A stretch of DNA of 64,000 nt from positions 13,954,491 through 14,018,490 of the forward strand of contig OX442317.1 of NCBI GenBank assembly GCA_949358305.1, written 5' to 3'. Under the pieces are notes generated by a model, which worked only from the letters and a program-made list of their open reading frames with translations, did not search any database and was not told the origin of the DNA. The stretch's first letter is position 1. Each line of letters opens with the position of its first letter. This document shows, piece after piece, positions 1-64,000 of the stretch. A program made the position numbers and the translations under genes. The stretch is from Strigamia acuminata (taxonomy: Eukaryota; Arthropoda; Chilopoda; Geophilomorpha; Linotaeniidae).

Positions 1-3000
1 TTAAACACTATTTCAGAACATTCAGACACATTGGTCTTGTGGTGTTTGTGCTAAGTCAACTGTGACGTCAAATGAGTTCAAAAGTTTATTCTTTCAAATT
101 ATTGCTTGGATGTTGCTAAAACTTACATTGAAGCTTTCTACTAAGGTTTAAACACTATTTCATAACATTCAGAAACATTGGTCTTGTGATGTTTGTGCTA
201 AGTCAACTGTGATGTCAAATGGGATCAAAAGTTTATTCTTCCAAATCATTGCTTGGATGTTGCTAAAACTTACATTGAAGCCTTCTACTAAGGTTTAAAC
301 ACTATTTCAGAACATTCAGAGACATTGGTCTTGTGATGTTTGTGCTAAGTCAACTGTGATGTCAAATGAGATCAAAAGTTTATTCTTTCAAATCATTGCT
401 TGGATGTTGCTAAAACTTACATTAAAGCTTTCTACTAAAGTTTAAACACTATTTCAGAACATTCAGAGACATTGGTCTTGTGGTGTTTGTGCTAAGTCAA
501 CTGTGATGAGATCAAAAGTCTATTCTCCCAAATCATTGCTTAGATGTTGCTAAAACTTACATTGAAGCCGTCTACTAAGGTTTAAACACTATTTCAGAAC
601 ATTTAGAGACATTGGTCTTGTGGTGTTTGTGCTAAGTCAACTGTGATGAGATCAAAAGTCTATTCTCCCAAATCATTGCTTGGATGTTGCTAAAACTTAC
701 ATTGAAGCCTTCTACTAAGGTTTAAACACTATTTCAGAACATTCAGAGACATTGGTTTGTGGTGTTTGTGCTAAGTCAACTGTGATGTCAAATGAGATCA
801 AAAATTTATTCTTCCAAATTATTGCTTGGATGTTGCTAAAACTTACATTGAAGCCTTCTACTAAGGTTTAAACACTATTTCAGAACATTCAGAGACATTG
901 GTCTTGTGATGTTTGTGCTAAGTCAACTGTGATGTCAAATGAGATCAAAAGTTTATTCTTTCAAATCATTGCTTGGATGTTGCTAAAACTTACATTAAAG
1001 CTTTCTACTAAGGTTTAAACACTATTTCAGAACATTCAGAGACATTGGTCTTGTGATGTTTGTGCTAAGTCAACTGTGATGAGATCAAAAGTCTATTCTC
1101 CAAAATCATTGCTTGGATGTTGCTAAAACTTACATTGAAGCCTTCTACTAAGGTTTAAACACTATTTCAGAACATTCAGACACATTGGTCTTGTGGTGTT
1201 TGTGCTAAGTCAACTGTGACGTCAAATGAGATCAAAAGTTTATTCTTTCAAATTATTGCTTGGATGTTGCTAAAACTTACATTGAAGCTTTCTACTAAGG
1301 TTTAAACACTATTTCAAAACATTCAGAGACATTGGTCTTGTGATGTTTGTGCTAAGTCAACTGTGATGTCAAATGAGATCAAAAGTTTATTCTTTCAAAT
1401 CATTGCTTGGATGTTGCTAAAACTTACATTAAAGCTTTCTACTAAAGTTTAAACACTATTTCAGAACATTCAGAGACATTGGTCTTGTGGTGTTTGTGCT
1501 AAGTCAACTGTGATGAGATCAAAAGTCTATTCTCCCAAATCATTGCCTAGATGTTGCTAAAACTTACATTGAAGCCGTCTACTAAGGTTTAAACACTATT
1601 TCAGAACATTTAGAGACATTGGTCTTGTGGTGTTTGTGCTAAGTCAACTGTGATGAGATCAAAAGTCTATTTTCCCAAATCATTTCTTGGATGTTGCTAA
1701 AACTTACATTAAAGCTTTCTACTAAGGTTTAAACACTATTTCAAAACATTCAGAGACATTGGTCTTGTGATGTTTGTGCTAAGTCAACTGTGATGAGATC
1801 AAAAGTCTATTCTCCCAAATCATTGCTTGGATGTTGCTAAAACTTACATTAAAGCTTTCTACTAAGGTTTAAACACTATTTCAAAACATTCAGAGACATT
1901 GGTCTTGTGATGTTTGTGCTAAGTCAACTGTGATGAGATCAAAAGTCTATTCTCCCAAATCATTGCTTGGATGTTGCTAAAACTTACATTGAAGCCTTCT
2001 ACTAAGGTTTAAACACTATTTCAGAACATTCAGAGACATTGGTTTGTGGTGTTTGTGCTAAGTCAACTGTGATGTCAAATGAGATCAAAAGTTTATTCTT
2101 TCAAATTATTGCTTGGATGTTGCTAACACTTACATTGAAGCCTTCTACTAAGGTTTAAACACTATTTCTAAACATTCAGAGACATTGGTCTTGTGGTGTT
2201 TGTGCTAAGTCAACTGTGATGAGATCAAAAGTCTATTCTCCCAAATCATTGCTTGGATGTTGCTAAAACTTACATTGAAGCCTTCTACTAAGGTTTAAAC
2301 ACTATTTCAGAACATTCAGACACATTGGTCTTGTGGTGTTTGTGCTAAGTCAACTGTGACGTCAAATGAGATCAAAAGTTTATTCTTTCAAATTATTGCT
2401 TGGATGTTGCTAAAACTAACATTGAAGCCTTCTACTAAGGTTTAAACACTATTTCAGAACATTCAGAGACATTGGTCTTGTGGTGTTTGTGCTAAGTCAA
2501 CTGTGATGAGATCAAAAGTCTATTTTCCCAAATCATTTCTTGGATGTTGCTAAAACTTACATTAAAGCTTTCTACTAAGGTTTAAACACTATTTCAGAAC
2601 ATTCAGAGACATTGGTCTTGTGATGTTTGTGCTAAGTCAACTGTGATGAGATCAAAAGTCTATTCTCCCAAATCATTGCTTGGATGTTGCTAAAACTTAC
2701 ATTAAAGCTTTCTACTAAGGTTTAAACACTATTTCAGAACATTCAGAAACATTGGTCTTGTGATGTTTGTGCTAAGTCAACTGTGATGTCAAATGAGATC
2801 AAAAGTTTATTCTTTCAAATCATTGCTTGGATGTTGCTAAAACTTACATTAAAGCTTTCTACTAAGGTTTAAACACTATTTCAGAACATTCAGAGACATT
2901 GGTCTTGTGATGTTTGTGCTAAGTCAACTGTGATGAGATCAAAAGTCTATTCTCCAAAATCATTGCTTGGATGTTGCTAAAACTTACATTGAAGCCTTCT

Positions 3001-3008
3001 ACTAAGGT

Positions 3009-6000
3009 TTAAACACTATTTCAGAACATTCAGACACATTGGTCTTGTGGTGTTTGTGCTAAGTCAACTGTGACGTCAAATGAGATCAAAAGTTTATTCT
3101 TTCAAATTATTGCTTGGATGTTGCTAAAACTTACATTGAAGCTTTCTACTAAGGTTTAAACACTATTTCATAACATTCAGAAACATTGGTCTTGTGATGT
3201 TTGTGCTAAGTCAACTGTGATGTCAAATGGGATCAAAAGTTTATTCTTCCAAATCATTGCTTGGATGTTGCTAAAACTTACATTGAAGCCTTCTACTAAG
3301 GTTTAAACACTATTTCAGAACATTCAGAGACATTGGTCTTGTGATGTTTGTGCTAAGTCAACTGTGATGTCAAATGAGATCAAAAGTTTATTCTTTCAAA
3401 TCATTGCTTGGATGTTGCTAAAACTTACATTAAAGCTTTCTACTAAAGTTTAAACACTATTTCAGAACATTCAGAGACATTGGTCTTGTGGTGTTTGTGC
3501 TAAGTCAACTGTGATGAGATCAAAAGTCTATTCTCCCAAATCATTGCTTAGATGTTGCTAAAACTTACATTGAAGCCGTCTACTAAGGTTTAAACACTAT
3601 TTCAGAAGATTTAGAGACATTGGTCTTGTGGTGTTTGTGCTAAGTCAACTGTGATGAGATCAAAAGTCTATTTTCCCAAATCATTTCTTGGATGTTGCTA
3701 AAACTTACATTAAAGCTTTCTACTAAGGTTTAAACACTATTTCAGAAGATTTAGAGACATTGGTCTTGTGATGTTTGTGCTAAGTCAACTGTGATGAGAT
3801 CAAAAGTCTATTCTCCCAAATCATTGCTTGGATGTTGCTAAAACTTACATTAAAGCTTTCTACTAAGGTTTAAACACTATTTCAAAACATTCAGAGACAT
3901 TGGTCTTGTGATGTTTGTGCTAAGTCAACTGTGATGAGATCAAAAGTCTATTCTCCCAAATCATTGCTTGGATGTTGCTAAAACTTACATTGAAGCCTTC
4001 TACTAAGGTTTAAACACTATTTCAGAACATTCAGAGACATTGGTTTGTGGTGTTTGTGCTAAGTCAACTGTGATGTCAAATGAGATCAAAAGTTTATTCT
4101 TTCAAATTATTGCTTGGATGTTGCTAACACTTACATTGAAGCCTTCTACTAAGGTTTAAACACTATTTCTAAACATTCAGAGACATTGGTCTTGTGGTGT
4201 TTGTGCTAAGTCAACTGTGACGTCAAATGAGATCAAAAGTTTATTCTTTCAAATTATTGCTTGGATGTTGCTAAAACTTACATTGAAGCTTTCTACTAAG
4301 GTTTAAACACTATTTCAGAACATTCAGAAACATTGGTCTTGTGATGTTTGTGCTAAGTCAACTGTGATGTCAAATGAGATCAAAAGTTTATTCTTTCAAA
4401 TCATTGCTTGGATGTTGCTAAAACTTACATTAAAGCCTTCTACTAAGGTTTAAACACTATTTCAGAACATTCAGAGACATTGGTCTTGTGATGTTTGTGC
4501 TAAGTCAACTGTGATGAGATCAAAAGTCTATTCTCCAAAATCATTGCTTGGATGTTGCTAAAACTTACATTGAAGCCTTCTACTAAGGTTTAAACACTAT
4601 TTCAGAACATTCAGACACATTGGTCTTGTGGTGTTTGTGCTAAGTCAACTGTGACGTCAAATGAGATCAAAAGTTTATTCTTTCAAATTATTGCTTGGAT
4701 GTTGCTAAAACTTACATTGAAGCTTTCTACTAAGGTTTAAACACTATTTCAGAACATTCAGAAACATTGGTCTTGTGATGTTTGTGCTAAGTCAACTGTG
4801 ATGTCAAATGGGATCAAAAGTTTATTCTTCCAAATCATTGCTTGGATGTTGCTAAAACTTATATTGAAGCTTTCTACTAAGGTTTAAACACTATTTCAGA
4901 ACATTCAGAGACATTGGTCTTGTGATGTTTGTGCTAAGTCAACTGTGATGTCAAATGAGATCAAAAGTTTATTCTTTCAAATCATTGCTTGGATGTTGCT
5001 AAAACTTACATTAAAGCTTTCTACTAAAGTTTAAACACTATTTCAGAACATTCAGAGACATTGGTCTTGTGGTGTTTGTGCTAAGTCAACTGTGATGAGA
5101 TCAAAAGTCTATTCTCCCAAATCATTGCTTAGATGTTGCTAAAACTTACATTGAAGCCGTCTACTAAGGTTTAAACACTATTTCAGAAGATTTAGAGACA
5201 TTGGTCTTGTGGTGTTTGTGCTAAGTCAACTGTGATGAGATCAAAAGTCTATTTTCCCAAATCATTTCTTGGATGTTGCTAAAACTTACATTAAAGCTTT
5301 CTACTAAGGTTTAAACACTATTTCAGAAGATTTAGAGACATTGGTCTTGTGATGTTTGTGCTAAGTCAACTGTGATGAGATCAAAAGTCTATTCTCCCAA
5401 ATCATTGCTTGGATGTTGCTAAAACTTACATTAAAGCTTTCTACTAAGGTTTAAACACTATTTCAAAACATTCAGAGACATTGGTCTTGTGATGTTTGTG
5501 CTAAGTCAACTGTGATGAGATCAAAAGTCTATTCTCCCAAATCATTGCTTGGATGTTGCTAAAACTTACATTGAAGCCTTCTACTAAGGTTTAAACACTA
5601 TTTCAGAACATTCAGAGACATTGGTTTGTGGTGTTTGTGCTAAGTCAACTGTGATGTCAAATGAGATCAAAAGTTTATTCTTTCAAATTATTGCTTGGAT
5701 GTTGCTAACACTTACATTGAAGCCTTCTACTAAGGTTTAAACACTATTTCTAAACATTCAGAGACATTGGTCTTGTGGTGTTTGTGCTAAGTCAACTGTG
5801 ACGTCAAATGAGATCAAAAGTTTATTCTTTCAAATTATTGCTTGGATGTTGCTAAAACTTACATTGAAGCTTTCTACTAAGGTTTAAACACTATTTCAGA
5901 ACATTCAGAAACATTGGTCTTGTGATGTTTGTGCTAAGTCAACTGTGATGTCAAATGAGATCAAAAGTTTATTCTTTCAAATCATTGCTTGGATGTTGCT

Positions 6001-6170
6001 AAAACTTACATTAAAGCCTTCTACTAAGGTTTAAACACTATTTCAGAACATTCAGAGACATTGGTCTTGTGATGTTTGTGCTAAGTCAACTGTGATGAGA
6101 TCAAAAGTCTATTCTCCAAAATCATTGCTTGGATGTTGCTAAAACTTACATTGAAGCCTTCTACTAAGGT
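3009..6170. repeat. Higher-order repeat, two tandem 1581-bp copies of 11 monomers
   Basis: Copies 3009-4589 and 4590-6170 repeat the same ordered series of 11 monomer subtypes. There are five 147-bp, five 140-bp and one 146-bp monomers, which sum to exactly 1581 bp. Marker variants recur at this spacing: cagaagatttagag at about 3603 and 5184, and again at about 3743 and 5324. A few point differences separate the copies, for example tttcataac against tttcagaac. An incomplete related block lies at the window start, offset 3008 bp, which is not a multiple of 1581. This indicates unequal exchange with shifting units. Confidence 0.88.
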
Positions 6171-9100
6171 TTAAACACTATTTCAGAACATTCAGACACA
6201 TTGGTCTTGTGGTGTTTGTGCTAAGTCAACTGTGACGTCAAATGAGATCAAAAGTTTATTCTTTCAAATTATTGCTTGGATGTTGCTAAAACTTACATTG
6301 AAGCTTTCTACTAAGGTTTAAACACTATTTCAGAACATTCAGAAACATTGGTCTTGTGATGTTTGTGCTAAGTCAACTGTGATGTCAAATGGGATCAAAA
6401 GTTTATTCTTCCAAATCATTGCTTGGATGTTGCTAAAACTTATATTGAAGCTTTCTACTAAGGTTTAAACACTATTTCAGAACATTCAGAGACATTGGTC
6501 TTGTGGTGTTTGTGCTAAGTCAACTGTGATGAGATCAAAAGTCTATTCTCCCAAATCATTGCTTGGATGTTGCTAAAACTTACATTGAAACTGTCTACTA
6601 AGGTTTAAACACTATTTCAGAACATTTAGAGACATTAGTCTTGTGGTGTTTGTGCTAAGTCAACTGTGATGAGATCAAAAGTCTATTCTCCCAAATCATT
6701 GCTTGGATGTTGCTAAAACTTACATTAAAGCTTTTTACTAAGGTTTAAACACTATTTCAAAACATTCAGAGACATTGGTCTTGTGATGTTTGTGCTAAGT
6801 CAACTGTGATGAGATCAAAAGTCTATTCTCCCAAATCATTGCTTAGATGTTGCTAAAACTTACATTGAAGCCGTCTACTAAGGTTTAAACACTATTTCAG
6901 AACATTTAGAGACATTAGTCTTGTGGTGTTTGTGCTAAGTCAACTGTGATGAGATCAAAAGTCTATTCTCCCAAATCATTGCTTGGATGTTGCTAAAACT
7001 TACATTAAAGCTTTTTACTAAGGTTTAAACACTATTTCAAAACATTCAGAGACATTGGTCTTGTGATGTTTGTGCTAAGTCAACTGTGATGAGATCAAAA
7101 GTCTATTCTCCCAAATCATTGCTTAGATGTTGCTAAAACTTACATTGAAGCCGTCTACTAAGGTTTAAACACTATTTCAGAACATTCAGAGACATTGGTC
7201 TTGTGATGTTTGTGCTAAGTCAACTGTGATGAGATCAAAAGTCTATTCTCCAAAATCATTGCTTGGATGTTGCTAAAACTTACATTGAAGCCTTCTACTA
7301 AGGTTTAAACACTATTTCAGAACATTCAGACACATTGGTCTTGTGGTGTTTGTGCTAAGTCAACTGTGACGTCAAATGAGATCAAAAGTTTATTCTTTCA
7401 AATTATTGCTTGGATGTTGCTAAAACTTACATTGAAGCTTTCTACTAAGGTTTAAACACTATTTCAGAACATTCAGAAACATTGGTCTTGTGATGTTTGT
7501 GCTAAGTCAACTGTGATGTCAAATGAGATCAAAAGTTTATTCTTCCAAATCATTGCTTGGATGTTGCTAAAACTTATATTGAAGCCTTCTACTAAGGTTT
7601 AAACACTATTTCAGAACATTCAGAGACATTGGTCTTGTGGTGTTTGTGCTAAGTCAACTGTGATGAGATCAAAAGTCTATTCTCCCAAATCATTGCTTGG
7701 ATGTTGCTAAAACTTACATTGAAGCCGTCTACTAAGGTTTAAACACTATTTCAGAACATTTAGAGACATTAGTCTTGTGGTGTTTGTGCTAAGTCAACTG
7801 TGATGAGATCAAAAGTCTATTCTCCCAAATCATTGCTTGGATGTTGCTAAAACTTACATTAAAGCTTTTTACTAAGGTTTAAACACTATTTCAAAACATT
7901 CAGAGACATTGGTCTTGTGATGTTTGTGCTAAGTCAACTGTGATGAGATCAAAAGTCTATTCTCCCAAATCATTGCTTAGATGTTGCTAAAACTTACATT
8001 GAAGCCGTCTACTAAGGTTTAAACACTATTTCAGAACATTTAGAGACATTAGTCTTGTGGTGTTTGTGCTAAGTCAACTGTGATGAGATCAAAAGTCTAT
8101 TCTCCCAAATCATTGCTTGGATGTTGCTAAAACTTACATTAAAGCTTTTTACTAAGGTTTAAACACTATTTCAAAACATTCAGAGACATTGGTCTTGTGA
8201 TGTTTGTGCTAAGTCAACTGTGATGAGATCAAAAGTCTATTCTCCCAAATCATTGCTTAGATGTTGCTAAAACTTACATTGAAGCCGTCTACTAAGGTTT
8301 AAACACTATTTCAGAACATTCAGAGACATTGGTCTTGTGATGTTTGTGCTAAGTCAACTGTGATGAGATCAAAAGTCTATTCTCCAAAATCATTGCTTGG
8401 ATGTTGCTAAAACTTACATTGAAGCCTTCTACTAAGGTTTAAACACTATTTCAGAACATTCAGACACATTGGTCTTGTGGTGTTTGTGCTAAGTCAACTG
8501 TGACGTCAAATGAGATCAAAAGTTTATTCTTTCAAATTATTGCTTGGATGTTGCTAAAACTTACATTGAAGCTTTCTACTAAGGTTTAAACACTATTTCA
8601 AAACATTCAGAGACATTGGTCTTGTGATGTTTGTGCTAAGTCAACTGTGATGAGATCAAAAGTCTATTCTCCCAAATCATTGCTTAGATGTTGCTAAAAC
8701 TTACATTGAAGCCGTCTACTAAGGTTTAAACACTATTTCAGAACATTCAGAGACATTGGTCTTGTGATGTTTGTGCTAAGTCAACTGTGATGAGATCAAA
8801 AGTCTATTCTCCAAAATCATTGCTTGGATGTTGCTAAAACTTACATTGAAGCCTTCTACTAAGGTTTAAACACTATTTCAGAACATTCAGACACATTGGT
8901 CTTGTGGTGTTTGTGCTAAGTCAACTGTGACGTCAAATGAGATCAAAAGTTTATTCTTTCAAATTATTGCTTGGATGTTGCTAAAACTTACATTGAAGCT
9001 TTCTACTAAGGTTTAAACACTATTTCAAAACATTCAGAGACATTGGTCTTGTGATGTTTGTGCTAAGTCAACTGTGATGTCAAATGAGATCAAAAGTTTA

Positions 9101-12100
9101 TTCTTTCAAATCATTGCTTGGATGTTGCTAAAACTTACATTAAAGCTTTCTACTAAAGTTTAAACACTATTTCAGAACATTCAGAGACATTGGTCTTGTG
9201 GTGTTTGTGCTAAGTCAACTGTGATGAGATCAAAAGTCTATTCTCCCAAATCATTGCCTAGATGTTGCTAAAACTTACATTGAAGCCGTCTACTAAGGTT
9301 TAAACACTATTTCAGAACATTTAGAGACATTGGTCTTGTGGTGTTTGTGCTAAGTCAACTGTGATGAGATCAAAAGTCTATTTTCCCAAATCATTTCTTG
9401 GATGTTGCTAAAACTTACATTAAAGCTTTCTACTAAGGTTTAAACACTATTTCAAAACATTCAGAGACATTGGTCTTGTGATGTTTGTGCTAAGTCAACT
9501 GTGATGAGATCAAAAGTCTATTCTCCCAAATCATTGCTTGGATGTTGCTAAAACTTACATTAAAGCTTTCTACTAAGGTTTAAACACTATTTCAAAACAT
9601 TCAGAGACATTGGTCTTGTGATGTTTGTGCTAAGTCAACTGTGATGAGATCAAAAGTCTATTCTCCCAAATCATTGCTTGGATGTTGCTAAAACTTACAT
9701 TGAAGCCTTCTACTAAGGTTTAAACACTATTTCAGAACATTCAGAGACATTGGTTTGTGGTGTTTGTGCTAAGTCAACTGTGACGTCAAATGAGATCAAA
9801 AGTTTATTCTTTCAAATTATTGCTTGGATGTTGCTAACACTTACATTGAAGCCTTCTACTAAGGTTTAAACACTATTTCTAAACATTCAGAGACATTGGT
9901 CTTGTGGTGTTTGTGCTAAGTCAACTGTGATGAGATCAAAAGTCTATTCTCCCAAATCATTGCTTGGATGTTGCTAAAACTTACATTGAAGCCTTCTACT
10001 AAGGTTTAAACACTATTTCAGAACATTCAGACACATTGGTCTTGTGGTGTTTGTGCTAAGTCAACTGTGACGTCAAATGAGATCAAAAGTTTATTCTTTC
10101 AAATTATTGCTTGGATGTTGCTAAAACTAACATTGAAGCCTTCTACTAAGGTTTAAACACTATTTCAGAACATTCAGAGACATTGGTCTTGTGGTGTTTG
10201 TGCTAAGTCAACTGTGATGAGATCAAAAGTCTATTTTCCCAAATCATTTCTTGGATGTTGCTAAAACTTACATTAAAGCTTTCTACTAAGGTTTAAACAC
10301 TATTTCAGAACATTCAGAGACATTGGTCTTGTGATGTTTGTGCTAAGTCAACTGTGATGAGATCAAAAGTCTATTCTCCCAAATCATTGCTTGGATGTTG
10401 CTAAAACTTACATTAAAGCTTTCTACTAAGGTTTAAACACTATTTCAAAACATTCAGAGACATTGGTCTTGTGATGTTTGTGCTAAGTCAACTGTGATGA
10501 GATCAAAAGTCTATTCTCCCAAATCATTGCTTGGATGTTGCTAAAACTTACATTGAAGCCTTCTACTAAGGTTTAAACACTATTTCAGAACATTCAGAGA
10601 CATTGGTTTGTGGTGTTTGTGCTAAGTCAACTGTGATGTCAAATGAGATCAAATGTTTATTCTTTCAAATTATTGCTTGGATGTTGCTAAAACTAACATT
10701 GAAGCCTTCTACTAAGGTTTAAACACTATTTCAGAACATTCAGAGACATTGGTCTTGTGGTGTTTGTGCTAAGTCAACTGTGATGAGATCAAAAGTCTAT
10801 TTTCCCAAATCATTTCTTGGATGTTGCTAAAACTTACATTAAAGCCGTCTACTAAGGTTTAAACACTATTTCAGAACATTTAGAGACATTAGTCTTGTGG
10901 TGTTTGTGCTAAGTCAACTGTGATGAGATCAAAAGTCTATTCTCCCAAATCATTGCTTGGATGTTGCTAAAACTTACATTAAAGCTTTTTACTAAGGTTT
11001 AAACACTATTTCAAAACATTCAGAGACATTGGTCTTGTGATGTTTGTGCTAAGTCAACTGTGATGAGATCAAAAGTCTATTCTCCCAAATCATTGCTTAG
11101 ATGTTGCTAAAACTTACATTGAAGCCGTCTACTAAGGTTTAAACACTATTTCAGAACATTTAGAGACATTAGTCTTGTGGTGTTTGTGCTAAGTCAACTG
11201 TGATGAGATCAAAAGTCTATTCTCCCAAATCATTGCTTGGATGTTGCTAAAACTTACATTAAAGCTTTTTACTAAGGTTTAAACACTATTTCAAAACATT
11301 CAGAGACATTGGTCTTGTGATGTTTGTGCTAAGTCAACTGTGATGAGATCAAAAGTCTATTCTCCCAAATCATTGCTTAGATGTTGCTAAAACTTACATT
11401 GAAGCCGTCTACTAAGGTTTAAACACTATTTCAGAACATTCAGAGACATTGGTCTTGTGATGTTTGTGCTAAGTCAACTGTGATGAGATCAAAAGTCTAT
11501 TCTCCAAAATCATTGCTTGGATGTTGCTAAAACTTACATTGAAGCCTTCTACTAAGGTTTAAACACTATTTCAGAACATTCAGACACATTGGTCTTGTGG
11601 TGTTTGTGCTAAGTCAACTGTGACGTCAAATGAGATCAAAAGTTTATTCTTTCAAATTATTGCTTGGATGTTGCTAAAACTTACATTGAAGCTTTCTACT
11701 AAGGTTTAAACACTATTTCAAAACATTCAGAGACATTGGTCTTGTGATGTTTGTGCTAAGTCAACTGTGATGAGATCAAAAGTCTATTCTCCCAAATCAT
11801 TGCTTAGATGTTGCTAAAACTTACATTGAAGCCGTCTACTAAGGTTTAAACACTATTTCAGAACATTTAGAGACATTAGTCTTGTGGTGTTTGTGCTAAG
11901 TCAACTGTGATGAGATCAAAAGTCTATTCTCCCAAATCATTGCTTGGATGTTGCTAAAACTTACATTAAAGCTTTTTACTAAGGTTTAAACACTATTTCA
12001 AAACATTCAGAGACATTGGTCTTGTGATGTTTGTGCTAAGTCAACTGTGATGAGATCAAAAGTCTATTCTCCCAAATCATTGCTTAGATGTTGCTAAAAC

Positions 12101-15100
12101 TTACATTGAAGCCGTCTACTAAGGTTTAAACACTATTTCAGAACATTCAGAGACATTGGTCTTGTGATGTTTGTGCTAAGTCAACTGTGATGAGATCAAA
12201 AGTCTATTCTCCAAAATCATTGCTTGGATGTTGCTAAAACTTACATTGAAGCCTTCTACTAAGGTTTAAACACTATTTCAGAACATTCAGACACATTGGT
12301 CTTGTGGTGTTTGTGCTAAGTCAACTGTGACGTCAAATGAGATCAAAAGTTTATTCTTTCAAATTATTGCTTGGATGTTGCTAAAACTTACATTGAAGCT
12401 TTCTACTAAGGTTTAAACACTATTTCAAAACATTCAGAGACATTGGTCTTGTGATGTTTGTGCTAAGTCAACTGTGATGTCAAATGAGATCAAAAGTTTA
12501 TTCTTTCAAATCATTGCTTGGATGTTGCTAAAACTTACATTAAAGCTTTCTACTAAAGTTTAAACACTATTTCAGAACATTCAGAGACATTGGTCTTGTG
12601 GTGTTTGTGCTAAGTCAACTGTGATGAGATCAAAAGTCTATTCTCCCAAATCATTGCCTAGATGTTGCTAAAACTTACATTGAAGCCGTCTACTAAGGTT
12701 TAAACACTATTTCAGAACATTTAGAGACATTGGTCTTGTGGTGTTTGTGCTAAGTCAACTGTGATGAGATCAAAAGTCTATTTTCCCAAATCATTTCTTG
12801 GATGTTGCTAAAACTTACATTAAAGCTTTCTACTAAGGTTTAAACACTATTTCAAAACATTCAGAGACATTGGTCTTGTGATGTTTGTGCTAAGTCAACT
12901 GTGATGAGATCAAAAGTCTATTCTCCCAAATCATTGCTTGGATGTTGCTAAAACTTACATTAAAGCTTTCTACTAAGGTTTAAACACTATTTCAAAACAT
13001 TCAGAGACATTGGTCTTGTGATGTTTGTGCTAAGTCAACTGTGATGAGATCAAAAGTCTATTCTCCCAAATCATTGCTTGGATGTTGCTAAAACTTACAT
13101 TGAAGCCTTCTACTAAGGTTTAAACACTATTTCAGAACATTCAGAGACATTGGTTTGTGGTGTTTGTGCTAAGTCAACTGTGATGTCAAATGAGATCAAA
13201 AGTTTATTCTTTCAAATTATTGCTTGGATGTTGCTAACACTTACATTGAAGCCTTCTACTAAGGTTTAAACACTATTTCTAAACATTCAGAGACATTGGT
13301 CTTGTGGTGTTTGTGCTAAGTCAACTGTGATGAGATCAAAAGTCTATTCTCCCAAATCATTGCTTGGATGTTGCTAAAACTTACATTGAAGCCTTCTACT
13401 AAGGTTTAAACACTATTTCAGAACATTCAGAGACATTGGTTTGTGGTGTTTGTGCTAAGTCAACTGTGATGTCAAATGAGATCAAATGTTTATTCTTTCA
13501 AATTATTGCTTGGATGTTGCTAAAACTAACATTGAAGCCTTCTACTAAGGTTTAAACACTATTTCAGAACATTCAGAGACATTGGTCTTGTGGTGTTTGT
13601 GCTAAGTCAACTGTGATGAGATCAAAAGTCTATTTTCCCAAATCATTTCTTGGATGTTGCTAAAACTTACATTAAAGCTTTCTACTAAGGTTTAAACACT
13701 ATTTCAGAACATTCAGAGACATTGGTCTTGTGATGTTTGTGCTAAGTCAACTGTGATGAGATCAAAAGTCTATTCTCCCAAATCATTGCTTGGATGTTGC
13801 TAAAACTTACATTAAAGCTTTCTACTAGGGTTTAAACACTATTTCAAAACATTCAGAGACATTGGTCTTGTGATGTTTGTGCTAAGTCAACTGTGATGAG
13901 ATCAAAAGTCTATTCTCCCAAATCATTGCTTGGATGTTGCTAAAACTTACATTGAAGCCTTCTACTAAGGTTTAAACACTATTTCAGAACATTCAGAGAC
14001 ATTGGTTTGTGGTGTTTGTGCTAAGTCAACTGTGATGTCAAATGAGATCAAAAATTTATTCTTTCAAATTATTGCTTGGATGTTGCTAACACTTACATTG
14101 AAGCCTTCTACTAAGGTTTAAACACTATTTCAGAACATTCAGACACATTGGTCTTGTGGTGTTTGTGCTAAGTCAACTGTGACGTCAAATGAGATCAAAA
14201 GTTTATTCTTTCAAATTATTGCTTGGATGTTGCTAAAACTTACATTGAAGCTTTCTACTAAGGTTTAAACACTATTTCAAAACATTCAGAGACATTGGTC
14301 TTGTGATGTTTGTGCTAAGTCAACTGTGATGAGATCAAAAGTCTATTCTCCCAAATCATTGCTTAGATGTTGCTAAAACTTACATTGAAGCCGTCTACTA
14401 AGGTTTAAACACTATTTCAGAACATTTAGAGACATTAGTCTTGTGGTGTTTGTGCTAAGTCAACTGTGATGAGATCAAAAGTCTATTCTCCCAAATCATT
14501 GCTTGGATGTTGCTAAAACTTACATTAAAGCTTTTTACTAAGGTTTAAACACTATTTCAAAACATTCAGAGACATTGGTCTTGTGATGTTTGTGCTAAGT
14601 CAACTGTGATGAGATCAAAAGTCTATTCTCCCAAATCATTGCTTAGATGTTGCTAAAACTTACATTGAAGCCGTCTACTAAGGTTTAAACACTATTTCAG
14701 AACATTCAGAGACATTGGTCTTGTGATGTTTGTGCTAAGTCAACTGTGATGAGATCAAAAGTCTATTCTCCAAAATCATTGCTTGGATGTTGCTAAAACT
14801 TACATTGAAGCCTTCTACTAAGGTTTAAACACTATTTCAGAACATTCAGACACATTGGTCTTGTGGTGTTTGTGCTAAGTCAACTGTGACGTCAAATGAG
14901 ATCAAAAGTTTATTCTTTCAAATTATTGCTTGGATGTTGCTAAAACTTACATTGAAGCTTTCTACTAAGGTTTAAACACTATTTCAAAACATTCAGAGAC
15001 ATTGGTCTTGTGATGTTTGTGCTAAGTCAACTGTGATGTCAAATGAGATCAAAAGTTTATTCTTTCAAATCATTGCTTGGATGTTGCTAAAACTTACATT

Positions 15101-18100
15101 AAAGCTTTCTACTAAAGTTTAAACACTATTTCAGAACATTCAGAGACATTGGTCTTGTGGTGTTTGTGCTAAGTCAACTGTGATGAGATCAAAAGTCTAT
15201 TCTCCCAAATCATTGCCTAGATGTTGCTAAAACTTACATTGAAGCCGTCTACTAAGGTTTAAACACTATTTCAGAACATTTAGAGACATTGGTCTTGTGG
15301 TGTTTGTGCTAAGTCAACTGTGATGAGATCAAAAGTCTATTTTCCCAAATCATTTCTTGGATGTTGCTAAAACTTACATTAAAGCTTTCTACTAAGGTTT
15401 AAACACTATTTCAAAACATTCAGAGACATTGGTCTTGTGATGTTTGTGCTAAGTCAACTGTGATGAGATCAAAAGTCTATTCTCCCAAATCATTGCTTGG
15501 ATGTTGCTAAAACTTACATTAAAGCTTTCTACTAAGGTTTAAACACTATTTCAAAACATTCAGAGACATTGGTCTTGTGATGTTTGTGCTAAGTCAACTG
15601 TGATGAGATCAAAAGTCTATTCTCCCAAATCATTGCTTGGATGTTGCTAAAACTTACATTGAAGCCTTCTACTAAGGTTTAAACACTATTTCAGAACATT
15701 CAGAGACATTGGTTTGTGGTGTTTGTGCTAAGTCAACTGTGATGTCAAATGAGATCAAAAGTTTATTCTTTCAAATTATTGCTTGGATGTTGCTAACACT
15801 TACATTGAAGCCTTCTACTAAGGTTTAAACACTATTTCTAAACATTCAGAGACATTGGTCTTGTGGTGTTTGTGCTAAGTCAACTGTGATGAGATCAAAA
15901 GTCTATTCTCCCAAATCATTGCTTGGATGTTGCTAAAACTTACATTGAAGCCTTCTACTAAGGTTTAAACACTATTTCAGAACATTCAGAGACATTGGTT
16001 TGTGGTGTTTGTGCTAAGTCAACTGTGATGTCAAATGAGATCAAATGTTTATTCTTTCAAATTATTGCTTGGATGTTGCTAAAACTAACATTGAAGCCTT
16101 CTACTAAGGTTTAAACACTATTTCAGAACATTCAGAGACATTGGTCTTGTGGTGTTTGTGCTAAGTCAACTGTGATGAGATCAAAAGTCTATTTTCCCAA
16201 ATCATTTCTTGGATGTTGCTAAAACTTACATTAAAGCTTTCTACTAAGGTTTAAACACTATTTCAGAACATTCAGAGACATTGGTCTTGTGATGTTTGTG
16301 CTAAGTCAACTGTGATGAGATCAAAAGTCTATTCTCCCAAATCATTGCTTGGATGTTGCTAAAACTTACATTAAAGCTTTCTACTAGGGTTTAAACACTA
16401 TTTCAAAACATTCAGAGACATTGGTCTTGTGATGTTTGTGCTAAGTCAACTGTGATGAGATCAAAAGTCTATTCTCCCAAATCATTGCTTGGATGTTGCT
16501 AAAACTTACATTGAAGCCTTCTACTAAGGTTTAAACACTATTTCAGAACATTCAGAGACATTGGTTTGTGGTGTTTGTGCTAAGTCAACTGTGATGTCAA
16601 ATGAGATCAAAAATTTATTCTTTCAAATTATTGCTTGGATGTTGCTAACACTTACATTGAAGCCTTCTACTAAGGTTTAAACACTATTTCTAAACATTCA
16701 GAGACATTGGTCTTGTGATGTTTGTGCTAAGTCAACTGTGATGTCAAATGAGATCAAAAGTTTATTCTTTCAAATCATTGCTTGGATGTTGCTAAAACTT
16801 ACATTAAAGCCTTCTACTAAGGTTTAAACACTATTTCAGAACATTCAGAGACATTGGTCTTGTGATGTTTGTGCTAAGTCAACTGTGATGAGATCAAAAG
16901 TTTATTCTCCAAAATCATTGCTTGGATGTTGCTAAAACTTACATTGAAGCCTTCTACTAAGGTTTAAACACTATTTCAGAACATTCAGACACATTGGTCT
17001 TGTGGTGTTTGTGCTAAGTTAACTGTGACGTCAAATGAGATCAAAAGTTTATTCTTTCAAATTATTGCTTGGATGTTGCTAAAACTTACATTGAAGCTTT
17101 CTACTAAGGTTTAAACACTATTTCAGAACATTCAGAAACATTGGTCTTGTGATGTTTGTGCTAAGTCAACTGTGATGAGATCAAAAGTCTATTCTCCCAA
17201 ATCATTGCTTGGATGTTGCTAAAACTTACATTGAAGCCGTCTACTAAGGTTTAAACACTATTTCAGAACATTTAGAGACATTGGTCTTGTGGTGTTTGTG
17301 CTAAGTCAACTGTGATGAGATCAAAAGTCTATTCTCCCAAATCATTGCTTGGATGTTGCTAAAACTTACATTAAAGCTTTTTACTAAGGTTTAAACACTA
17401 TTTCAAAACATTCAGAGACATTGGTCTTGTGATGTTTGTGCTAAGTCAACTGTGATGAGATCAAAAGTCTATTCTCCCAAATCATTGCTTGGATGTTGCT
17501 AAAACTTACATTGAAGCCTTCTACTAAGGTTTAAACACTATTTCAGAACATTCAGACACATTGGTCTTGTGGTGTTTGTGCTAAGTCAACTGTGACGTCA
17601 AATGAGATCAAAAGTTTATTCTTTCAAATTATTGCTTGGATGTTGCTAAAACTTACATTGAAGCTTTCTACTAAGGTTTAAACACTATTTCAGAACATTC
17701 AGAAACATTGGTCTTGTGATGTTTGTGCTAAGTCAACTGTGATGTCAAATGGGATCAAAAGTTTATTCTTCCAAATCATTGCTTGGATGTTGCTAAAACT
17801 TACATTGAAGCCTTCTACTAAGGTTTAAACACTATTTCAGAACATTCAGAGACATTGGTCTTGTGGTGTTTGTGCTAAGTCAACTGTGATGAGATCAAAA
17901 GTCTATTCTCCCAAATCATTGCTTGGATGTTGCTAAAACTTACATTAAAGCTTTTTACTAAGGTTTAAACACTATTTCAAAACATTCAGAGACATTGGTC
18001 TTGTGATGTTTGTGCTAAGTCAACTGTGATGAGATCAAAAGTCTATTCTCCCAAATCATTGCTTGGATGTTGCTAAAACTTACATTGAAGCCGTCTACTA

Positions 18101-18384
18101 AGGTTTAAACACTATTTCAGAACATTTAGAGACATTGGTCTTGTGGTGTTTGTGCTAAGTCAACTGTGATGAGATCAAAAGTCTATTCTCCCAAATCATT
18201 GCTTGGATGTTGCTAAAACTTACATTAAAGCTTTTTACTAAGGTTTAAACACTATTTCAAAACATTCAGAGACATTGGTCTTGTGATGTTTGTGCTAAGT
18301 CAACTGTGATGAGATCAAAAGTCTATTCTCCCAAATCATTGCTTGGATGTTGCTAAAACTTACATTGAAGCCTTCTACTAAGGT

Positions 18385-20344
18385 TTAAACACTATTTCAG
18401 AACATTCAGAGACATTGGTCTTGTGGTGTTTGTGCTAAGTCAACTGTGATGAGATCAAAAGTCTATTCTCCCAAATCATTGCTTGGATGTTGCTAAAACT
18501 TACATTGAAGCCGTCTACTAAGGTTTAAACACTATTTCAGAACATTTAGAGACATTGGTCTTGTGGTGTTTGTGCTAAGTCAACTGTGATGAGATCAAAA
18601 GTCTATTCTCCCAAATCATTGCTTGGATGTTGCTAAAACTTACATTAAAGCTTTTTACTAAGGTTTAAACACTATTTCAAAACATTCAGAGACATTGGTC
18701 TTGTGATGTTTGTGCTAAGTCAACTGTGATGAGATCAAAAGTCTATTCTCCCAAATCATTGCTTGGATGTTGCTAAAACTTACATTGAAGCCTTCTACTA
18801 AGGTTTAAACACTATTTCAGAACATTCAGAGACATTGGTCTTGTGATGTTTGTGCTAAGTCAACTGTGATGAGATCAAAAGTCTATTCTCCCAAATCATT
18901 GCTTGGATGTTGCTAAAACTTACATTGAAGCCTTCTACTAAGGTTTAAACACTATTTCAGAACATTCAGAGACATTGGTCTTGTGATGTTTGTGCTAAGT
19001 CAACTGTGATGAGATCAAAAGTCTATTCTCCCAAATCATTGCTTGGATGTTGCTAAAACTTACATTGAAGCCGTCTACTAAGGTTTAAACACTATTTCAA
19101 AACATTTAGAGACATTGGTCTTGTGGTGTTTGTGCTAAGTCAACTGTGATGAGATCAAAAGTCTATTCTCCCAAATCATTGCTTGGATGTTGCTAAAACT
19201 TACATTAAAGCTTTTTACTAAGGTTTAAACACTATTTCAAAACATTCAGAGACATTGGTCTTGTGATGTTTGTGCTAAGTCAACTGTGATGAGATCAAAA
19301 GTCTATTCTCCCAAATCATTGCTTGGATGTTGCTAAAACTTACATTGAAGCCTTCTACTAAGGTTTAAACACTATTTCAGAACATTCAGAGACATTGGTC
19401 TTGTGGTGTTTGTGCTAAGTCAACTGTGATGAGATCAAAAGTCTATTCTCCCAAATCATTGCTTGGATGTTGCTAAAACTTACATTGAAGCCGTCTACTA
19501 AGGTTTAAACACTATTTCAGAACATTTAGAGACATTGGTCTTGTGGTGTTTGTGCTAAGTCAACTGTGATGAGATCAAAAGTCTATTCTCCCAAATCATT
19601 GCTTGGATGTTGCTAAAACTTACATTAAAGCTTTTTACTAAGGTTTAAACACTATTTCAAAACATTCAGAGACATTGGTCTTGTGATGTTTGTGCTAAGT
19701 CAACTGTGATGAGATCAAAAGTCTATTCTCCCAAATCATTGCTTGGATGTTGCTAAAACTTACATTGAAGCCTTCTACTAAGGTTTAAACACTATTTCAG
19801 AACATTCAGAGACATTGGTCTTGTGATGTTTGTGCTAAGTCAACTGTGATGAGATCAAAAGTCTATTCTCCCAAATCATTGCTTGGATGTTGCTAAAACT
19901 TACATTGAAGCCTTCTACTAAGGTTTAAACACTATTTCAGAACATTCAGAGACATTGGTCTTGTGATGTTTGTGCTAAGTCAACTGTGATGAGATCAAAA
20001 GTCTATTCTCCCAAATCATTGCTTGGATGTTGCTAAAACTTACATTGAAGCCGTCTACTAAGGTTTAAACACTATTTCAAAACATTTAGAGACATTGGTC
20101 TTGTGGTGTTTGTGCTAAGTCAACTGTGATGAGATCAAAAGTCTATTCTCCCAAATCATTGCTTGGATGTTGCTAAAACTTACATTAAAGCTTTTTACTA
20201 AGGTTTAAACACTATTTCAAAACATTCAGAGACATTGGTCTTGTGATGTTTGTGCTAAGTCAACTGTGATGAGATCAAAAGTCTATTCTCCCAAATCATT
20301 GCTTGGATGTTGCTAAAACTTACATTGAAGCCTTCTACTAAGGT
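18385..20344. repeat. Higher-order repeat, two tandem 980-bp copies of seven 140-bp monomers
   Basis: Copies 18385-19364 and 19365-20344 each hold seven monomers, all of the 140-bp short form. The same order of marker variants recurs 980 bp apart: tttagagac, agctttttact and caaaacatttag. I saw no differences between the copies by eye, so this is one of the most recently homogenised stretches. It is the one long domain with no 147-bp monomers. Confidence 0.85.
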
Positions 20345-22698
20345 TTAAACACTATTTCAGAACATTCAGAGACATTGGTTTGTGGTGTTTGTGCTAAGTC
20401 AACTGTGATGTCAAATGAGATCAAAAGTTTATTCTTTCAAATTATTGCTTGAATGTTGCTAACACTTACATTGAAGCCTTCTACTAAGGTTTAAACACTA
20501 TTTCTAAACATTCAGAGACATTGGTCTTGTGGTGTTTGTGCTAAGTCAACTGTGACGTCAAATGAGATCAAAAGTTTATTCTTTCAAATTATTGCTTGGA
20601 TGTTGCTAAAACTTACATTGAAACTTTCTACTAAGGTTTAAACACTATTTCAGAACATTCAGAAACATTGGTCTTGTGATGTTTGTGCTAAGTCAACTGT
20701 GATGTCAAATGGGATCAAAAGTTTATTCTTCCAAATCATTGCTTGGATGTTGCTAAAACTTACATTGAAGCCTTCTACTAAGGTTTAAACACTATTTCAG
20801 AACATTCAGAGACATTGGTCTTGTGATGTTTGTGCTAAGTCAACTGTGATGTCAAATGAGATCAAAAGTTTATTCTTTCAAATCATTGTTTGGATGTTGC
20901 TAAAACTTACATTAAAGCTTTCTACTAAAGTTTAAACACTATTTCAGAACATTCAGAGACATTGGTCTTGTGGTGTTTGTGCTAAGTCAACTGTGATGAG
21001 ATCAAAAGTCTATTCTCCCAAATCATTGCTTGGATGTTGCTAAAACTTACATTGAAGCCGTCTACTAAGGTTTAAACACTATTTCAGAACATTTAGAGAC
21101 ATTGGTCTTGTGGTGTTTGTGCTAAGTCAACTGTGATGAGATCAAAAGTCTATTTTCCCAAATCATTTCTTGGATGTTGCTAAAACTTACATTAAAGCTT
21201 TCTACTAAGGTTTAAACACTATTTCAGAACATTCAGAGACATTGGTCTTGTGATGTTTGTGCTAAGTCAACTGTGATGAGATCAAAAGTCTATTCTCCCA
21301 AATCATTGCTTGGATGTTGCTAAAACTTACATTAAAGCTTTCTACTAAGGTTTAAACACTATTTCAAAACATTCAGAGATATTGGTCTTGTGATGTTTGT
21401 GCTAAGTCAACTGTGATGAGATCAAAAGTCTATTCTCCCAAATCATTGCTTGGATGTTGCTAAAACTTACATTGAAGCCTTCTACTAAGGTTTAAACACT
21501 ATTTCAGAACATTCAGAGACATTGGTTTGTGGTGTTTGTGCTAAGTCAACTGTGATGTCAAATGAGATCAAAAGTTTATTCTTTCAAATTATTGCTTGGA
21601 TGTTGCTAACACTTACATTGAAGCCTTCTACTAAGGTTTAAACACTATTTCTAAACATTCAGAGACATTGGTCTTGTGGTGTTTGTGCTAAGTCAACTGT
21701 GACGTCAAATGAGATCAAAAGTTTATTCTTTCAAATTATTGCTTGGATGTTGCTAAAACTTACATTGAAGCTTTCTACTAAGGTTTAAACACTATTTCAG
21801 AACATTCAGAAACATTGGTCTTGTGATGTTTGTGCTAAGTCAACTGTGATGTCAAATGGGATCAAAAGTTTATTCTTCCAAATCATTGCTTGGATGTTGC
21901 TAAAACTTACATTGAAGCCTTCTACTAAGGTTTAAACACTATTTCAGAACATTCAGAGACATTGGTCTTGTGATGTTTGTGCTAAGTCAACTGTGATGTC
22001 AAATGAGATCAAAAGTTTATTCTTTCAAATCATTGCTTGGATGTTGCTAAAACTTACATTAAAGCTTTCTACTAAGGTTTAAACACTATTTCAGAACATT
22101 CAGAGACATTGGTCTTGTGATGTTTGTGCTAAGTCAACTGTGATGAGATCAAAAGTCTATTCTCCAAAATCATTGCTTGGATGTTGCTAAAACTTACATT
22201 GAAGCCTTCTACTAAGGTTTAAACACTATTTCAGAACATTCAGACACATTGGTCTTGTGGTGTTTGTGCTAAGTCAACTGTGACGTCAAATGAGATCAAA
22301 AGTTTATTCTTTCAAATTATTGCTTGGATGTTGCTAAAACTAACATTGAAGCCTTCTACTAAGGTTTAAACACTATTTCAGAACATTCAGAGACATTTGT
22401 CTTGTGGTGTTTGTGCTAAGTCAACTGTGATGAGATCAAAAGTCTATTTTCCCAAATCATTTCTTGGATGTTGCTAAAACTTACATTAAAGCTTTCTACT
22501 AAGGTTTAAACACTATTTCAGAACATTCAGAGACATTGGTCTTGTGATGTTTGTGCTAAGTCAACTGTGATGAGATCAAAAGTCTATTCTCCCAAATCAT
22601 TGCTTGGATGTTGCTAAAACTTACATTAAAGCTTTCTACTAAGGTTTAAACACTATTTCAAAACATTCAGAAACATTGGTCTTGTGATGTTTGTGCTA

Positions 22699-22702
22699 AG
22701 TC
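22699..22702. repeat. Target-site duplication of E1, left copy (agtc)
   Basis: The satellite bases agtc directly precede the LTR at 22703 and are repeated at 31471-31474 directly after the other LTR. The uninterrupted satellite at 34920-34923 and 40510-40513 has a single agtc in the same context, which gives the empty site. A 4-bp duplication is within the range known for BEL/Pao elements. Confidence 0.95.
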
Positions 22703-23976
22703 TGTTGCGGTCAGTCAACAGGAACAGAGAAGAACTGAGATGTGGCGATTCGAAACTCCCGCCAACAAACTCAAACGATCGTATAGTGAAATTCGTACGT
22801 ATACCGTGTTGAAATGCACTTGATTCGCCTCAAAATCTCCTGTTACATGAAGGTTTAACTGTTGGAAACACTTTTGCATGGTATCCAAGTGTTTGCTGAT
22901 CCATTGGCCAGTCTGGGAAAAATGGTTTTCTACTCAGGACACATTGGAAATGGGTCAAAAGCAGAAAAGGTAAGAGTTAACATTAACACGACTATTTTAA
23001 TCAAATATAAAATGGCAACTGAATAATTACACATTATAATAGGATGGCACACGCCAAACCAATTGTCGGCAATTTACAATAAAGAAATACTCCGTTGCCA
23101 CGGAAACGGAGGAAATGCAATTTCAAGCAAAGACAACAAATTACGAGAAATGTATTAAAAATAATGTGTAATAGCTCAAAATGAGCACAAAAAACTAAGG
23201 AATAATAAAGTCTATCGTAACAACAAAATTCGTTAATCAAAACAATGAGAAAACAGCGAAAACAGTGATCGCTAAGCAGACAATTGGGCCTAACCAATCA
23301 GAGACAAGCAAAATGACATAATCATCAAGTTTGAATTCAAAGTCACACACAAAACCAAATAAGTAAATAAGTTCAGGAAATGTAATTTCCCGCAAACAAG
23401 ACACGTTTTAATGAAAGAACACTTGAAATCAACCGCAAACCGAACGAAACGATCTTGGACGGCAACGCACATGCGGGGTCCGTCACGATCGCTCGTAACA
23501 GAAAAACGGCTGTTCCGGGACGAAATTAGAGTGCACGAATCAACAGATCACCCCCAAATTAGTCTAAAACAATGTCAAAAACAATTCTAACCATCAAAAT
23601 TCCGTCCAAACGGAAGGTTAGAAGTTTGAACAAAAACCGAACTAGAACTTGAAATATGACGTCACGTCAATAACACTAGTGAACTGTTTAACGACAAATG
23701 CACCAAATTTCACCCGAAATCACACAAATTGAGAAAAAATGAATAAAGTAACACAAAATCACGCAATAAACACTAGAAATAAATGCAATAAACAATAGAA
23801 TATCACATTTCATCAAACATCAGTATCTGAAAGCATTAAAAACATTTTAATAATGCAAAAATCCTGTAAATAAAAACTGAAATGTTATGCAAAATAAAAC
23901 ACACTTTGGAAACATTTATTCAGACACAAATTGGCAATAAAAGTAGTTTCTAAATTATTCCACGTTGTTTGCAACA
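22703..23976 (-). repeat. 3' LTR of E1
   Basis: This 1274-bp LTR looks identical to 30197-31470. It starts tgttgcggtcag and ends gtttgcaaca on the plus strand. The left tip carries a short inverted repeat, TGTTG...CAACA. In element orientation, ATTAAA (complement of 22996-23001) is a candidate polyadenylation signal. A CRE palindrome tgacgtca lies at 23657-23664. Two short frames seen here (87 and 60 codons) also occur in the other LTR and resemble no protein, so they are not called genes. Confidence 0.96.
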
Positions 23977-24034
23977 ACGAATTGCCAGCGAGAAAGAGAG
24001 AGAAGAGAGATGAGAGAAGTCTGCAAAATACACA
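23977..24034 (-). other. E1 3' untranslated end with sense-strand pyrimidine tract
   Basis: There are only 58 bp between the Gag-Pol stop and the 3' LTR. The element's sense strand here is a long CT-rich run followed by GGCAAT and a few bases before the LTR. A normal plus-strand primer is a polypurine tract on the sense strand immediately before the 3' LTR, and none is visible. E2 has the same arrangement at 54535-54580. Confidence 0.7.
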
Positions 24035-27000
24035 TCAATCAAGTTCAAGGGCTCTGATATGCTTTACAGATCGACGCAACTCTCTTCCATCGGGAAGCAC
24101 AACACTAACGATGCGAATTAGTCCATCATCGCCAGGAAAAACTTGTTTTATCCTGGCAAGAGGCCAAAAGTAAGGGTTGGTTCCCATCTTTTCAAGAAGA
24201 ACAATCTGGTCAATTTTGGGGTTTTGAAAAGATTTATCTCCTTTATTCTCATAAAAGTTTCTTAACTGCATCAAGTAACTGTGTTTCCATATACTCCAAA
24301 AATCCCAAATAAACTGTCTTCTTTTCTTGTCGAGTTTTCGAAGGTCACTTTTCTTGATTGCATTCAAGGTCTTGTTGATCATGTATTTCGGCATACCTCC
24401 CGTTAAAAAGTTTTCAGGTGAAAGGATTCTGCCGCCGTCTATATTTTCGTGTACATACGACAAAGGTCGAGAATTCAACACAGAGCTGATCTCAAGAACT
24501 AAGGTTTGTAAAGTTTCTAAATCCACAGTGTGTCTCAATAAAGTTTTCCGCAATTTATCCTTGACTGAGCGGACTAGTCTCTCCCAAGCTCCTCCCATCC
24601 ACGGTGAGAGCGGAGGGATAAATGTCCATACAATCCTTTTCTCAGACAGAAATGTTTTTATGTCCGAACGGCCAATCAGTTTTCCCCATGACTGAATTTG
24701 TGTACTTCCTTTTTCAAAGGTTTTACTGTTGTCCGAGAAGACTTTTGCTGGACAACCGTAACGAGCACAAAATCGTCTGAATGCCAATAAGAATTTCTCA
24801 GTGGATAAATCTTCGGACACTTCGAGATGTAAACTTCGCGTAACCATACAAGTGAATAATAAAATGTATGTTTTCTTCAATCGTTTTTTGTCCTTTCCCA
24901 CAAAAATAGGTCCTAAATGATCGATTCCGGTGTGTTGAAAAGGAGCTGCTGGGGTTACTCTTTCTTTCGGTAATTCTCCAGTAGACGGATTATTTCTTGC
25001 AAGTTTAGTCCTTCTGCAAACGGAACATTCTCTTATCACAGTCTGAATGGTCCTGCGTCCTCGGAGAACCCAAAATTTCTCACGAATTCGATAAAGCGTT
25101 TCACTCAAATCTCCATGCATGAGATCAAGATGAATCTTGCGAATAATTAGTCTAGTTACCCAACTTTCGTTATGCAAAAGAATCGGGTATTTTTCGTCAA
25201 ATGAAAGCAAAGACAATCTCAGTCTGCTGCGCAAACGTAAAAGTCCATCCTCATCTAAGAAATATTCGAAATTCTTCAAAGGGGAGTATCTCTCAACTTC
25301 AGTCTTGTTTCTCACAGCTTCGATCTCTTCTCGAAAGTAGATTTCTTGTGAAAATTTAAGAATCCTAATTTGACTAGATTCCATTTCGCGTTGCGCGAGA
25401 TCTTCGCCGCGAAAACGATGAGATTTCCAGCGCAAAAGGTACGAAAATACTCTAACCAGACGGTTGAAGTTGCGAAATCTTTTGAAAAATTTGCTTATAA
25501 ATGTCTCTTTGACTTGAACATTCATAACCACAATTCTTTTTTCTTCTTCGGGTAGTTTTTCTTGCACAACCTCGACTTTTTCGATTTTAGAAACGTCCAC
25601 GCCGTTCCACCAAAGTTTATTTGTCATTAATGTTTTTGCATCGTGTGGTCGTGTAAGTAAATCTGCAGGATTGAACTCTGTCGGAATATGTGACCATTGG
25701 CTTGCGTCAGACGATGAAACAATTTCCTGAACGCGGTTAGAAACATAAGGCTTCCACTCATTTTTCTTCGAGTTGATCCAAGCCAAAGTTATGGTGGAAT
25801 CAGAAAAATATTGAATGGTTTTGATTGGATAACCTGGCAGAAAGTTATTTGTCAAATACTGACACATTCGTACACCAACGACCGCAGCAGTTAATTCAAG
25901 TCTAGGCAAGGTAATCTTTTTTGCAGGGGCTAGTCTACATTTGCTGAGTAGCAAAGTTCTTTTTCCTTTGTTGTTGACGATGAAAATTGCACATCCAAAG
26001 GCTTTAGTGCTGGCATCACAGAAAACTTCAATACTCAACTCTTCATTAGAATAGGTTTCTAACCATCGAGGTACTTTATAGTCTTTTAATTTCTGGATGT
26101 CTCGACTCCATTCGTCAATCTCTTGCTTTTCTGAGTCCGAAATTCTTCCGTCCCAGTTCTTTGTACGTAAACAAATGTCTTGAAGAAGGAGTCTCATTTT
26201 CAAAACGACTGGAGAAATGAGTCCCATCGGATCGAAAATAGAGGCTACCAAAGAGAGAACTTCACGTCTTGTGTTCGGAATAATGTCCATTTGTGGAATC
26301 CTGAACATGAGGACGTCTTCTTGCGTGTCCCATAAGATTCCAAGCATTTTTATTACTCCCTGTTCACAGAATCTGTCACTTCTCATGTGAAATCCCTTTT
26401 CTTTGATGTCATTGAAAACCTTTTCATTGGGTGTCGCCCATTTAACAAGTGGGAGTTTCCCGTCATCCAAAATCATTTTTAATTCTTCACAATGCTTTGT
26501 TGTGTCTGTCGGGTGATCACCTCCAGAAGTTAAATCATCCATGTATATCCCGGCATCGAGTGCATCAACTTCTTTCGGATGTATCTCCTTGTATTGATCA
26601 GCTTGTTTCCGAATTGTTGCGCACAGGAGAAAAGGAGAGGAAATAACTCCAAATGGTACGACTATCATCCTCAAAATCATAATATTATTCCACAAATTTC
26701 TCCACGAATAGGGGTTCTTGAAATATTGCCTTGAAACCCACAAAAAACGCAGAAAATTCCTATGCGTGGGGTTTATCATCACTTGGAGGAATGCTTGTTT
26801 AATGTCAGCAATGATTGGAATGCAATACAATCTGAATCTGACCATCACCAATATCAAATCTGGATTCAAAGATGGTCCAGGAAAAAGGCAGTCATTTAAT
26901 GAGCGTTTTCCTTTTTTCGCAGACGACGCATTGAATACGACTCTGAATTTCGTTGTTTCCCGGTCCTCTTTGATCACTGGATGATGTGGAATGTTATATA

Positions 27001-29287
27001 TCCCTTTCTTTAGGAACCGTTCTTCAGTTGGAACTTCCTCAGCGTGGTTTTCTTCAATGTACTGCCACATTGAGTCGTCATATCGCTTCTTATAATCGTC
27101 ATTTGAGTCGATTCTCTTCAATGTGTTGGCTAATTGGTTAAGTGCGAGCTCCCAGTTTGAGTCCAAGTCAGTTTCTTGTCCATTAAAAGGCAGCATCACC
27201 TCGTATCTTCCGTCGTCAAGACGTTTTGTCGTGGCTTCAAATCGATCTCTTGTGAAATCGGATTCCTTTTCACCAGCATTAATCCCAATTGCCTCTAAAT
27301 TCCAAAGTTTGTCTAATTGTTCATGGATTTCAATGTTGCAAGTATTACAACATGAAGTCAAATCAGCTTCATCTTCGAATAAATCCGTATTTCCGGCTGC
27401 TCCTATAAGCACCCATCCAAATAACGTATTTATGAGTCCAAGATCGTCGTTGATTTTCTTTTTGCCATCTTTAATGACTTTCCACCAAGCATCAACTCCC
27501 AAAAGAATGTCTATTTGAGATGTCTTGGCTGGCAGATCTTCTGCAAGTTCAAGATTCAGCTTCTTCACCTTTTCTATTACCGATGCATTCAAAATGCCCT
27601 GCACTTTCGGCAAATTTTCCACTGAAAGCATTGATAATTTGAAGTTTTGTGCGTCATTCTTGCTTTGAAGCGTAACGTTGTATACGTCGTAATCAGTGGC
27701 AGCAGGCATAGAATCGTTGAACCGTTGTGTGGTCGCAGAAATACTGCCGCACTTCTTCAGTTTTAGTCGGTTCACCAGTTCAGTTGTAATGAATGACCGA
27801 TGGCTACCCGGGTCAATCATGCCTCGGATGTGGTGTGAACCTCCAGATTTGGTTTTGAGGTCAGCAACAAAAATCATAAGTTGAAGAGAAGTGGATATCG
27901 CGCACGAGACGTGTGTGGTCACTTGCGACTCCTTTGGCTTCTCTGTCGGACTTGGAGAATTGTTCACCTCAGACTTCTTACAAATGGTTGAATGATGTCT
28001 TCCGCCACAATGCTTGCAGGAAAACTTCACTTTGCAGTCACCAACGCGATGACCTGTTCGAAAACAATTAAAGCAAAGTCTGTTTTTCTTTATCAATTCA
28101 ATCTTTGCATTGATTTCGAACTCCTTTTTGCAAGAACCGCTCAAATGGTCTTCTTGACAAAAAATGCACTTGAGTGCCTTGGAATTTGCAGACCTGTTCT
28201 CTTGTCTCGACTCTGTCTTCACTTTGGAGCTTGAAGACGATTTTGAGTCTTGCGTCGCGGTGCAAGTCGTCATGGATCCTTTAACTTTAGCCTTTTCAAC
28301 TTCAGACTTTTCCTTCTTTGCTTTTTCAGATGGAGAAACAGCTTCAGTGCGTTCTGCCATAGCTACTTCCTTTTGAAAAAAGTCAAGCAAAGTCAAAATG
28401 TTCTTGCAAGACAGTCCATGGACTTGGTAAAAACGCAAAGTCATTGGAGCAGGAAACTTGCTAAGAATGTCCGGCATCAGAAATGCACCAGATGTCCGTA
28501 CAGGAATCTTCAGTTGCTCAAGAAGTCGTATTGTTGAAGAAATTTTCGTCAAATTTGCTTTCAACACCTTTGTCGGGTATATGCTTGAAACAGTCTTCAA
28601 GTCTCGAATGGATTGGATGAGAGCCGTCTGTTGCGCATCCTCATCGCCATAGTTACGATCAAGTTCTTCCCGTGCCAAGTCATAGGATTCATCGATCAAA
28701 GGAAAGGTGGCAATCAAAGCCGCAGCCTCACCTGTACACATAGTTTGAAGGTATTGTAACTTTTCAACACTGCTCAGATCTGGGTCATTATGAACAGAAG
28801 TTTCAAAGTTGCTCTTAAACGTCTTGTATTTGATTATCTCCCCGTCAAACTTTACAGATTCAAGTTTGGGCAACTTGGAATTCTTGCGGAAAGAAGTCGA
28901 AGTATTCAGGGATGTATTTGCACCGGAAACTGTAGACATGTTGAGTCTTCCTCCAAGGGTTGGAAGAGACCGCTTTGAAACCTCCCACCTTCTTCGGAGA
29001 AGTTCCACTCTCGTTTGTGATGATTCCAGTTTCTCGACACTCTCAAGGTAAAACGCGTGCTCACAGTAGACTTGAAGCTCGTTCAGGCCATTTACAACGC
29101 GTGTCTCTTTCAGATTTGCAGTAAGCAGAAGCGCTTCTAACTCTCCTGGATCGCTCGTCTTCTCCGACAAAGACAGTAAGTCGTTGAGAGATGAAAGTTG
29201 TGCTTCCCACCTGGTCTCTAGTATTTCAATTTGCTCCACAGTGAGTAAATCGCGTTCGGAAGTTTCTGTATCTCTATCTCTCTCCAT
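24035..29287 (-). CDS. gag-pol: E1 Gag-Pol polyprotein (BEL/Pao), 1750 aa
   Basis: This single frame encodes capsid and all enzymes for copying and integrating the element. The order, in residues from the ATG at 29287, is: DUF1759-type Gag from about 137 (LPKLESVKFDGE); three cysteine knuckles at about 373-437, including the canonical CFNCFRTGHRVGDC; DUF1758-type aspartic protease with D492-P-G; RT from about 776 (FRVVFNAS) with YMDD at 915-918; RNase H from about 1090 (VFCDAST); integrase zinc region about 1385-1427; core with GIDHLGP, FSDNSK and GGAWERL as the D, D, E positions (about 1453, 1516, 1565); and a DUF5641-like C-terminus. The frame stays open 69 bp upstream, but only from a TTG, and the extension has no Gag similarity. 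The ATG at 29287 matches the Gag starts of E2 and E3. The DPG protease motif is odd, since D-T/S-G is usual. The single-frame layout needs no frameshift. Confidence 0.96.
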   Translation of the reverse strand: MERDRDTETSERDLLTVEQIEILETRWEAQLSSLNDLLSLSEKTSDPGELEALLLTANLKETRVVNGLNELQVYCEHAFYLESVEKLESSQTRVELLRRRWEVSKRSLPTLGGRLNMSTVSGANTSLNTSTSFRKNSKLPKLESVKFDGEIIKYKTFKSNFETSVHNDPDLSSVEKLQYLQTMCTGEAAALIATFPLIDESYDLAREELDRNYGDEDAQQTALIQSIRDLKTVSSIYPTKVLKANLTKISSTIRLLEQLKIPVRTSGAFLMPDILSKFPAPMTLRFYQVHGLSCKNILTLLDFFQKEVAMAERTEAVSPSEKAKKEKSEVEKAKVKGSMTTCTATQDSKSSSSSKVKTESRQENRSANSKALKCIFCQEDHLSGSCKKEFEINAKIELIKKNRLCFNCFRTGHRVGDCKVKFSCKHCGGRHHSTICKKSEVNNSPSPTEKPKESQVTTHVSCAISTSLQLMIFVADLKTKSGGSHHIRGMIDPGSHRSFITTELVNRLKLKKCGSISATTQRFNDSMPAATDYDVYNVTLQSKNDAQNFKLSMLSVENLPKVQGILNASVIEKVKKLNLELAEDLPAKTSQIDILLGVDAWWKVIKDGKKKINDDLGLINTLFGWVLIGAAGNTDLFEDEADLTSCCNTCNIEIHEQLDKLWNLEAIGINAGEKESDFTRDRFEATTKRLDDGRYEVMLPFNGQETDLDSNWELALNQLANTLKRIDSNDDYKKRYDDSMWQYIEENHAEEVPTEERFLKKGIYNIPHHPVIKEDRETTKFRVVFNASSAKKGKRSLNDCLFPGPSLNPDLILVMVRFRLYCIPIIADIKQAFLQVMINPTHRNFLRFLWVSRQYFKNPYSWRNLWNNIMILRMIVVPFGVISSPFLLCATIRKQADQYKEIHPKEVDALDAGIYMDDLTSGGDHPTDTTKHCEELKMILDDGKLPLVKWATPNEKVFNDIKEKGFHMRSDRFCEQGVIKMLGILWDTQEDVLMFRIPQMDIIPNTRREVLSLVASIFDPMGLISPVVLKMRLLLQDICLRTKNWDGRISDSEKQEIDEWSRDIQKLKDYKVPRWLETYSNEELSIEVFCDASTKAFGCAIFIVNNKGKRTLLLSKCRLAPAKKITLPRLELTAAVVGVRMCQYLTNNFLPGYPIKTIQYFSDSTITLAWINSKKNEWKPYVSNRVQEIVSSSDASQWSHIPTEFNPADLLTRPHDAKTLMTNKLWWNGVDVSKIEKVEVVQEKLPEEEKRIVVMNVQVKETFISKFFKRFRNFNRLVRVFSYLLRWKSHRFRGEDLAQREMESSQIRILKFSQEIYFREEIEAVRNKTEVERYSPLKNFEYFLDEDGLLRLRSRLRLSLLSFDEKYPILLHNESWVTRLIIRKIHLDLMHGDLSETLYRIREKFWVLRGRRTIQTVIRECSVCRRTKLARNNPSTGELPKERVTPAAPFQHTGIDHLGPIFVGKDKKRLKKTYILLFTCMVTRSLHLEVSEDLSTEKFLLAFRRFCARYGCPAKVFSDNSKTFEKGSTQIQSWGKLIGRSDIKTFLSEKRIVWTFIPPLSPWMGGAWERLVRSVKDKLRKTLLRHTVDLETLQTLVLEISSVLNSRPLSYVHENIDGGRILSPENFLTGGMPKYMINKTLNAIKKSDLRKLDKKRRQFIWDFWSIWKHSYLMQLRNFYENKGDKSFQNPKIDQIVLLEKMGTNPYFWPLARIKQVFPGDDGLIRIVSVVLPDGRELRRSVKHIRALELD

Positions 29288-30196
29288 CTCAAATTCACGG
29301 CTGTAAATTATGAAACAGAAGATAATATTTTGAACGACAAAACACTTCGCTTTCAACTTAAAAAGAATATAACTTAAACTTTATACTTGAAAAGAATAAA
29401 ATTCACAATCATTCACTTTAAAAGAACAGAATTTTTCAAAGTTTTCTTGCCCAAACGACAAAAAACCTTGAAAATACACAAGAATATCGAGTGTTTTAGC
29501 AATCAAGGATGCTAAAACAAACGAGCGACCTTGATCACGTATTAAAAGCGTGACTCAAAAAGTCCTACACAAGTTTGAATTATTTCTGCGGTTCGTACGG
29601 AACGAATCTCGCTAGAAAATCACTATCAGATTCACGATAATAACTGACAGCTCTTGCAATGAGAGACTGACCAGTTTCTAACTCCAAAAAATCTAAATCT
29701 CCCCTGGTTAAGCCAGTTATATGGAGATGCATGCACAAAATTCAAGAAAGCACTTGAAAAATTCACAATAAAATACACTTTCAGTGAATTTTCCCTCAAA
29801 ACTAGCTTAGGAAACAGCAAAAACAGCTTTGAAATACCCAATACAACACCCTCATGCAACCAAAATCTTAGAAATACAAGCACTGAATGCAAAACACAAG
29901 AATAAGCAATTATTTCAGGGGCAAATCGGCTTTCCAGCACAGCGCGTTGTGTAATCCAAGATGTCGACCGAAGAATCTCGTTGCTTGCACAGAAATGTTC
30001 GTGATCGACGCCAAATAAATCCCCGTTGTGGCTGTTGCCACGTTGAACGACGACCATTCTAGCAGACGACGACTCACAGACGTAATTTCCGTCAATCGCA
30101 CCAGACGCACGGTTGAACGTATCAAATGATGAACCGGAAAAAACCCACAAGAAGCAGACAAAATCCTGGTCACGTGCACCAAAAATTCTTATTCGA
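29288..30196 (-). other. E1 5' leader
   Basis: This 909-bp untranslated leader lies between the 5' LTR and the Gag ATG. Close to the ATG, three loose copies of a sequence like acttnaaaagaata lie between 29354 and 29432. A 172-codon open stretch across 29632-30150 begins at TTG, has no family resemblance and is not called. It presumably holds packaging and dimerisation signals, as leaders of this class do; none can be pinned down by eye. Confidence 0.7.
30164..30181 (-). other. Primer-binding site of E1 (tRNA-His-like)
   Basis: The sense strand reads TGGTGCACGTGACCAGGA, 15 bp inside the 5' LTR. The TGG start pairs with the universal tRNA CCA end. The following bases resemble the complement of an animal tRNA-His acceptor end, with one extra A. 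E2, E3 and E5 have related sites in the same position, which supports the call. Confidence 0.75.
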
Positions 30197-31470
30197 TGTT
30201 GCGGTCAGTCAACAGGAACAGAGAAGAACTGAGATGTGGCGATTCGAAACTCCCGCCAACAAACTCAAACGATCGTATAGTGAAATTCGTACGTATACCG
30301 TGTTGAAATGCACTTGATTCGCCTCAAAATCTCCTGTTACATGAAGGTTTAACTGTTGGAAACACTTTTGCATGGTATCCAAGTGTTTGCTGATCCATTG
30401 GCCAGTCTGGGAAAAATGGTTTTCTACTCAGGACACATTGGAAATGGGTCAAAAGCAGAAAAGGTAAGAGTTAACATTAACACGACTATTTTAATCAAAT
30501 ATAAAATGGCAACTGAATAATTACACATTATAATAGGATGGCACACGCCAAACCAATTGTCGGCAATTTACAATAAAGAAATACTCCGTTGCCACGGAAA
30601 CGGAGGAAATGCAATTTCAAGCAAAGACAACAAATTACGAGAAATGTATTAAAAATAATGTGTAATAGCTCAAAATGAGCACAAAAAACTAAGGAATAAT
30701 AAAGTCTATCGTAACAACAAAATTCGTTAATCAAAACAATGAGAAAACAGCGAAAACAGTGATCGCTAAGCAGACAATTGGGCCTAACCAATCAGAGACA
30801 AGCAAAATGACATAATCATCAAGTTTGAATTCAAAGTCACACACAAAACCAAATAAGTAAATAAGTTCAGGAAATGTAATTTCCCGCAAACAAGACACGT
30901 TTTAATGAAAGAACACTTGAAATCAACCGCAAACCGAACGAAACGATCTTGGACGGCAACGCACATGCGGGGTCCGTCACGATCGCTCGTAACAGAAAAA
31001 CGGCTGTTCCGGGACGAAATTAGAGTGCACGAATCAACAGATCACCCCCAAATTAGTCTAAAACAATGTCAAAAACAATTCTAACCATCAAAATTCCGTC
31101 CAAACGGAAGGTTAGAAGTTTGAACAAAAACCGAACTAGAACTTGAAATATGACGTCACGTCAATAACACTAGTGAACTGTTTAACGACAAATGCACCAA
31201 ATTTCACCCGAAATCACACAAATTGAGAAAAAATGAATAAAGTAACACAAAATCACGCAATAAACACTAGAAATAAATGCAATAAACAATAGAATATCAC
31301 ATTTCATCAAACATCAGTATCTGAAAGCATTAAAAACATTTTAATAATGCAAAAATCCTGTAAATAAAAACTGAAATGTTATGCAAAATAAAACACACTT
31401 TGGAAACATTTATTCAGACACAAATTGGCAATAAAAGTAGTTTCTAAATTATTCCACGTTGTTTGCAACA
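30197..31470 (-). repeat. 5' LTR of E1
   Basis: This 1274-bp LTR matches 22703-23976 base for base as far as reading shows. It ends at gcaaca (31465-31470), directly followed by the target duplication agtc. It should carry the promoter for minus-strand transcription, starting from the high-coordinate end. Confidence 0.96.
31151..31158. promoter_or_regulatory. Full CRE palindrome in the E1 5' LTR
   Basis: The octamer tgacgtca, the consensus for CREB/ATF factors, lies about 310 bp inside the U3 end of the 5' LTR, followed by a half-repeat cgtca. It is duplicated at 23657-23664 in the other LTR. A promoter role is plausible from its position. It is also the one CpG-bearing motif shared with the satellite. 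Confidence 0.45.
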
Positions 31471-31474
31471 AGTC
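31471..31474. repeat. Target-site duplication of E1, right copy (agtc)
   Basis: It matches 22699-22702. Together with the empty-site paralogue at 34920-34923, it shows that E1 inserted by integrase, without loss of flanking satellite. Confidence 0.95.
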
Positions 31475-33335
31475 AACTGTGATGAGATCAAAAGTCTATT
31501 CTCCCAAATCATTGCTTGGATGTTGCTAAAACTTACATTGAAGCCTTCTACTAAGGTTTAAACACTATTTCAGAACATTCAGAGACATTGGTTTGTGGTG
31601 TTTGTGCTAAGTCAACTGTGATGTCAAATGAGATCAAAAATTTATTCTTCCAAATCATTGCTTGGATGTTGCTAAAACTTACATTGAAGCCTTCTACTAA
31701 GGTTTAAACACTATTTCAGAACATTCAGAGACATTGGTCTTGTGATGTTTGTGCTAAGTCAACTGTGATGTCAAATGAGATCAAAAGTTTATTCTTTCAA
31801 ATCATTGCTTGGATGTTGCTAAAACTTACATTAAAGCTTTCTACTAAGGTTTAATCACTATTTCAGAACATTCAGAGACATTGGTCTTGTGATGTTTGTG
31901 CTAAGTCAACTGTGATGAGATCAAAAGTCTATTCTCCAAAATCATTGCTTGGATGTTGCTAAAACTTACATTGAAGCCTTCTACTAAGGTTTAAACACTA
32001 TTTCAGAACATTCAGACACATTGGTCTTGTGGTGTTTGTGCTAAGTCAACTGTGACGTCAAATGAGATCAAAAGTTTATTCTTTCAAATTATTGCTTGGA
32101 TGTTGCTAAAACTTACATTGAAGCTTTCTACTAAGGTTTAAACACTATTTCAGAACATTCAGAAACATTGGTCTTGTGATGTTTGTGCTAAGTCAACTGT
32201 GATGTCAAATGGGATCAAAAGTTTATTCTTCCAAATCATTGCTTGGATGTTGCTAAAACTTACATTGAAGCCTTCTACTAAGGTTTAAACACTATTTCAG
32301 AACATTCAGAGACATTGGTCTTGTGATGTTTGTGCTAAGTCAACTGTGACGTCAAATGAGATCAAAAGTTTATTCTTTCAAATTATTGCTTGGATGTTGC
32401 TAAAACTTACATTGAAGCTTTCTACTAAGGTTTAAACACTATTTCAGAACATTCAGAAACATTGGTCTTGTGATGTTTGTGCTAAGTCAACTGTGATGTC
32501 AAATGGGATCAAAAGTTTATTCTTCCAAATCATTGCTTGGATGTTGCTAAAACTTACATTGAAGCCTTCTACTAAGGTTTAAACACTATTTCAGAACATT
32601 CAGAGACATTGGTCTTGTGATGTTTGTGCTAAGTCAACTGTGATGTCAAATGAGATCAAAAGTTTATTCTTTCAAATCATTGCTTGGATGTTGCTAAAAC
32701 TTACATTAAAGCTTTCTACTAAAGTTTAAACACTATTTCAGAACATTCAGAGACATTGGTCTTGTGGTGTTTGTGCTAAGTCAACTGTGATGAGATCAAA
32801 AGTCTATTTTCCCAAATCATTTCTTGGATGTTGCTAAAACTTACATTAAAGCTTTCTACTAAGGTTTAAACACTATTTCAGAACATTCAGAGACATTGGT
32901 CTTGTGATGTTTGTGCTAAGTCAACTGTGATGAGATCAAAAGTCTATTCTCCCAAATCATTGCTTGGATGTTGCTAAAACTTACATTAAAGCTTTCTACT
33001 AAGGTTTAAACACTATTTCAAAACATTCAGAGACATTGGTCTTGTGATGTTTGTGCTAAGTCAACTGTGATGAGATCAAAAGTCTATTCTCCAAAATCAT
33101 TGCTTGGATGTTGCTAAAACTTACATTGAAGCCTTCTACTAAGGTTTAAACACTATTTCAGAACATTCAGACACATTGGTCTTGTATTGTTTGTGCTAAG
33201 TTAACTGTGACGTCAAATGAGATCAAAAGTTTATTCTTTCAAATTATTGCTTGGATGTTGCTAAAACTTACATTGAAGCTTTCTACTAAGGTTTAAACAC
33301 TATTTCAGAACATTCAGAAACATTGGTCTTGTGAT

Positions 33336-36300
33336 GTTTGTGCTAAGTCAACTGTGATGAGATCAAAAGTCTATTTTCCCAAATCATTTCTTGGATGTTG
33401 CTAAAACTTACATTAAAGCTTTCTACTAAGGTTTAAACACTATTTCAGAACATTCAGAGACATTGGTCTTGTGATGTTTGTGCTAAGTCAACTGTGATGA
33501 GATCAAAAGTCTATTCTCCCAAATCATTGCTTGGATGTTGCTAAAACTTACATTAAAGCTTTCTACTAAGGTTTAAACACTATTTCAAAACATTCAGAGA
33601 TATTGGTCTTGTGATGTTTGTGCTAAGTCAACTGTGATGAGATCAAAAGTCTATTCTCCCAAATCATTGCTTGGATGTTGCTAAAACTTACATTGAAGCC
33701 TTCTACTAAGGTTTAAACACTATTTCAGAACATTCAGAGACATTGGTTTGTGGTGTTTGTGCTAAGTCAACTGTGATGTCAAATGAGATCAAAAGTTTAT
33801 TCTTTCAAATTATTGCTTGGATGTTGCTAACACTTACATTGAAGCCTTCTACTAAGGTTTAAACACTATTTCTAAACATTCAGAGACATTGGTCTTGTGG
33901 TGTTTGTGCTAAGTCAACTGTGACGTCAAATGAGATCAAAAGTTTATTCTTTCAAATTATTGCTTGGATGTTGCTAAAACTTACATTGAAGCTTTCTACT
34001 AAGGTTTAAACACTATTTCAGAACATTCAGAAACATTGGTCTTGTGATGTTTGTGCTAAGTCAACTGTGATGTCAAATGGGATCAAAAGTTTATTCTTCC
34101 AAATCATTGCTTGGATGTTGCTAAAACTTACATTGAAGCCTTCTACTAAGGTTTAAACACTATTTCAGAACATTCAGAGACATTGGTCTTGTGATGTTTG
34201 TGCTAAGTCAACTGTGATGTCAAATGAGATCAAAAGTTTATTCTTTCAAATCATTGCTTGGATGTTGCTAAAACTTACATTAAAGCTTTCTACTAAGGTT
34301 TAAACACTATTTCAGAACATTCAGAGACATTGGTCTTGTGATGTTTGTGCTAAGTCAACTGTGATGAGATCAAAAGTCTATTCTCCAAAATCATTGCTTG
34401 GATGTTGCTAAAACTTACATTGAAGCCTTCTACTAAGGTTTAAACACTATTTCAGAACATTCAGACACATTGGTCTTGTGGTGTTTGTGCTAAGTCAACT
34501 GTGACGTCAAATGAGATCAAAAGTTTATTCTTTCAAATTATTGCTTGGATGTTGCTAAAACTAACATTGAAGCCTTCTACTAAGGTTTAAACACTATTTC
34601 AGAACATTCAGAGACATTTGTCTTGTGGTGTTTGTGCTAAGTCAACTGTGATGAGATCAAAAGTCTATTTTCCCAAATCATTTCTTGGATGTTGCTAAAA
34701 CTTACATTAAAGCTTTCTACTAAGGTTTAAACACTATTTCAGAACATTCAGAGACATTGGTCTTGTGATGTTTGTGCTAAGTCAACTGTGATGAGATCAA
34801 AAGTCTATTCTCCCAAATCATTGCTTGGATGTTGCTAAAACTTACATTAAAGCTTTCTACTAAGGTTTAAACACTATTTCAAAACATTCAGAAACATTGG
34901 TCTTGTGATGTTTGTGCTAAGTCAACTGTGATGAGATCAAAAGTCTATTCTCCCAAATCATTGCTTGGATGTTGCTAAAACTTACATTGAAGCCTTCTAC
35001 TAAGGTTTAAACACTATTTCAGAACATTCAGAGACATTGGTTTGTGGTGTTTGTGCTAAGTCAACTGTGATGTCAAATGAGATCAAAAATTTATTCTTCC
35101 AAATCATTGCTTGGATGTTGCTAAAACTTACATTGAAGCCTTCTACTAAGGTTTAAACACTATTTCAGAACATTCAGAGACATTGGTCTTGTGATGTTTG
35201 TGCTAAGTCAACTGTGATGTCAAATGAGATCAAAAGTTTATTCTTTCAAATCATTGCTTGGATGTTGCTAAAACTTACATTAAAGCTTTCTACTAAGGTT
35301 TAATCACTATTTCAGAACATTCAGAGACATTGGTCTTGTGATGTTTGTGCTAAGTCAACTGTGATGAGATCAAAAGTCTATTCTCCAAAATCATTGCTTG
35401 GATGTTGCTAAAACTTACATTGAAGCCTTCTACTAAGGTTTAAACACTATTTCAGAACATTCAGACACATTGGTCTTGTGGTGTTTGTGCTAAGTCAACT
35501 GTGACGTCAAATGAGATCAAAAGTTTATTCTTTCAAATTATTGCTTGGATGTTGCTAAAACTTACATTGAAGCTTTCTACTAAGGTTTAAACACTATTTC
35601 AGAACATTCAGAAACATTGGTCTTGTGATGTTTGTGCTAAGTCAACTGTGATGTCAAATGGGATCAAAAGTTTATTCTTCCAAATCATTGCTTGGATGTT
35701 GCTAAAACTTACATTGAAGCCTTCTACTAAGGTTTAAACACTATTTCAGAACATTCAGAGACATTGGTCTTGTGATGTTTGTGCTAAGTCAACTGTGACG
35801 TCAAATGAGATCAAAAGTTTATTCTTTCAAATTATTGCTTGGATGTTGCTAAAACTTACATTGAAGCTTTCTACTAAGGTTTAAACACTATTTCAGAACA
35901 TTCAGAAACATTGGTCTTGTGATGTTTGTGCTAAGTCAACTGTGATGTCAAATGGGATCAAAAGTTTATTCTTCCAAATCATTGCTTGGATGTTGCTAAA
36001 ACTTACATTGAAGCCTTCTACTAAGGTTTAAACACTATTTCAGAACATTCAGAGACATTGGTCTTGTGATGTTTGTGCTAAGTCAACTGTGATGTCAAAT
36101 GAGATCAAAAGTTTATTCTTTCAAATCATTGCTTGGATGTTGCTAAAACTTACATTAAAGCTTTCTACTAAAGTTTAAACACTATTTCAGAACATTCAGA
36201 GACATTGGTCTTGTGGTGTTTGTGCTAAGTCAACTGTGATGAGATCAAAAGTCTATTTTCCCAAATCATTTCTTGGATGTTGCTAAAACTTACATTAAAG

Positions 36301-36785
36301 CTTTCTACTAAGGTTTAAACACTATTTCAGAACATTCAGAGACATTGGTCTTGTGATGTTTGTGCTAAGTCAACTGTGATGAGATCAAAAGTCTATTCTC
36401 CCAAATCATTGCTTGGATGTTGCTAAAACTTACATTAAAGCTTTCTACTAAGGTTTAAACACTATTTCAAAACATTCAGAGACATTGGTCTTGTGATGTT
36501 TGTGCTAAGTCAACTGTGATGAGATCAAAAGTCTATTCTCCAAAATCATTGCTTGGATGTTGCTAAAACTTACATTGAAGCCTTCTACTAAGGTTTAAAC
36601 ACTATTTCAGAACATTCAGACACATTGGTCTTGTATTGTTTGTGCTAAGTTAACTGTGACGTCAAATGAGATCAAAAGTTTATTCTTTCAAATTATTGCT
36701 TGGATGTTGCTAAAACTTACATTGAAGCTTTCTACTAAGGTTTAAACACTATTTCAGAACATTCAGAAACATTGGTCTTGTGATG
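33336..36785. repeat. 3449-bp satellite block, empty-site duplicate of the block holding E1
   Basis: The satellite left of E1 (from about 21115 to 22702) aligns to about 33336-34923 at a constant offset of 12221. The satellite right of E1 (31471 to about 33335) aligns to 34920-36785 at offset 3449. Linked rare variants confirm it: cagagatattgg at 21378 and 33599, ttaatcac at about 31851 and 35300, and cttgtattg at about 33185 and 36634. This is a tandem duplicate whose only large difference is E1. Boundaries are approximate. Confidence 0.85.
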
Positions 36786-39700
36786 TTTGTGCTAAGTCAA
36801 CTGTGATGAGATCAAAAGTCTATTCTCCCAAATCATTGCTTGGATGTTGCTAAAACTTACATTGAAGCCGTCTACTAAGGTTTAAACACTATTTCAGAAC
36901 ATTTAGAGACATTGGTCTTGTGGTGTTTGTGCTAAGTCAACTGTGATGAGATCAAAAGTCTATTCTCCCAAATCATTGCTTGGATGTTGCTAAAACTTAC
37001 ATTAAAGCTTTTTACTAAGGTTTAAACACTATTTCAAAACATTCAGAGACATTGGTCTTGTGATGTTTGTGCTAAGTCAACTGTGATGAGATCAAAAGTC
37101 TATTCTCCCAAATCATTGCTTGGATGTTGCTAAAACTTACATTGAAGCCTTCTACTAAGGTTTAAACACTATTTCAGAACATTCAGACACATTGGTCTTG
37201 TGGTGTTTGTGCTAAGTCAACTGTGACGTCAAATGAGATCAAAAGTTTATTCTTTCAAATTATTGCTTGGATGTTGCTAAAACTTACATTGAAGCTTTCT
37301 ACTAAGGTTTAAACACTATTTCAGAACATTCAGAAACATTGGTCTTGTGATGTTTGTGCTAAGTCAACTGTGATGTCAAATGGGATCAAAAGTTTATTCT
37401 TCCAAATCATTGCTTGGATGTTGCTAAAACTTACATTGAAGCCTTCTACTAAGGTTTAAACACTATTTCAGAACATTCAGAGACATTGGTCTCGTGGTGT
37501 TTGTGCTAAGTCAACTGTGATGAGATCAAAAGTCTATTCTCCCAAATCATTGCTTGGATGTTGCTAAAACTTACATTAAAGCTTTTTACTAAGGTTTAAA
37601 CACTATTTCAAAACATTCAGAGACATTGGTCTTGTGATGTTTGTGCTAAGTCAACTGTGATGAGATCAAAAGTCTATTCTCCCAAATCATTGCTTGGATG
37701 TTGCTAAAACTTACATTGAAGCCTTCTACTAAGGTTTAAACACTATTTCAGAACATTCAGAGACATTGGTCTTGTGATGTTTGTGCTAAGTCAACTGTGA
37801 TGAGATCAAAAGTCTATTCTCCCAAATCATTGCTTGGATGTTGCTAAAACTTACATTGAAGCCTTCTACTAAGGTTTAAACACTATTTCAGAACATTCAG
37901 AGACATTGGTCTTGTGATGTTTGTGCTAAGTCAACTGTGATGAGATCAAAAGTCTATTCTCCCAAATCATTGCTTGGATGTTGCTAAAACTTACATTGAA
38001 GCCGTCTACTAAGGTTTAAACACTATTTCAAAACATTTAGAGACATTGGTCTTGTGGTGTTTGTGCTAAGTCAACTGTGATGAGATCAAAAGTCTATTCT
38101 CCCAAATCATTGCTTGGATGTTGCTAAAACTTACATTAAAGCTTTTTACTAAGGTTTAAACACTATTTCAAAACATTCAGAGACATTGGTCTTGTGATGT
38201 TTGTGCTAAGTCAACTGTGATGAGATCAAAAGTCTATTCTCCCAAATCATTGCTTGGATGTTGCTAAAACTTACATTGAAGCCTTCTACTAAGGTTTAAA
38301 CACTATTTCAGAACATTCAGAGACATTGGTTTGTGGTGTTTGTGCTAAGTCAACTGTGATGTCAAATGAGATCAAAAGTTTATTCTTTCAAATTATTGCT
38401 TGAATGTTGCTAACACTTACATTGAAGCCTTCTACTAAGGTTTAAACACTATTTCTAAACATTCAGAGACATTGGTCTTGTGGTGTTTGTGCTAAGTCAA
38501 CTGTGACGTCAAATGAGATCAAAAGTTTATTCTTTCAAATTATTGCTTGGATGTTGCTAAAACTTACATTGAAGCTTTCTACTAAGGTTTAAACACTATT
38601 TCAGAACATTCAGAAACATTGGTCTTGTGATGTTTGTGCTAAGTCAACTGTGATGTCAAATGGGATCAAAAGTTTATTCTTCCAAATCATTGCTTGGATG
38701 TTGCTAAAACTTACATTGAAGCCTTCTACTAAGGTTTAAACACTATTTCAGAACATTCAGAGACATTGGTCTTGTGATGTTTGTGCTAAGTCAACTGTGA
38801 TGTCAAATGAGATCAAAAGTTTATTCTTTCAAATCATTGTTTGGATGTTGCTAAAACTTACATTAAAGCTTTCTACTAAAGTTTAAACACTATTTCAGAA
38901 CATTCAGAGACATTGGTCTTGTGGTGTTTGTGCTAAGTCAACTGTGATGAGATCAAAAGTCTATTCTCCCAAATCATTGCTTGGATGTTGCTAAAACTTA
39001 CATTGAAGCCGTCTACTAAGGTTTAAACACTATTTCAGAACATTTAGAGACATTGGTCTTGTGGTGTTTGTGCTAAGTCAACTGTGATGAGATCAAAAGT
39101 CTATTTTCCCAAATCATTTCTTGGATGTTGCTAAAACTTACATTAAAGCTTTCTACTAAGGTTTAAACACTATTTCAAAACATTCAGAGACATTGGTCTT
39201 GTGATGTTTGTGCTAAGTCAACTGTGATGAGATCAAAAGTCTATTCTCCCAAATCATTGCTTGGATGTTGCTAAAACTTACATTGAAGCCTTCTACTAAG
39301 GTTTAAACACTATTTCAGAACATTCAGAGACTTTGGTTTGTGGTGTTTGTGCTAAGTCAACTGTGATGTCAAATGAGATCAAAAGTTTATTCTTTCAAAT
39401 TATTGCTTGGATGTTGCTAACACTTACATTGAAGCCTTCTACTAAGGTTTAAACACTATTTCTAAACATTCAGAGACATTGGTCTTGTGGTGTTTGTGCT
39501 AAGTCAAATGTGACGTCAAATGAGATCAAAAGTTTATTCTTTCAAATTATTGCTTGGATGTTGCTAAAACTTACATTGAAGCTTTCTACTAAGGTTTAAA
39601 CACTATTTCAGAACATTCAGAAACATTGGTCTTGTGATGTTTGTGCTAAGTCAACTGTGATGTCAAATGGGATCAAAAGTTTATTCTTCCAAATCATTGC

Positions 39701-42700
39701 TTGGATGTTGCTAAAACTTACATTGAAGCCTTCTACTAAGGTTTAAACACTATTTCAGAACATTCAGAGACATTGGTCTTGTGATGTTTGTGCTAAGTCA
39801 ACTGTGATGTCAAATGAGATCAAAAGTTTATTCTTTCAAATCATTGCTTGGATGTTGCTAAAACTTACATTAAAGCTTTCTACTAAGGTTTAAACACTAT
39901 TTCAGAACATTCAGAGACATTGGTCTTGTGATGTTTGTGCTAAGTCAACTGTGATGAGATCAAAAGTCTATTCTCCAAAATCATTGCTTGGATGTTGCTA
40001 AAACTTACATTGAAGCCTTCTACTAAGGTTTAAACACTATTTCAGAACATTCAGACACATTGGTCTTGTGGTGTTTGTGCTAAGTCAACTGTGACGTCAA
40101 ATGAGATCAAAAGTTTATTCTTTCAAATTATTGCTTGGATGTTGCTAAAACTAACATTGAAGCCTTCTACTAAGGTTTAAACACTATTTCAGAACATTCA
40201 GAGACATTTGTCTTGTGGTGTTTGTGCTAAGTCAACTGTGATGAGATCAAAAGTCTATTTTCCCAAATCATTTCTTGGATGTTGCTAAAACTTACATTAA
40301 AGCTTTCTACTAAGGTTTAAACACTATTTCAGAACATTCAGAGACATTGGTCTTGTGATGTTTGTGCTAAGTCAACTGTGATGAGATCAAAAGTCTATTC
40401 TCCCAAATCATTGCTTGGATGTTGCTAAAACTTACATTAAAGCTTTCTACTAAGGTTTAAACACTATTTCAAAACATTCAGAAACATTGGTCTTGTGATG
40501 TTTGTGCTAAGTCAACTGTGATGAGATCAAAAGTCTATTCTCCCAAATCATTGCTTGGATGTTGCTAAAACTTACATTGAAGCCTTCTACTAAGGTTTAA
40601 ACACTATTTCAGAACATTCAGAGACATTGGTTTGTGGTGTTTGTGCTAAGTCAACTGTGATGTCAAATGAGATCAAAAATTTATTCTTCCAAATCATTGC
40701 TTGAATGTTGCTAAAACTTACATTGAAGCCTTCTACTAAGGTTTAAACACTATTTCAGAACATTCAGAGACATTGGTCTTGTGATGTTTGTGCTAAGTCA
40801 ACTGTGATGTCAAATGAGATCAAAAGTTTATTCTTTCAAATCATTGCTTGGATGTTGCTAAAACTTACATTAAAGCTTTCTACTAAGGTTTAAACACTAT
40901 TTCAGAACATTCAGAGACATTGGTCTTGTGATGTTTGTGCTAAGTCAACTGTGATGAGATCAAAAGTCTATTCTCCAAAATCATTGCTTGGATGTTGCTA
41001 AAACTTACATTGAAGCCTTCTACTAAGGTTTAAACACTATTTCAGAACATTCAGACACATTGGTCTTGTGATGTTTGTGCTAAGTCAACTGTGATGTCAA
41101 ATGGGATCAAAAGTTTATTCTTCCAAATCATTGCTTGGATGTTGCTAAAACTTACATTGAAGCCTTCTACTAAGGTTTAAACACTATTTCAGAACATTCA
41201 GAGACATTGGTCTTGTGATGTTTGTGCTAAGTCAACTGTGATGTCAAATGAGATCAAAAGTTTATTCTTTCAAATCATTGCTTGGATGTTGCTAAAACTT
41301 ACATTAAAGCTTTCTACTAAAGTTTAAACACTATTTCAGAACATTCAGAGACATTGGTCTTGTGGTGTTTGTGCTAAGTCAACTGTGATGAGATCAAAAG
41401 TCTATTTTCCCAAATCATTTCTTGGATGTTGCTAAAACTTACATTAAAGCTTTCTACTAAGGTTTAAACACTATTTCAGAACATTCAGAGACATTGGTCT
41501 TGTGATGTTTGTGCTAAGTCAACTGTGATGAGATCAAAAGTCTATTCTCCCAAATCATTGCTTGGATGTTGCTAAAACTTACATTAAAGCTTTCTACTAA
41601 GGTTTAAACACTATTTCAAAACATTCAGAGACATTGGTCTTGTGATGTTTGTGCTAAGTCAACTGTGATGAGATCAAAAGTCTATTCTCCCAAATCATTG
41701 CTTGGATGTTGCTAAAACTTACATTGAAGCCTTCTACTAAGGTTTAAACACTATTTCAGAACATTCAGAGACATTGGTTTGTGGTGTTTGTGCTAAGTCA
41801 ACTGTGATGTCAAATGAGATCAAAAGTTTATTCTTTCAAATTATTGCTTGGATGTTGCTAACACTTACATTGAAGCCTTCTACTAAGATTTAAACACTAT
41901 TTCTAAACATTCAGAGACATTGGTCTTGTGGTGTTTGTGCTAAGTCAACTGTGATGAGATCAAAAGTCTATTCTCCCAAATCATTGCTTGGATGTTGCTA
42001 AAACTTACATTGAAGCCTTCTACTAAGGTTTAAACACTATTTCAGAACATTCAGAGACATTGGTTTGTGGTGTTTGTGCTAAGTCAACTGTGATGTCAAA
42101 TGAGATCAAAAGTTTATTCTTTCAAATTATTGCTTGGATGTTGCTAAAACTAACATTGAAGCCTTCTACTAAGGTTTAAACACTATTTCAGAACATTCAG
42201 AGACATTGGTCTTGTGGTGTTTGTGCTAAGTCAACTGTGATGAGATCAAAAGTCTATTTTCCCAAATCATTTCTTGGATGTTGCTAAAACTTACATTAAA
42301 GCTTTCTACTAAGGTTTAAACACTATTTCAGAACATTCAGAGACATTGGTCTTGTGATGTTTGTGCTAAGTCAACTGTGATGAGATCAAAAGTCTATTCT
42401 CCCAAATCATTGCTTGGATGTTGCTAAAACTTACATTAAAGCTTTCTACTAAGGTTTAAACACTATTTCAAAACATTCAGAGACATTGGTCTTGTGATGT
42501 TTGTGCTAAGTCAACTGTGATGAGATCAAAAGTCTATTCTCCCAAATCATTGCTTGGATGTTGCTAAAACTTACATTGAAGCCTTCTACTAAGGTTTAAA
42601 CACTATTTCAGAACATTCAGAGACATTGGTTTGTGGTGTTTGTGCTAAGTCAACTGTGATGTCAAATGAGATCAAAAATTTATTCTTTCAAATTATTGCT

Positions 42701-44534
42701 TGGATGTTGCTAACACTTACATTGAAGCCTTCTACTAAGGTTTAAACACTATTTCTAAACATTCAGAGACATTGGTCTTGTGGTGTTTGTGCTAAGTCAA
42801 CTGTGACGTCAAATGAGATCAAAAGTTTATTCTTTCAAATTATTGCTTGGATGTTGCTAAAACTTACATTGAAGCTTTCTACTAAGGTTTAAACACTATT
42901 TCAGAACATTCAGAAACATTGGTCTTGTGATGTTTGTGCTAAGTCAACTGTGATGTCAAATGAGATCAAAAGTTTATTCTTTCAAATCATTGCTTGGATG
43001 TTGCTAAAACTTACATTAAAGCCTTCTACTAAGGTTTAAACACTATTTCAGAACATTCAGAGACATTGGTCTTGTGATGTTTGTGCTAAGTCAACTGTGA
43101 TGAGATCAAAAGTCTATTCTCCAAAATCATTGCTTGGATGTTGCTAAAACTTACATTGAAGCCTTCTACTAAGGTTTAAACACTATTTCAGAACATTCAG
43201 ACACATTGGTCTTGTGGTGTTTGTGCTAAGTCAACTGTGACGTCAAATGAGATCAAAAGTTTATTCTTTCAAATTATTGCTTGGATGTTGCTAAAACTTA
43301 CATTGAAGCTTTCTACTAAGGTTTAAACACTATTTCAGAACATTCAGAAACATTGGTCTTGTGATGTTTGTGCTAAGTCAACTGTGATGTCAAATGGGAT
43401 CAAAAGTTTATTCTTCCAAATCATTGCTTGGATGTTGCTAAAACTTACATTGAAGCCTTCTACTAAGGTTTAAACACTATTTCAGAACATTCAGAGACAT
43501 TGGTTTGTGGTGTTTGTGCTAAGTCAACTGTGATGTCAAATGAGATCAAAAGTTTATTCTTTCAAATCATTGCTTGGATGTTGCTAAAACTTACATTAAA
43601 GCCTTCTACTAAGGTTTAAACACTATTTCAGAACATTCAGAGACATTGGTCTTGTGATGTTTGTGCTAAGTCAACTGTGATGAGATCAAAAGTCTATTCT
43701 CCAAAATCATTGCTTGGATGTTGCTAAAACTTACATTGAAGCCTTCTACTAAGGTTTAAACACTATTTCAGAACATTCAGAGACATTGGTTTGTGGTGTT
43801 TGTGCTAAGTCAACTGTGATGTCAAATGAGATCAAAAATTTATTCTTTCAAATTATTGCTTGGATGTTGCTAACACTTACATTGAAGCCTTCTACTAAGG
43901 TTTAAACACTATTTCTAAACATTCAGAGACATTGGTCTTGTGGTGTTTGTGCTAAGTCAACTGTGACGTCAAATGAGATCAAAAGTTTATTCTTTCAAAT
44001 TATTGCTTGGATGTTGCTAAAACTTACATTGAAGCTTTCTACTAAGGTTTAAACACTATTTCAGAACATTCAGAAACATTGGTCTTGTGATGTTTGTGCT
44101 AAGTCAACTGTGATGTCAAATGAGATCAAAAGTTTATTCTTTCAAATCATTGCTTGGATGTTGCTAAAACTTACATTAAAGCCTTCTACTAAGGTTTAAA
44201 CACTATTTCAGAACATTCAGAGACATTGGTCTTGTGATGTTTGTGCTAAGTCAACTGTGATGAGATCAAAAGTCTATTCTCCAAAATCATTGCTTGGATG
44301 TTGCTAAAACTTACATTGAAGCCTTCTACTAAGGTTTAAACACTATTTCAGAACATTCAGACACATTGGTCTTGTGGTGTTTGTGCTAAGTCAACTGTGA
44401 TGTCAAATGAGATCAAAAATTTATTCTTTCAAATTATTGCTTGGATGTTGCTAAAACTTACATTAAAGCTTTCTACTAAGGTTTAAACACTATTTCAAAA
44501 CATTCAGAGATATTGGTCTTGTGATGTTTGTGCT

Positions 44535-47500
44535 AAGTCAACTGTGATGAGATCAAAAGTCTATTCTCCCAAATCATTGCTTGGATGTTGCTAAAACTTA
44601 CATTGAAGCCTTCTACTAAGGTTTAAACACTATTTCAGAACATTCAGAGACATTGGTTTGTGGTGTTTGTGCTAAGTCAACTGTGATGTCAAATGAGATC
44701 AAAAATGTATTCTTTCAAATTATTGCTTGGATGTTGCTAACACTTACATTGAAGCCTTCTACTAAGGTTTAAACACTATTTCTAAACATTCAGAGACATT
44801 GGTCTTGTGGTGTTTGTGCTAAGTCAACTGTGACGTCAAATGAGATCAAAAGTTTATTCTTTCAAATTATTGCTTGGATGTTGCTAAAACTTACATTGAA
44901 GCTTTCTACTAAGGTTTAAACACTATTTCAGAACATTCAGAAACATTGGTCTTGTGATGTTTGTGCTAAGTCAACTGTGATGTCAAATGAGATCAAAAGT
45001 TTATTCTTTCAAATCATTGCTTGGATGTTGCTAAAACTTACATTAAAGCCTTCTACTAAGGTTTAAACACTATTTCAGAACATTCAGAGACATTGGTCTT
45101 GTGATGTTTGTGCTAAGTCAACTGTGATGAGATCAAAAGTCTATTCTCCAAAATCATTGCTTGGATGTTGCTAAAACTTACATTGAAGCCTTCTACTAAG
45201 GTTTAAACACTATTTCAGAACATTCAGACACATTGGTCTTGTGGTGTTTGTGCTAAGTCAACTGTGATGTCAAATGAGATCAAAAATTTATTCTTTCAAA
45301 TTATTGCTTGGATGTTGCTAAAACTTACATTAAAGCTTTCTACTAAGGTTTAAACACTATTTCAAAACATTCAGAGATATTGGTCTTGTGATGTTTGTGC
45401 TAAGTCAACTGTGATGAGATCAAAAGTCTATTCTCCCAAATCATTGCTTGGATGTTGCTAAAACTTACATTGAAGCCTTCTACTAAGGTTTAAACACTAT
45501 TTCAGAACATTCAGAGACATTGGTTTGTGGTGTTTGTGCTAAGTCAACTGTGATGTCAAATGAGATCAAAAGTTTATTCTTTCAAATTATTGCTTGGATG
45601 TTGCTAACACTTACATTGAAGCCTTCTACTAAGGTTTAAACACTATTTCAGAACATTCAGAGACATTGGTTTGTGGTGTTTGTGCTAAGTCAACTGTGAT
45701 GTCAAATGAGATCAAAAGTTTATTCTTTCAAATTATTGCTTGGATGTTGCTAACACTTACATTGAAGCCTTCTACTAAGGTTTAAACACTATTTCTAAAC
45801 ATTCAGAGACATTGGTCTTGTGGTGTTTGTGCTAAGTCAACTGTGACGTCAAATGAGATCAAAAGTTTATTCTTTCAAATTATTGCTTGGATGTTGCTAA
45901 AACTTACATTGAAGCTTTCTACTAAGGTTTAAACACTATTTCAGAACATTCAGAAACATTGGTCTTGTGATGTTTGTGCTAAGTCAACTGTGATGTCAAA
46001 TGGGATCAAAAGTTTATTCTTCCAAATCATTGCTTGGATGTTGCTAAAACTTACATTGAAGCCTTCTACTAAGGTTTAAACACTATTTCAGAACATTCAG
46101 AGACATTGGTCTTGTGATGTTTGTGCTAAGTCAACTGTGATGTCAAATGAGATCAAAAGTTTATTCTTTCAAATCATTGCTTGGATGTTGCTAAAACTTA
46201 CATTAAAGCTTTCTACTAAGGTTTAAACACTATTTCAGAACATTCAGAGACATTGGTCTTGTGATGTTTGTGCTAAGTCAACTGTGATGAGATCAAAAGT
46301 CTATTCTCCAAAATCATTGCTTGGATGTTGCTAAAACTTACATTGAAGCCTTCTACTAAGATTTAAACACTATTTCAGAACATTCAGACACATTGGTCTT
46401 GTGGTGTTTGTGCTAAGTCAACTGTGATGAGATCAAAAGTCTATTCTTCCAAATCATTGCTTGGATGTTGCTAAAACTTACATTAAAGCTTTCTACTAAG
46501 GTTTAAACACTATTTCAGAACATTCAGAGACATTGGTCTTGTGATGTTTGTGCTAAGTCAACTGTGATGAGATCAAAAGTCTATTCTCCAAAATCATTGC
46601 TTGGATGTTGCTAAAACTTACATTGAAGCCTTCTACTAAGGTTTAAACACTATTTCAGAACATTCAGACACATTGGTCTTGTGGTGTTTGTGCTAAGTCA
46701 ACTGTGATGAGATCAAAAGTCTATTCTCCCAAATCATTGCTTGGATGTTGCTAAAACTTACATTGAAGCCTTCTACTAAGGTTTAAACACTATTTCAGAA
46801 CATTCAGAGACATTGGTTTGTGGTGTTTGTGCTAAGTCAACTGTGATGTCAAATGAGATCAAAAATGTATTCTTTCAAATTATTGCTTGGATGTTGCTAA
46901 CACTTACATTGAAGCCTTCTACTAAGGTTTAAACACTATTTCTAAACATTCAGAGACATTGGTCTTGTGGTGTTTGTGCTAAGTCAACTGTGACGTCAAA
47001 TGAGATCAAAAGTTTATTCTTTCAAATTATTGCTTGGATGTTGCTAAAACTTACATTGAAGCTTTCTACTAAGGTTTAAACACTATTTCAGAACATTCAG
47101 AAACATTGGTCTTGTGATGTTTGTGCTAAGTCAACTGTGATGTCAAATGAGATCAAAAGTTTATTCTTTCAAATCATTGCTTGGATGTTGCTAAAACTTA
47201 CATTAAAGCCTTCTACTAAGGTTTAAACACTATTTCAGAACATTCAGAGACATTGGTCTTGTGATGTTTGTGCTAAGTCAACTGTGATGAGATCAAAAGT
47301 CTATTCTCCAAAATCATTGCTTGGATGTTGCTAAAACTTACATTGAAGCCTTCTACTAAGGTTTAAACACTATTTCAGAACATTCAGACACATTGGTCTT
47401 GTGGTGTTTGTGCTAAGTCAACTGTGATGTCAAATGAGATCAAAAATTTATTCTTTCAAATTATTGCTTGGATGTTGCTAAAACTTACATTAAAGCTTTC

Positions 47501-48854
47501 TACTAAGGTTTAAACACTATTTCAAAACATTCAGAGATATTGGTCTTGTGATGTTTGTGCTAAGTCAACTGTGATGAGATCAAAAGTCTATTCTCCCAAA
47601 TCATTGCTTGGATGTTGCTAAAACTTACATTGAAGCCTTCTACTAAGGTTTAAACACTATTTCAGAACATTCAGAGACATTGGTTTGTGGTGTTTGTGCT
47701 AAGTCAACTGTGATGTCAAATGAGATCAAAAGTTTATTCTTTCAAATTATTGCTTGGATGTTGCTAACACTTACATTGAAGCCTTCTACTAAGGTTTAAA
47801 CACTATTTCAGAACATTCAGAGACATTGGTTTGTGGTGTTTGTGCTAAGTCAACTGTGATGTCAAATGAGATCAAAAGTTTATTCTTTCAAATTATTGCT
47901 TGGATGTTGCTAACACTTACATTGAAGCCTTCTACTAAGGTTTAAACACTATTTCTAAACATTCAGAGACATTGGTCTTGTGGTGTTTGTGCTAAGTCAA
48001 CTGTGACGTCAAATGAGATCAAAAGTTTATTCTTTCAAATTATTGCTTGGATGTTGCTAAAACTTACATTGAAGCTTTCTACTAAGGTTTAAACACTATT
48101 TCAGAACATTCAGAAACATTGGTCTTGTGATGTTTGTGCTAAGTCAACTGTGATGTCAAATGGGATCAAAAGTTTATTCTTCCAAATCATTGCTTGGATG
48201 TTGCTAAAACTTACATTGAAGCCTTCTACTAAGGTTTAAACACTATTTCAGAACATTCAGAGACATTGGTCTTGTGATGTTTGTGCTAAGTCAACTGTGA
48301 TGTCAAATGAGATCAAAAGTTTATTCTTTCAAATCATTGCTTGGATGTTGCTAAAACTTACATTAAAGCTTTCTACTAAGGTTTAAACACTATTTCAGAA
48401 CATTCAGAGACATTGGTCTTGTGATGTTTGTGCTAAGTCAACTGTGATGAGATCAAAAGTCTATTCTCCAAAATCATTGCTTGGATGTTGCTAAAACTTA
48501 CATTGAAGCCTTCTACTAAGATTTAAACACTATTTCAGAACATTCAGACACATTGGTCTTGTGGTGTTTGTGCTAAGTCAACTGTGATGAGATCAAAAGT
48601 CTATTCTTCCAAATCATTGCTTGGATGTTGCTAAAACTTACATTAAAGCTTTCTACTAAGGTTTAAACACTATTTCAGAACATTCAGAGACATTGGTCTT
48701 GTGATGTTTGTGCTAAGTCAACTGTGATGAGATCAAAAGTCTATTCTCCAAAATCATTGCTTGGATGTTGCTAAAACTTACATTGAAGCCTTCTACTAAG
48801 GTTTAAACACTATTTCAGAACATTCAGACACATTGGTCTTGTGGTGTTTGTGCT
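44535..48854. repeat. Tandem 2160-bp satellite block, two copies
   Basis: Rare variants recur 2160 bp apart: aaaaatgtattc at 44701 and 46861, and ctaagatttaaac at about 46361 and 48521. The order of about 15 monomers between them is the same. Edges are estimated to within about 50 bp, where the flanks diverge. A shorter partial copy of the same motif order follows at about 48855-49700. Confidence 0.8.
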
Positions 48855-50799
48855 AAGTCAACTGTGACGTCAAATGAGATCAAAAGTTTATTCTTTCAAA
48901 TTATTGCTTGGATGTTGCTAAAACTTACATTGAAGCTTTCTACTAAGGTTTAAACACTATTTCAGAACATTCAGAAACATTGGTCTTGTGATGTTTGTGC
49001 TAAGTCAACTGTGATGTCAAATGGGATCAAAAGTTTATTCTTCCAAATCATTGCTTGGATGTTGCTAAAACTTACATTGAAGCCTTCTACTAAGGTTTAA
49101 ACACTATTTCAGAACATTCAGAGACATTGGTCTTGTGATGTTTGTGCTAAGTCAACTGTGATGTCAAATGAGATCAAAAGTTTATTCTTTCAAATCATTG
49201 CTTGGATGTTGCTAAAACTTACATTAAAGCTTTCTACTAAGGTTTAAACACTATTTCAGAACATTCAGAGACATTGGTCTTGTGATGTTTGTGCTAAGTC
49301 AACTGTGATGAGATCAAAAGTCTATTCTCCAAAATCATTGCTTGGATGTTGCTAAAACTTACATTGAAGCCTTCTACTAAGATTTAAACACTATTTCAGA
49401 ACATTCAGACACATTGGTCTTGTGGTGTTTGTGCTAAGTCAACTGTGATGAGATCAAAAGTCTATTCTTCCAAATCATTGCTTGGATGTTGCTAAAACTT
49501 ACATTAAAGCTTTCTACTAAGGTTTAAACACTATTTCAGTACATTCAGAGACATTGGTCTTGTGATGTTTGTGCTAAGTCAACTGTGATGAGATCAAAAG
49601 TCTATTCTCCAAAATCATTGCTTGGATGTTGCTAAAACTTACATTGAAGCCTTCTACTAAGGTTTAAACACTATTTCAGAACATTCAGACACATTGGTCT
49701 TGTGGTGTTTGTGCTAAGTCAACTGTGACGTCAAATGAGATCAAAAGTTTATTCTTTCAAATTATTGCTTGGATGTTGCTAAAACTTACATTGAAGCTTT
49801 CTACTAAGGTTTAAACACTATTTCAGAACATTCAGAAACATTGGTCTTGTGATGTTTGTGCTAAGTCAACTGTGATGTCAAATGGGATCAAAAGTTTATT
49901 CTTCCAAATCATTGCTTGGATGTTGCTAAAACTTACATTGAAGCCTTCTACTAAGGTTTAAACACTATTTCAGAACATTCAGACACATTGGTCTTGTGAT
50001 GTTTGTGCTAAGTCAACTGTGATGAGATCAAAAGTCTATTCTCCCAAATCATTGCTTGGATGTTGCTAAAACTTACATTGAAGCCTTCTACTAAGGTTTA
50101 AACACTATTTCAGAACATTCAGAGACATTGGTTTGTGGTGTTTGTGCTAAGTCAACTGTGATGTCAAATGAGATCAAAAGTTTATTCTTTCAAATTATTG
50201 CTTGGATGTTGCTAACACTTACATTGAAGCCTTCTACTAAGGTTTAAACACTATTTCTAAACATTCAGAGACATTGGTCTTGTGGTGTTTGTGCTAAGTC
50301 AACTGTGATGAGATCAAAAGTCTATTCTCCCAAATCATTGCTTGGATGTTGCTAAAACTTACATTGAAGCCTTCTACTAAGGTTTAAACACTATTTCAGA
50401 ACATTCAGAGACATTGGTTTGTGGTGTTTGTGCTAAGTCAACTGTGATGTCAAATGAGATCAAAAGTTTATTCTTTCAAATTATTGCTTGGATGTTGCTA
50501 AAACTAACATTGAAGCCTTCTACTAAGGTTTAAACACTATTTCAGAACATTCAGAGACATTGGTCTTGTGGTGTTTGTGCTAAGTCAACTGTGATGAGAT
50601 CAAAAGTCTATTTTCCCAAATCATTTCTTGGATGTTGCTAAAACTTACATTAAAGCTTTCTACTAAGGTTTAAACACTATTTCAGAACATTCAGAGACAT
50701 TGGTCTTGTGATGTTTGTGCTAAGTCAACTGTGATGAGATCAAAAGTCTATTCTCCCAAATCATTGCTTGGATGTTGCTAAAACTTACATTAAAGCTTT

Positions 50800-51645
50800 T
50801 GTTGCGGTCTGTCAACACCAAACAGCTAGGAATGGGGTTGGGGCTATTTGAATTTCCCGCCTCTAAAAACTCAAGTGATCGTATTGTTAAATTCGTACGA
50901 AAACCGCGCTGAGAACACAAATCCGCACTGAAAACTATTGTTGAATGCATGGAACATTGATGGGAACACTGTTGATAAATATCCAATGGAGTGCTGAATC
51001 AATGGCTAATCCAGGGAAAGGCTTAACTACTCACAACACATTGAAAACTAAGGTTGAAAATAGAAAACACGGGAGTTAACAAAAAACAACTTGTTTATTA
51101 AAAAGTTGGTTGAGAACTGAATAAAATACACTGATTACATTGGCTCCTGAGGAACCGCACATGCGCAGTACCCAATTACGGCACGCGCCAAGCCGATAGC
51201 GGCGAAATACAAATACACAAGAAACTCCGTTGTCATAGCAACGGAGGAAACGAAATCACAGCAAAGTTGTAGTTACATAAAAACTGCACGAAATAAAGAT
51301 TGTGATATACCAAAATGATCACAAGAATACCAGGAATAATTAATCTAATCACAACAATATGATCTGAAAAGTAAAACAATGCAAACGGAGCGAAAACAAT
51401 GATCGTCAAGCAGACGATCGAGACAGCCAATCAGCGTCAAGCAAAATGATGCAATCAAAACATTTGAATTCCGAACGGAATAAAAATGCAAAAATAGCAA
51501 AGAATACAGGTGAAAACACTTCGAAATGAAATAGTAAATGCAGATTATAAGAATATAAAATACAAAAATAACGGTTACATTGTGAAATCGTCGCTTGGGA
51601 CAAACATGGCAACCGGCGAACATAACAAAGGTGTTTCCAGCAACA
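50800..51645 (-). mobile_element. E4: lone BEL/Pao LTR related to the E1 LTR
   Basis: It starts tgttgcggtctgtcaaca and ends ccagcaaca, so it has full LTR tips. The first 100 bp clearly resemble the E1 LTR, sharing aaattcgtacg and gatcgta segments, so it is a diverged relative. In the minus orientation AATAAA (complement of tttatt near 51090) could be its polyadenylation signal. No internal region adjoins it. The left flank is satellite (cttt) and the right flank is non-satellite (tgga), so there is no target duplication. It is either a solo LTR whose flanks were joined by recombination, or the remnant of a larger rearrangement. Confidence 0.8.
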
Positions 51646-52572
51646 TGGAGTGTCATGAGCCAGTCACTTGTCTGGACGTTAAATCATTAGTTCCTAGAAA
51701 ATAAAATTCATTGTTTTTAATTTACAATCTTAAATTAGATTTAAAAAGGGCTCTTATCTGACACAGTCCAGTTGCAATCCCAGTGATTCTTTAAGTCTCT
51801 CAGGTTTTCCTCATGAGTTAATTTTATAATTAACTAACCAATTAATTTGTATTAATTGAGGAAGCCATTTTGGTGTGATACAGTCCTGATAATTGTTTGC
51901 ATTTGAAATTAGACAAATACCAAGGGTTTTAGTATTGGATAATTAATTTGTTATTAATAAGAAAATATTGGAACTGATTACAAAAGTTTTTACTTAGATT
52001 TGAGTTTTTAACTATTCATTTGTCTAATTAGTACCGGTTGTAATGGAGTGATGCTTTCCTATTGGCTGGCTTCATTTCCAAATGCTTTGAGGATGTTTTA
52101 AAAGGATTAAAACATTCCTGTTATCTGTTGAGTTAACTGTTAATTTAAAATACCTTTTGTGGTCATTATGAATCACTTCATTTTAAGTTATCTGTAGTTT
52201 CTCTTGTGTAATTCTCTTTGGAATTTCTGTGCACCTTATACGGTAGCCTATAGTGTCTATCTGTTTGGTTAAAAATACTGATGTATGGAAGTTCATGAGA
52301 GCTTTTCTGAATTCTTCTCTATTTAGTTGATTGTTCAGGAGCACACAAGATTGTTGTGAGTGTGCTCTCGGCTTGTTACAAAGAAAATGGATGATTAAAC
52401 ACCTTTTTTATATCGCTGCTGCTTTTATTATGCTCGAGGAGTAAAACAACTCGCTTTCCCACCGGTGCGTTGTTGGCCCAGCTGGATGTTGTCTCGATTT
52501 TGGATCCCAAGCCACTCGTAATTTTTTCACCACTATACGATCAGCCATCGCTCAACCATCATGACAGCAACA
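51646..52572 (+). repeat. Probable 5' LTR of E3, left edge uncertain
   Basis: The right edge is taken at gcaaca (52567-52572), 12 bp before a primer-binding site. The left edge is set only by the end of E4. The expected TGTTG start is absent, so up to an unknown length may be missing. There is no second LTR in the window for comparison. The stretch is AT-rich and has no open frame I would call. Confidence 0.55.
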
Positions 52573-52584
52573 CAAGGTTTTTTC

Positions 52585-52602
52585 TGGTGCCTTCTTTGAC
52601 CA
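52585..52602 (+). other. Probable primer-binding site of E3
   Basis: It reads TGGTGCCTTCTTTGACCA and is followed by ggatt, like the E1 site. It starts TGGTGCC, as the complement of tRNA-His would, but the middle is diverged. Its position after the gcaaca tip and a T-rich spacer matches E5. Confidence 0.55.
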
Positions 52603-53562
52603 GGATTAAGTCAGATTGCCAAGATCAAGCCAGTTTGCCAGGATTACTCCAGATTCCCAGGTTTCCGCCATTATTTCGTTTGTTAAGTCGGTGAATTCAG
52701 CAAGAAACGTGCTCGTGTCTACTGGGTCGTCATCAGTGCATGTGCCGTGCTTGTATGGTCTTCAGTGAAGTGCGCAGCTAGTGTGTGTGTTAATCGGTCG
52801 TCGGATAGTGCGTGCAGTTCTCGCCAGGCGTTCAAGCGTCGGAGTTGTGCCGTACCAGTGCAGTGCAAGAGCAGTGCAAGAGTCATCCGTTCTTCCAAGG
52901 TTGTGCATCACCGGAATCCATGGGACATCCAAACACAACGCAATCCACAATGGGACACCTGCTTGAAGATGCATTATTATTGTTATTTTTCATTCTGATT
53001 AAAAATAAATAATTTGTGCAACTTTTGGGGGTGCAATCAGGCAATATCCAGGAGTCAAAACGTTCTCAGTGGGTTAGCTTTTAATAAGTTAGTGTAAAAT
53101 AAATCGTTTTTGCAGTAATTAGTCAATTAATTCAGTTTAAAAAAAAAAAGAGAAAATTCTAGAGTTCTCTTCATTTAAGGAACTGACTCTGGATAGAGGT
53201 TTGACTGCAATTGCTCGCTATAACCTCACTAGGAGGAGAGCAAATATAAAGTGTTCTTTACACAGACTAGCCACTACAGAAGTGACTGTGGGTGGGGTCA
53301 GTGTAGGTTATTAAGCAATTCATAGGAGTGTATATCACTAACATTATACTCAATTGGGATCAGTTTTTGCGGGTCCAGGTAGATAGTATCGAATCCCTGA
53401 CCAGTCACCAGGGACATCCTTGTAGCCTAGCAGACCAGGTGCGTACAATATTGATTAGGGACTCCCCTGTGGGTTGCCTTTACCTTTACACACGTACCTG
53501 CAAGACAATAAGGATTTTTCACAAAGAATTAAGGACTAATATATCGAATTACATATTTGAAG
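52603..53562 (+). other. E3 5' leader
   Basis: This untranslated stretch runs from the primer-binding site to the Gag start codon. It contains a tandem 11-bp repeat (agcagtgcaag, about 52860-52885), an aaacacaacgcaat segment also present in the E5 leader at about 63850, and an A-run near 53140. No frame starting with ATG shows similarity to a protein. Confidence 0.6.
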
Positions 53563-53566
53563 ATGG
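53563..53566. repeat. Target-site duplication of E2, left copy (atgg)
   Basis: This atgg directly precedes the E2 LTR and is repeated at 59716-59719. It is the E3 Gag start codon plus the next base, so both copies carry an ATG. Reading on from this copy into the E2 LTR gives a stop after about 31 codons. Confidence 0.95.
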
Positions 53567-54534
53567 TGTTGCAACTCGCCACTGCCGTGATGCGACGAGT
53601 TGTAACGCGGTGGGGAATTATTGGCAAATTTCCCATAGGCCTATACTTTGCTTAGCTGAGAGGAGAAGTGAAGTAACTTGAGTTTCTGCCATGGATCTTG
53701 ACTGTAGCTGCTCCAGGGAGTTTGGGGTTAACTCTCCCTACTCAATCATGCTTTGTGTTGAAGGAAATAAAGCTTGTTGTTGAAAATTCCACATAATGTT
53801 TTTATTCCTTTTTAAAACATTAAAATGGAGGCAAAATCCAACATAACTACATCTAATTCTTCATAACAAGAGTGTAACAACTTCATAACAACAACAATTC
53901 TATAGCAACAACAAATTCATGAGGCACCTAGTGACTAAATTCATAAATAACATAAGTTAAAGCTTGCATTGTGCCTCATAATAGAGATAAAATCAACTAA
54001 AATTAACAGAAATCATTGGAAAGAATTATAACAAATAGAATAGGAATAAACTTAACTAAATATGCAAATAACGCATCTAAAGCAAGTCAAATACACTGTA
54101 AAAATGCATTAATTGCAATCCATTACAAAATTAACAATTCCTTCTTTTCCAATGCACCTTTAAAGCAACTCAGATGCTTCAAACCCGTCATTCCGCCTTC
54201 ACAACTGAACTGGGAACAGGACAAGACTTAGAAATAGGTAAACATAGCATGAAAACATTGGAAAACAAGACTAAAAATTCCTAAACCTTGACCTTGTCAT
54301 TCTAAGAGATAAAATACCTAACAAACATTGTCTTTACTGAAAATTGGCACACAAAAAAGACATGTAAAATTCCTATTACAACAGAAAAAGATTAGATATT
54401 TGCTAAATAAATAATACAATTATAAGACCGAAATTAGTAACTCTTCTTTACATTTTCGAACACATAAAATCAAACTACTATCAAATTGACGAGCAGTTGT
54501 GGTCTCTCTTTCCTCCTTTCTGTTGCTCGAAACA
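53567..54534 (-). repeat. 3' LTR of E2
   Basis: This 968-bp LTR looks identical to 58748-59715. It runs from tgttgcaactc to gctcgaaaca on the plus strand. The left tip forms an imperfect hairpin: 53569-53578 pairs with 53596-53605 (9 of 10, loop 17). It is not related in an obvious way to the E1/E4 LTRs apart from its tips. Confidence 0.95.
53801..53806 (-). terminator. Candidate polyadenylation signal in the E2 3' LTR
   Basis: The sense strand reads AATAAA here, about 730 bp into the LTR and 235 bp from its end, a sensible position for the R region. The same hexamer is at 58982-58987 in the 5' LTR. Confidence 0.5.
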
Positions 54535-54627
54535 GAGATTGCCGCCGAAAAGAAAAGAAGGTGAAGAAGAACCTCTTAGCAATCTGAAAACTTCTCATCC
54601 ACCTAGGATCAGCTCCCTAATGACTCC
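54535..54627 (-). other. E2 3' untranslated end
   Basis: These 93 bp lie between the frame's TAA and the 3' LTR. The sense strand has a CT-rich run (about 54545-54575), then GGCAAT and a few bases before the LTR, as in E1. There is no polypurine tract and no leftover of pol. Confidence 0.65.
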
Positions 54628-57615
54628 TTAAGGTAAGCGCAATTTTTTGCGGATCAAACTGGCCACCCATGGAGGTAATCTTCGATTCAAAATCGCTAAA
54701 CTTAAATGTGCCGCTCCATTAATTAGCTTTCTCTTGACTTCTATAGAATTGATTGATTTCTGAAAACAGGTACGACACGTTGGCTTGTATCTCTCTTCTC
54801 CTCCCACAACCTGAACTTGCGTTTCACCCGATATTCGTTTGGTGAACGACGCTTGGTTTCCACAAAAGTGGCATTTGGCATGAAGTTTGACAATAGTTTC
54901 CGCTAGTGGAATGAGATTAGATACTGCCTTGAATTCCTGTCTCTTAAAATCACCATTTAAAGCGGCAATTATTACATTCTTTCCTTCGTTCGCCATTTTG
55001 TCGGAAAACGAATCGATGTCTCCGAAAAATTGCTCTTCGTCGATACCTATCGTCTTGACCGACTCCGCAATTTTCTTGATTTCCTGTAACGACGCGACCC
55101 GAACCGCTGGACGTCGTTGTCCGGTGTGGCTAACCATTTCATCTTTACTATATCTAACGTCTGTCAAATGCTTAACAAGCAGGCAAGAATTTTCTTCTTC
55201 ATTTCGGATTACATTAAGTAAAGCAGTAGTTTTTCCAGAAAACATTGGGCCAATTACTAAATGTATATTTCCCGTGGCCTTTGTGACTGCATTTGATCTT
55301 CTGTGCGAATTGGTGAGTTTCTTGCGACTCCATTTCAATATCTTCCTCCATTTACTTAAACCCTTTTCTTCATCTTTTTTGAAATTTTTTGGAAATTCTC
55401 CTTTCTTTTCCGTAGACTCCAGTGTGTCAGGACTCTGAGAAATCGCCATCTTGCCCGACCTTATCCCTTTAAACGTCCGCTTTCCATCCATTTCCAATTC
55501 GATGGGGACGTCAGGATGCCGTACCTCCAGCTCGCTAGAGCGGCTCGCGGCAAAACGAGAAGCGATGACGCCTTTTGCTCGTACTCCACCCTTTTCGCTT
55601 TTCTCGTCGGGCATTGATGTGGAATTCGCCTGTCCAAACCCGCCTTTGTCCTTTTTTGAAGTGTTGAAAGTCATCTTCTTTCCAGAATCGATCGCCATAC
55701 ACGATACATCTCCCAGTGAGATATCGTCTTTGTAGATGGAAGGCTCTTTTGAGTTAATTTGTCCGTTTAAAATCCATCCAAAAACTGTTTTCATCATTCC
55801 TAATTCTGGACTAATTCTCTTCGTTCCCGCTTGAATTATTTTCCACCATGCTCCGCTTCCGATCAAGACATCTACCTCATCTGACACGGAGGGATGTGGT
55901 TCTGCCATCTCAAGATTAAACGACTTGATTTGTTGCAGCGTTTGGTGATCTATCACTCCCTTTATATTGGGAAGTGTGTCGGTATCAAGAGCAAATACAG
56001 ACACTTTCTGCTTGTCGTGACGAGACTGCAACTCGAATCTAAACACGTCATGAGTTGTAGGAACTGGTTCCTTGTTCAGCAGACACTGGGTCATGGTGTG
56101 ATACGTCTCAATCTTGTTTAGGTGTAATTTCTTTGCTAACCGCTTCGTAATATATGAACGATGACTACCCGGATCGAGTAATCCACGAACTGGGATTGTT
56201 TCGCCACTCTTTCGGACGAACAATGCTGTGAAAACCATTAGCTGGACGTCACTTGAGACCGACAACGAGACGTTGGCGGAGACGTTCTCTTCTTTGGTAT
56301 CAGTTGGCTTTTCCGCATGACCTCTGTTACAAATTGAAGAATGGTGTCGACCACCGCATGATCGGCAACAAAATTTTACAGGGCAGTTACCCACTGTATG
56401 GCTTGGTCTCAGGCAATTAAAGCATAGACGTTTTCGCTTAACGATGTCGTATTTCTCCGAAACTTCCAGATTTGCGTCGCAATTATTGTTGAAATGATCT
56501 CCTTCACAGAAGGCACAGATCAATTTCCGGACTGGACCTGATTTTGGTTTGAATGATTCTTTCGTATTAGACCCGAATGACGTATTTTGCGCAACCGCGC
56601 AAGATGACATGGTCCCTCGTAATTCTTCTTTTTGCTCTCTAGTTGCTGGTTTCTCACTCTTCTTGGTGACTTTCTGACTGGTAAATACGCTATCGTCTGA
56701 TAATTCTGCTACTCTGACTTCGCTTGCTACAAATTCGAGAAATAAATTAACGTTTTCCACGTTTCCTTTGTAAATCCTATGAAATCGTCTTCCCAATTCC
56801 GGTGGAAACTTCCGCAATAATTCCGGGATTAGAAATAATCCAGTAGTCGTAACTGGGAACTTCAACTGTTCTAATGTTCGGAAAGCACCGGTGAGGGACG
56901 TCAATAGAGATTTTACTGGCTTGATTGGGTACAAATCTTTAACTGCTTCAGTTTCACGAATTTTCCTCGCCAGAGCGTTCTTTTGGGCTACTTCCGACCC
57001 AAAAAGTCCTTCTAAGCTACTAAGTGCCATTAAATACGAATCGTTAGTAAGTGGGTACGACTTGATTGCCACTTCCGCTTCCCCGATACAACTTGATTTA
57101 AGATATTGAAGTTTTTCGACGTTCGATAACTCGGCATCGGCGTCAACTGTGGTTGAAAACATATCCATGAAGCTCTTATACTCCATCGGATTCCCGTCGA
57201 ATTTCTGCAATGTCAGCTTTGGAAGCTTTGTAGTCTTCCTTGAGATTATCGATGAGTTGTTCAGAAATCCAGAATTCATTAGCGTATTTCCGCCGGGATG
57301 TGCCCCAAACTTATCCTGCATCTGTTTTGAAAATTTCGTCCTTTGCTTAAGAAGATTGACCTTAGTCCTAATGTCTTCGAGACGTCTCAAACTAAGCAGG
57401 TAATCTGAACGTTCTATCTTGTCTTTAAAGACAGCGAGCTCATCAATAAGGTCACTCAACTGCGCATCTATTGTTGCGTGGAGAGCTTCAAGCTCACCCC
57501 CGTCGAGAACGTTTGCAGATGTCGAGAGCAGATCCTCTGCTCCTTGGGCCTTGGCTTGCCATTGTGTTTCTTTCTCTTCCGCTGCTTCCGCGGTCAAACC
57601 AGCTGCAGTTGCCAT
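54628..57615 (-). CDS. E2 Gag-protease-thymidine kinase fusion, 995 aa
   Basis: It starts at an ATG and ends at TAA. Residues 1 to about 615 are BEL Gag and protease: a DUF1759-like region with LPKLTLQKFDGN, three cysteine knuckles (canonical CCHC at 398-411), D481-P-G, and a FGWILNG segment that in E1 and E3 leads into RT. Similarity to E3 fades after VSCMAIDSG (about 635). A Lys/Ser-rich linker with a basic KWRKILKWSRKK stretch follows. From about 783 it is a TK1-type thymidine kinase: P-loop GPMFSGKTT (789-797), DEEQFF (859-864, E860 the likely catalytic base), CHFC (915-918), VVGGEERY (Y943) and CRTC (947-950). A 45-residue basic tail ends it. TK1 enzymes make dTMP from thymidine and ATP. 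The fusion would place the kinase in the element's particles, possibly freed by protease. The family call is firm; activity and packaging are inferred. Confidence 0.94.
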   Translation of the reverse strand: MATAAGLTAEAAEEKETQWQAKAQGAEDLLSTSANVLDGGELEALHATIDAQLSDLIDELAVFKDKIERSDYLLSLRRLEDIRTKVNLLKQRTKFSKQMQDKFGAHPGGNTLMNSGFLNNSSIISRKTTKLPKLTLQKFDGNPMEYKSFMDMFSTTVDADAELSNVEKLQYLKSSCIGEAEVAIKSYPLTNDSYLMALSSLEGLFGSEVAQKNALARKIRETEAVKDLYPIKPVKSLLTSLTGAFRTLEQLKFPVTTTGLFLIPELLRKFPPELGRRFHRIYKGNVENVNLFLEFVASEVRVAELSDDSVFTSQKVTKKSEKPATREQKEELRGTMSSCAVAQNTSFGSNTKESFKPKSGPVRKLICAFCEGDHFNNNCDANLEVSEKYDIVKRKRLCFNCLRPSHTVGNCPVKFCCRSCGGRHHSSICNRGHAEKPTDTKEENVSANVSLSVSSDVQLMVFTALFVRKSGETIPVRGLLDPGSHRSYITKRLAKKLHLNKIETYHTMTQCLLNKEPVPTTHDVFRFELQSRHDKQKVSVFALDTDTLPNIKGVIDHQTLQQIKSFNLEMAEPHPSVSDEVDVLIGSGAWWKIIQAGTKRISPELGMMKTVFGWILNGQINSKEPSIYKDDISLGDVSCMAIDSGKKMTFNTSKKDKGGFGQANSTSMPDEKSEKGGVRAKGVIASRFAASRSSELEVRHPDVPIELEMDGKRTFKGIRSGKMAISQSPDTLESTEKKGEFPKNFKKDEEKGLSKWRKILKWSRKKLTNSHRRSNAVTKATGNIHLVIGPMFSGKTTALLNVIRNEEENSCLLVKHLTDVRYSKDEMVSHTGQRRPAVRVASLQEIKKIAESVKTIGIDEEQFFGDIDSFSDKMANEGKNVIIAALNGDFKRQEFKAVSNLIPLAETIVKLHAKCHFCGNQASFTKRISGETQVQVVGGEERYKPTCRTCFQKSINSIEVKRKLINGAAHLSLAILNRRLPPWVASLIRKKLRLP
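54741..55269 (-). other. Thymidine kinase (TK1-like, type II) domain within the E2 polyprotein
   Basis: About 176 residues, close to the usual core of TK1. All signatures of the family are present in order: Walker A at 55225-55251, a Walker B-like DEEQFF at 55024-55041, AALNGDFKR, NLIPLAE and TKR segments, two CxxC pairs for the structural zinc, and the lasso with GG-x3-Tyr. There are no introns, as expected for a copy made through RNA. The lasso tyrosine and both Cys pairs are kept, so selection for a folded enzyme is likely. Origin from the host TK1 gene is the simplest reading; capture from a DNA virus is possible, since poxviruses and some others carry the same family. Confidence 0.93.
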
Positions 57616-57941
57616 TTATTCTCGAGAAAGAGAGAATGAGAATAAAAATTCTATTCAACAACTCAATCACTGCTAATTAAATCCCCACGAATATTCTCCG
57701 AACTTCACAGACTCTTACTTATACTTGCTTAACGTTAATTCAAATGCGGTGTGCAAATGAAAAACGACCTCGAAATAAAATGCTAAACTCAACTCCGAAA
57801 TGCCACAGACAAATTGACTTAACACACTATACGTAATACACTGGGACGGAATTATTGACCGCACAAATTGACTTATCCGCATAAATATCTTGATAATTCC
57901 CCCAAAATGCACTTAGTTCGAAATTAATAATTAATATCTAA

Positions 57942-58136
57942 CCGCACAACCGAGATAAATTAGTTATCTTTTACAATATCACTGCACAAAAGAGATAAAT
58001 AGTTATATTTTACAATAACCCCGCACAAAGAGATAATAGCTATAGTTTATAATAGCGCTGCACAAAAGAGATAATTAGCTATCATATACAATAGCTCCGC
58101 ACTTAAGAGATAATAACTTGATATTTAAAATTATTG
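57942..58136 (-). repeat. Minisatellite of five ~39-bp units in the E2 leader
   Basis: Units begin at c[ct]gcac at 57942, 57982, 58021, 58058 and 58097, with spacings of 40, 39, 37 and 39 bp. Each has gagataa soon after, and most have a tatc or tata arm next, so a small inverted GATA repeat recurs in each unit. The units differ at several bases, so the array is older than the last insertion. Confidence 0.8.
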
Positions 58137-58519
58137 ACATAAAAAACCCCTTTTTAAACTCCCCAAACACAGCTCGAAATTGGCAGAAACTTCCTTGAAA
58201 AATCAGATAAAGAATTAATTTAAATAAATATAATTCTTAAATTCTAACAGCAATTGAATTAAAATTAATCTTGTTCTTTTTTCAGCTGCAGATGAACTTG
58301 AAGATTGACATTGCGTTGTGTTTCTCAAATTGTTGACCAGGAAATCGCTTGCTTGTCTCCTTATGTTGACCGCCACAGTAGAAGGACTCCGAACTCGTTA
58401 CACTTGACATAAAATCCACTGACGAATCAACTCCCTGACGACTGCGAAGGATGACACAGCACAAACACACTTCTGTCGCAAATGGCGACAATAATCCAGT
58501 AGAGAAAAATCGAAAAACG

Positions 58520-58670
58520 TGTTGTCACACACTTCACACCACGAAAATCGGCACCACACACTGCTTACTGCGAACTAGATGCCACACACTGCCTCACTGT
58601 GAAGTCGGGAACACACACGCAAATCACCGTGAAATCGACGTCACACACCTGGCTAAAAATGCAATGACGT
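58520..58670 (-). repeat. Degenerate ~29-bp repeat, five units, next to the E2 primer-binding site
   Basis: The core cacacac recurs at about 58526, 58555, 58583, 58612 and 58642, with similar flanks (gaaaatcg, gaagtcg, gaaatcg). The spacing is 28 to 30 bp. It is less well conserved than the 39-bp repeat. Confidence 0.6.
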
Positions 58671-58725
58671 GCACTGAAATCCACTGGAAGAACTGGACGA
58701 AAATCCTGGTTGGCAACAACAAAAT

Positions 58726-58743
58726 CCTTGGGTCACGGTACCA
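58726..58743 (-). other. Primer-binding site of E2 (tRNA-His-like)
   Basis: The sense strand reads TGGTACCGTGACCCAAGG, 4 bp inside the 5' LTR. It matches the expected complement of the tRNA-His end over TGGTxCCGTGAC and then diverges. Confidence 0.78.
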
Positions 58744-58747
58744 AAAA

Positions 58748-59715
58748 TGTTGCAACTCGCCACTGCCGTGATGCGACGAGTTGTAACGCGGTGGGGAATT
58801 ATTGGCAAATTTCCCATAGGCCTATACTTTGCTTAGCTGAGAGGAGAAGTGAAGTAACTTGAGTTTCTGCCATGGATCTTGACTGTAGCTGCTCCAGGGA
58901 GTTTGGGGTTAACTCTCCCTACTCAATCATGCTTTGTGTTGAAGGAAATAAAGCTTGTTGTTGAAAATTCCACATAATGTTTTTATTCCTTTTTAAAACA
59001 TTAAAATGGAGGCAAAATCCAACATAACTACATCTAATTCTTCATAACAAGAGTGTAACAACTTCATAACAACAACAATTCTATAGCAACAACAAATTCA
59101 TGAGGCACCTAGTGACTAAATTCATAAATAACATAAGTTAAAGCTTGCATTGTGCCTCATAATAGAGATAAAATCAACTAAAATTAACAGAAATCATTGG
59201 AAAGAATTATAACAAATAGAATAGGAATAAACTTAACTAAATATGCAAATAACGCATCTAAAGCAAGTCAAATACACTGTAAAAATGCATTAATTGCAAT
59301 CCATTACAAAATTAACAATTCCTTCTTTTCCAATGCACCTTTAAAGCAACTCAGATGCTTCAAACCCGTCATTCCGCCTTCACAACTGAACTGGGAACAG
59401 GACAAGACTTAGAAATAGGTAAACATAGCATGAAAACATTGGAAAACAAGACTAAAAATTCCTAAACCTTGACCTTGTCATTCTAAGAGATAAAATACCT
59501 AACAAACATTGTCTTTACTGAAAATTGGCACACAAAAAAGACATGTAAAATTCCTATTACAACAGAAAAAGATTAGATATTTGCTAAATAAATAATACAA
59601 TTATAAGACCGAAATTAGTAACTCTTCTTTACATTTTCGAACACATAAAATCAAACTACTATCAAATTGACGAGCAGTTGTGGTCTCTCTTTCCTCCTTT
59701 CTGTTGCTCGAAACA
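58748..59715 (-). repeat. 5' LTR of E2
   Basis: This 968-bp LTR is the same as 53567-54534 as far as reading shows. It should drive minus-strand transcription of the kinase fusion. In the other direction its end abuts the E3 ATG, and a frame from a GTG inside it reads into E3 Gag, but no ATG supports that. Confidence 0.95.
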
Positions 59716-59719
59716 ATGG
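59716..59719. repeat. Target-site duplication of E2, right copy (atgg)
   Basis: It pairs with 53563-53566 and is also the first four bases of the E3 Gag frame. Confidence 0.95.
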
Positions 59720-62053
59720 CTTCCACTTCATTTCCAGTTAATCATTCTCAAGAACAATTAGAAGAACTGGCATTTACATGGGAGACAAGAGCAGAGATTC
59801 TCGAAGACATGCTGGACGTCTCCTCAAACCAAACGAATGCAGGGGAACTCGAGGCTTCCTACGAAGCAATACAACAGCAAACTACTACTGTCATCGATGA
59901 CCTGTCAATTCTCCAACCACACCTAGATAGGAAAACTTATTTGGGTTACGTAGTCCGATTGGAGAGAATTGGTGCAAGGCTGATTCACTTGCGGAAAAGA
60001 ATGGAGGTAGCCAGCAAGGCTGTAAAGCTGTTGGGTAATGCTGTTGGTCTGCCACCAGCACAGAACCCTGGTACCTTTATCGGCTCCGGACGGAAAAGCA
60101 ACATGAGGTTGCCAAAGTTTGACATGACGAAATACGATGGAAACCCTTTGCGGTACCAAACATACATGGACATGTTTCAAACTTCCGTGGATGAGAATCC
60201 CGATTTATCTGCAATTGAAAAGTTACAATACTTAAAAGTTACTTGTACCGGCGAGGCGGAGAAAGTCGTGGAATCTTTTCCATTAACCAAAGAAGCCTAT
60301 CCATTGGCTTTAGCCGAATTAAAGCGCAAGTATGGATCTGTAACCACTCAAAAGAATGCATTGATAAAAGCTATTCGAGATGTTAAGGCGGTACCCGAGT
60401 TGTATCCAATAGGTCCTGTGAAGAACTTGCTCACTGCAGTCTCATCTTCAATAAGAACCTTGGAGCAGTTACATGTTCCTGTTCGCACCGGTGGAGCATT
60501 TTTGGTTCCAGAACTCCTCAAAAAATTTCCCGCTAAAATTTCAAAACATTTTCATCGACAACATGAAGAGGGGACAGAGAATCTCGTACAGTTTACTGAG
60601 TTTGTAGCCGAAGAACTTCGCTTAGCCGAGTTGTCCGAAGAGGTGGTTCTTGCGCATCGCTCTCTCACTAAGAAGACTGACAAGGGGAAATTTGAACAAG
60701 ATTCCAAAGACAAGAAGGGTAGCATGGCTTCTTGCACGTCTTCGCAAGGAGAAAGTCCTCGATCCAAGTCTAGTCCGAAAGCACAAAACTCAGAAAAGCG
60801 TACAAACTTAGAGTGCGTGTTCTGTGAAGGCAAGCATTTCAACGCTCAATGTGATGCAAAACTTGATGCTGCTGCTCGAGTTGAAATAGTAAAACGCAAA
60901 AGGCTTTGTTTTAACTGCTTGCGTCGCAACCATTCAGTTAAAGACTGTAACGTACACTTTAATTGTCGTACCTGTGGAGGAAGACATCATACGATAATAT
61001 GCATGAAAAAAGGGATTGATTCGGAAGTTACCAAACCTGCACAGCAGAAGGACGAAGGTGTAAGTGCGAATGTATCGTTAGCTGTTTCAAGTGGTCTGCA
61101 ACTTCGGATCTTTACTGCAAATCTTATCAGGAATTCCGGGGAGCCGTACGTAGTACGCGGACTTATCGATACCGGAAGTCACCGGTCATACATTACTCGT
61201 GCTCTCGCGTCTCACCTGAAATTAAAGAAAAAAGGTTCGATTTCCACCTCAATTCAAAGAGTAGATGATGTGAATCCTCAAGCCACATTTCACGACATAT
61301 TCAAGATTGATTTGAAGTCAAGACATGGTCCGCAAAGAGTCAAGCTGGACATTCTTTGTGCTAATACGCTACCTGCCATTCGTTCAACTAACAATCCAAA
61401 GGTCATTGCACAAGTCCAAAAAATGGGACTTGATTTGGCTGAAGAACTCCCATCTAGTACAAACGATATCGATATTATTCTGGGAGAAGATTGTTGGTTT
61501 GATGTTGCGTTAGCAGGCCGGAAGAAAGTCAATGAAAAACTCGAATTATTTCAAACGATATTCGGTTGGGTTTTACATGGAAAGACGGGAAATGTCGACC
61601 TTTTCGAAGAATCACAACAAGTATCTGGTTGCTACGTCTCGTGTTTGGCAGTCGGGGATCCCTTGGAGAAGATTTGGTCACTTGAGTCCATTGGGATCAA
61701 TCCAGGCGAGAAGACAACCGACTTCATACGTGACAGATTCGAGAATAGTTCCAAACGATTGAAAGACGGTCGTTATGAAGTTGTCTTACCGTTCAATGAC
61801 CACATCAACGAGCTCGATTCCAATTGGTCCAATGCACTTCATCAATTAGCTGCTACTCTAAGGAGATTGGATGGTCATCCAGATCTTCAGAAGAGATATG
61901 ATGATGCGATGAATGCTTACCTCGAAGCCAACCATGCCGAGGTGGTTCCTGTTGACGAGATTAACCAAGAATTATTGTATTATATCCCTCACCAACCCGT
62001 AATTCGTGAAGACCGCGAAACCACAAAATTTCGTGTGGTTTTTAATGCGTCGT
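59716..62053 (+). pseudogene. gag-pol: E3 Gag-Pol, truncated at the start of RT
   Basis: This is an open frame of 779 codons from the ATG that E2 hit. It has a DUF1759-like Gag (LPKFDMTKYDGN from about 131), three cysteine knuckles (about 366-430, with CFNCLRRNHSVKDC), and an aspartic protease with a normal D485-T-G motif. An FGWVLHG segment, the region leading into RT (SLESIGINPGE, DGRYEVVLPF) and FRVVFNAS follow. There the E5 LTR begins, adding 19 foreign codons before a stop at 62112. No RT palm, RNase H or integrase remains. E2 also cuts the frame off from its own promoter, which lies to the left of 53566. There are no stops or frameshifts before the break. It is closer to E2 than to E1 in several Gag segments by eye. 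Confidence 0.92.
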
Positions 62054-63632
62054 TGTTGCGAGCAAGAACGCAACAAAAAGGATCTGGAGATTTCACGTTG
62101 TTCATCTTCTGAAAGAAAGAAAAGGCTTTTTAATTTTGTTGTCAAGTTTAGATAGATTTTTAACACATATCTGACATGCCCAGTTGGTTTGCCGCTTTGT
62201 TGTCACGATCCTGGTAGTTCAAGAGGGTTGTCACTTCGCCTGCCACACCTGGAATGTTTGAAAGTTGTGTTTTTAGTCTTTTGTAATTAATTTATGTGTC
62301 TTTTTCACGTTTCTGAGTTATTTCTAGTATTTGTAAGTTCTCTCCTGTTTCCAGTTCACTTGCGAAGGAGATAGGCGTGCATCGGCAAGATGGCCGCCAT
62401 AGCGCAAGTGAACTGGGAGATGGGAAGAACCTGAAATAAGCACAATTGTAGTTTTTGGTGCTTATTTTGCTTGTGATTTAATTTATACTAACTTGTATTG
62501 GTGTTTAAGGTAGTCCACAGGTGTCTTGGGTCGCTGGATGGGCGTTGGACATCGTTTGTGAGCGTTTGCGAGCGTCGGGCGTGAGCGTACGCCTTGCGAC
62601 GCCTCTCGTGGTCGTGTGGGTCCTGCAAATGAGTTGAATTGGTCGGGTTTCAATGCCCAAGCACTGGGAAAGCTGTACTGACCGTTCTAAGACGCAGATC
62701 CATCGTTGAGAAGGCCTGTGAGTCGCTCGCGACCTTGTTTGGCTCCATTCACGTCATTTTAGCAGTTGCATGGTCGCCATCTTGGATTTGGTGCTGCACT
62801 GTTGCCCTGTTATTATTTCTTTTGGGGTTTTGAGGAGACCTGGACATAGGGAATATTTACTAGTTATTGTTTGTATAAATTACCAATATTAAGGGTTGTT
62901 AATCTAAGCTTTTACCTTTGTTATTGTATGGTTGTTACGGGTTAAGGTTTGTGACACTTTGCGCCCTCTTTTGGTGGCAATTGGGGTTTGGGCTCAGCAT
63001 TGTGTTTTGAGTGCAGTTAATGTTAGTTTTAGCCTTTGAATTATCTGTTAAGTTTGAGTGAAGTGCTGTTTGCACAGGTCATACTGTTTTCAAGGTGTTA
63101 GGTTAAGTTTTGCCTTTATTTATGTTAAGTTTGACATCTGTTGTCTATATACGGAAACCTTGTTGGCACTATTGTTATTATTCAAATCTGTATTGTTTGG
63201 TCACTGACATTTATTGTAATCAGGTGACCAGTTGTTAAGAGTAGGTTGCTAAAGAAGCAACTCAGTTGTTATCAGTTGTTAAGTATTAAATCCAGTTGAT
63301 ATTTTTCCTCCTTCTTTGGATAATTTATTCCTGGGTTTCTTTTACTTCAATAAACATGATGACTTGTGAGTAGAGAGCTTTGCCTGCTCTCCTCCTCCCT
63401 GGGAGCCCGGAATTTCTACCCAGCAGCTAAAGAGGTTTTGCCAATCACTTTATCTAGATGCAGTCAGGCCTAGTTTCATGCAGTCAGGCCTAATCCTTCT
63501 TCAAGTTAGGCTTGGGCTCAGAGAGAGGATTTCAGCTTGTTTCATCAACCACTATACAGTCTCGGGCGGTTTCCAGAGTTTGGTGACCAATTCGCCAGTC
63601 CTCCCCTGTGAGATCCAAGGTTGTTTGCTACA
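62054..63632 (+). repeat. 5' LTR of E5
   Basis: The LTR is about 1579 bp, from tgttgcgagc to tttgctaca. The right edge is inferred from the TACA tip 13 bp before the primer-binding site, since no second copy is available. The left tip has a perfect 7-bp inverted repeat, TGTTGCG...CGCAACA (62054-62075). TATATA at 63146 and AATAAA at 63349-63354 are candidate promoter and polyadenylation signals. A 15-bp direct repeat, atgcagtcaggccta, occurs at about 63459 and 63479. Confidence 0.65.
62337..62430. repeat. Inverted repeat with a YY1-like core in the E5 LTR
   Basis: Arms 62337-62364 and 62403-62430 pair, perfectly over 14 bp (62351-62364 with 62403-62416) and partly beyond. The 38-bp loop holds aagatggccgccat, whose complement includes ATGGCGGC, like YY1 sites found in several retroelement promoters. 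The regulatory role is a guess. Confidence 0.6.
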
Positions 63633-63645
63633 GGGAGCTGTTTTT

Positions 63646-63663
63646 TGGTACCGTGATTCCAGG
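63646..63663 (+). other. Primer-binding site of E5
   Basis: It reads TGGTACCGTGATTCCAGG, nearly the same as the E2 site. It marks the start of the internal region. Confidence 0.72.
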
Positions 63664-64000
63664 ATTTCGTGCACGTGTGTACAGAGCGCATGGAAAAGAG
63701 GTCATTTGGATGTTCAGCAAGTGATTCAAGTGGGTTGGTGCGTGCCAGTTGGTTCGTTTGTACGGCTGGTTCCGTGAGCGGCCGGCATCAAGTGCGCACG
63801 CCAGAGAGTCACGTGAGAGCGGCCATTGACGTCCTGAGTCTGCCAAGTCAAACACAACGCAATGTGCAAGTTGAACAGCTACAGCCTGAAAGAAGAAGAA
63901 CACTTTTAGTTATTAAAGTGTATTTTTGGTGGGCTGTTTTCTGGGTTTTTGATGTGTTCCTTCTGGGGGGAGGGGAAGTGTGCTTTTTTGTATTTAAGTT
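63664..64000 (+). other. E5 leader, first 337 bp
   Basis: There is no gene here. It includes aaacacaacgcaat, shared with the E3 leader, and a G-rich run near 63966. The element continues beyond the window. Confidence 0.55.

What the first reader, a model, noticed from the sequence alone, without database searches (positions are those of the whole stretch)
54628..57615. A thymidine kinase captured in frame by a BEL/Pao retrotransposon
E2 encodes BEL Gag and protease fused to a full TK1-type thymidine kinase. Seen directly: GPMFSGKTT, DEEQFF, CHFC, VVGGEERY and CRTC, all in the right order in one open frame, inside LTRs with a perfect target duplication. Known: some retroviruses carry dUTPase and large DNA viruses carry thymidine kinase, to support dNTP supply. 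I do not know of a thymidine kinase in an LTR retrotransposon. Inferred: the kinase travels in the particle and raises dTTP for reverse transcription in cells with low salvage activity, such as resting somatic or late germ cells.
Basis: partly seen in the sequence, partly recalled or inferred. Interest (0 to 1): 0.95.

Follow-up and report, generated by a model that had tools for sequence, protein, structure and literature searches.

The report
Centipede retrotransposon with captured thymidine kinase
In a centipede genome, a family of jumping genes carries a complete, still well-preserved thymidine kinase (an enzyme that makes a DNA building block) in the place of its own DNA-copying enzymes, and has spread in many near-identical copies, mostly within repeat-rich blocks of the chromosomes.

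Summary
Window 54628-57615(-) is one 995-aa frame: BEL Gag, protease and a full TK1-type kinase, between identical 968-bp LTRs with a 4-bp target duplication. The host is the centipede Strigamia acuminata. Of 150 scored TK matches in its genome, 92 lie in BEL-type frames, 84 of full length; one has a stop inside TK. Three diverged lineages share the Gag-TK junction. TK dN/dS is 0.12 (window vs L010), equal to Gag-protease, against 0.45 in the linker. The model folds like human TK1.

Copies lie mostly in satellite zones. The genome holds other multi-copy TK repeats, which form the sister group of the BEL TKs.

I found no TK in an LTR retrotransposon in the papers searched. Most likely Gag-TK is packed with a helper's polymerase and raises thymidine nucleotides for reverse transcription. 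That role is inferred; activity, expression and helper are not shown.

The parts
58748..59715 (-). 5' LTR, 968 bp
   Evidence: identical to the 3' LTR, 0 of 968 differ
53567..54534 (-). 3' LTR, 968 bp, TG...CA
53563..53566 (.). target duplication, ATGG on the + strand (CCAT in sense)
59716..59719 (.). target duplication, second copy; it coincides with the ATGG at the gag start of the element E3 that was hit
58724..58743 (-). primer-binding site TGGTACCGTGACCCAAGGAT
   Evidence: motif found 91 times in the genome, reversed control 0
54535..54550 (-). TTTCGGCGGCAATCTC next to the 3' LTR, in the place of the polypurine tract; not purine-rich, conserved in lineages A and B
54628..57615 (-). Gag-protease-TK frame, 995 aa
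56770..57201 (-). Gag domain DUF1759 (residues 139-282)
56329..56517 (-). three CCHC zinc knuckles (residues 367-429)
   Evidence: motif search
55759..56178 (-). aspartic protease region DUF1758 (residues 480-619); motif LLDPGS at 479
55273..55758 (-). linker between protease and TK (residues 620-781), fast evolving
54763..55272 (-). thymidine kinase domain PF00265 (residues 782-951)
54631..54762 (-). C-terminal tail (residues 952-995), predicted helices, alignable in the BEL-TK lineages
22703..31471 (-). E1: BEL element with gag-pol frame and identical 1275-bp LTRs, inside the satellite; context only
59720..62112 (+). E3: gag-protease frame of the BEL element into which the TK element is inserted; context only
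1..50796 (.). 140-bp satellite array, interrupted by E1; context only

Best explanation
A non-autonomous BEL/Pao retrotransposon lineage in which a cellular TK1-type thymidine kinase stands behind Gag and protease in the place of pol. Shown: the fusion is older than the split of three lineages, TK is under purifying selection between lineages, and copies moved recently, mostly into 140-bp satellite zones. Inferred: Gag-TK co-assembles with Gag-Pol of a BEL helper that accepts the same ends and primer site; the kinase, made at Gag level, turns thymidine into dTMP in or near the particle and so raises dTTP (and dTTP over dUTP) for the helper's reverse transcriptase. The element supplies substrate in place of the enzymes it lost. 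I hold the structural part at about 0.95, the dTTP role at about 0.5.
For: Full TK profile in frame; 84 full-length frames among 150 scored TK matches; identical LTR pairs and six differing target duplications in the 6 elements read with both LTRs; TK dN/dS 0.12 and 0.14 in two between-copy comparisons against 0.45 and 0.61 in the linker; invariant and nearly invariant TK positions kept in the BEL rows; TK1 fold, mean pLDDT 91.4, human TK1 first in PDB; 74 of 91 primer-site matches have a TK downstream on the same strand; no RT or integrase between the LTRs. Precedent for nucleotide enzymes in LTR elements: dUTPase in bdelloid elements (PMC5408684, passages).
Against: No activity, expression or packaging data. 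No helper established: L030 shares the primer site with one mismatch but has another LTR end, and no matching LTR was found downstream. Within the youngest copies TK shows 2 replacement and 0 silent changes (window vs L009, window vs L014), too few to show selection there. The window copy itself has G to E beside the catalytic glutamate. 55 lower-scoring TK candidates were not scored and may hold decayed copies.
Confidence: 0.5

Rival explanations
1. TK is kept for its oligomeric fold (TK1 forms tetramers, recalled) as a scaffold that helps Gag-TK enter helper particles, not for catalysis.
For: TK sits directly behind Gag-protease in every BEL-type copy read; the BEL TKs share a C-terminal tail with predicted helices.
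Against: P-loop, DE(G/E)QFF and the four zinc cysteines are kept in the three lineages; a pure scaffold need not keep the active site.
Confidence: 0.2
2. The kinase acts on the host cell rather than on the element's own cDNA: it changes thymidine nucleotide pools in germ or dividing cells, to the element's or host's advantage.
For: TK is also multiplied in three other repeat families of this genome with intact frames (190 vs 216 family dN/dS 0.12), most of them outside the BEL zones.
Against: Selection tracks Gag-protease of a moving element in the BEL lineages; no host effect is known.
Confidence: 0.15
3. A passenger: a recent transduction that amplified by chance and has no function.
For: LTR pairs are identical, so the copies read are young; host fragments without full frames occur in plant LTR elements such as Bs1 (PMC13317346, passages).
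Against: A and B lineages differ at 45% of TK residues yet both are open; dN/dS 0.12 at dS about 1; 1 of 92 BEL-type matches has a stop inside TK.
Confidence: 0.04
4. An assembly artefact in satellite arrays.
For: Many copies lie in satellite, where assembly is hardest.
Against: Copies on eight chromosome-size contigs and on unplaced scaffolds, six differing target duplications, HiFi, QV 59.6.
Confidence: 0.01

Closest known systems
Bdelloid rotifer LTR retrotransposons (Juno, Vesta, TelKA) with dUTPase, DEDDy exonuclease or GDSL esterase (PMC5408684, passages)
   Same: LTR elements with extra enzymes; dUTPase lies in the polyprotein and serves the thymidine-nucleotide balance
   Different: Those elements keep pol and are not BEL; the enzyme here is thymidine kinase and pol is absent
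Maize Bs1 (PMC13317346, passages)
   Same: An LTR element that carries transduced host coding sequence
   Different: Bs1 holds segments of three host genes, none a full frame; here one whole enzyme is kept with low dN/dS in several lineages
Acutely transforming retroviruses with Gag-oncogene fusions (recalled, no call)
   Same: Gag fused to a host gene in place of pol, helper needed
   Different: Those are short-lived; this fusion outlived the split of lineages that now differ at 45% of TK residues
TK1-type thymidine kinases of animals and poxviruses
   Same: Fold, P-loop, catalytic glutamate, zinc cysteines
   Different: Fused behind Gag-protease, with a tail for which the non-BEL TKs aligned show no clear counterpart (by eye)
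Centromeric retrotransposons such as the plant CR elements (PMC3648361 and PMC5818461, search listing only)
   Same: LTR elements concentrated in satellite zones
   Different: BEL/Pao and non-autonomous, with a kinase; that the zones are centromeres is not shown here

Membership tests
BEL/Pao LTR retrotransposon | Gag of the DUF1759 kind with zinc knuckles and a DUF1758-type protease | tested here: met
   42% Gag identity to E3, 38% to E1
BEL/Pao LTR retrotransposon | LTRs, primer-binding site and 4-5 bp target duplication | tested here: met
   6 of 6 elements read with both LTRs
BEL/Pao LTR retrotransposon | pol with RT, RNase H and integrase | tested here: not met
   no tblastn match to BEL pol between the LTRs. 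So it is filed as a non-autonomous derivative of BEL/Pao, not as a complete member
TK1-type thymidine kinase | Full TK domain with P-loop, catalytic glutamate and four zinc cysteines | tested here: met
TK1-type thymidine kinase | TK1 fold | tested here: met
   AlphaFold mean pLDDT 91.4, human TK1 1xbt first, E 1.6e-19
TK1-type thymidine kinase | Thymidine phosphorylation | not testable with these tools
   needs an enzyme assay
Helper-dependent (non-autonomous) LTR element | Recent movement without its own pol | tested here: met
   identical LTR pairs with differing target duplications in 6 of 6; no pol
Helper-dependent (non-autonomous) LTR element | A helper with matching ends in the genome | tested here: inconclusive
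   L030 shares the primer site with one mismatch, other LTR end, no matching LTR found downstream; the gag search did not complete
Centromeric retrotransposon | Insertion concentrated in centromeric chromatin | tested here: inconclusive
   72 of 92 copies in 10.2 Mb of zones, zones drawn after seeing the copies; satellite at 9 of 13 BEL-TK loci; no CENP-A map

The most novel reading that the evidence does not exclude
A parasite of retrotransposons that gives something back: a satellite-inserting BEL derivative which lost pol, depends on helpers for reverse transcription, and has kept a captured thymidine kinase because dTTP made in shared particles speeds copying. TK genes of the same group were also multiplied in other repeats of this genome, so that nucleotide salvage became a recurrent cargo of mobile DNA.
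Probability: 0.3. Interest if true: 0.92.

Novelty: new variant of a known kind. Interest (0 to 1): 0.82.

Why it matters
Whether nucleotide supply limits retroelements in animals is an open question, mostly approached through dUTPase and through host factors that lower dNTPs (recalled). Here an element family has kept a host salvage enzyme in frame with Gag through the split of three lineages, with 84 full-length frames in one genome. Selection, activity and tissue of expression can be tested directly. It is also a case in which a Gag-cargo fusion without pol became a lasting lineage and not a dead end.

Tried and rejected
A second capture by a copia element: L025 has a copia pol frame upstream of a 190-family TK, but that stretch is not shared with L024 or L026, so it is not part of the repeat and is probably a nested insertion. 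Rejected.

A shorter TK-less derivative: LTR matches 3.1 kb apart on C9; L033 holds two LTRs with no other element sequence found between them. Rejected for that pair.

rDNA or other RNA genes as carriers of the non-BEL TK repeats: no Rfam match in 12 loci and no tRNA in 14 loci.

Gag-TK fusions elsewhere: the TK part searched against proteins of suitable length gave 1653 candidates, none at E <= 0.001 (relatives must share 5-letter words). Viral contigs: 6 pattern matches, none confirmed. The full-length search (25 proteins) draws its words from the first 500 residues and shows BEL Gag relatives.

TK in a nematode paper (PMC7593179, passages): a tdk in a table of horizontal-transfer candidates, unrelated.

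Helper: the primer-site motif led to L030, not a convincing helper. L031 is the 5' part of an A element cut off by a copia frame, L032 a piece of gag.

Localisation: the Fisher p of 3e-56 is not a fair probability. The zones were drawn from the copies; the 150 BEL pol matches are those scored of 1068 candidates; two of them lie on C8 just outside the zone edge (6.761 and 6.795 Mb against 6.80); and E1, E3 and L030 show that other BEL elements do sit in these zones.

Full report
WHERE. The window lies in an assembly of 237,517,015 bases in 157 contigs. Contig lengths 66,985,994 (C1) and 9,836,499 (C11) equal the longest and the N90 scaffold of qcStrAcum1.1, the centipede Strigamia acuminata, one male, HiFi 98-fold, QV 59.6, 158 scaffolds, 237,534,282 bp (PMC10556566, passages); the held copy has one sequence fewer. 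By length, C13 is the Y, C12 the X, C1 chromosome 1 and C5 chromosome 4 (my matching). The window is a 140-bp satellite array (1-50796) interrupted by one BEL element with a gag-pol frame (E1, 22703-31471), followed by the nested elements of interest.

WHAT IS THERE. The element spans 53567-59715 on the minus strand: 968-bp LTRs without a difference, a 4-bp target duplication, primer site TGGTACCGTGACCCAAGGAT. Its long frame has 995 aa: BEL Gag with three zinc knuckles (motif search), an aspartic protease with DPGS as in E1, a linker, a complete TK domain and a 44-residue tail. tblastn with BEL Gag-Pol proteins finds gag-protease but no RT or integrase between the LTRs. In the alignment with E1, TK begins where E1 runs on into RT. 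The element is therefore non-autonomous. It is inserted at the gag start of another BEL element, E3, whose own similarity to E1 stops soon after the start of the RT region (region by recall).

COPIES. A Pfam TK search of the genome gave 205 candidates, of which 150 were scored. By frame length 92 of 150 are of BEL type, 84 of full length (34 of 1013 aa, 32 of 995, 13 of 1009, 5 of 1002); one of the 92 has a stop inside TK. The 55 unscored candidates may hold decayed copies. The sorting by length was checked by sequence at 13 loci (window, L004-L014, L028; L001-L003 are pieces of L009-L011): Gag beside TK by tblastn at L009, L010, L012, L013, L014, L028 and the window, only a short stretch before TK at L011, and TK in frames of 714 aa cut by the end of the piece at L004-L008. 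L010, the only A2 copy read, has lost the first part of Gag. 74 of 91 primer-site matches have a TK 3.1-5.2 kb downstream on the same strand; the reversed motif gave 0. In the 6 elements read with both LTRs (window, L009, L012, L013, L014, L028) the LTRs are identical and the target duplications differ: CCAT, ACAG, GTTGA, TTTG, GACC, CAAC. These copies arose by separate, recent insertions, not by duplication of one locus.

AGE AND SELECTION. Three lineages carry the fusion: A (window), A2 (L010, TK 78% identical to the window) and B (L012, L028; TK 55%, Gag-protease 58%). Linker and tail can be aligned across them, so one capture before their split is the simplest reading. Nei-Gojobori values without standard errors: window vs L010, TK dN 0.122, dS 1.016, ratio 0.12; Gag-protease 0.12; linker 0.45; tail 0.32. 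L012 vs L028: TK 0.14, Gag-protease 0.06, linker 0.61; tail 1.7, on 7 changes. Window vs L012 is saturated at silent sites in TK and Gag. Among young copies (window vs L009, window vs L014) TK has 2 replacement and 0 silent changes, so selection is shown between lineages and not among the newest copies. The window copy has G to E beside the catalytic glutamate (DEEQFF), at a site that varies in some aligned TKs.

ENZYME. The best matches among solved structures are human TK1, then poxvirus TK. A model of residues 771-995 from a 34-row alignment has mean pLDDT 91.4, and Foldseek puts human TK1 first (1xbt, E 1.6e-19, TM-score 0.93 by target). The tail is predicted as helices; by eye the non-BEL TKs of the alignment show no clear counterpart. 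Activity is not shown.

ORIGIN. In a tree of 63 rows the TKs of this genome form one group (99/96); in it the BEL TKs stand together (94/84, just under the tool's mark) beside the three other TK repeat families (100/96). The place of the whole group among the 48 outside rows is not resolved. The only outside hit with a species name is a millipede TK, 46% identical. This fits capture from the centipede's own lineage. The donor gene was not found; a gene split by introns would score low.

LOCATION. 72 of 92 BEL-TK matches lie in six zones of 10.2 Mb in all, 18 on contigs numbered above 13 and 2 elsewhere. Of 150 scored BEL pol matches (of 1068 candidates) 0 are in the zones, though two lie just outside the C8 zone; of 40 190-family TKs 6 are. 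The zones were drawn after the fact, so the p-values overstate the case. The 140-bp satellite was found at 9 of 13 BEL-TK loci (not at L004, L005, L006 with 3.5 kb fetched, nor at L010 with 9.9 kb) and at 0 of 13 non-BEL TK loci. A 35-base satellite stretch matches 4959 times; the rows listed lie on C3 near 15.6 Mb, where no BEL-TK was found, and on C5 from 12.19 Mb, in the zone. That the zones are centromeres is inference. The Y holds 19 of 92.

HOW IT MAY WORK. Shown: gene structure, recent movement, selection on TK between lineages. Inferred: Gag-TK co-assembles with a helper's Gag-Pol; the kinase makes dTMP, so that dTTP rises where cDNA is made. This parallels dUTPase, which one paper reports in retroviruses and in bdelloid LTR elements (PMC5408684, passages). 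No helper is established: L030 shares the primer site with one mismatch and has gag and pol frames, but its LTR end differs and no matching LTR was found downstream.

NOVELTY. Searches for thymidine kinase with retroelement terms (too, whose listed papers do not hold the term) in open-licence PMC papers showed no LTR retrotransposon with thymidine kinase; I saw listings, and passages of five papers (PMC7593179, PMC13317346, PMC5408684, PMC2774666, PMC10556566). Enzyme-bearing LTR elements and host-gene transduction are known, so this is a new variant of a known kind: the enzyme, its stand in the place of pol and the lasting selection are new to me.

Noticed in passing
L024, L025, L026, L029 and 40 of 150 TK matches: A dispersed repeat carries an intact TK frame of about 185-190 aa. 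Neighbouring segments recur with it (in L025 at least to 7.8 kb beyond TK). No LTR or terminal inverted repeat and no other known gene was found; what carries it is unknown.
   Followed up: partly
L018-L023, L027 (13 of 150 TK matches): A second TK repeat (216-269 aa frames, or longer frames through N runs), about 9 kb or more, several copies on small scaffolds with gaps of N. TK dN/dS against the 190 family is 0.12.
   Followed up: partly
L015-L017 (5 of 150 TK matches): A third TK family with frames of 221-239 aa without introns, in repeats; possibly retrocopies or a gene close to the host's own TK1. Not decided.
   Followed up: partly
window 59720-62112: E3, the BEL element hit by the TK element, loses similarity to E1 soon after the start of the RT region, so it may be another pol-less BEL derivative.
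   Followed up: partly
window 57941-58115: A short tandem repeat (unit 39 or 76 bases) in the leader of the TK element between primer site and gag.
   Followed up: no
genome C9:946662-1051107: Seven LTR matches at about 96%, several 3.1 kb apart; the pair read (L033) has no element sequence between the LTRs, so these look like solo LTRs in a duplicated array.
   Followed up: partly
window 54535-54550 and E1 at 23978-24000: The stretch before the 3' LTR is not purine-rich but is conserved between lineages A and B and similar in E1, an unusual second-strand start.
   Followed up: partly
L013, L014: A subgroup of A copies has shorter LTRs (715 and 724 bp) and another C-terminus (1002-aa frame).
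   Followed up: partly
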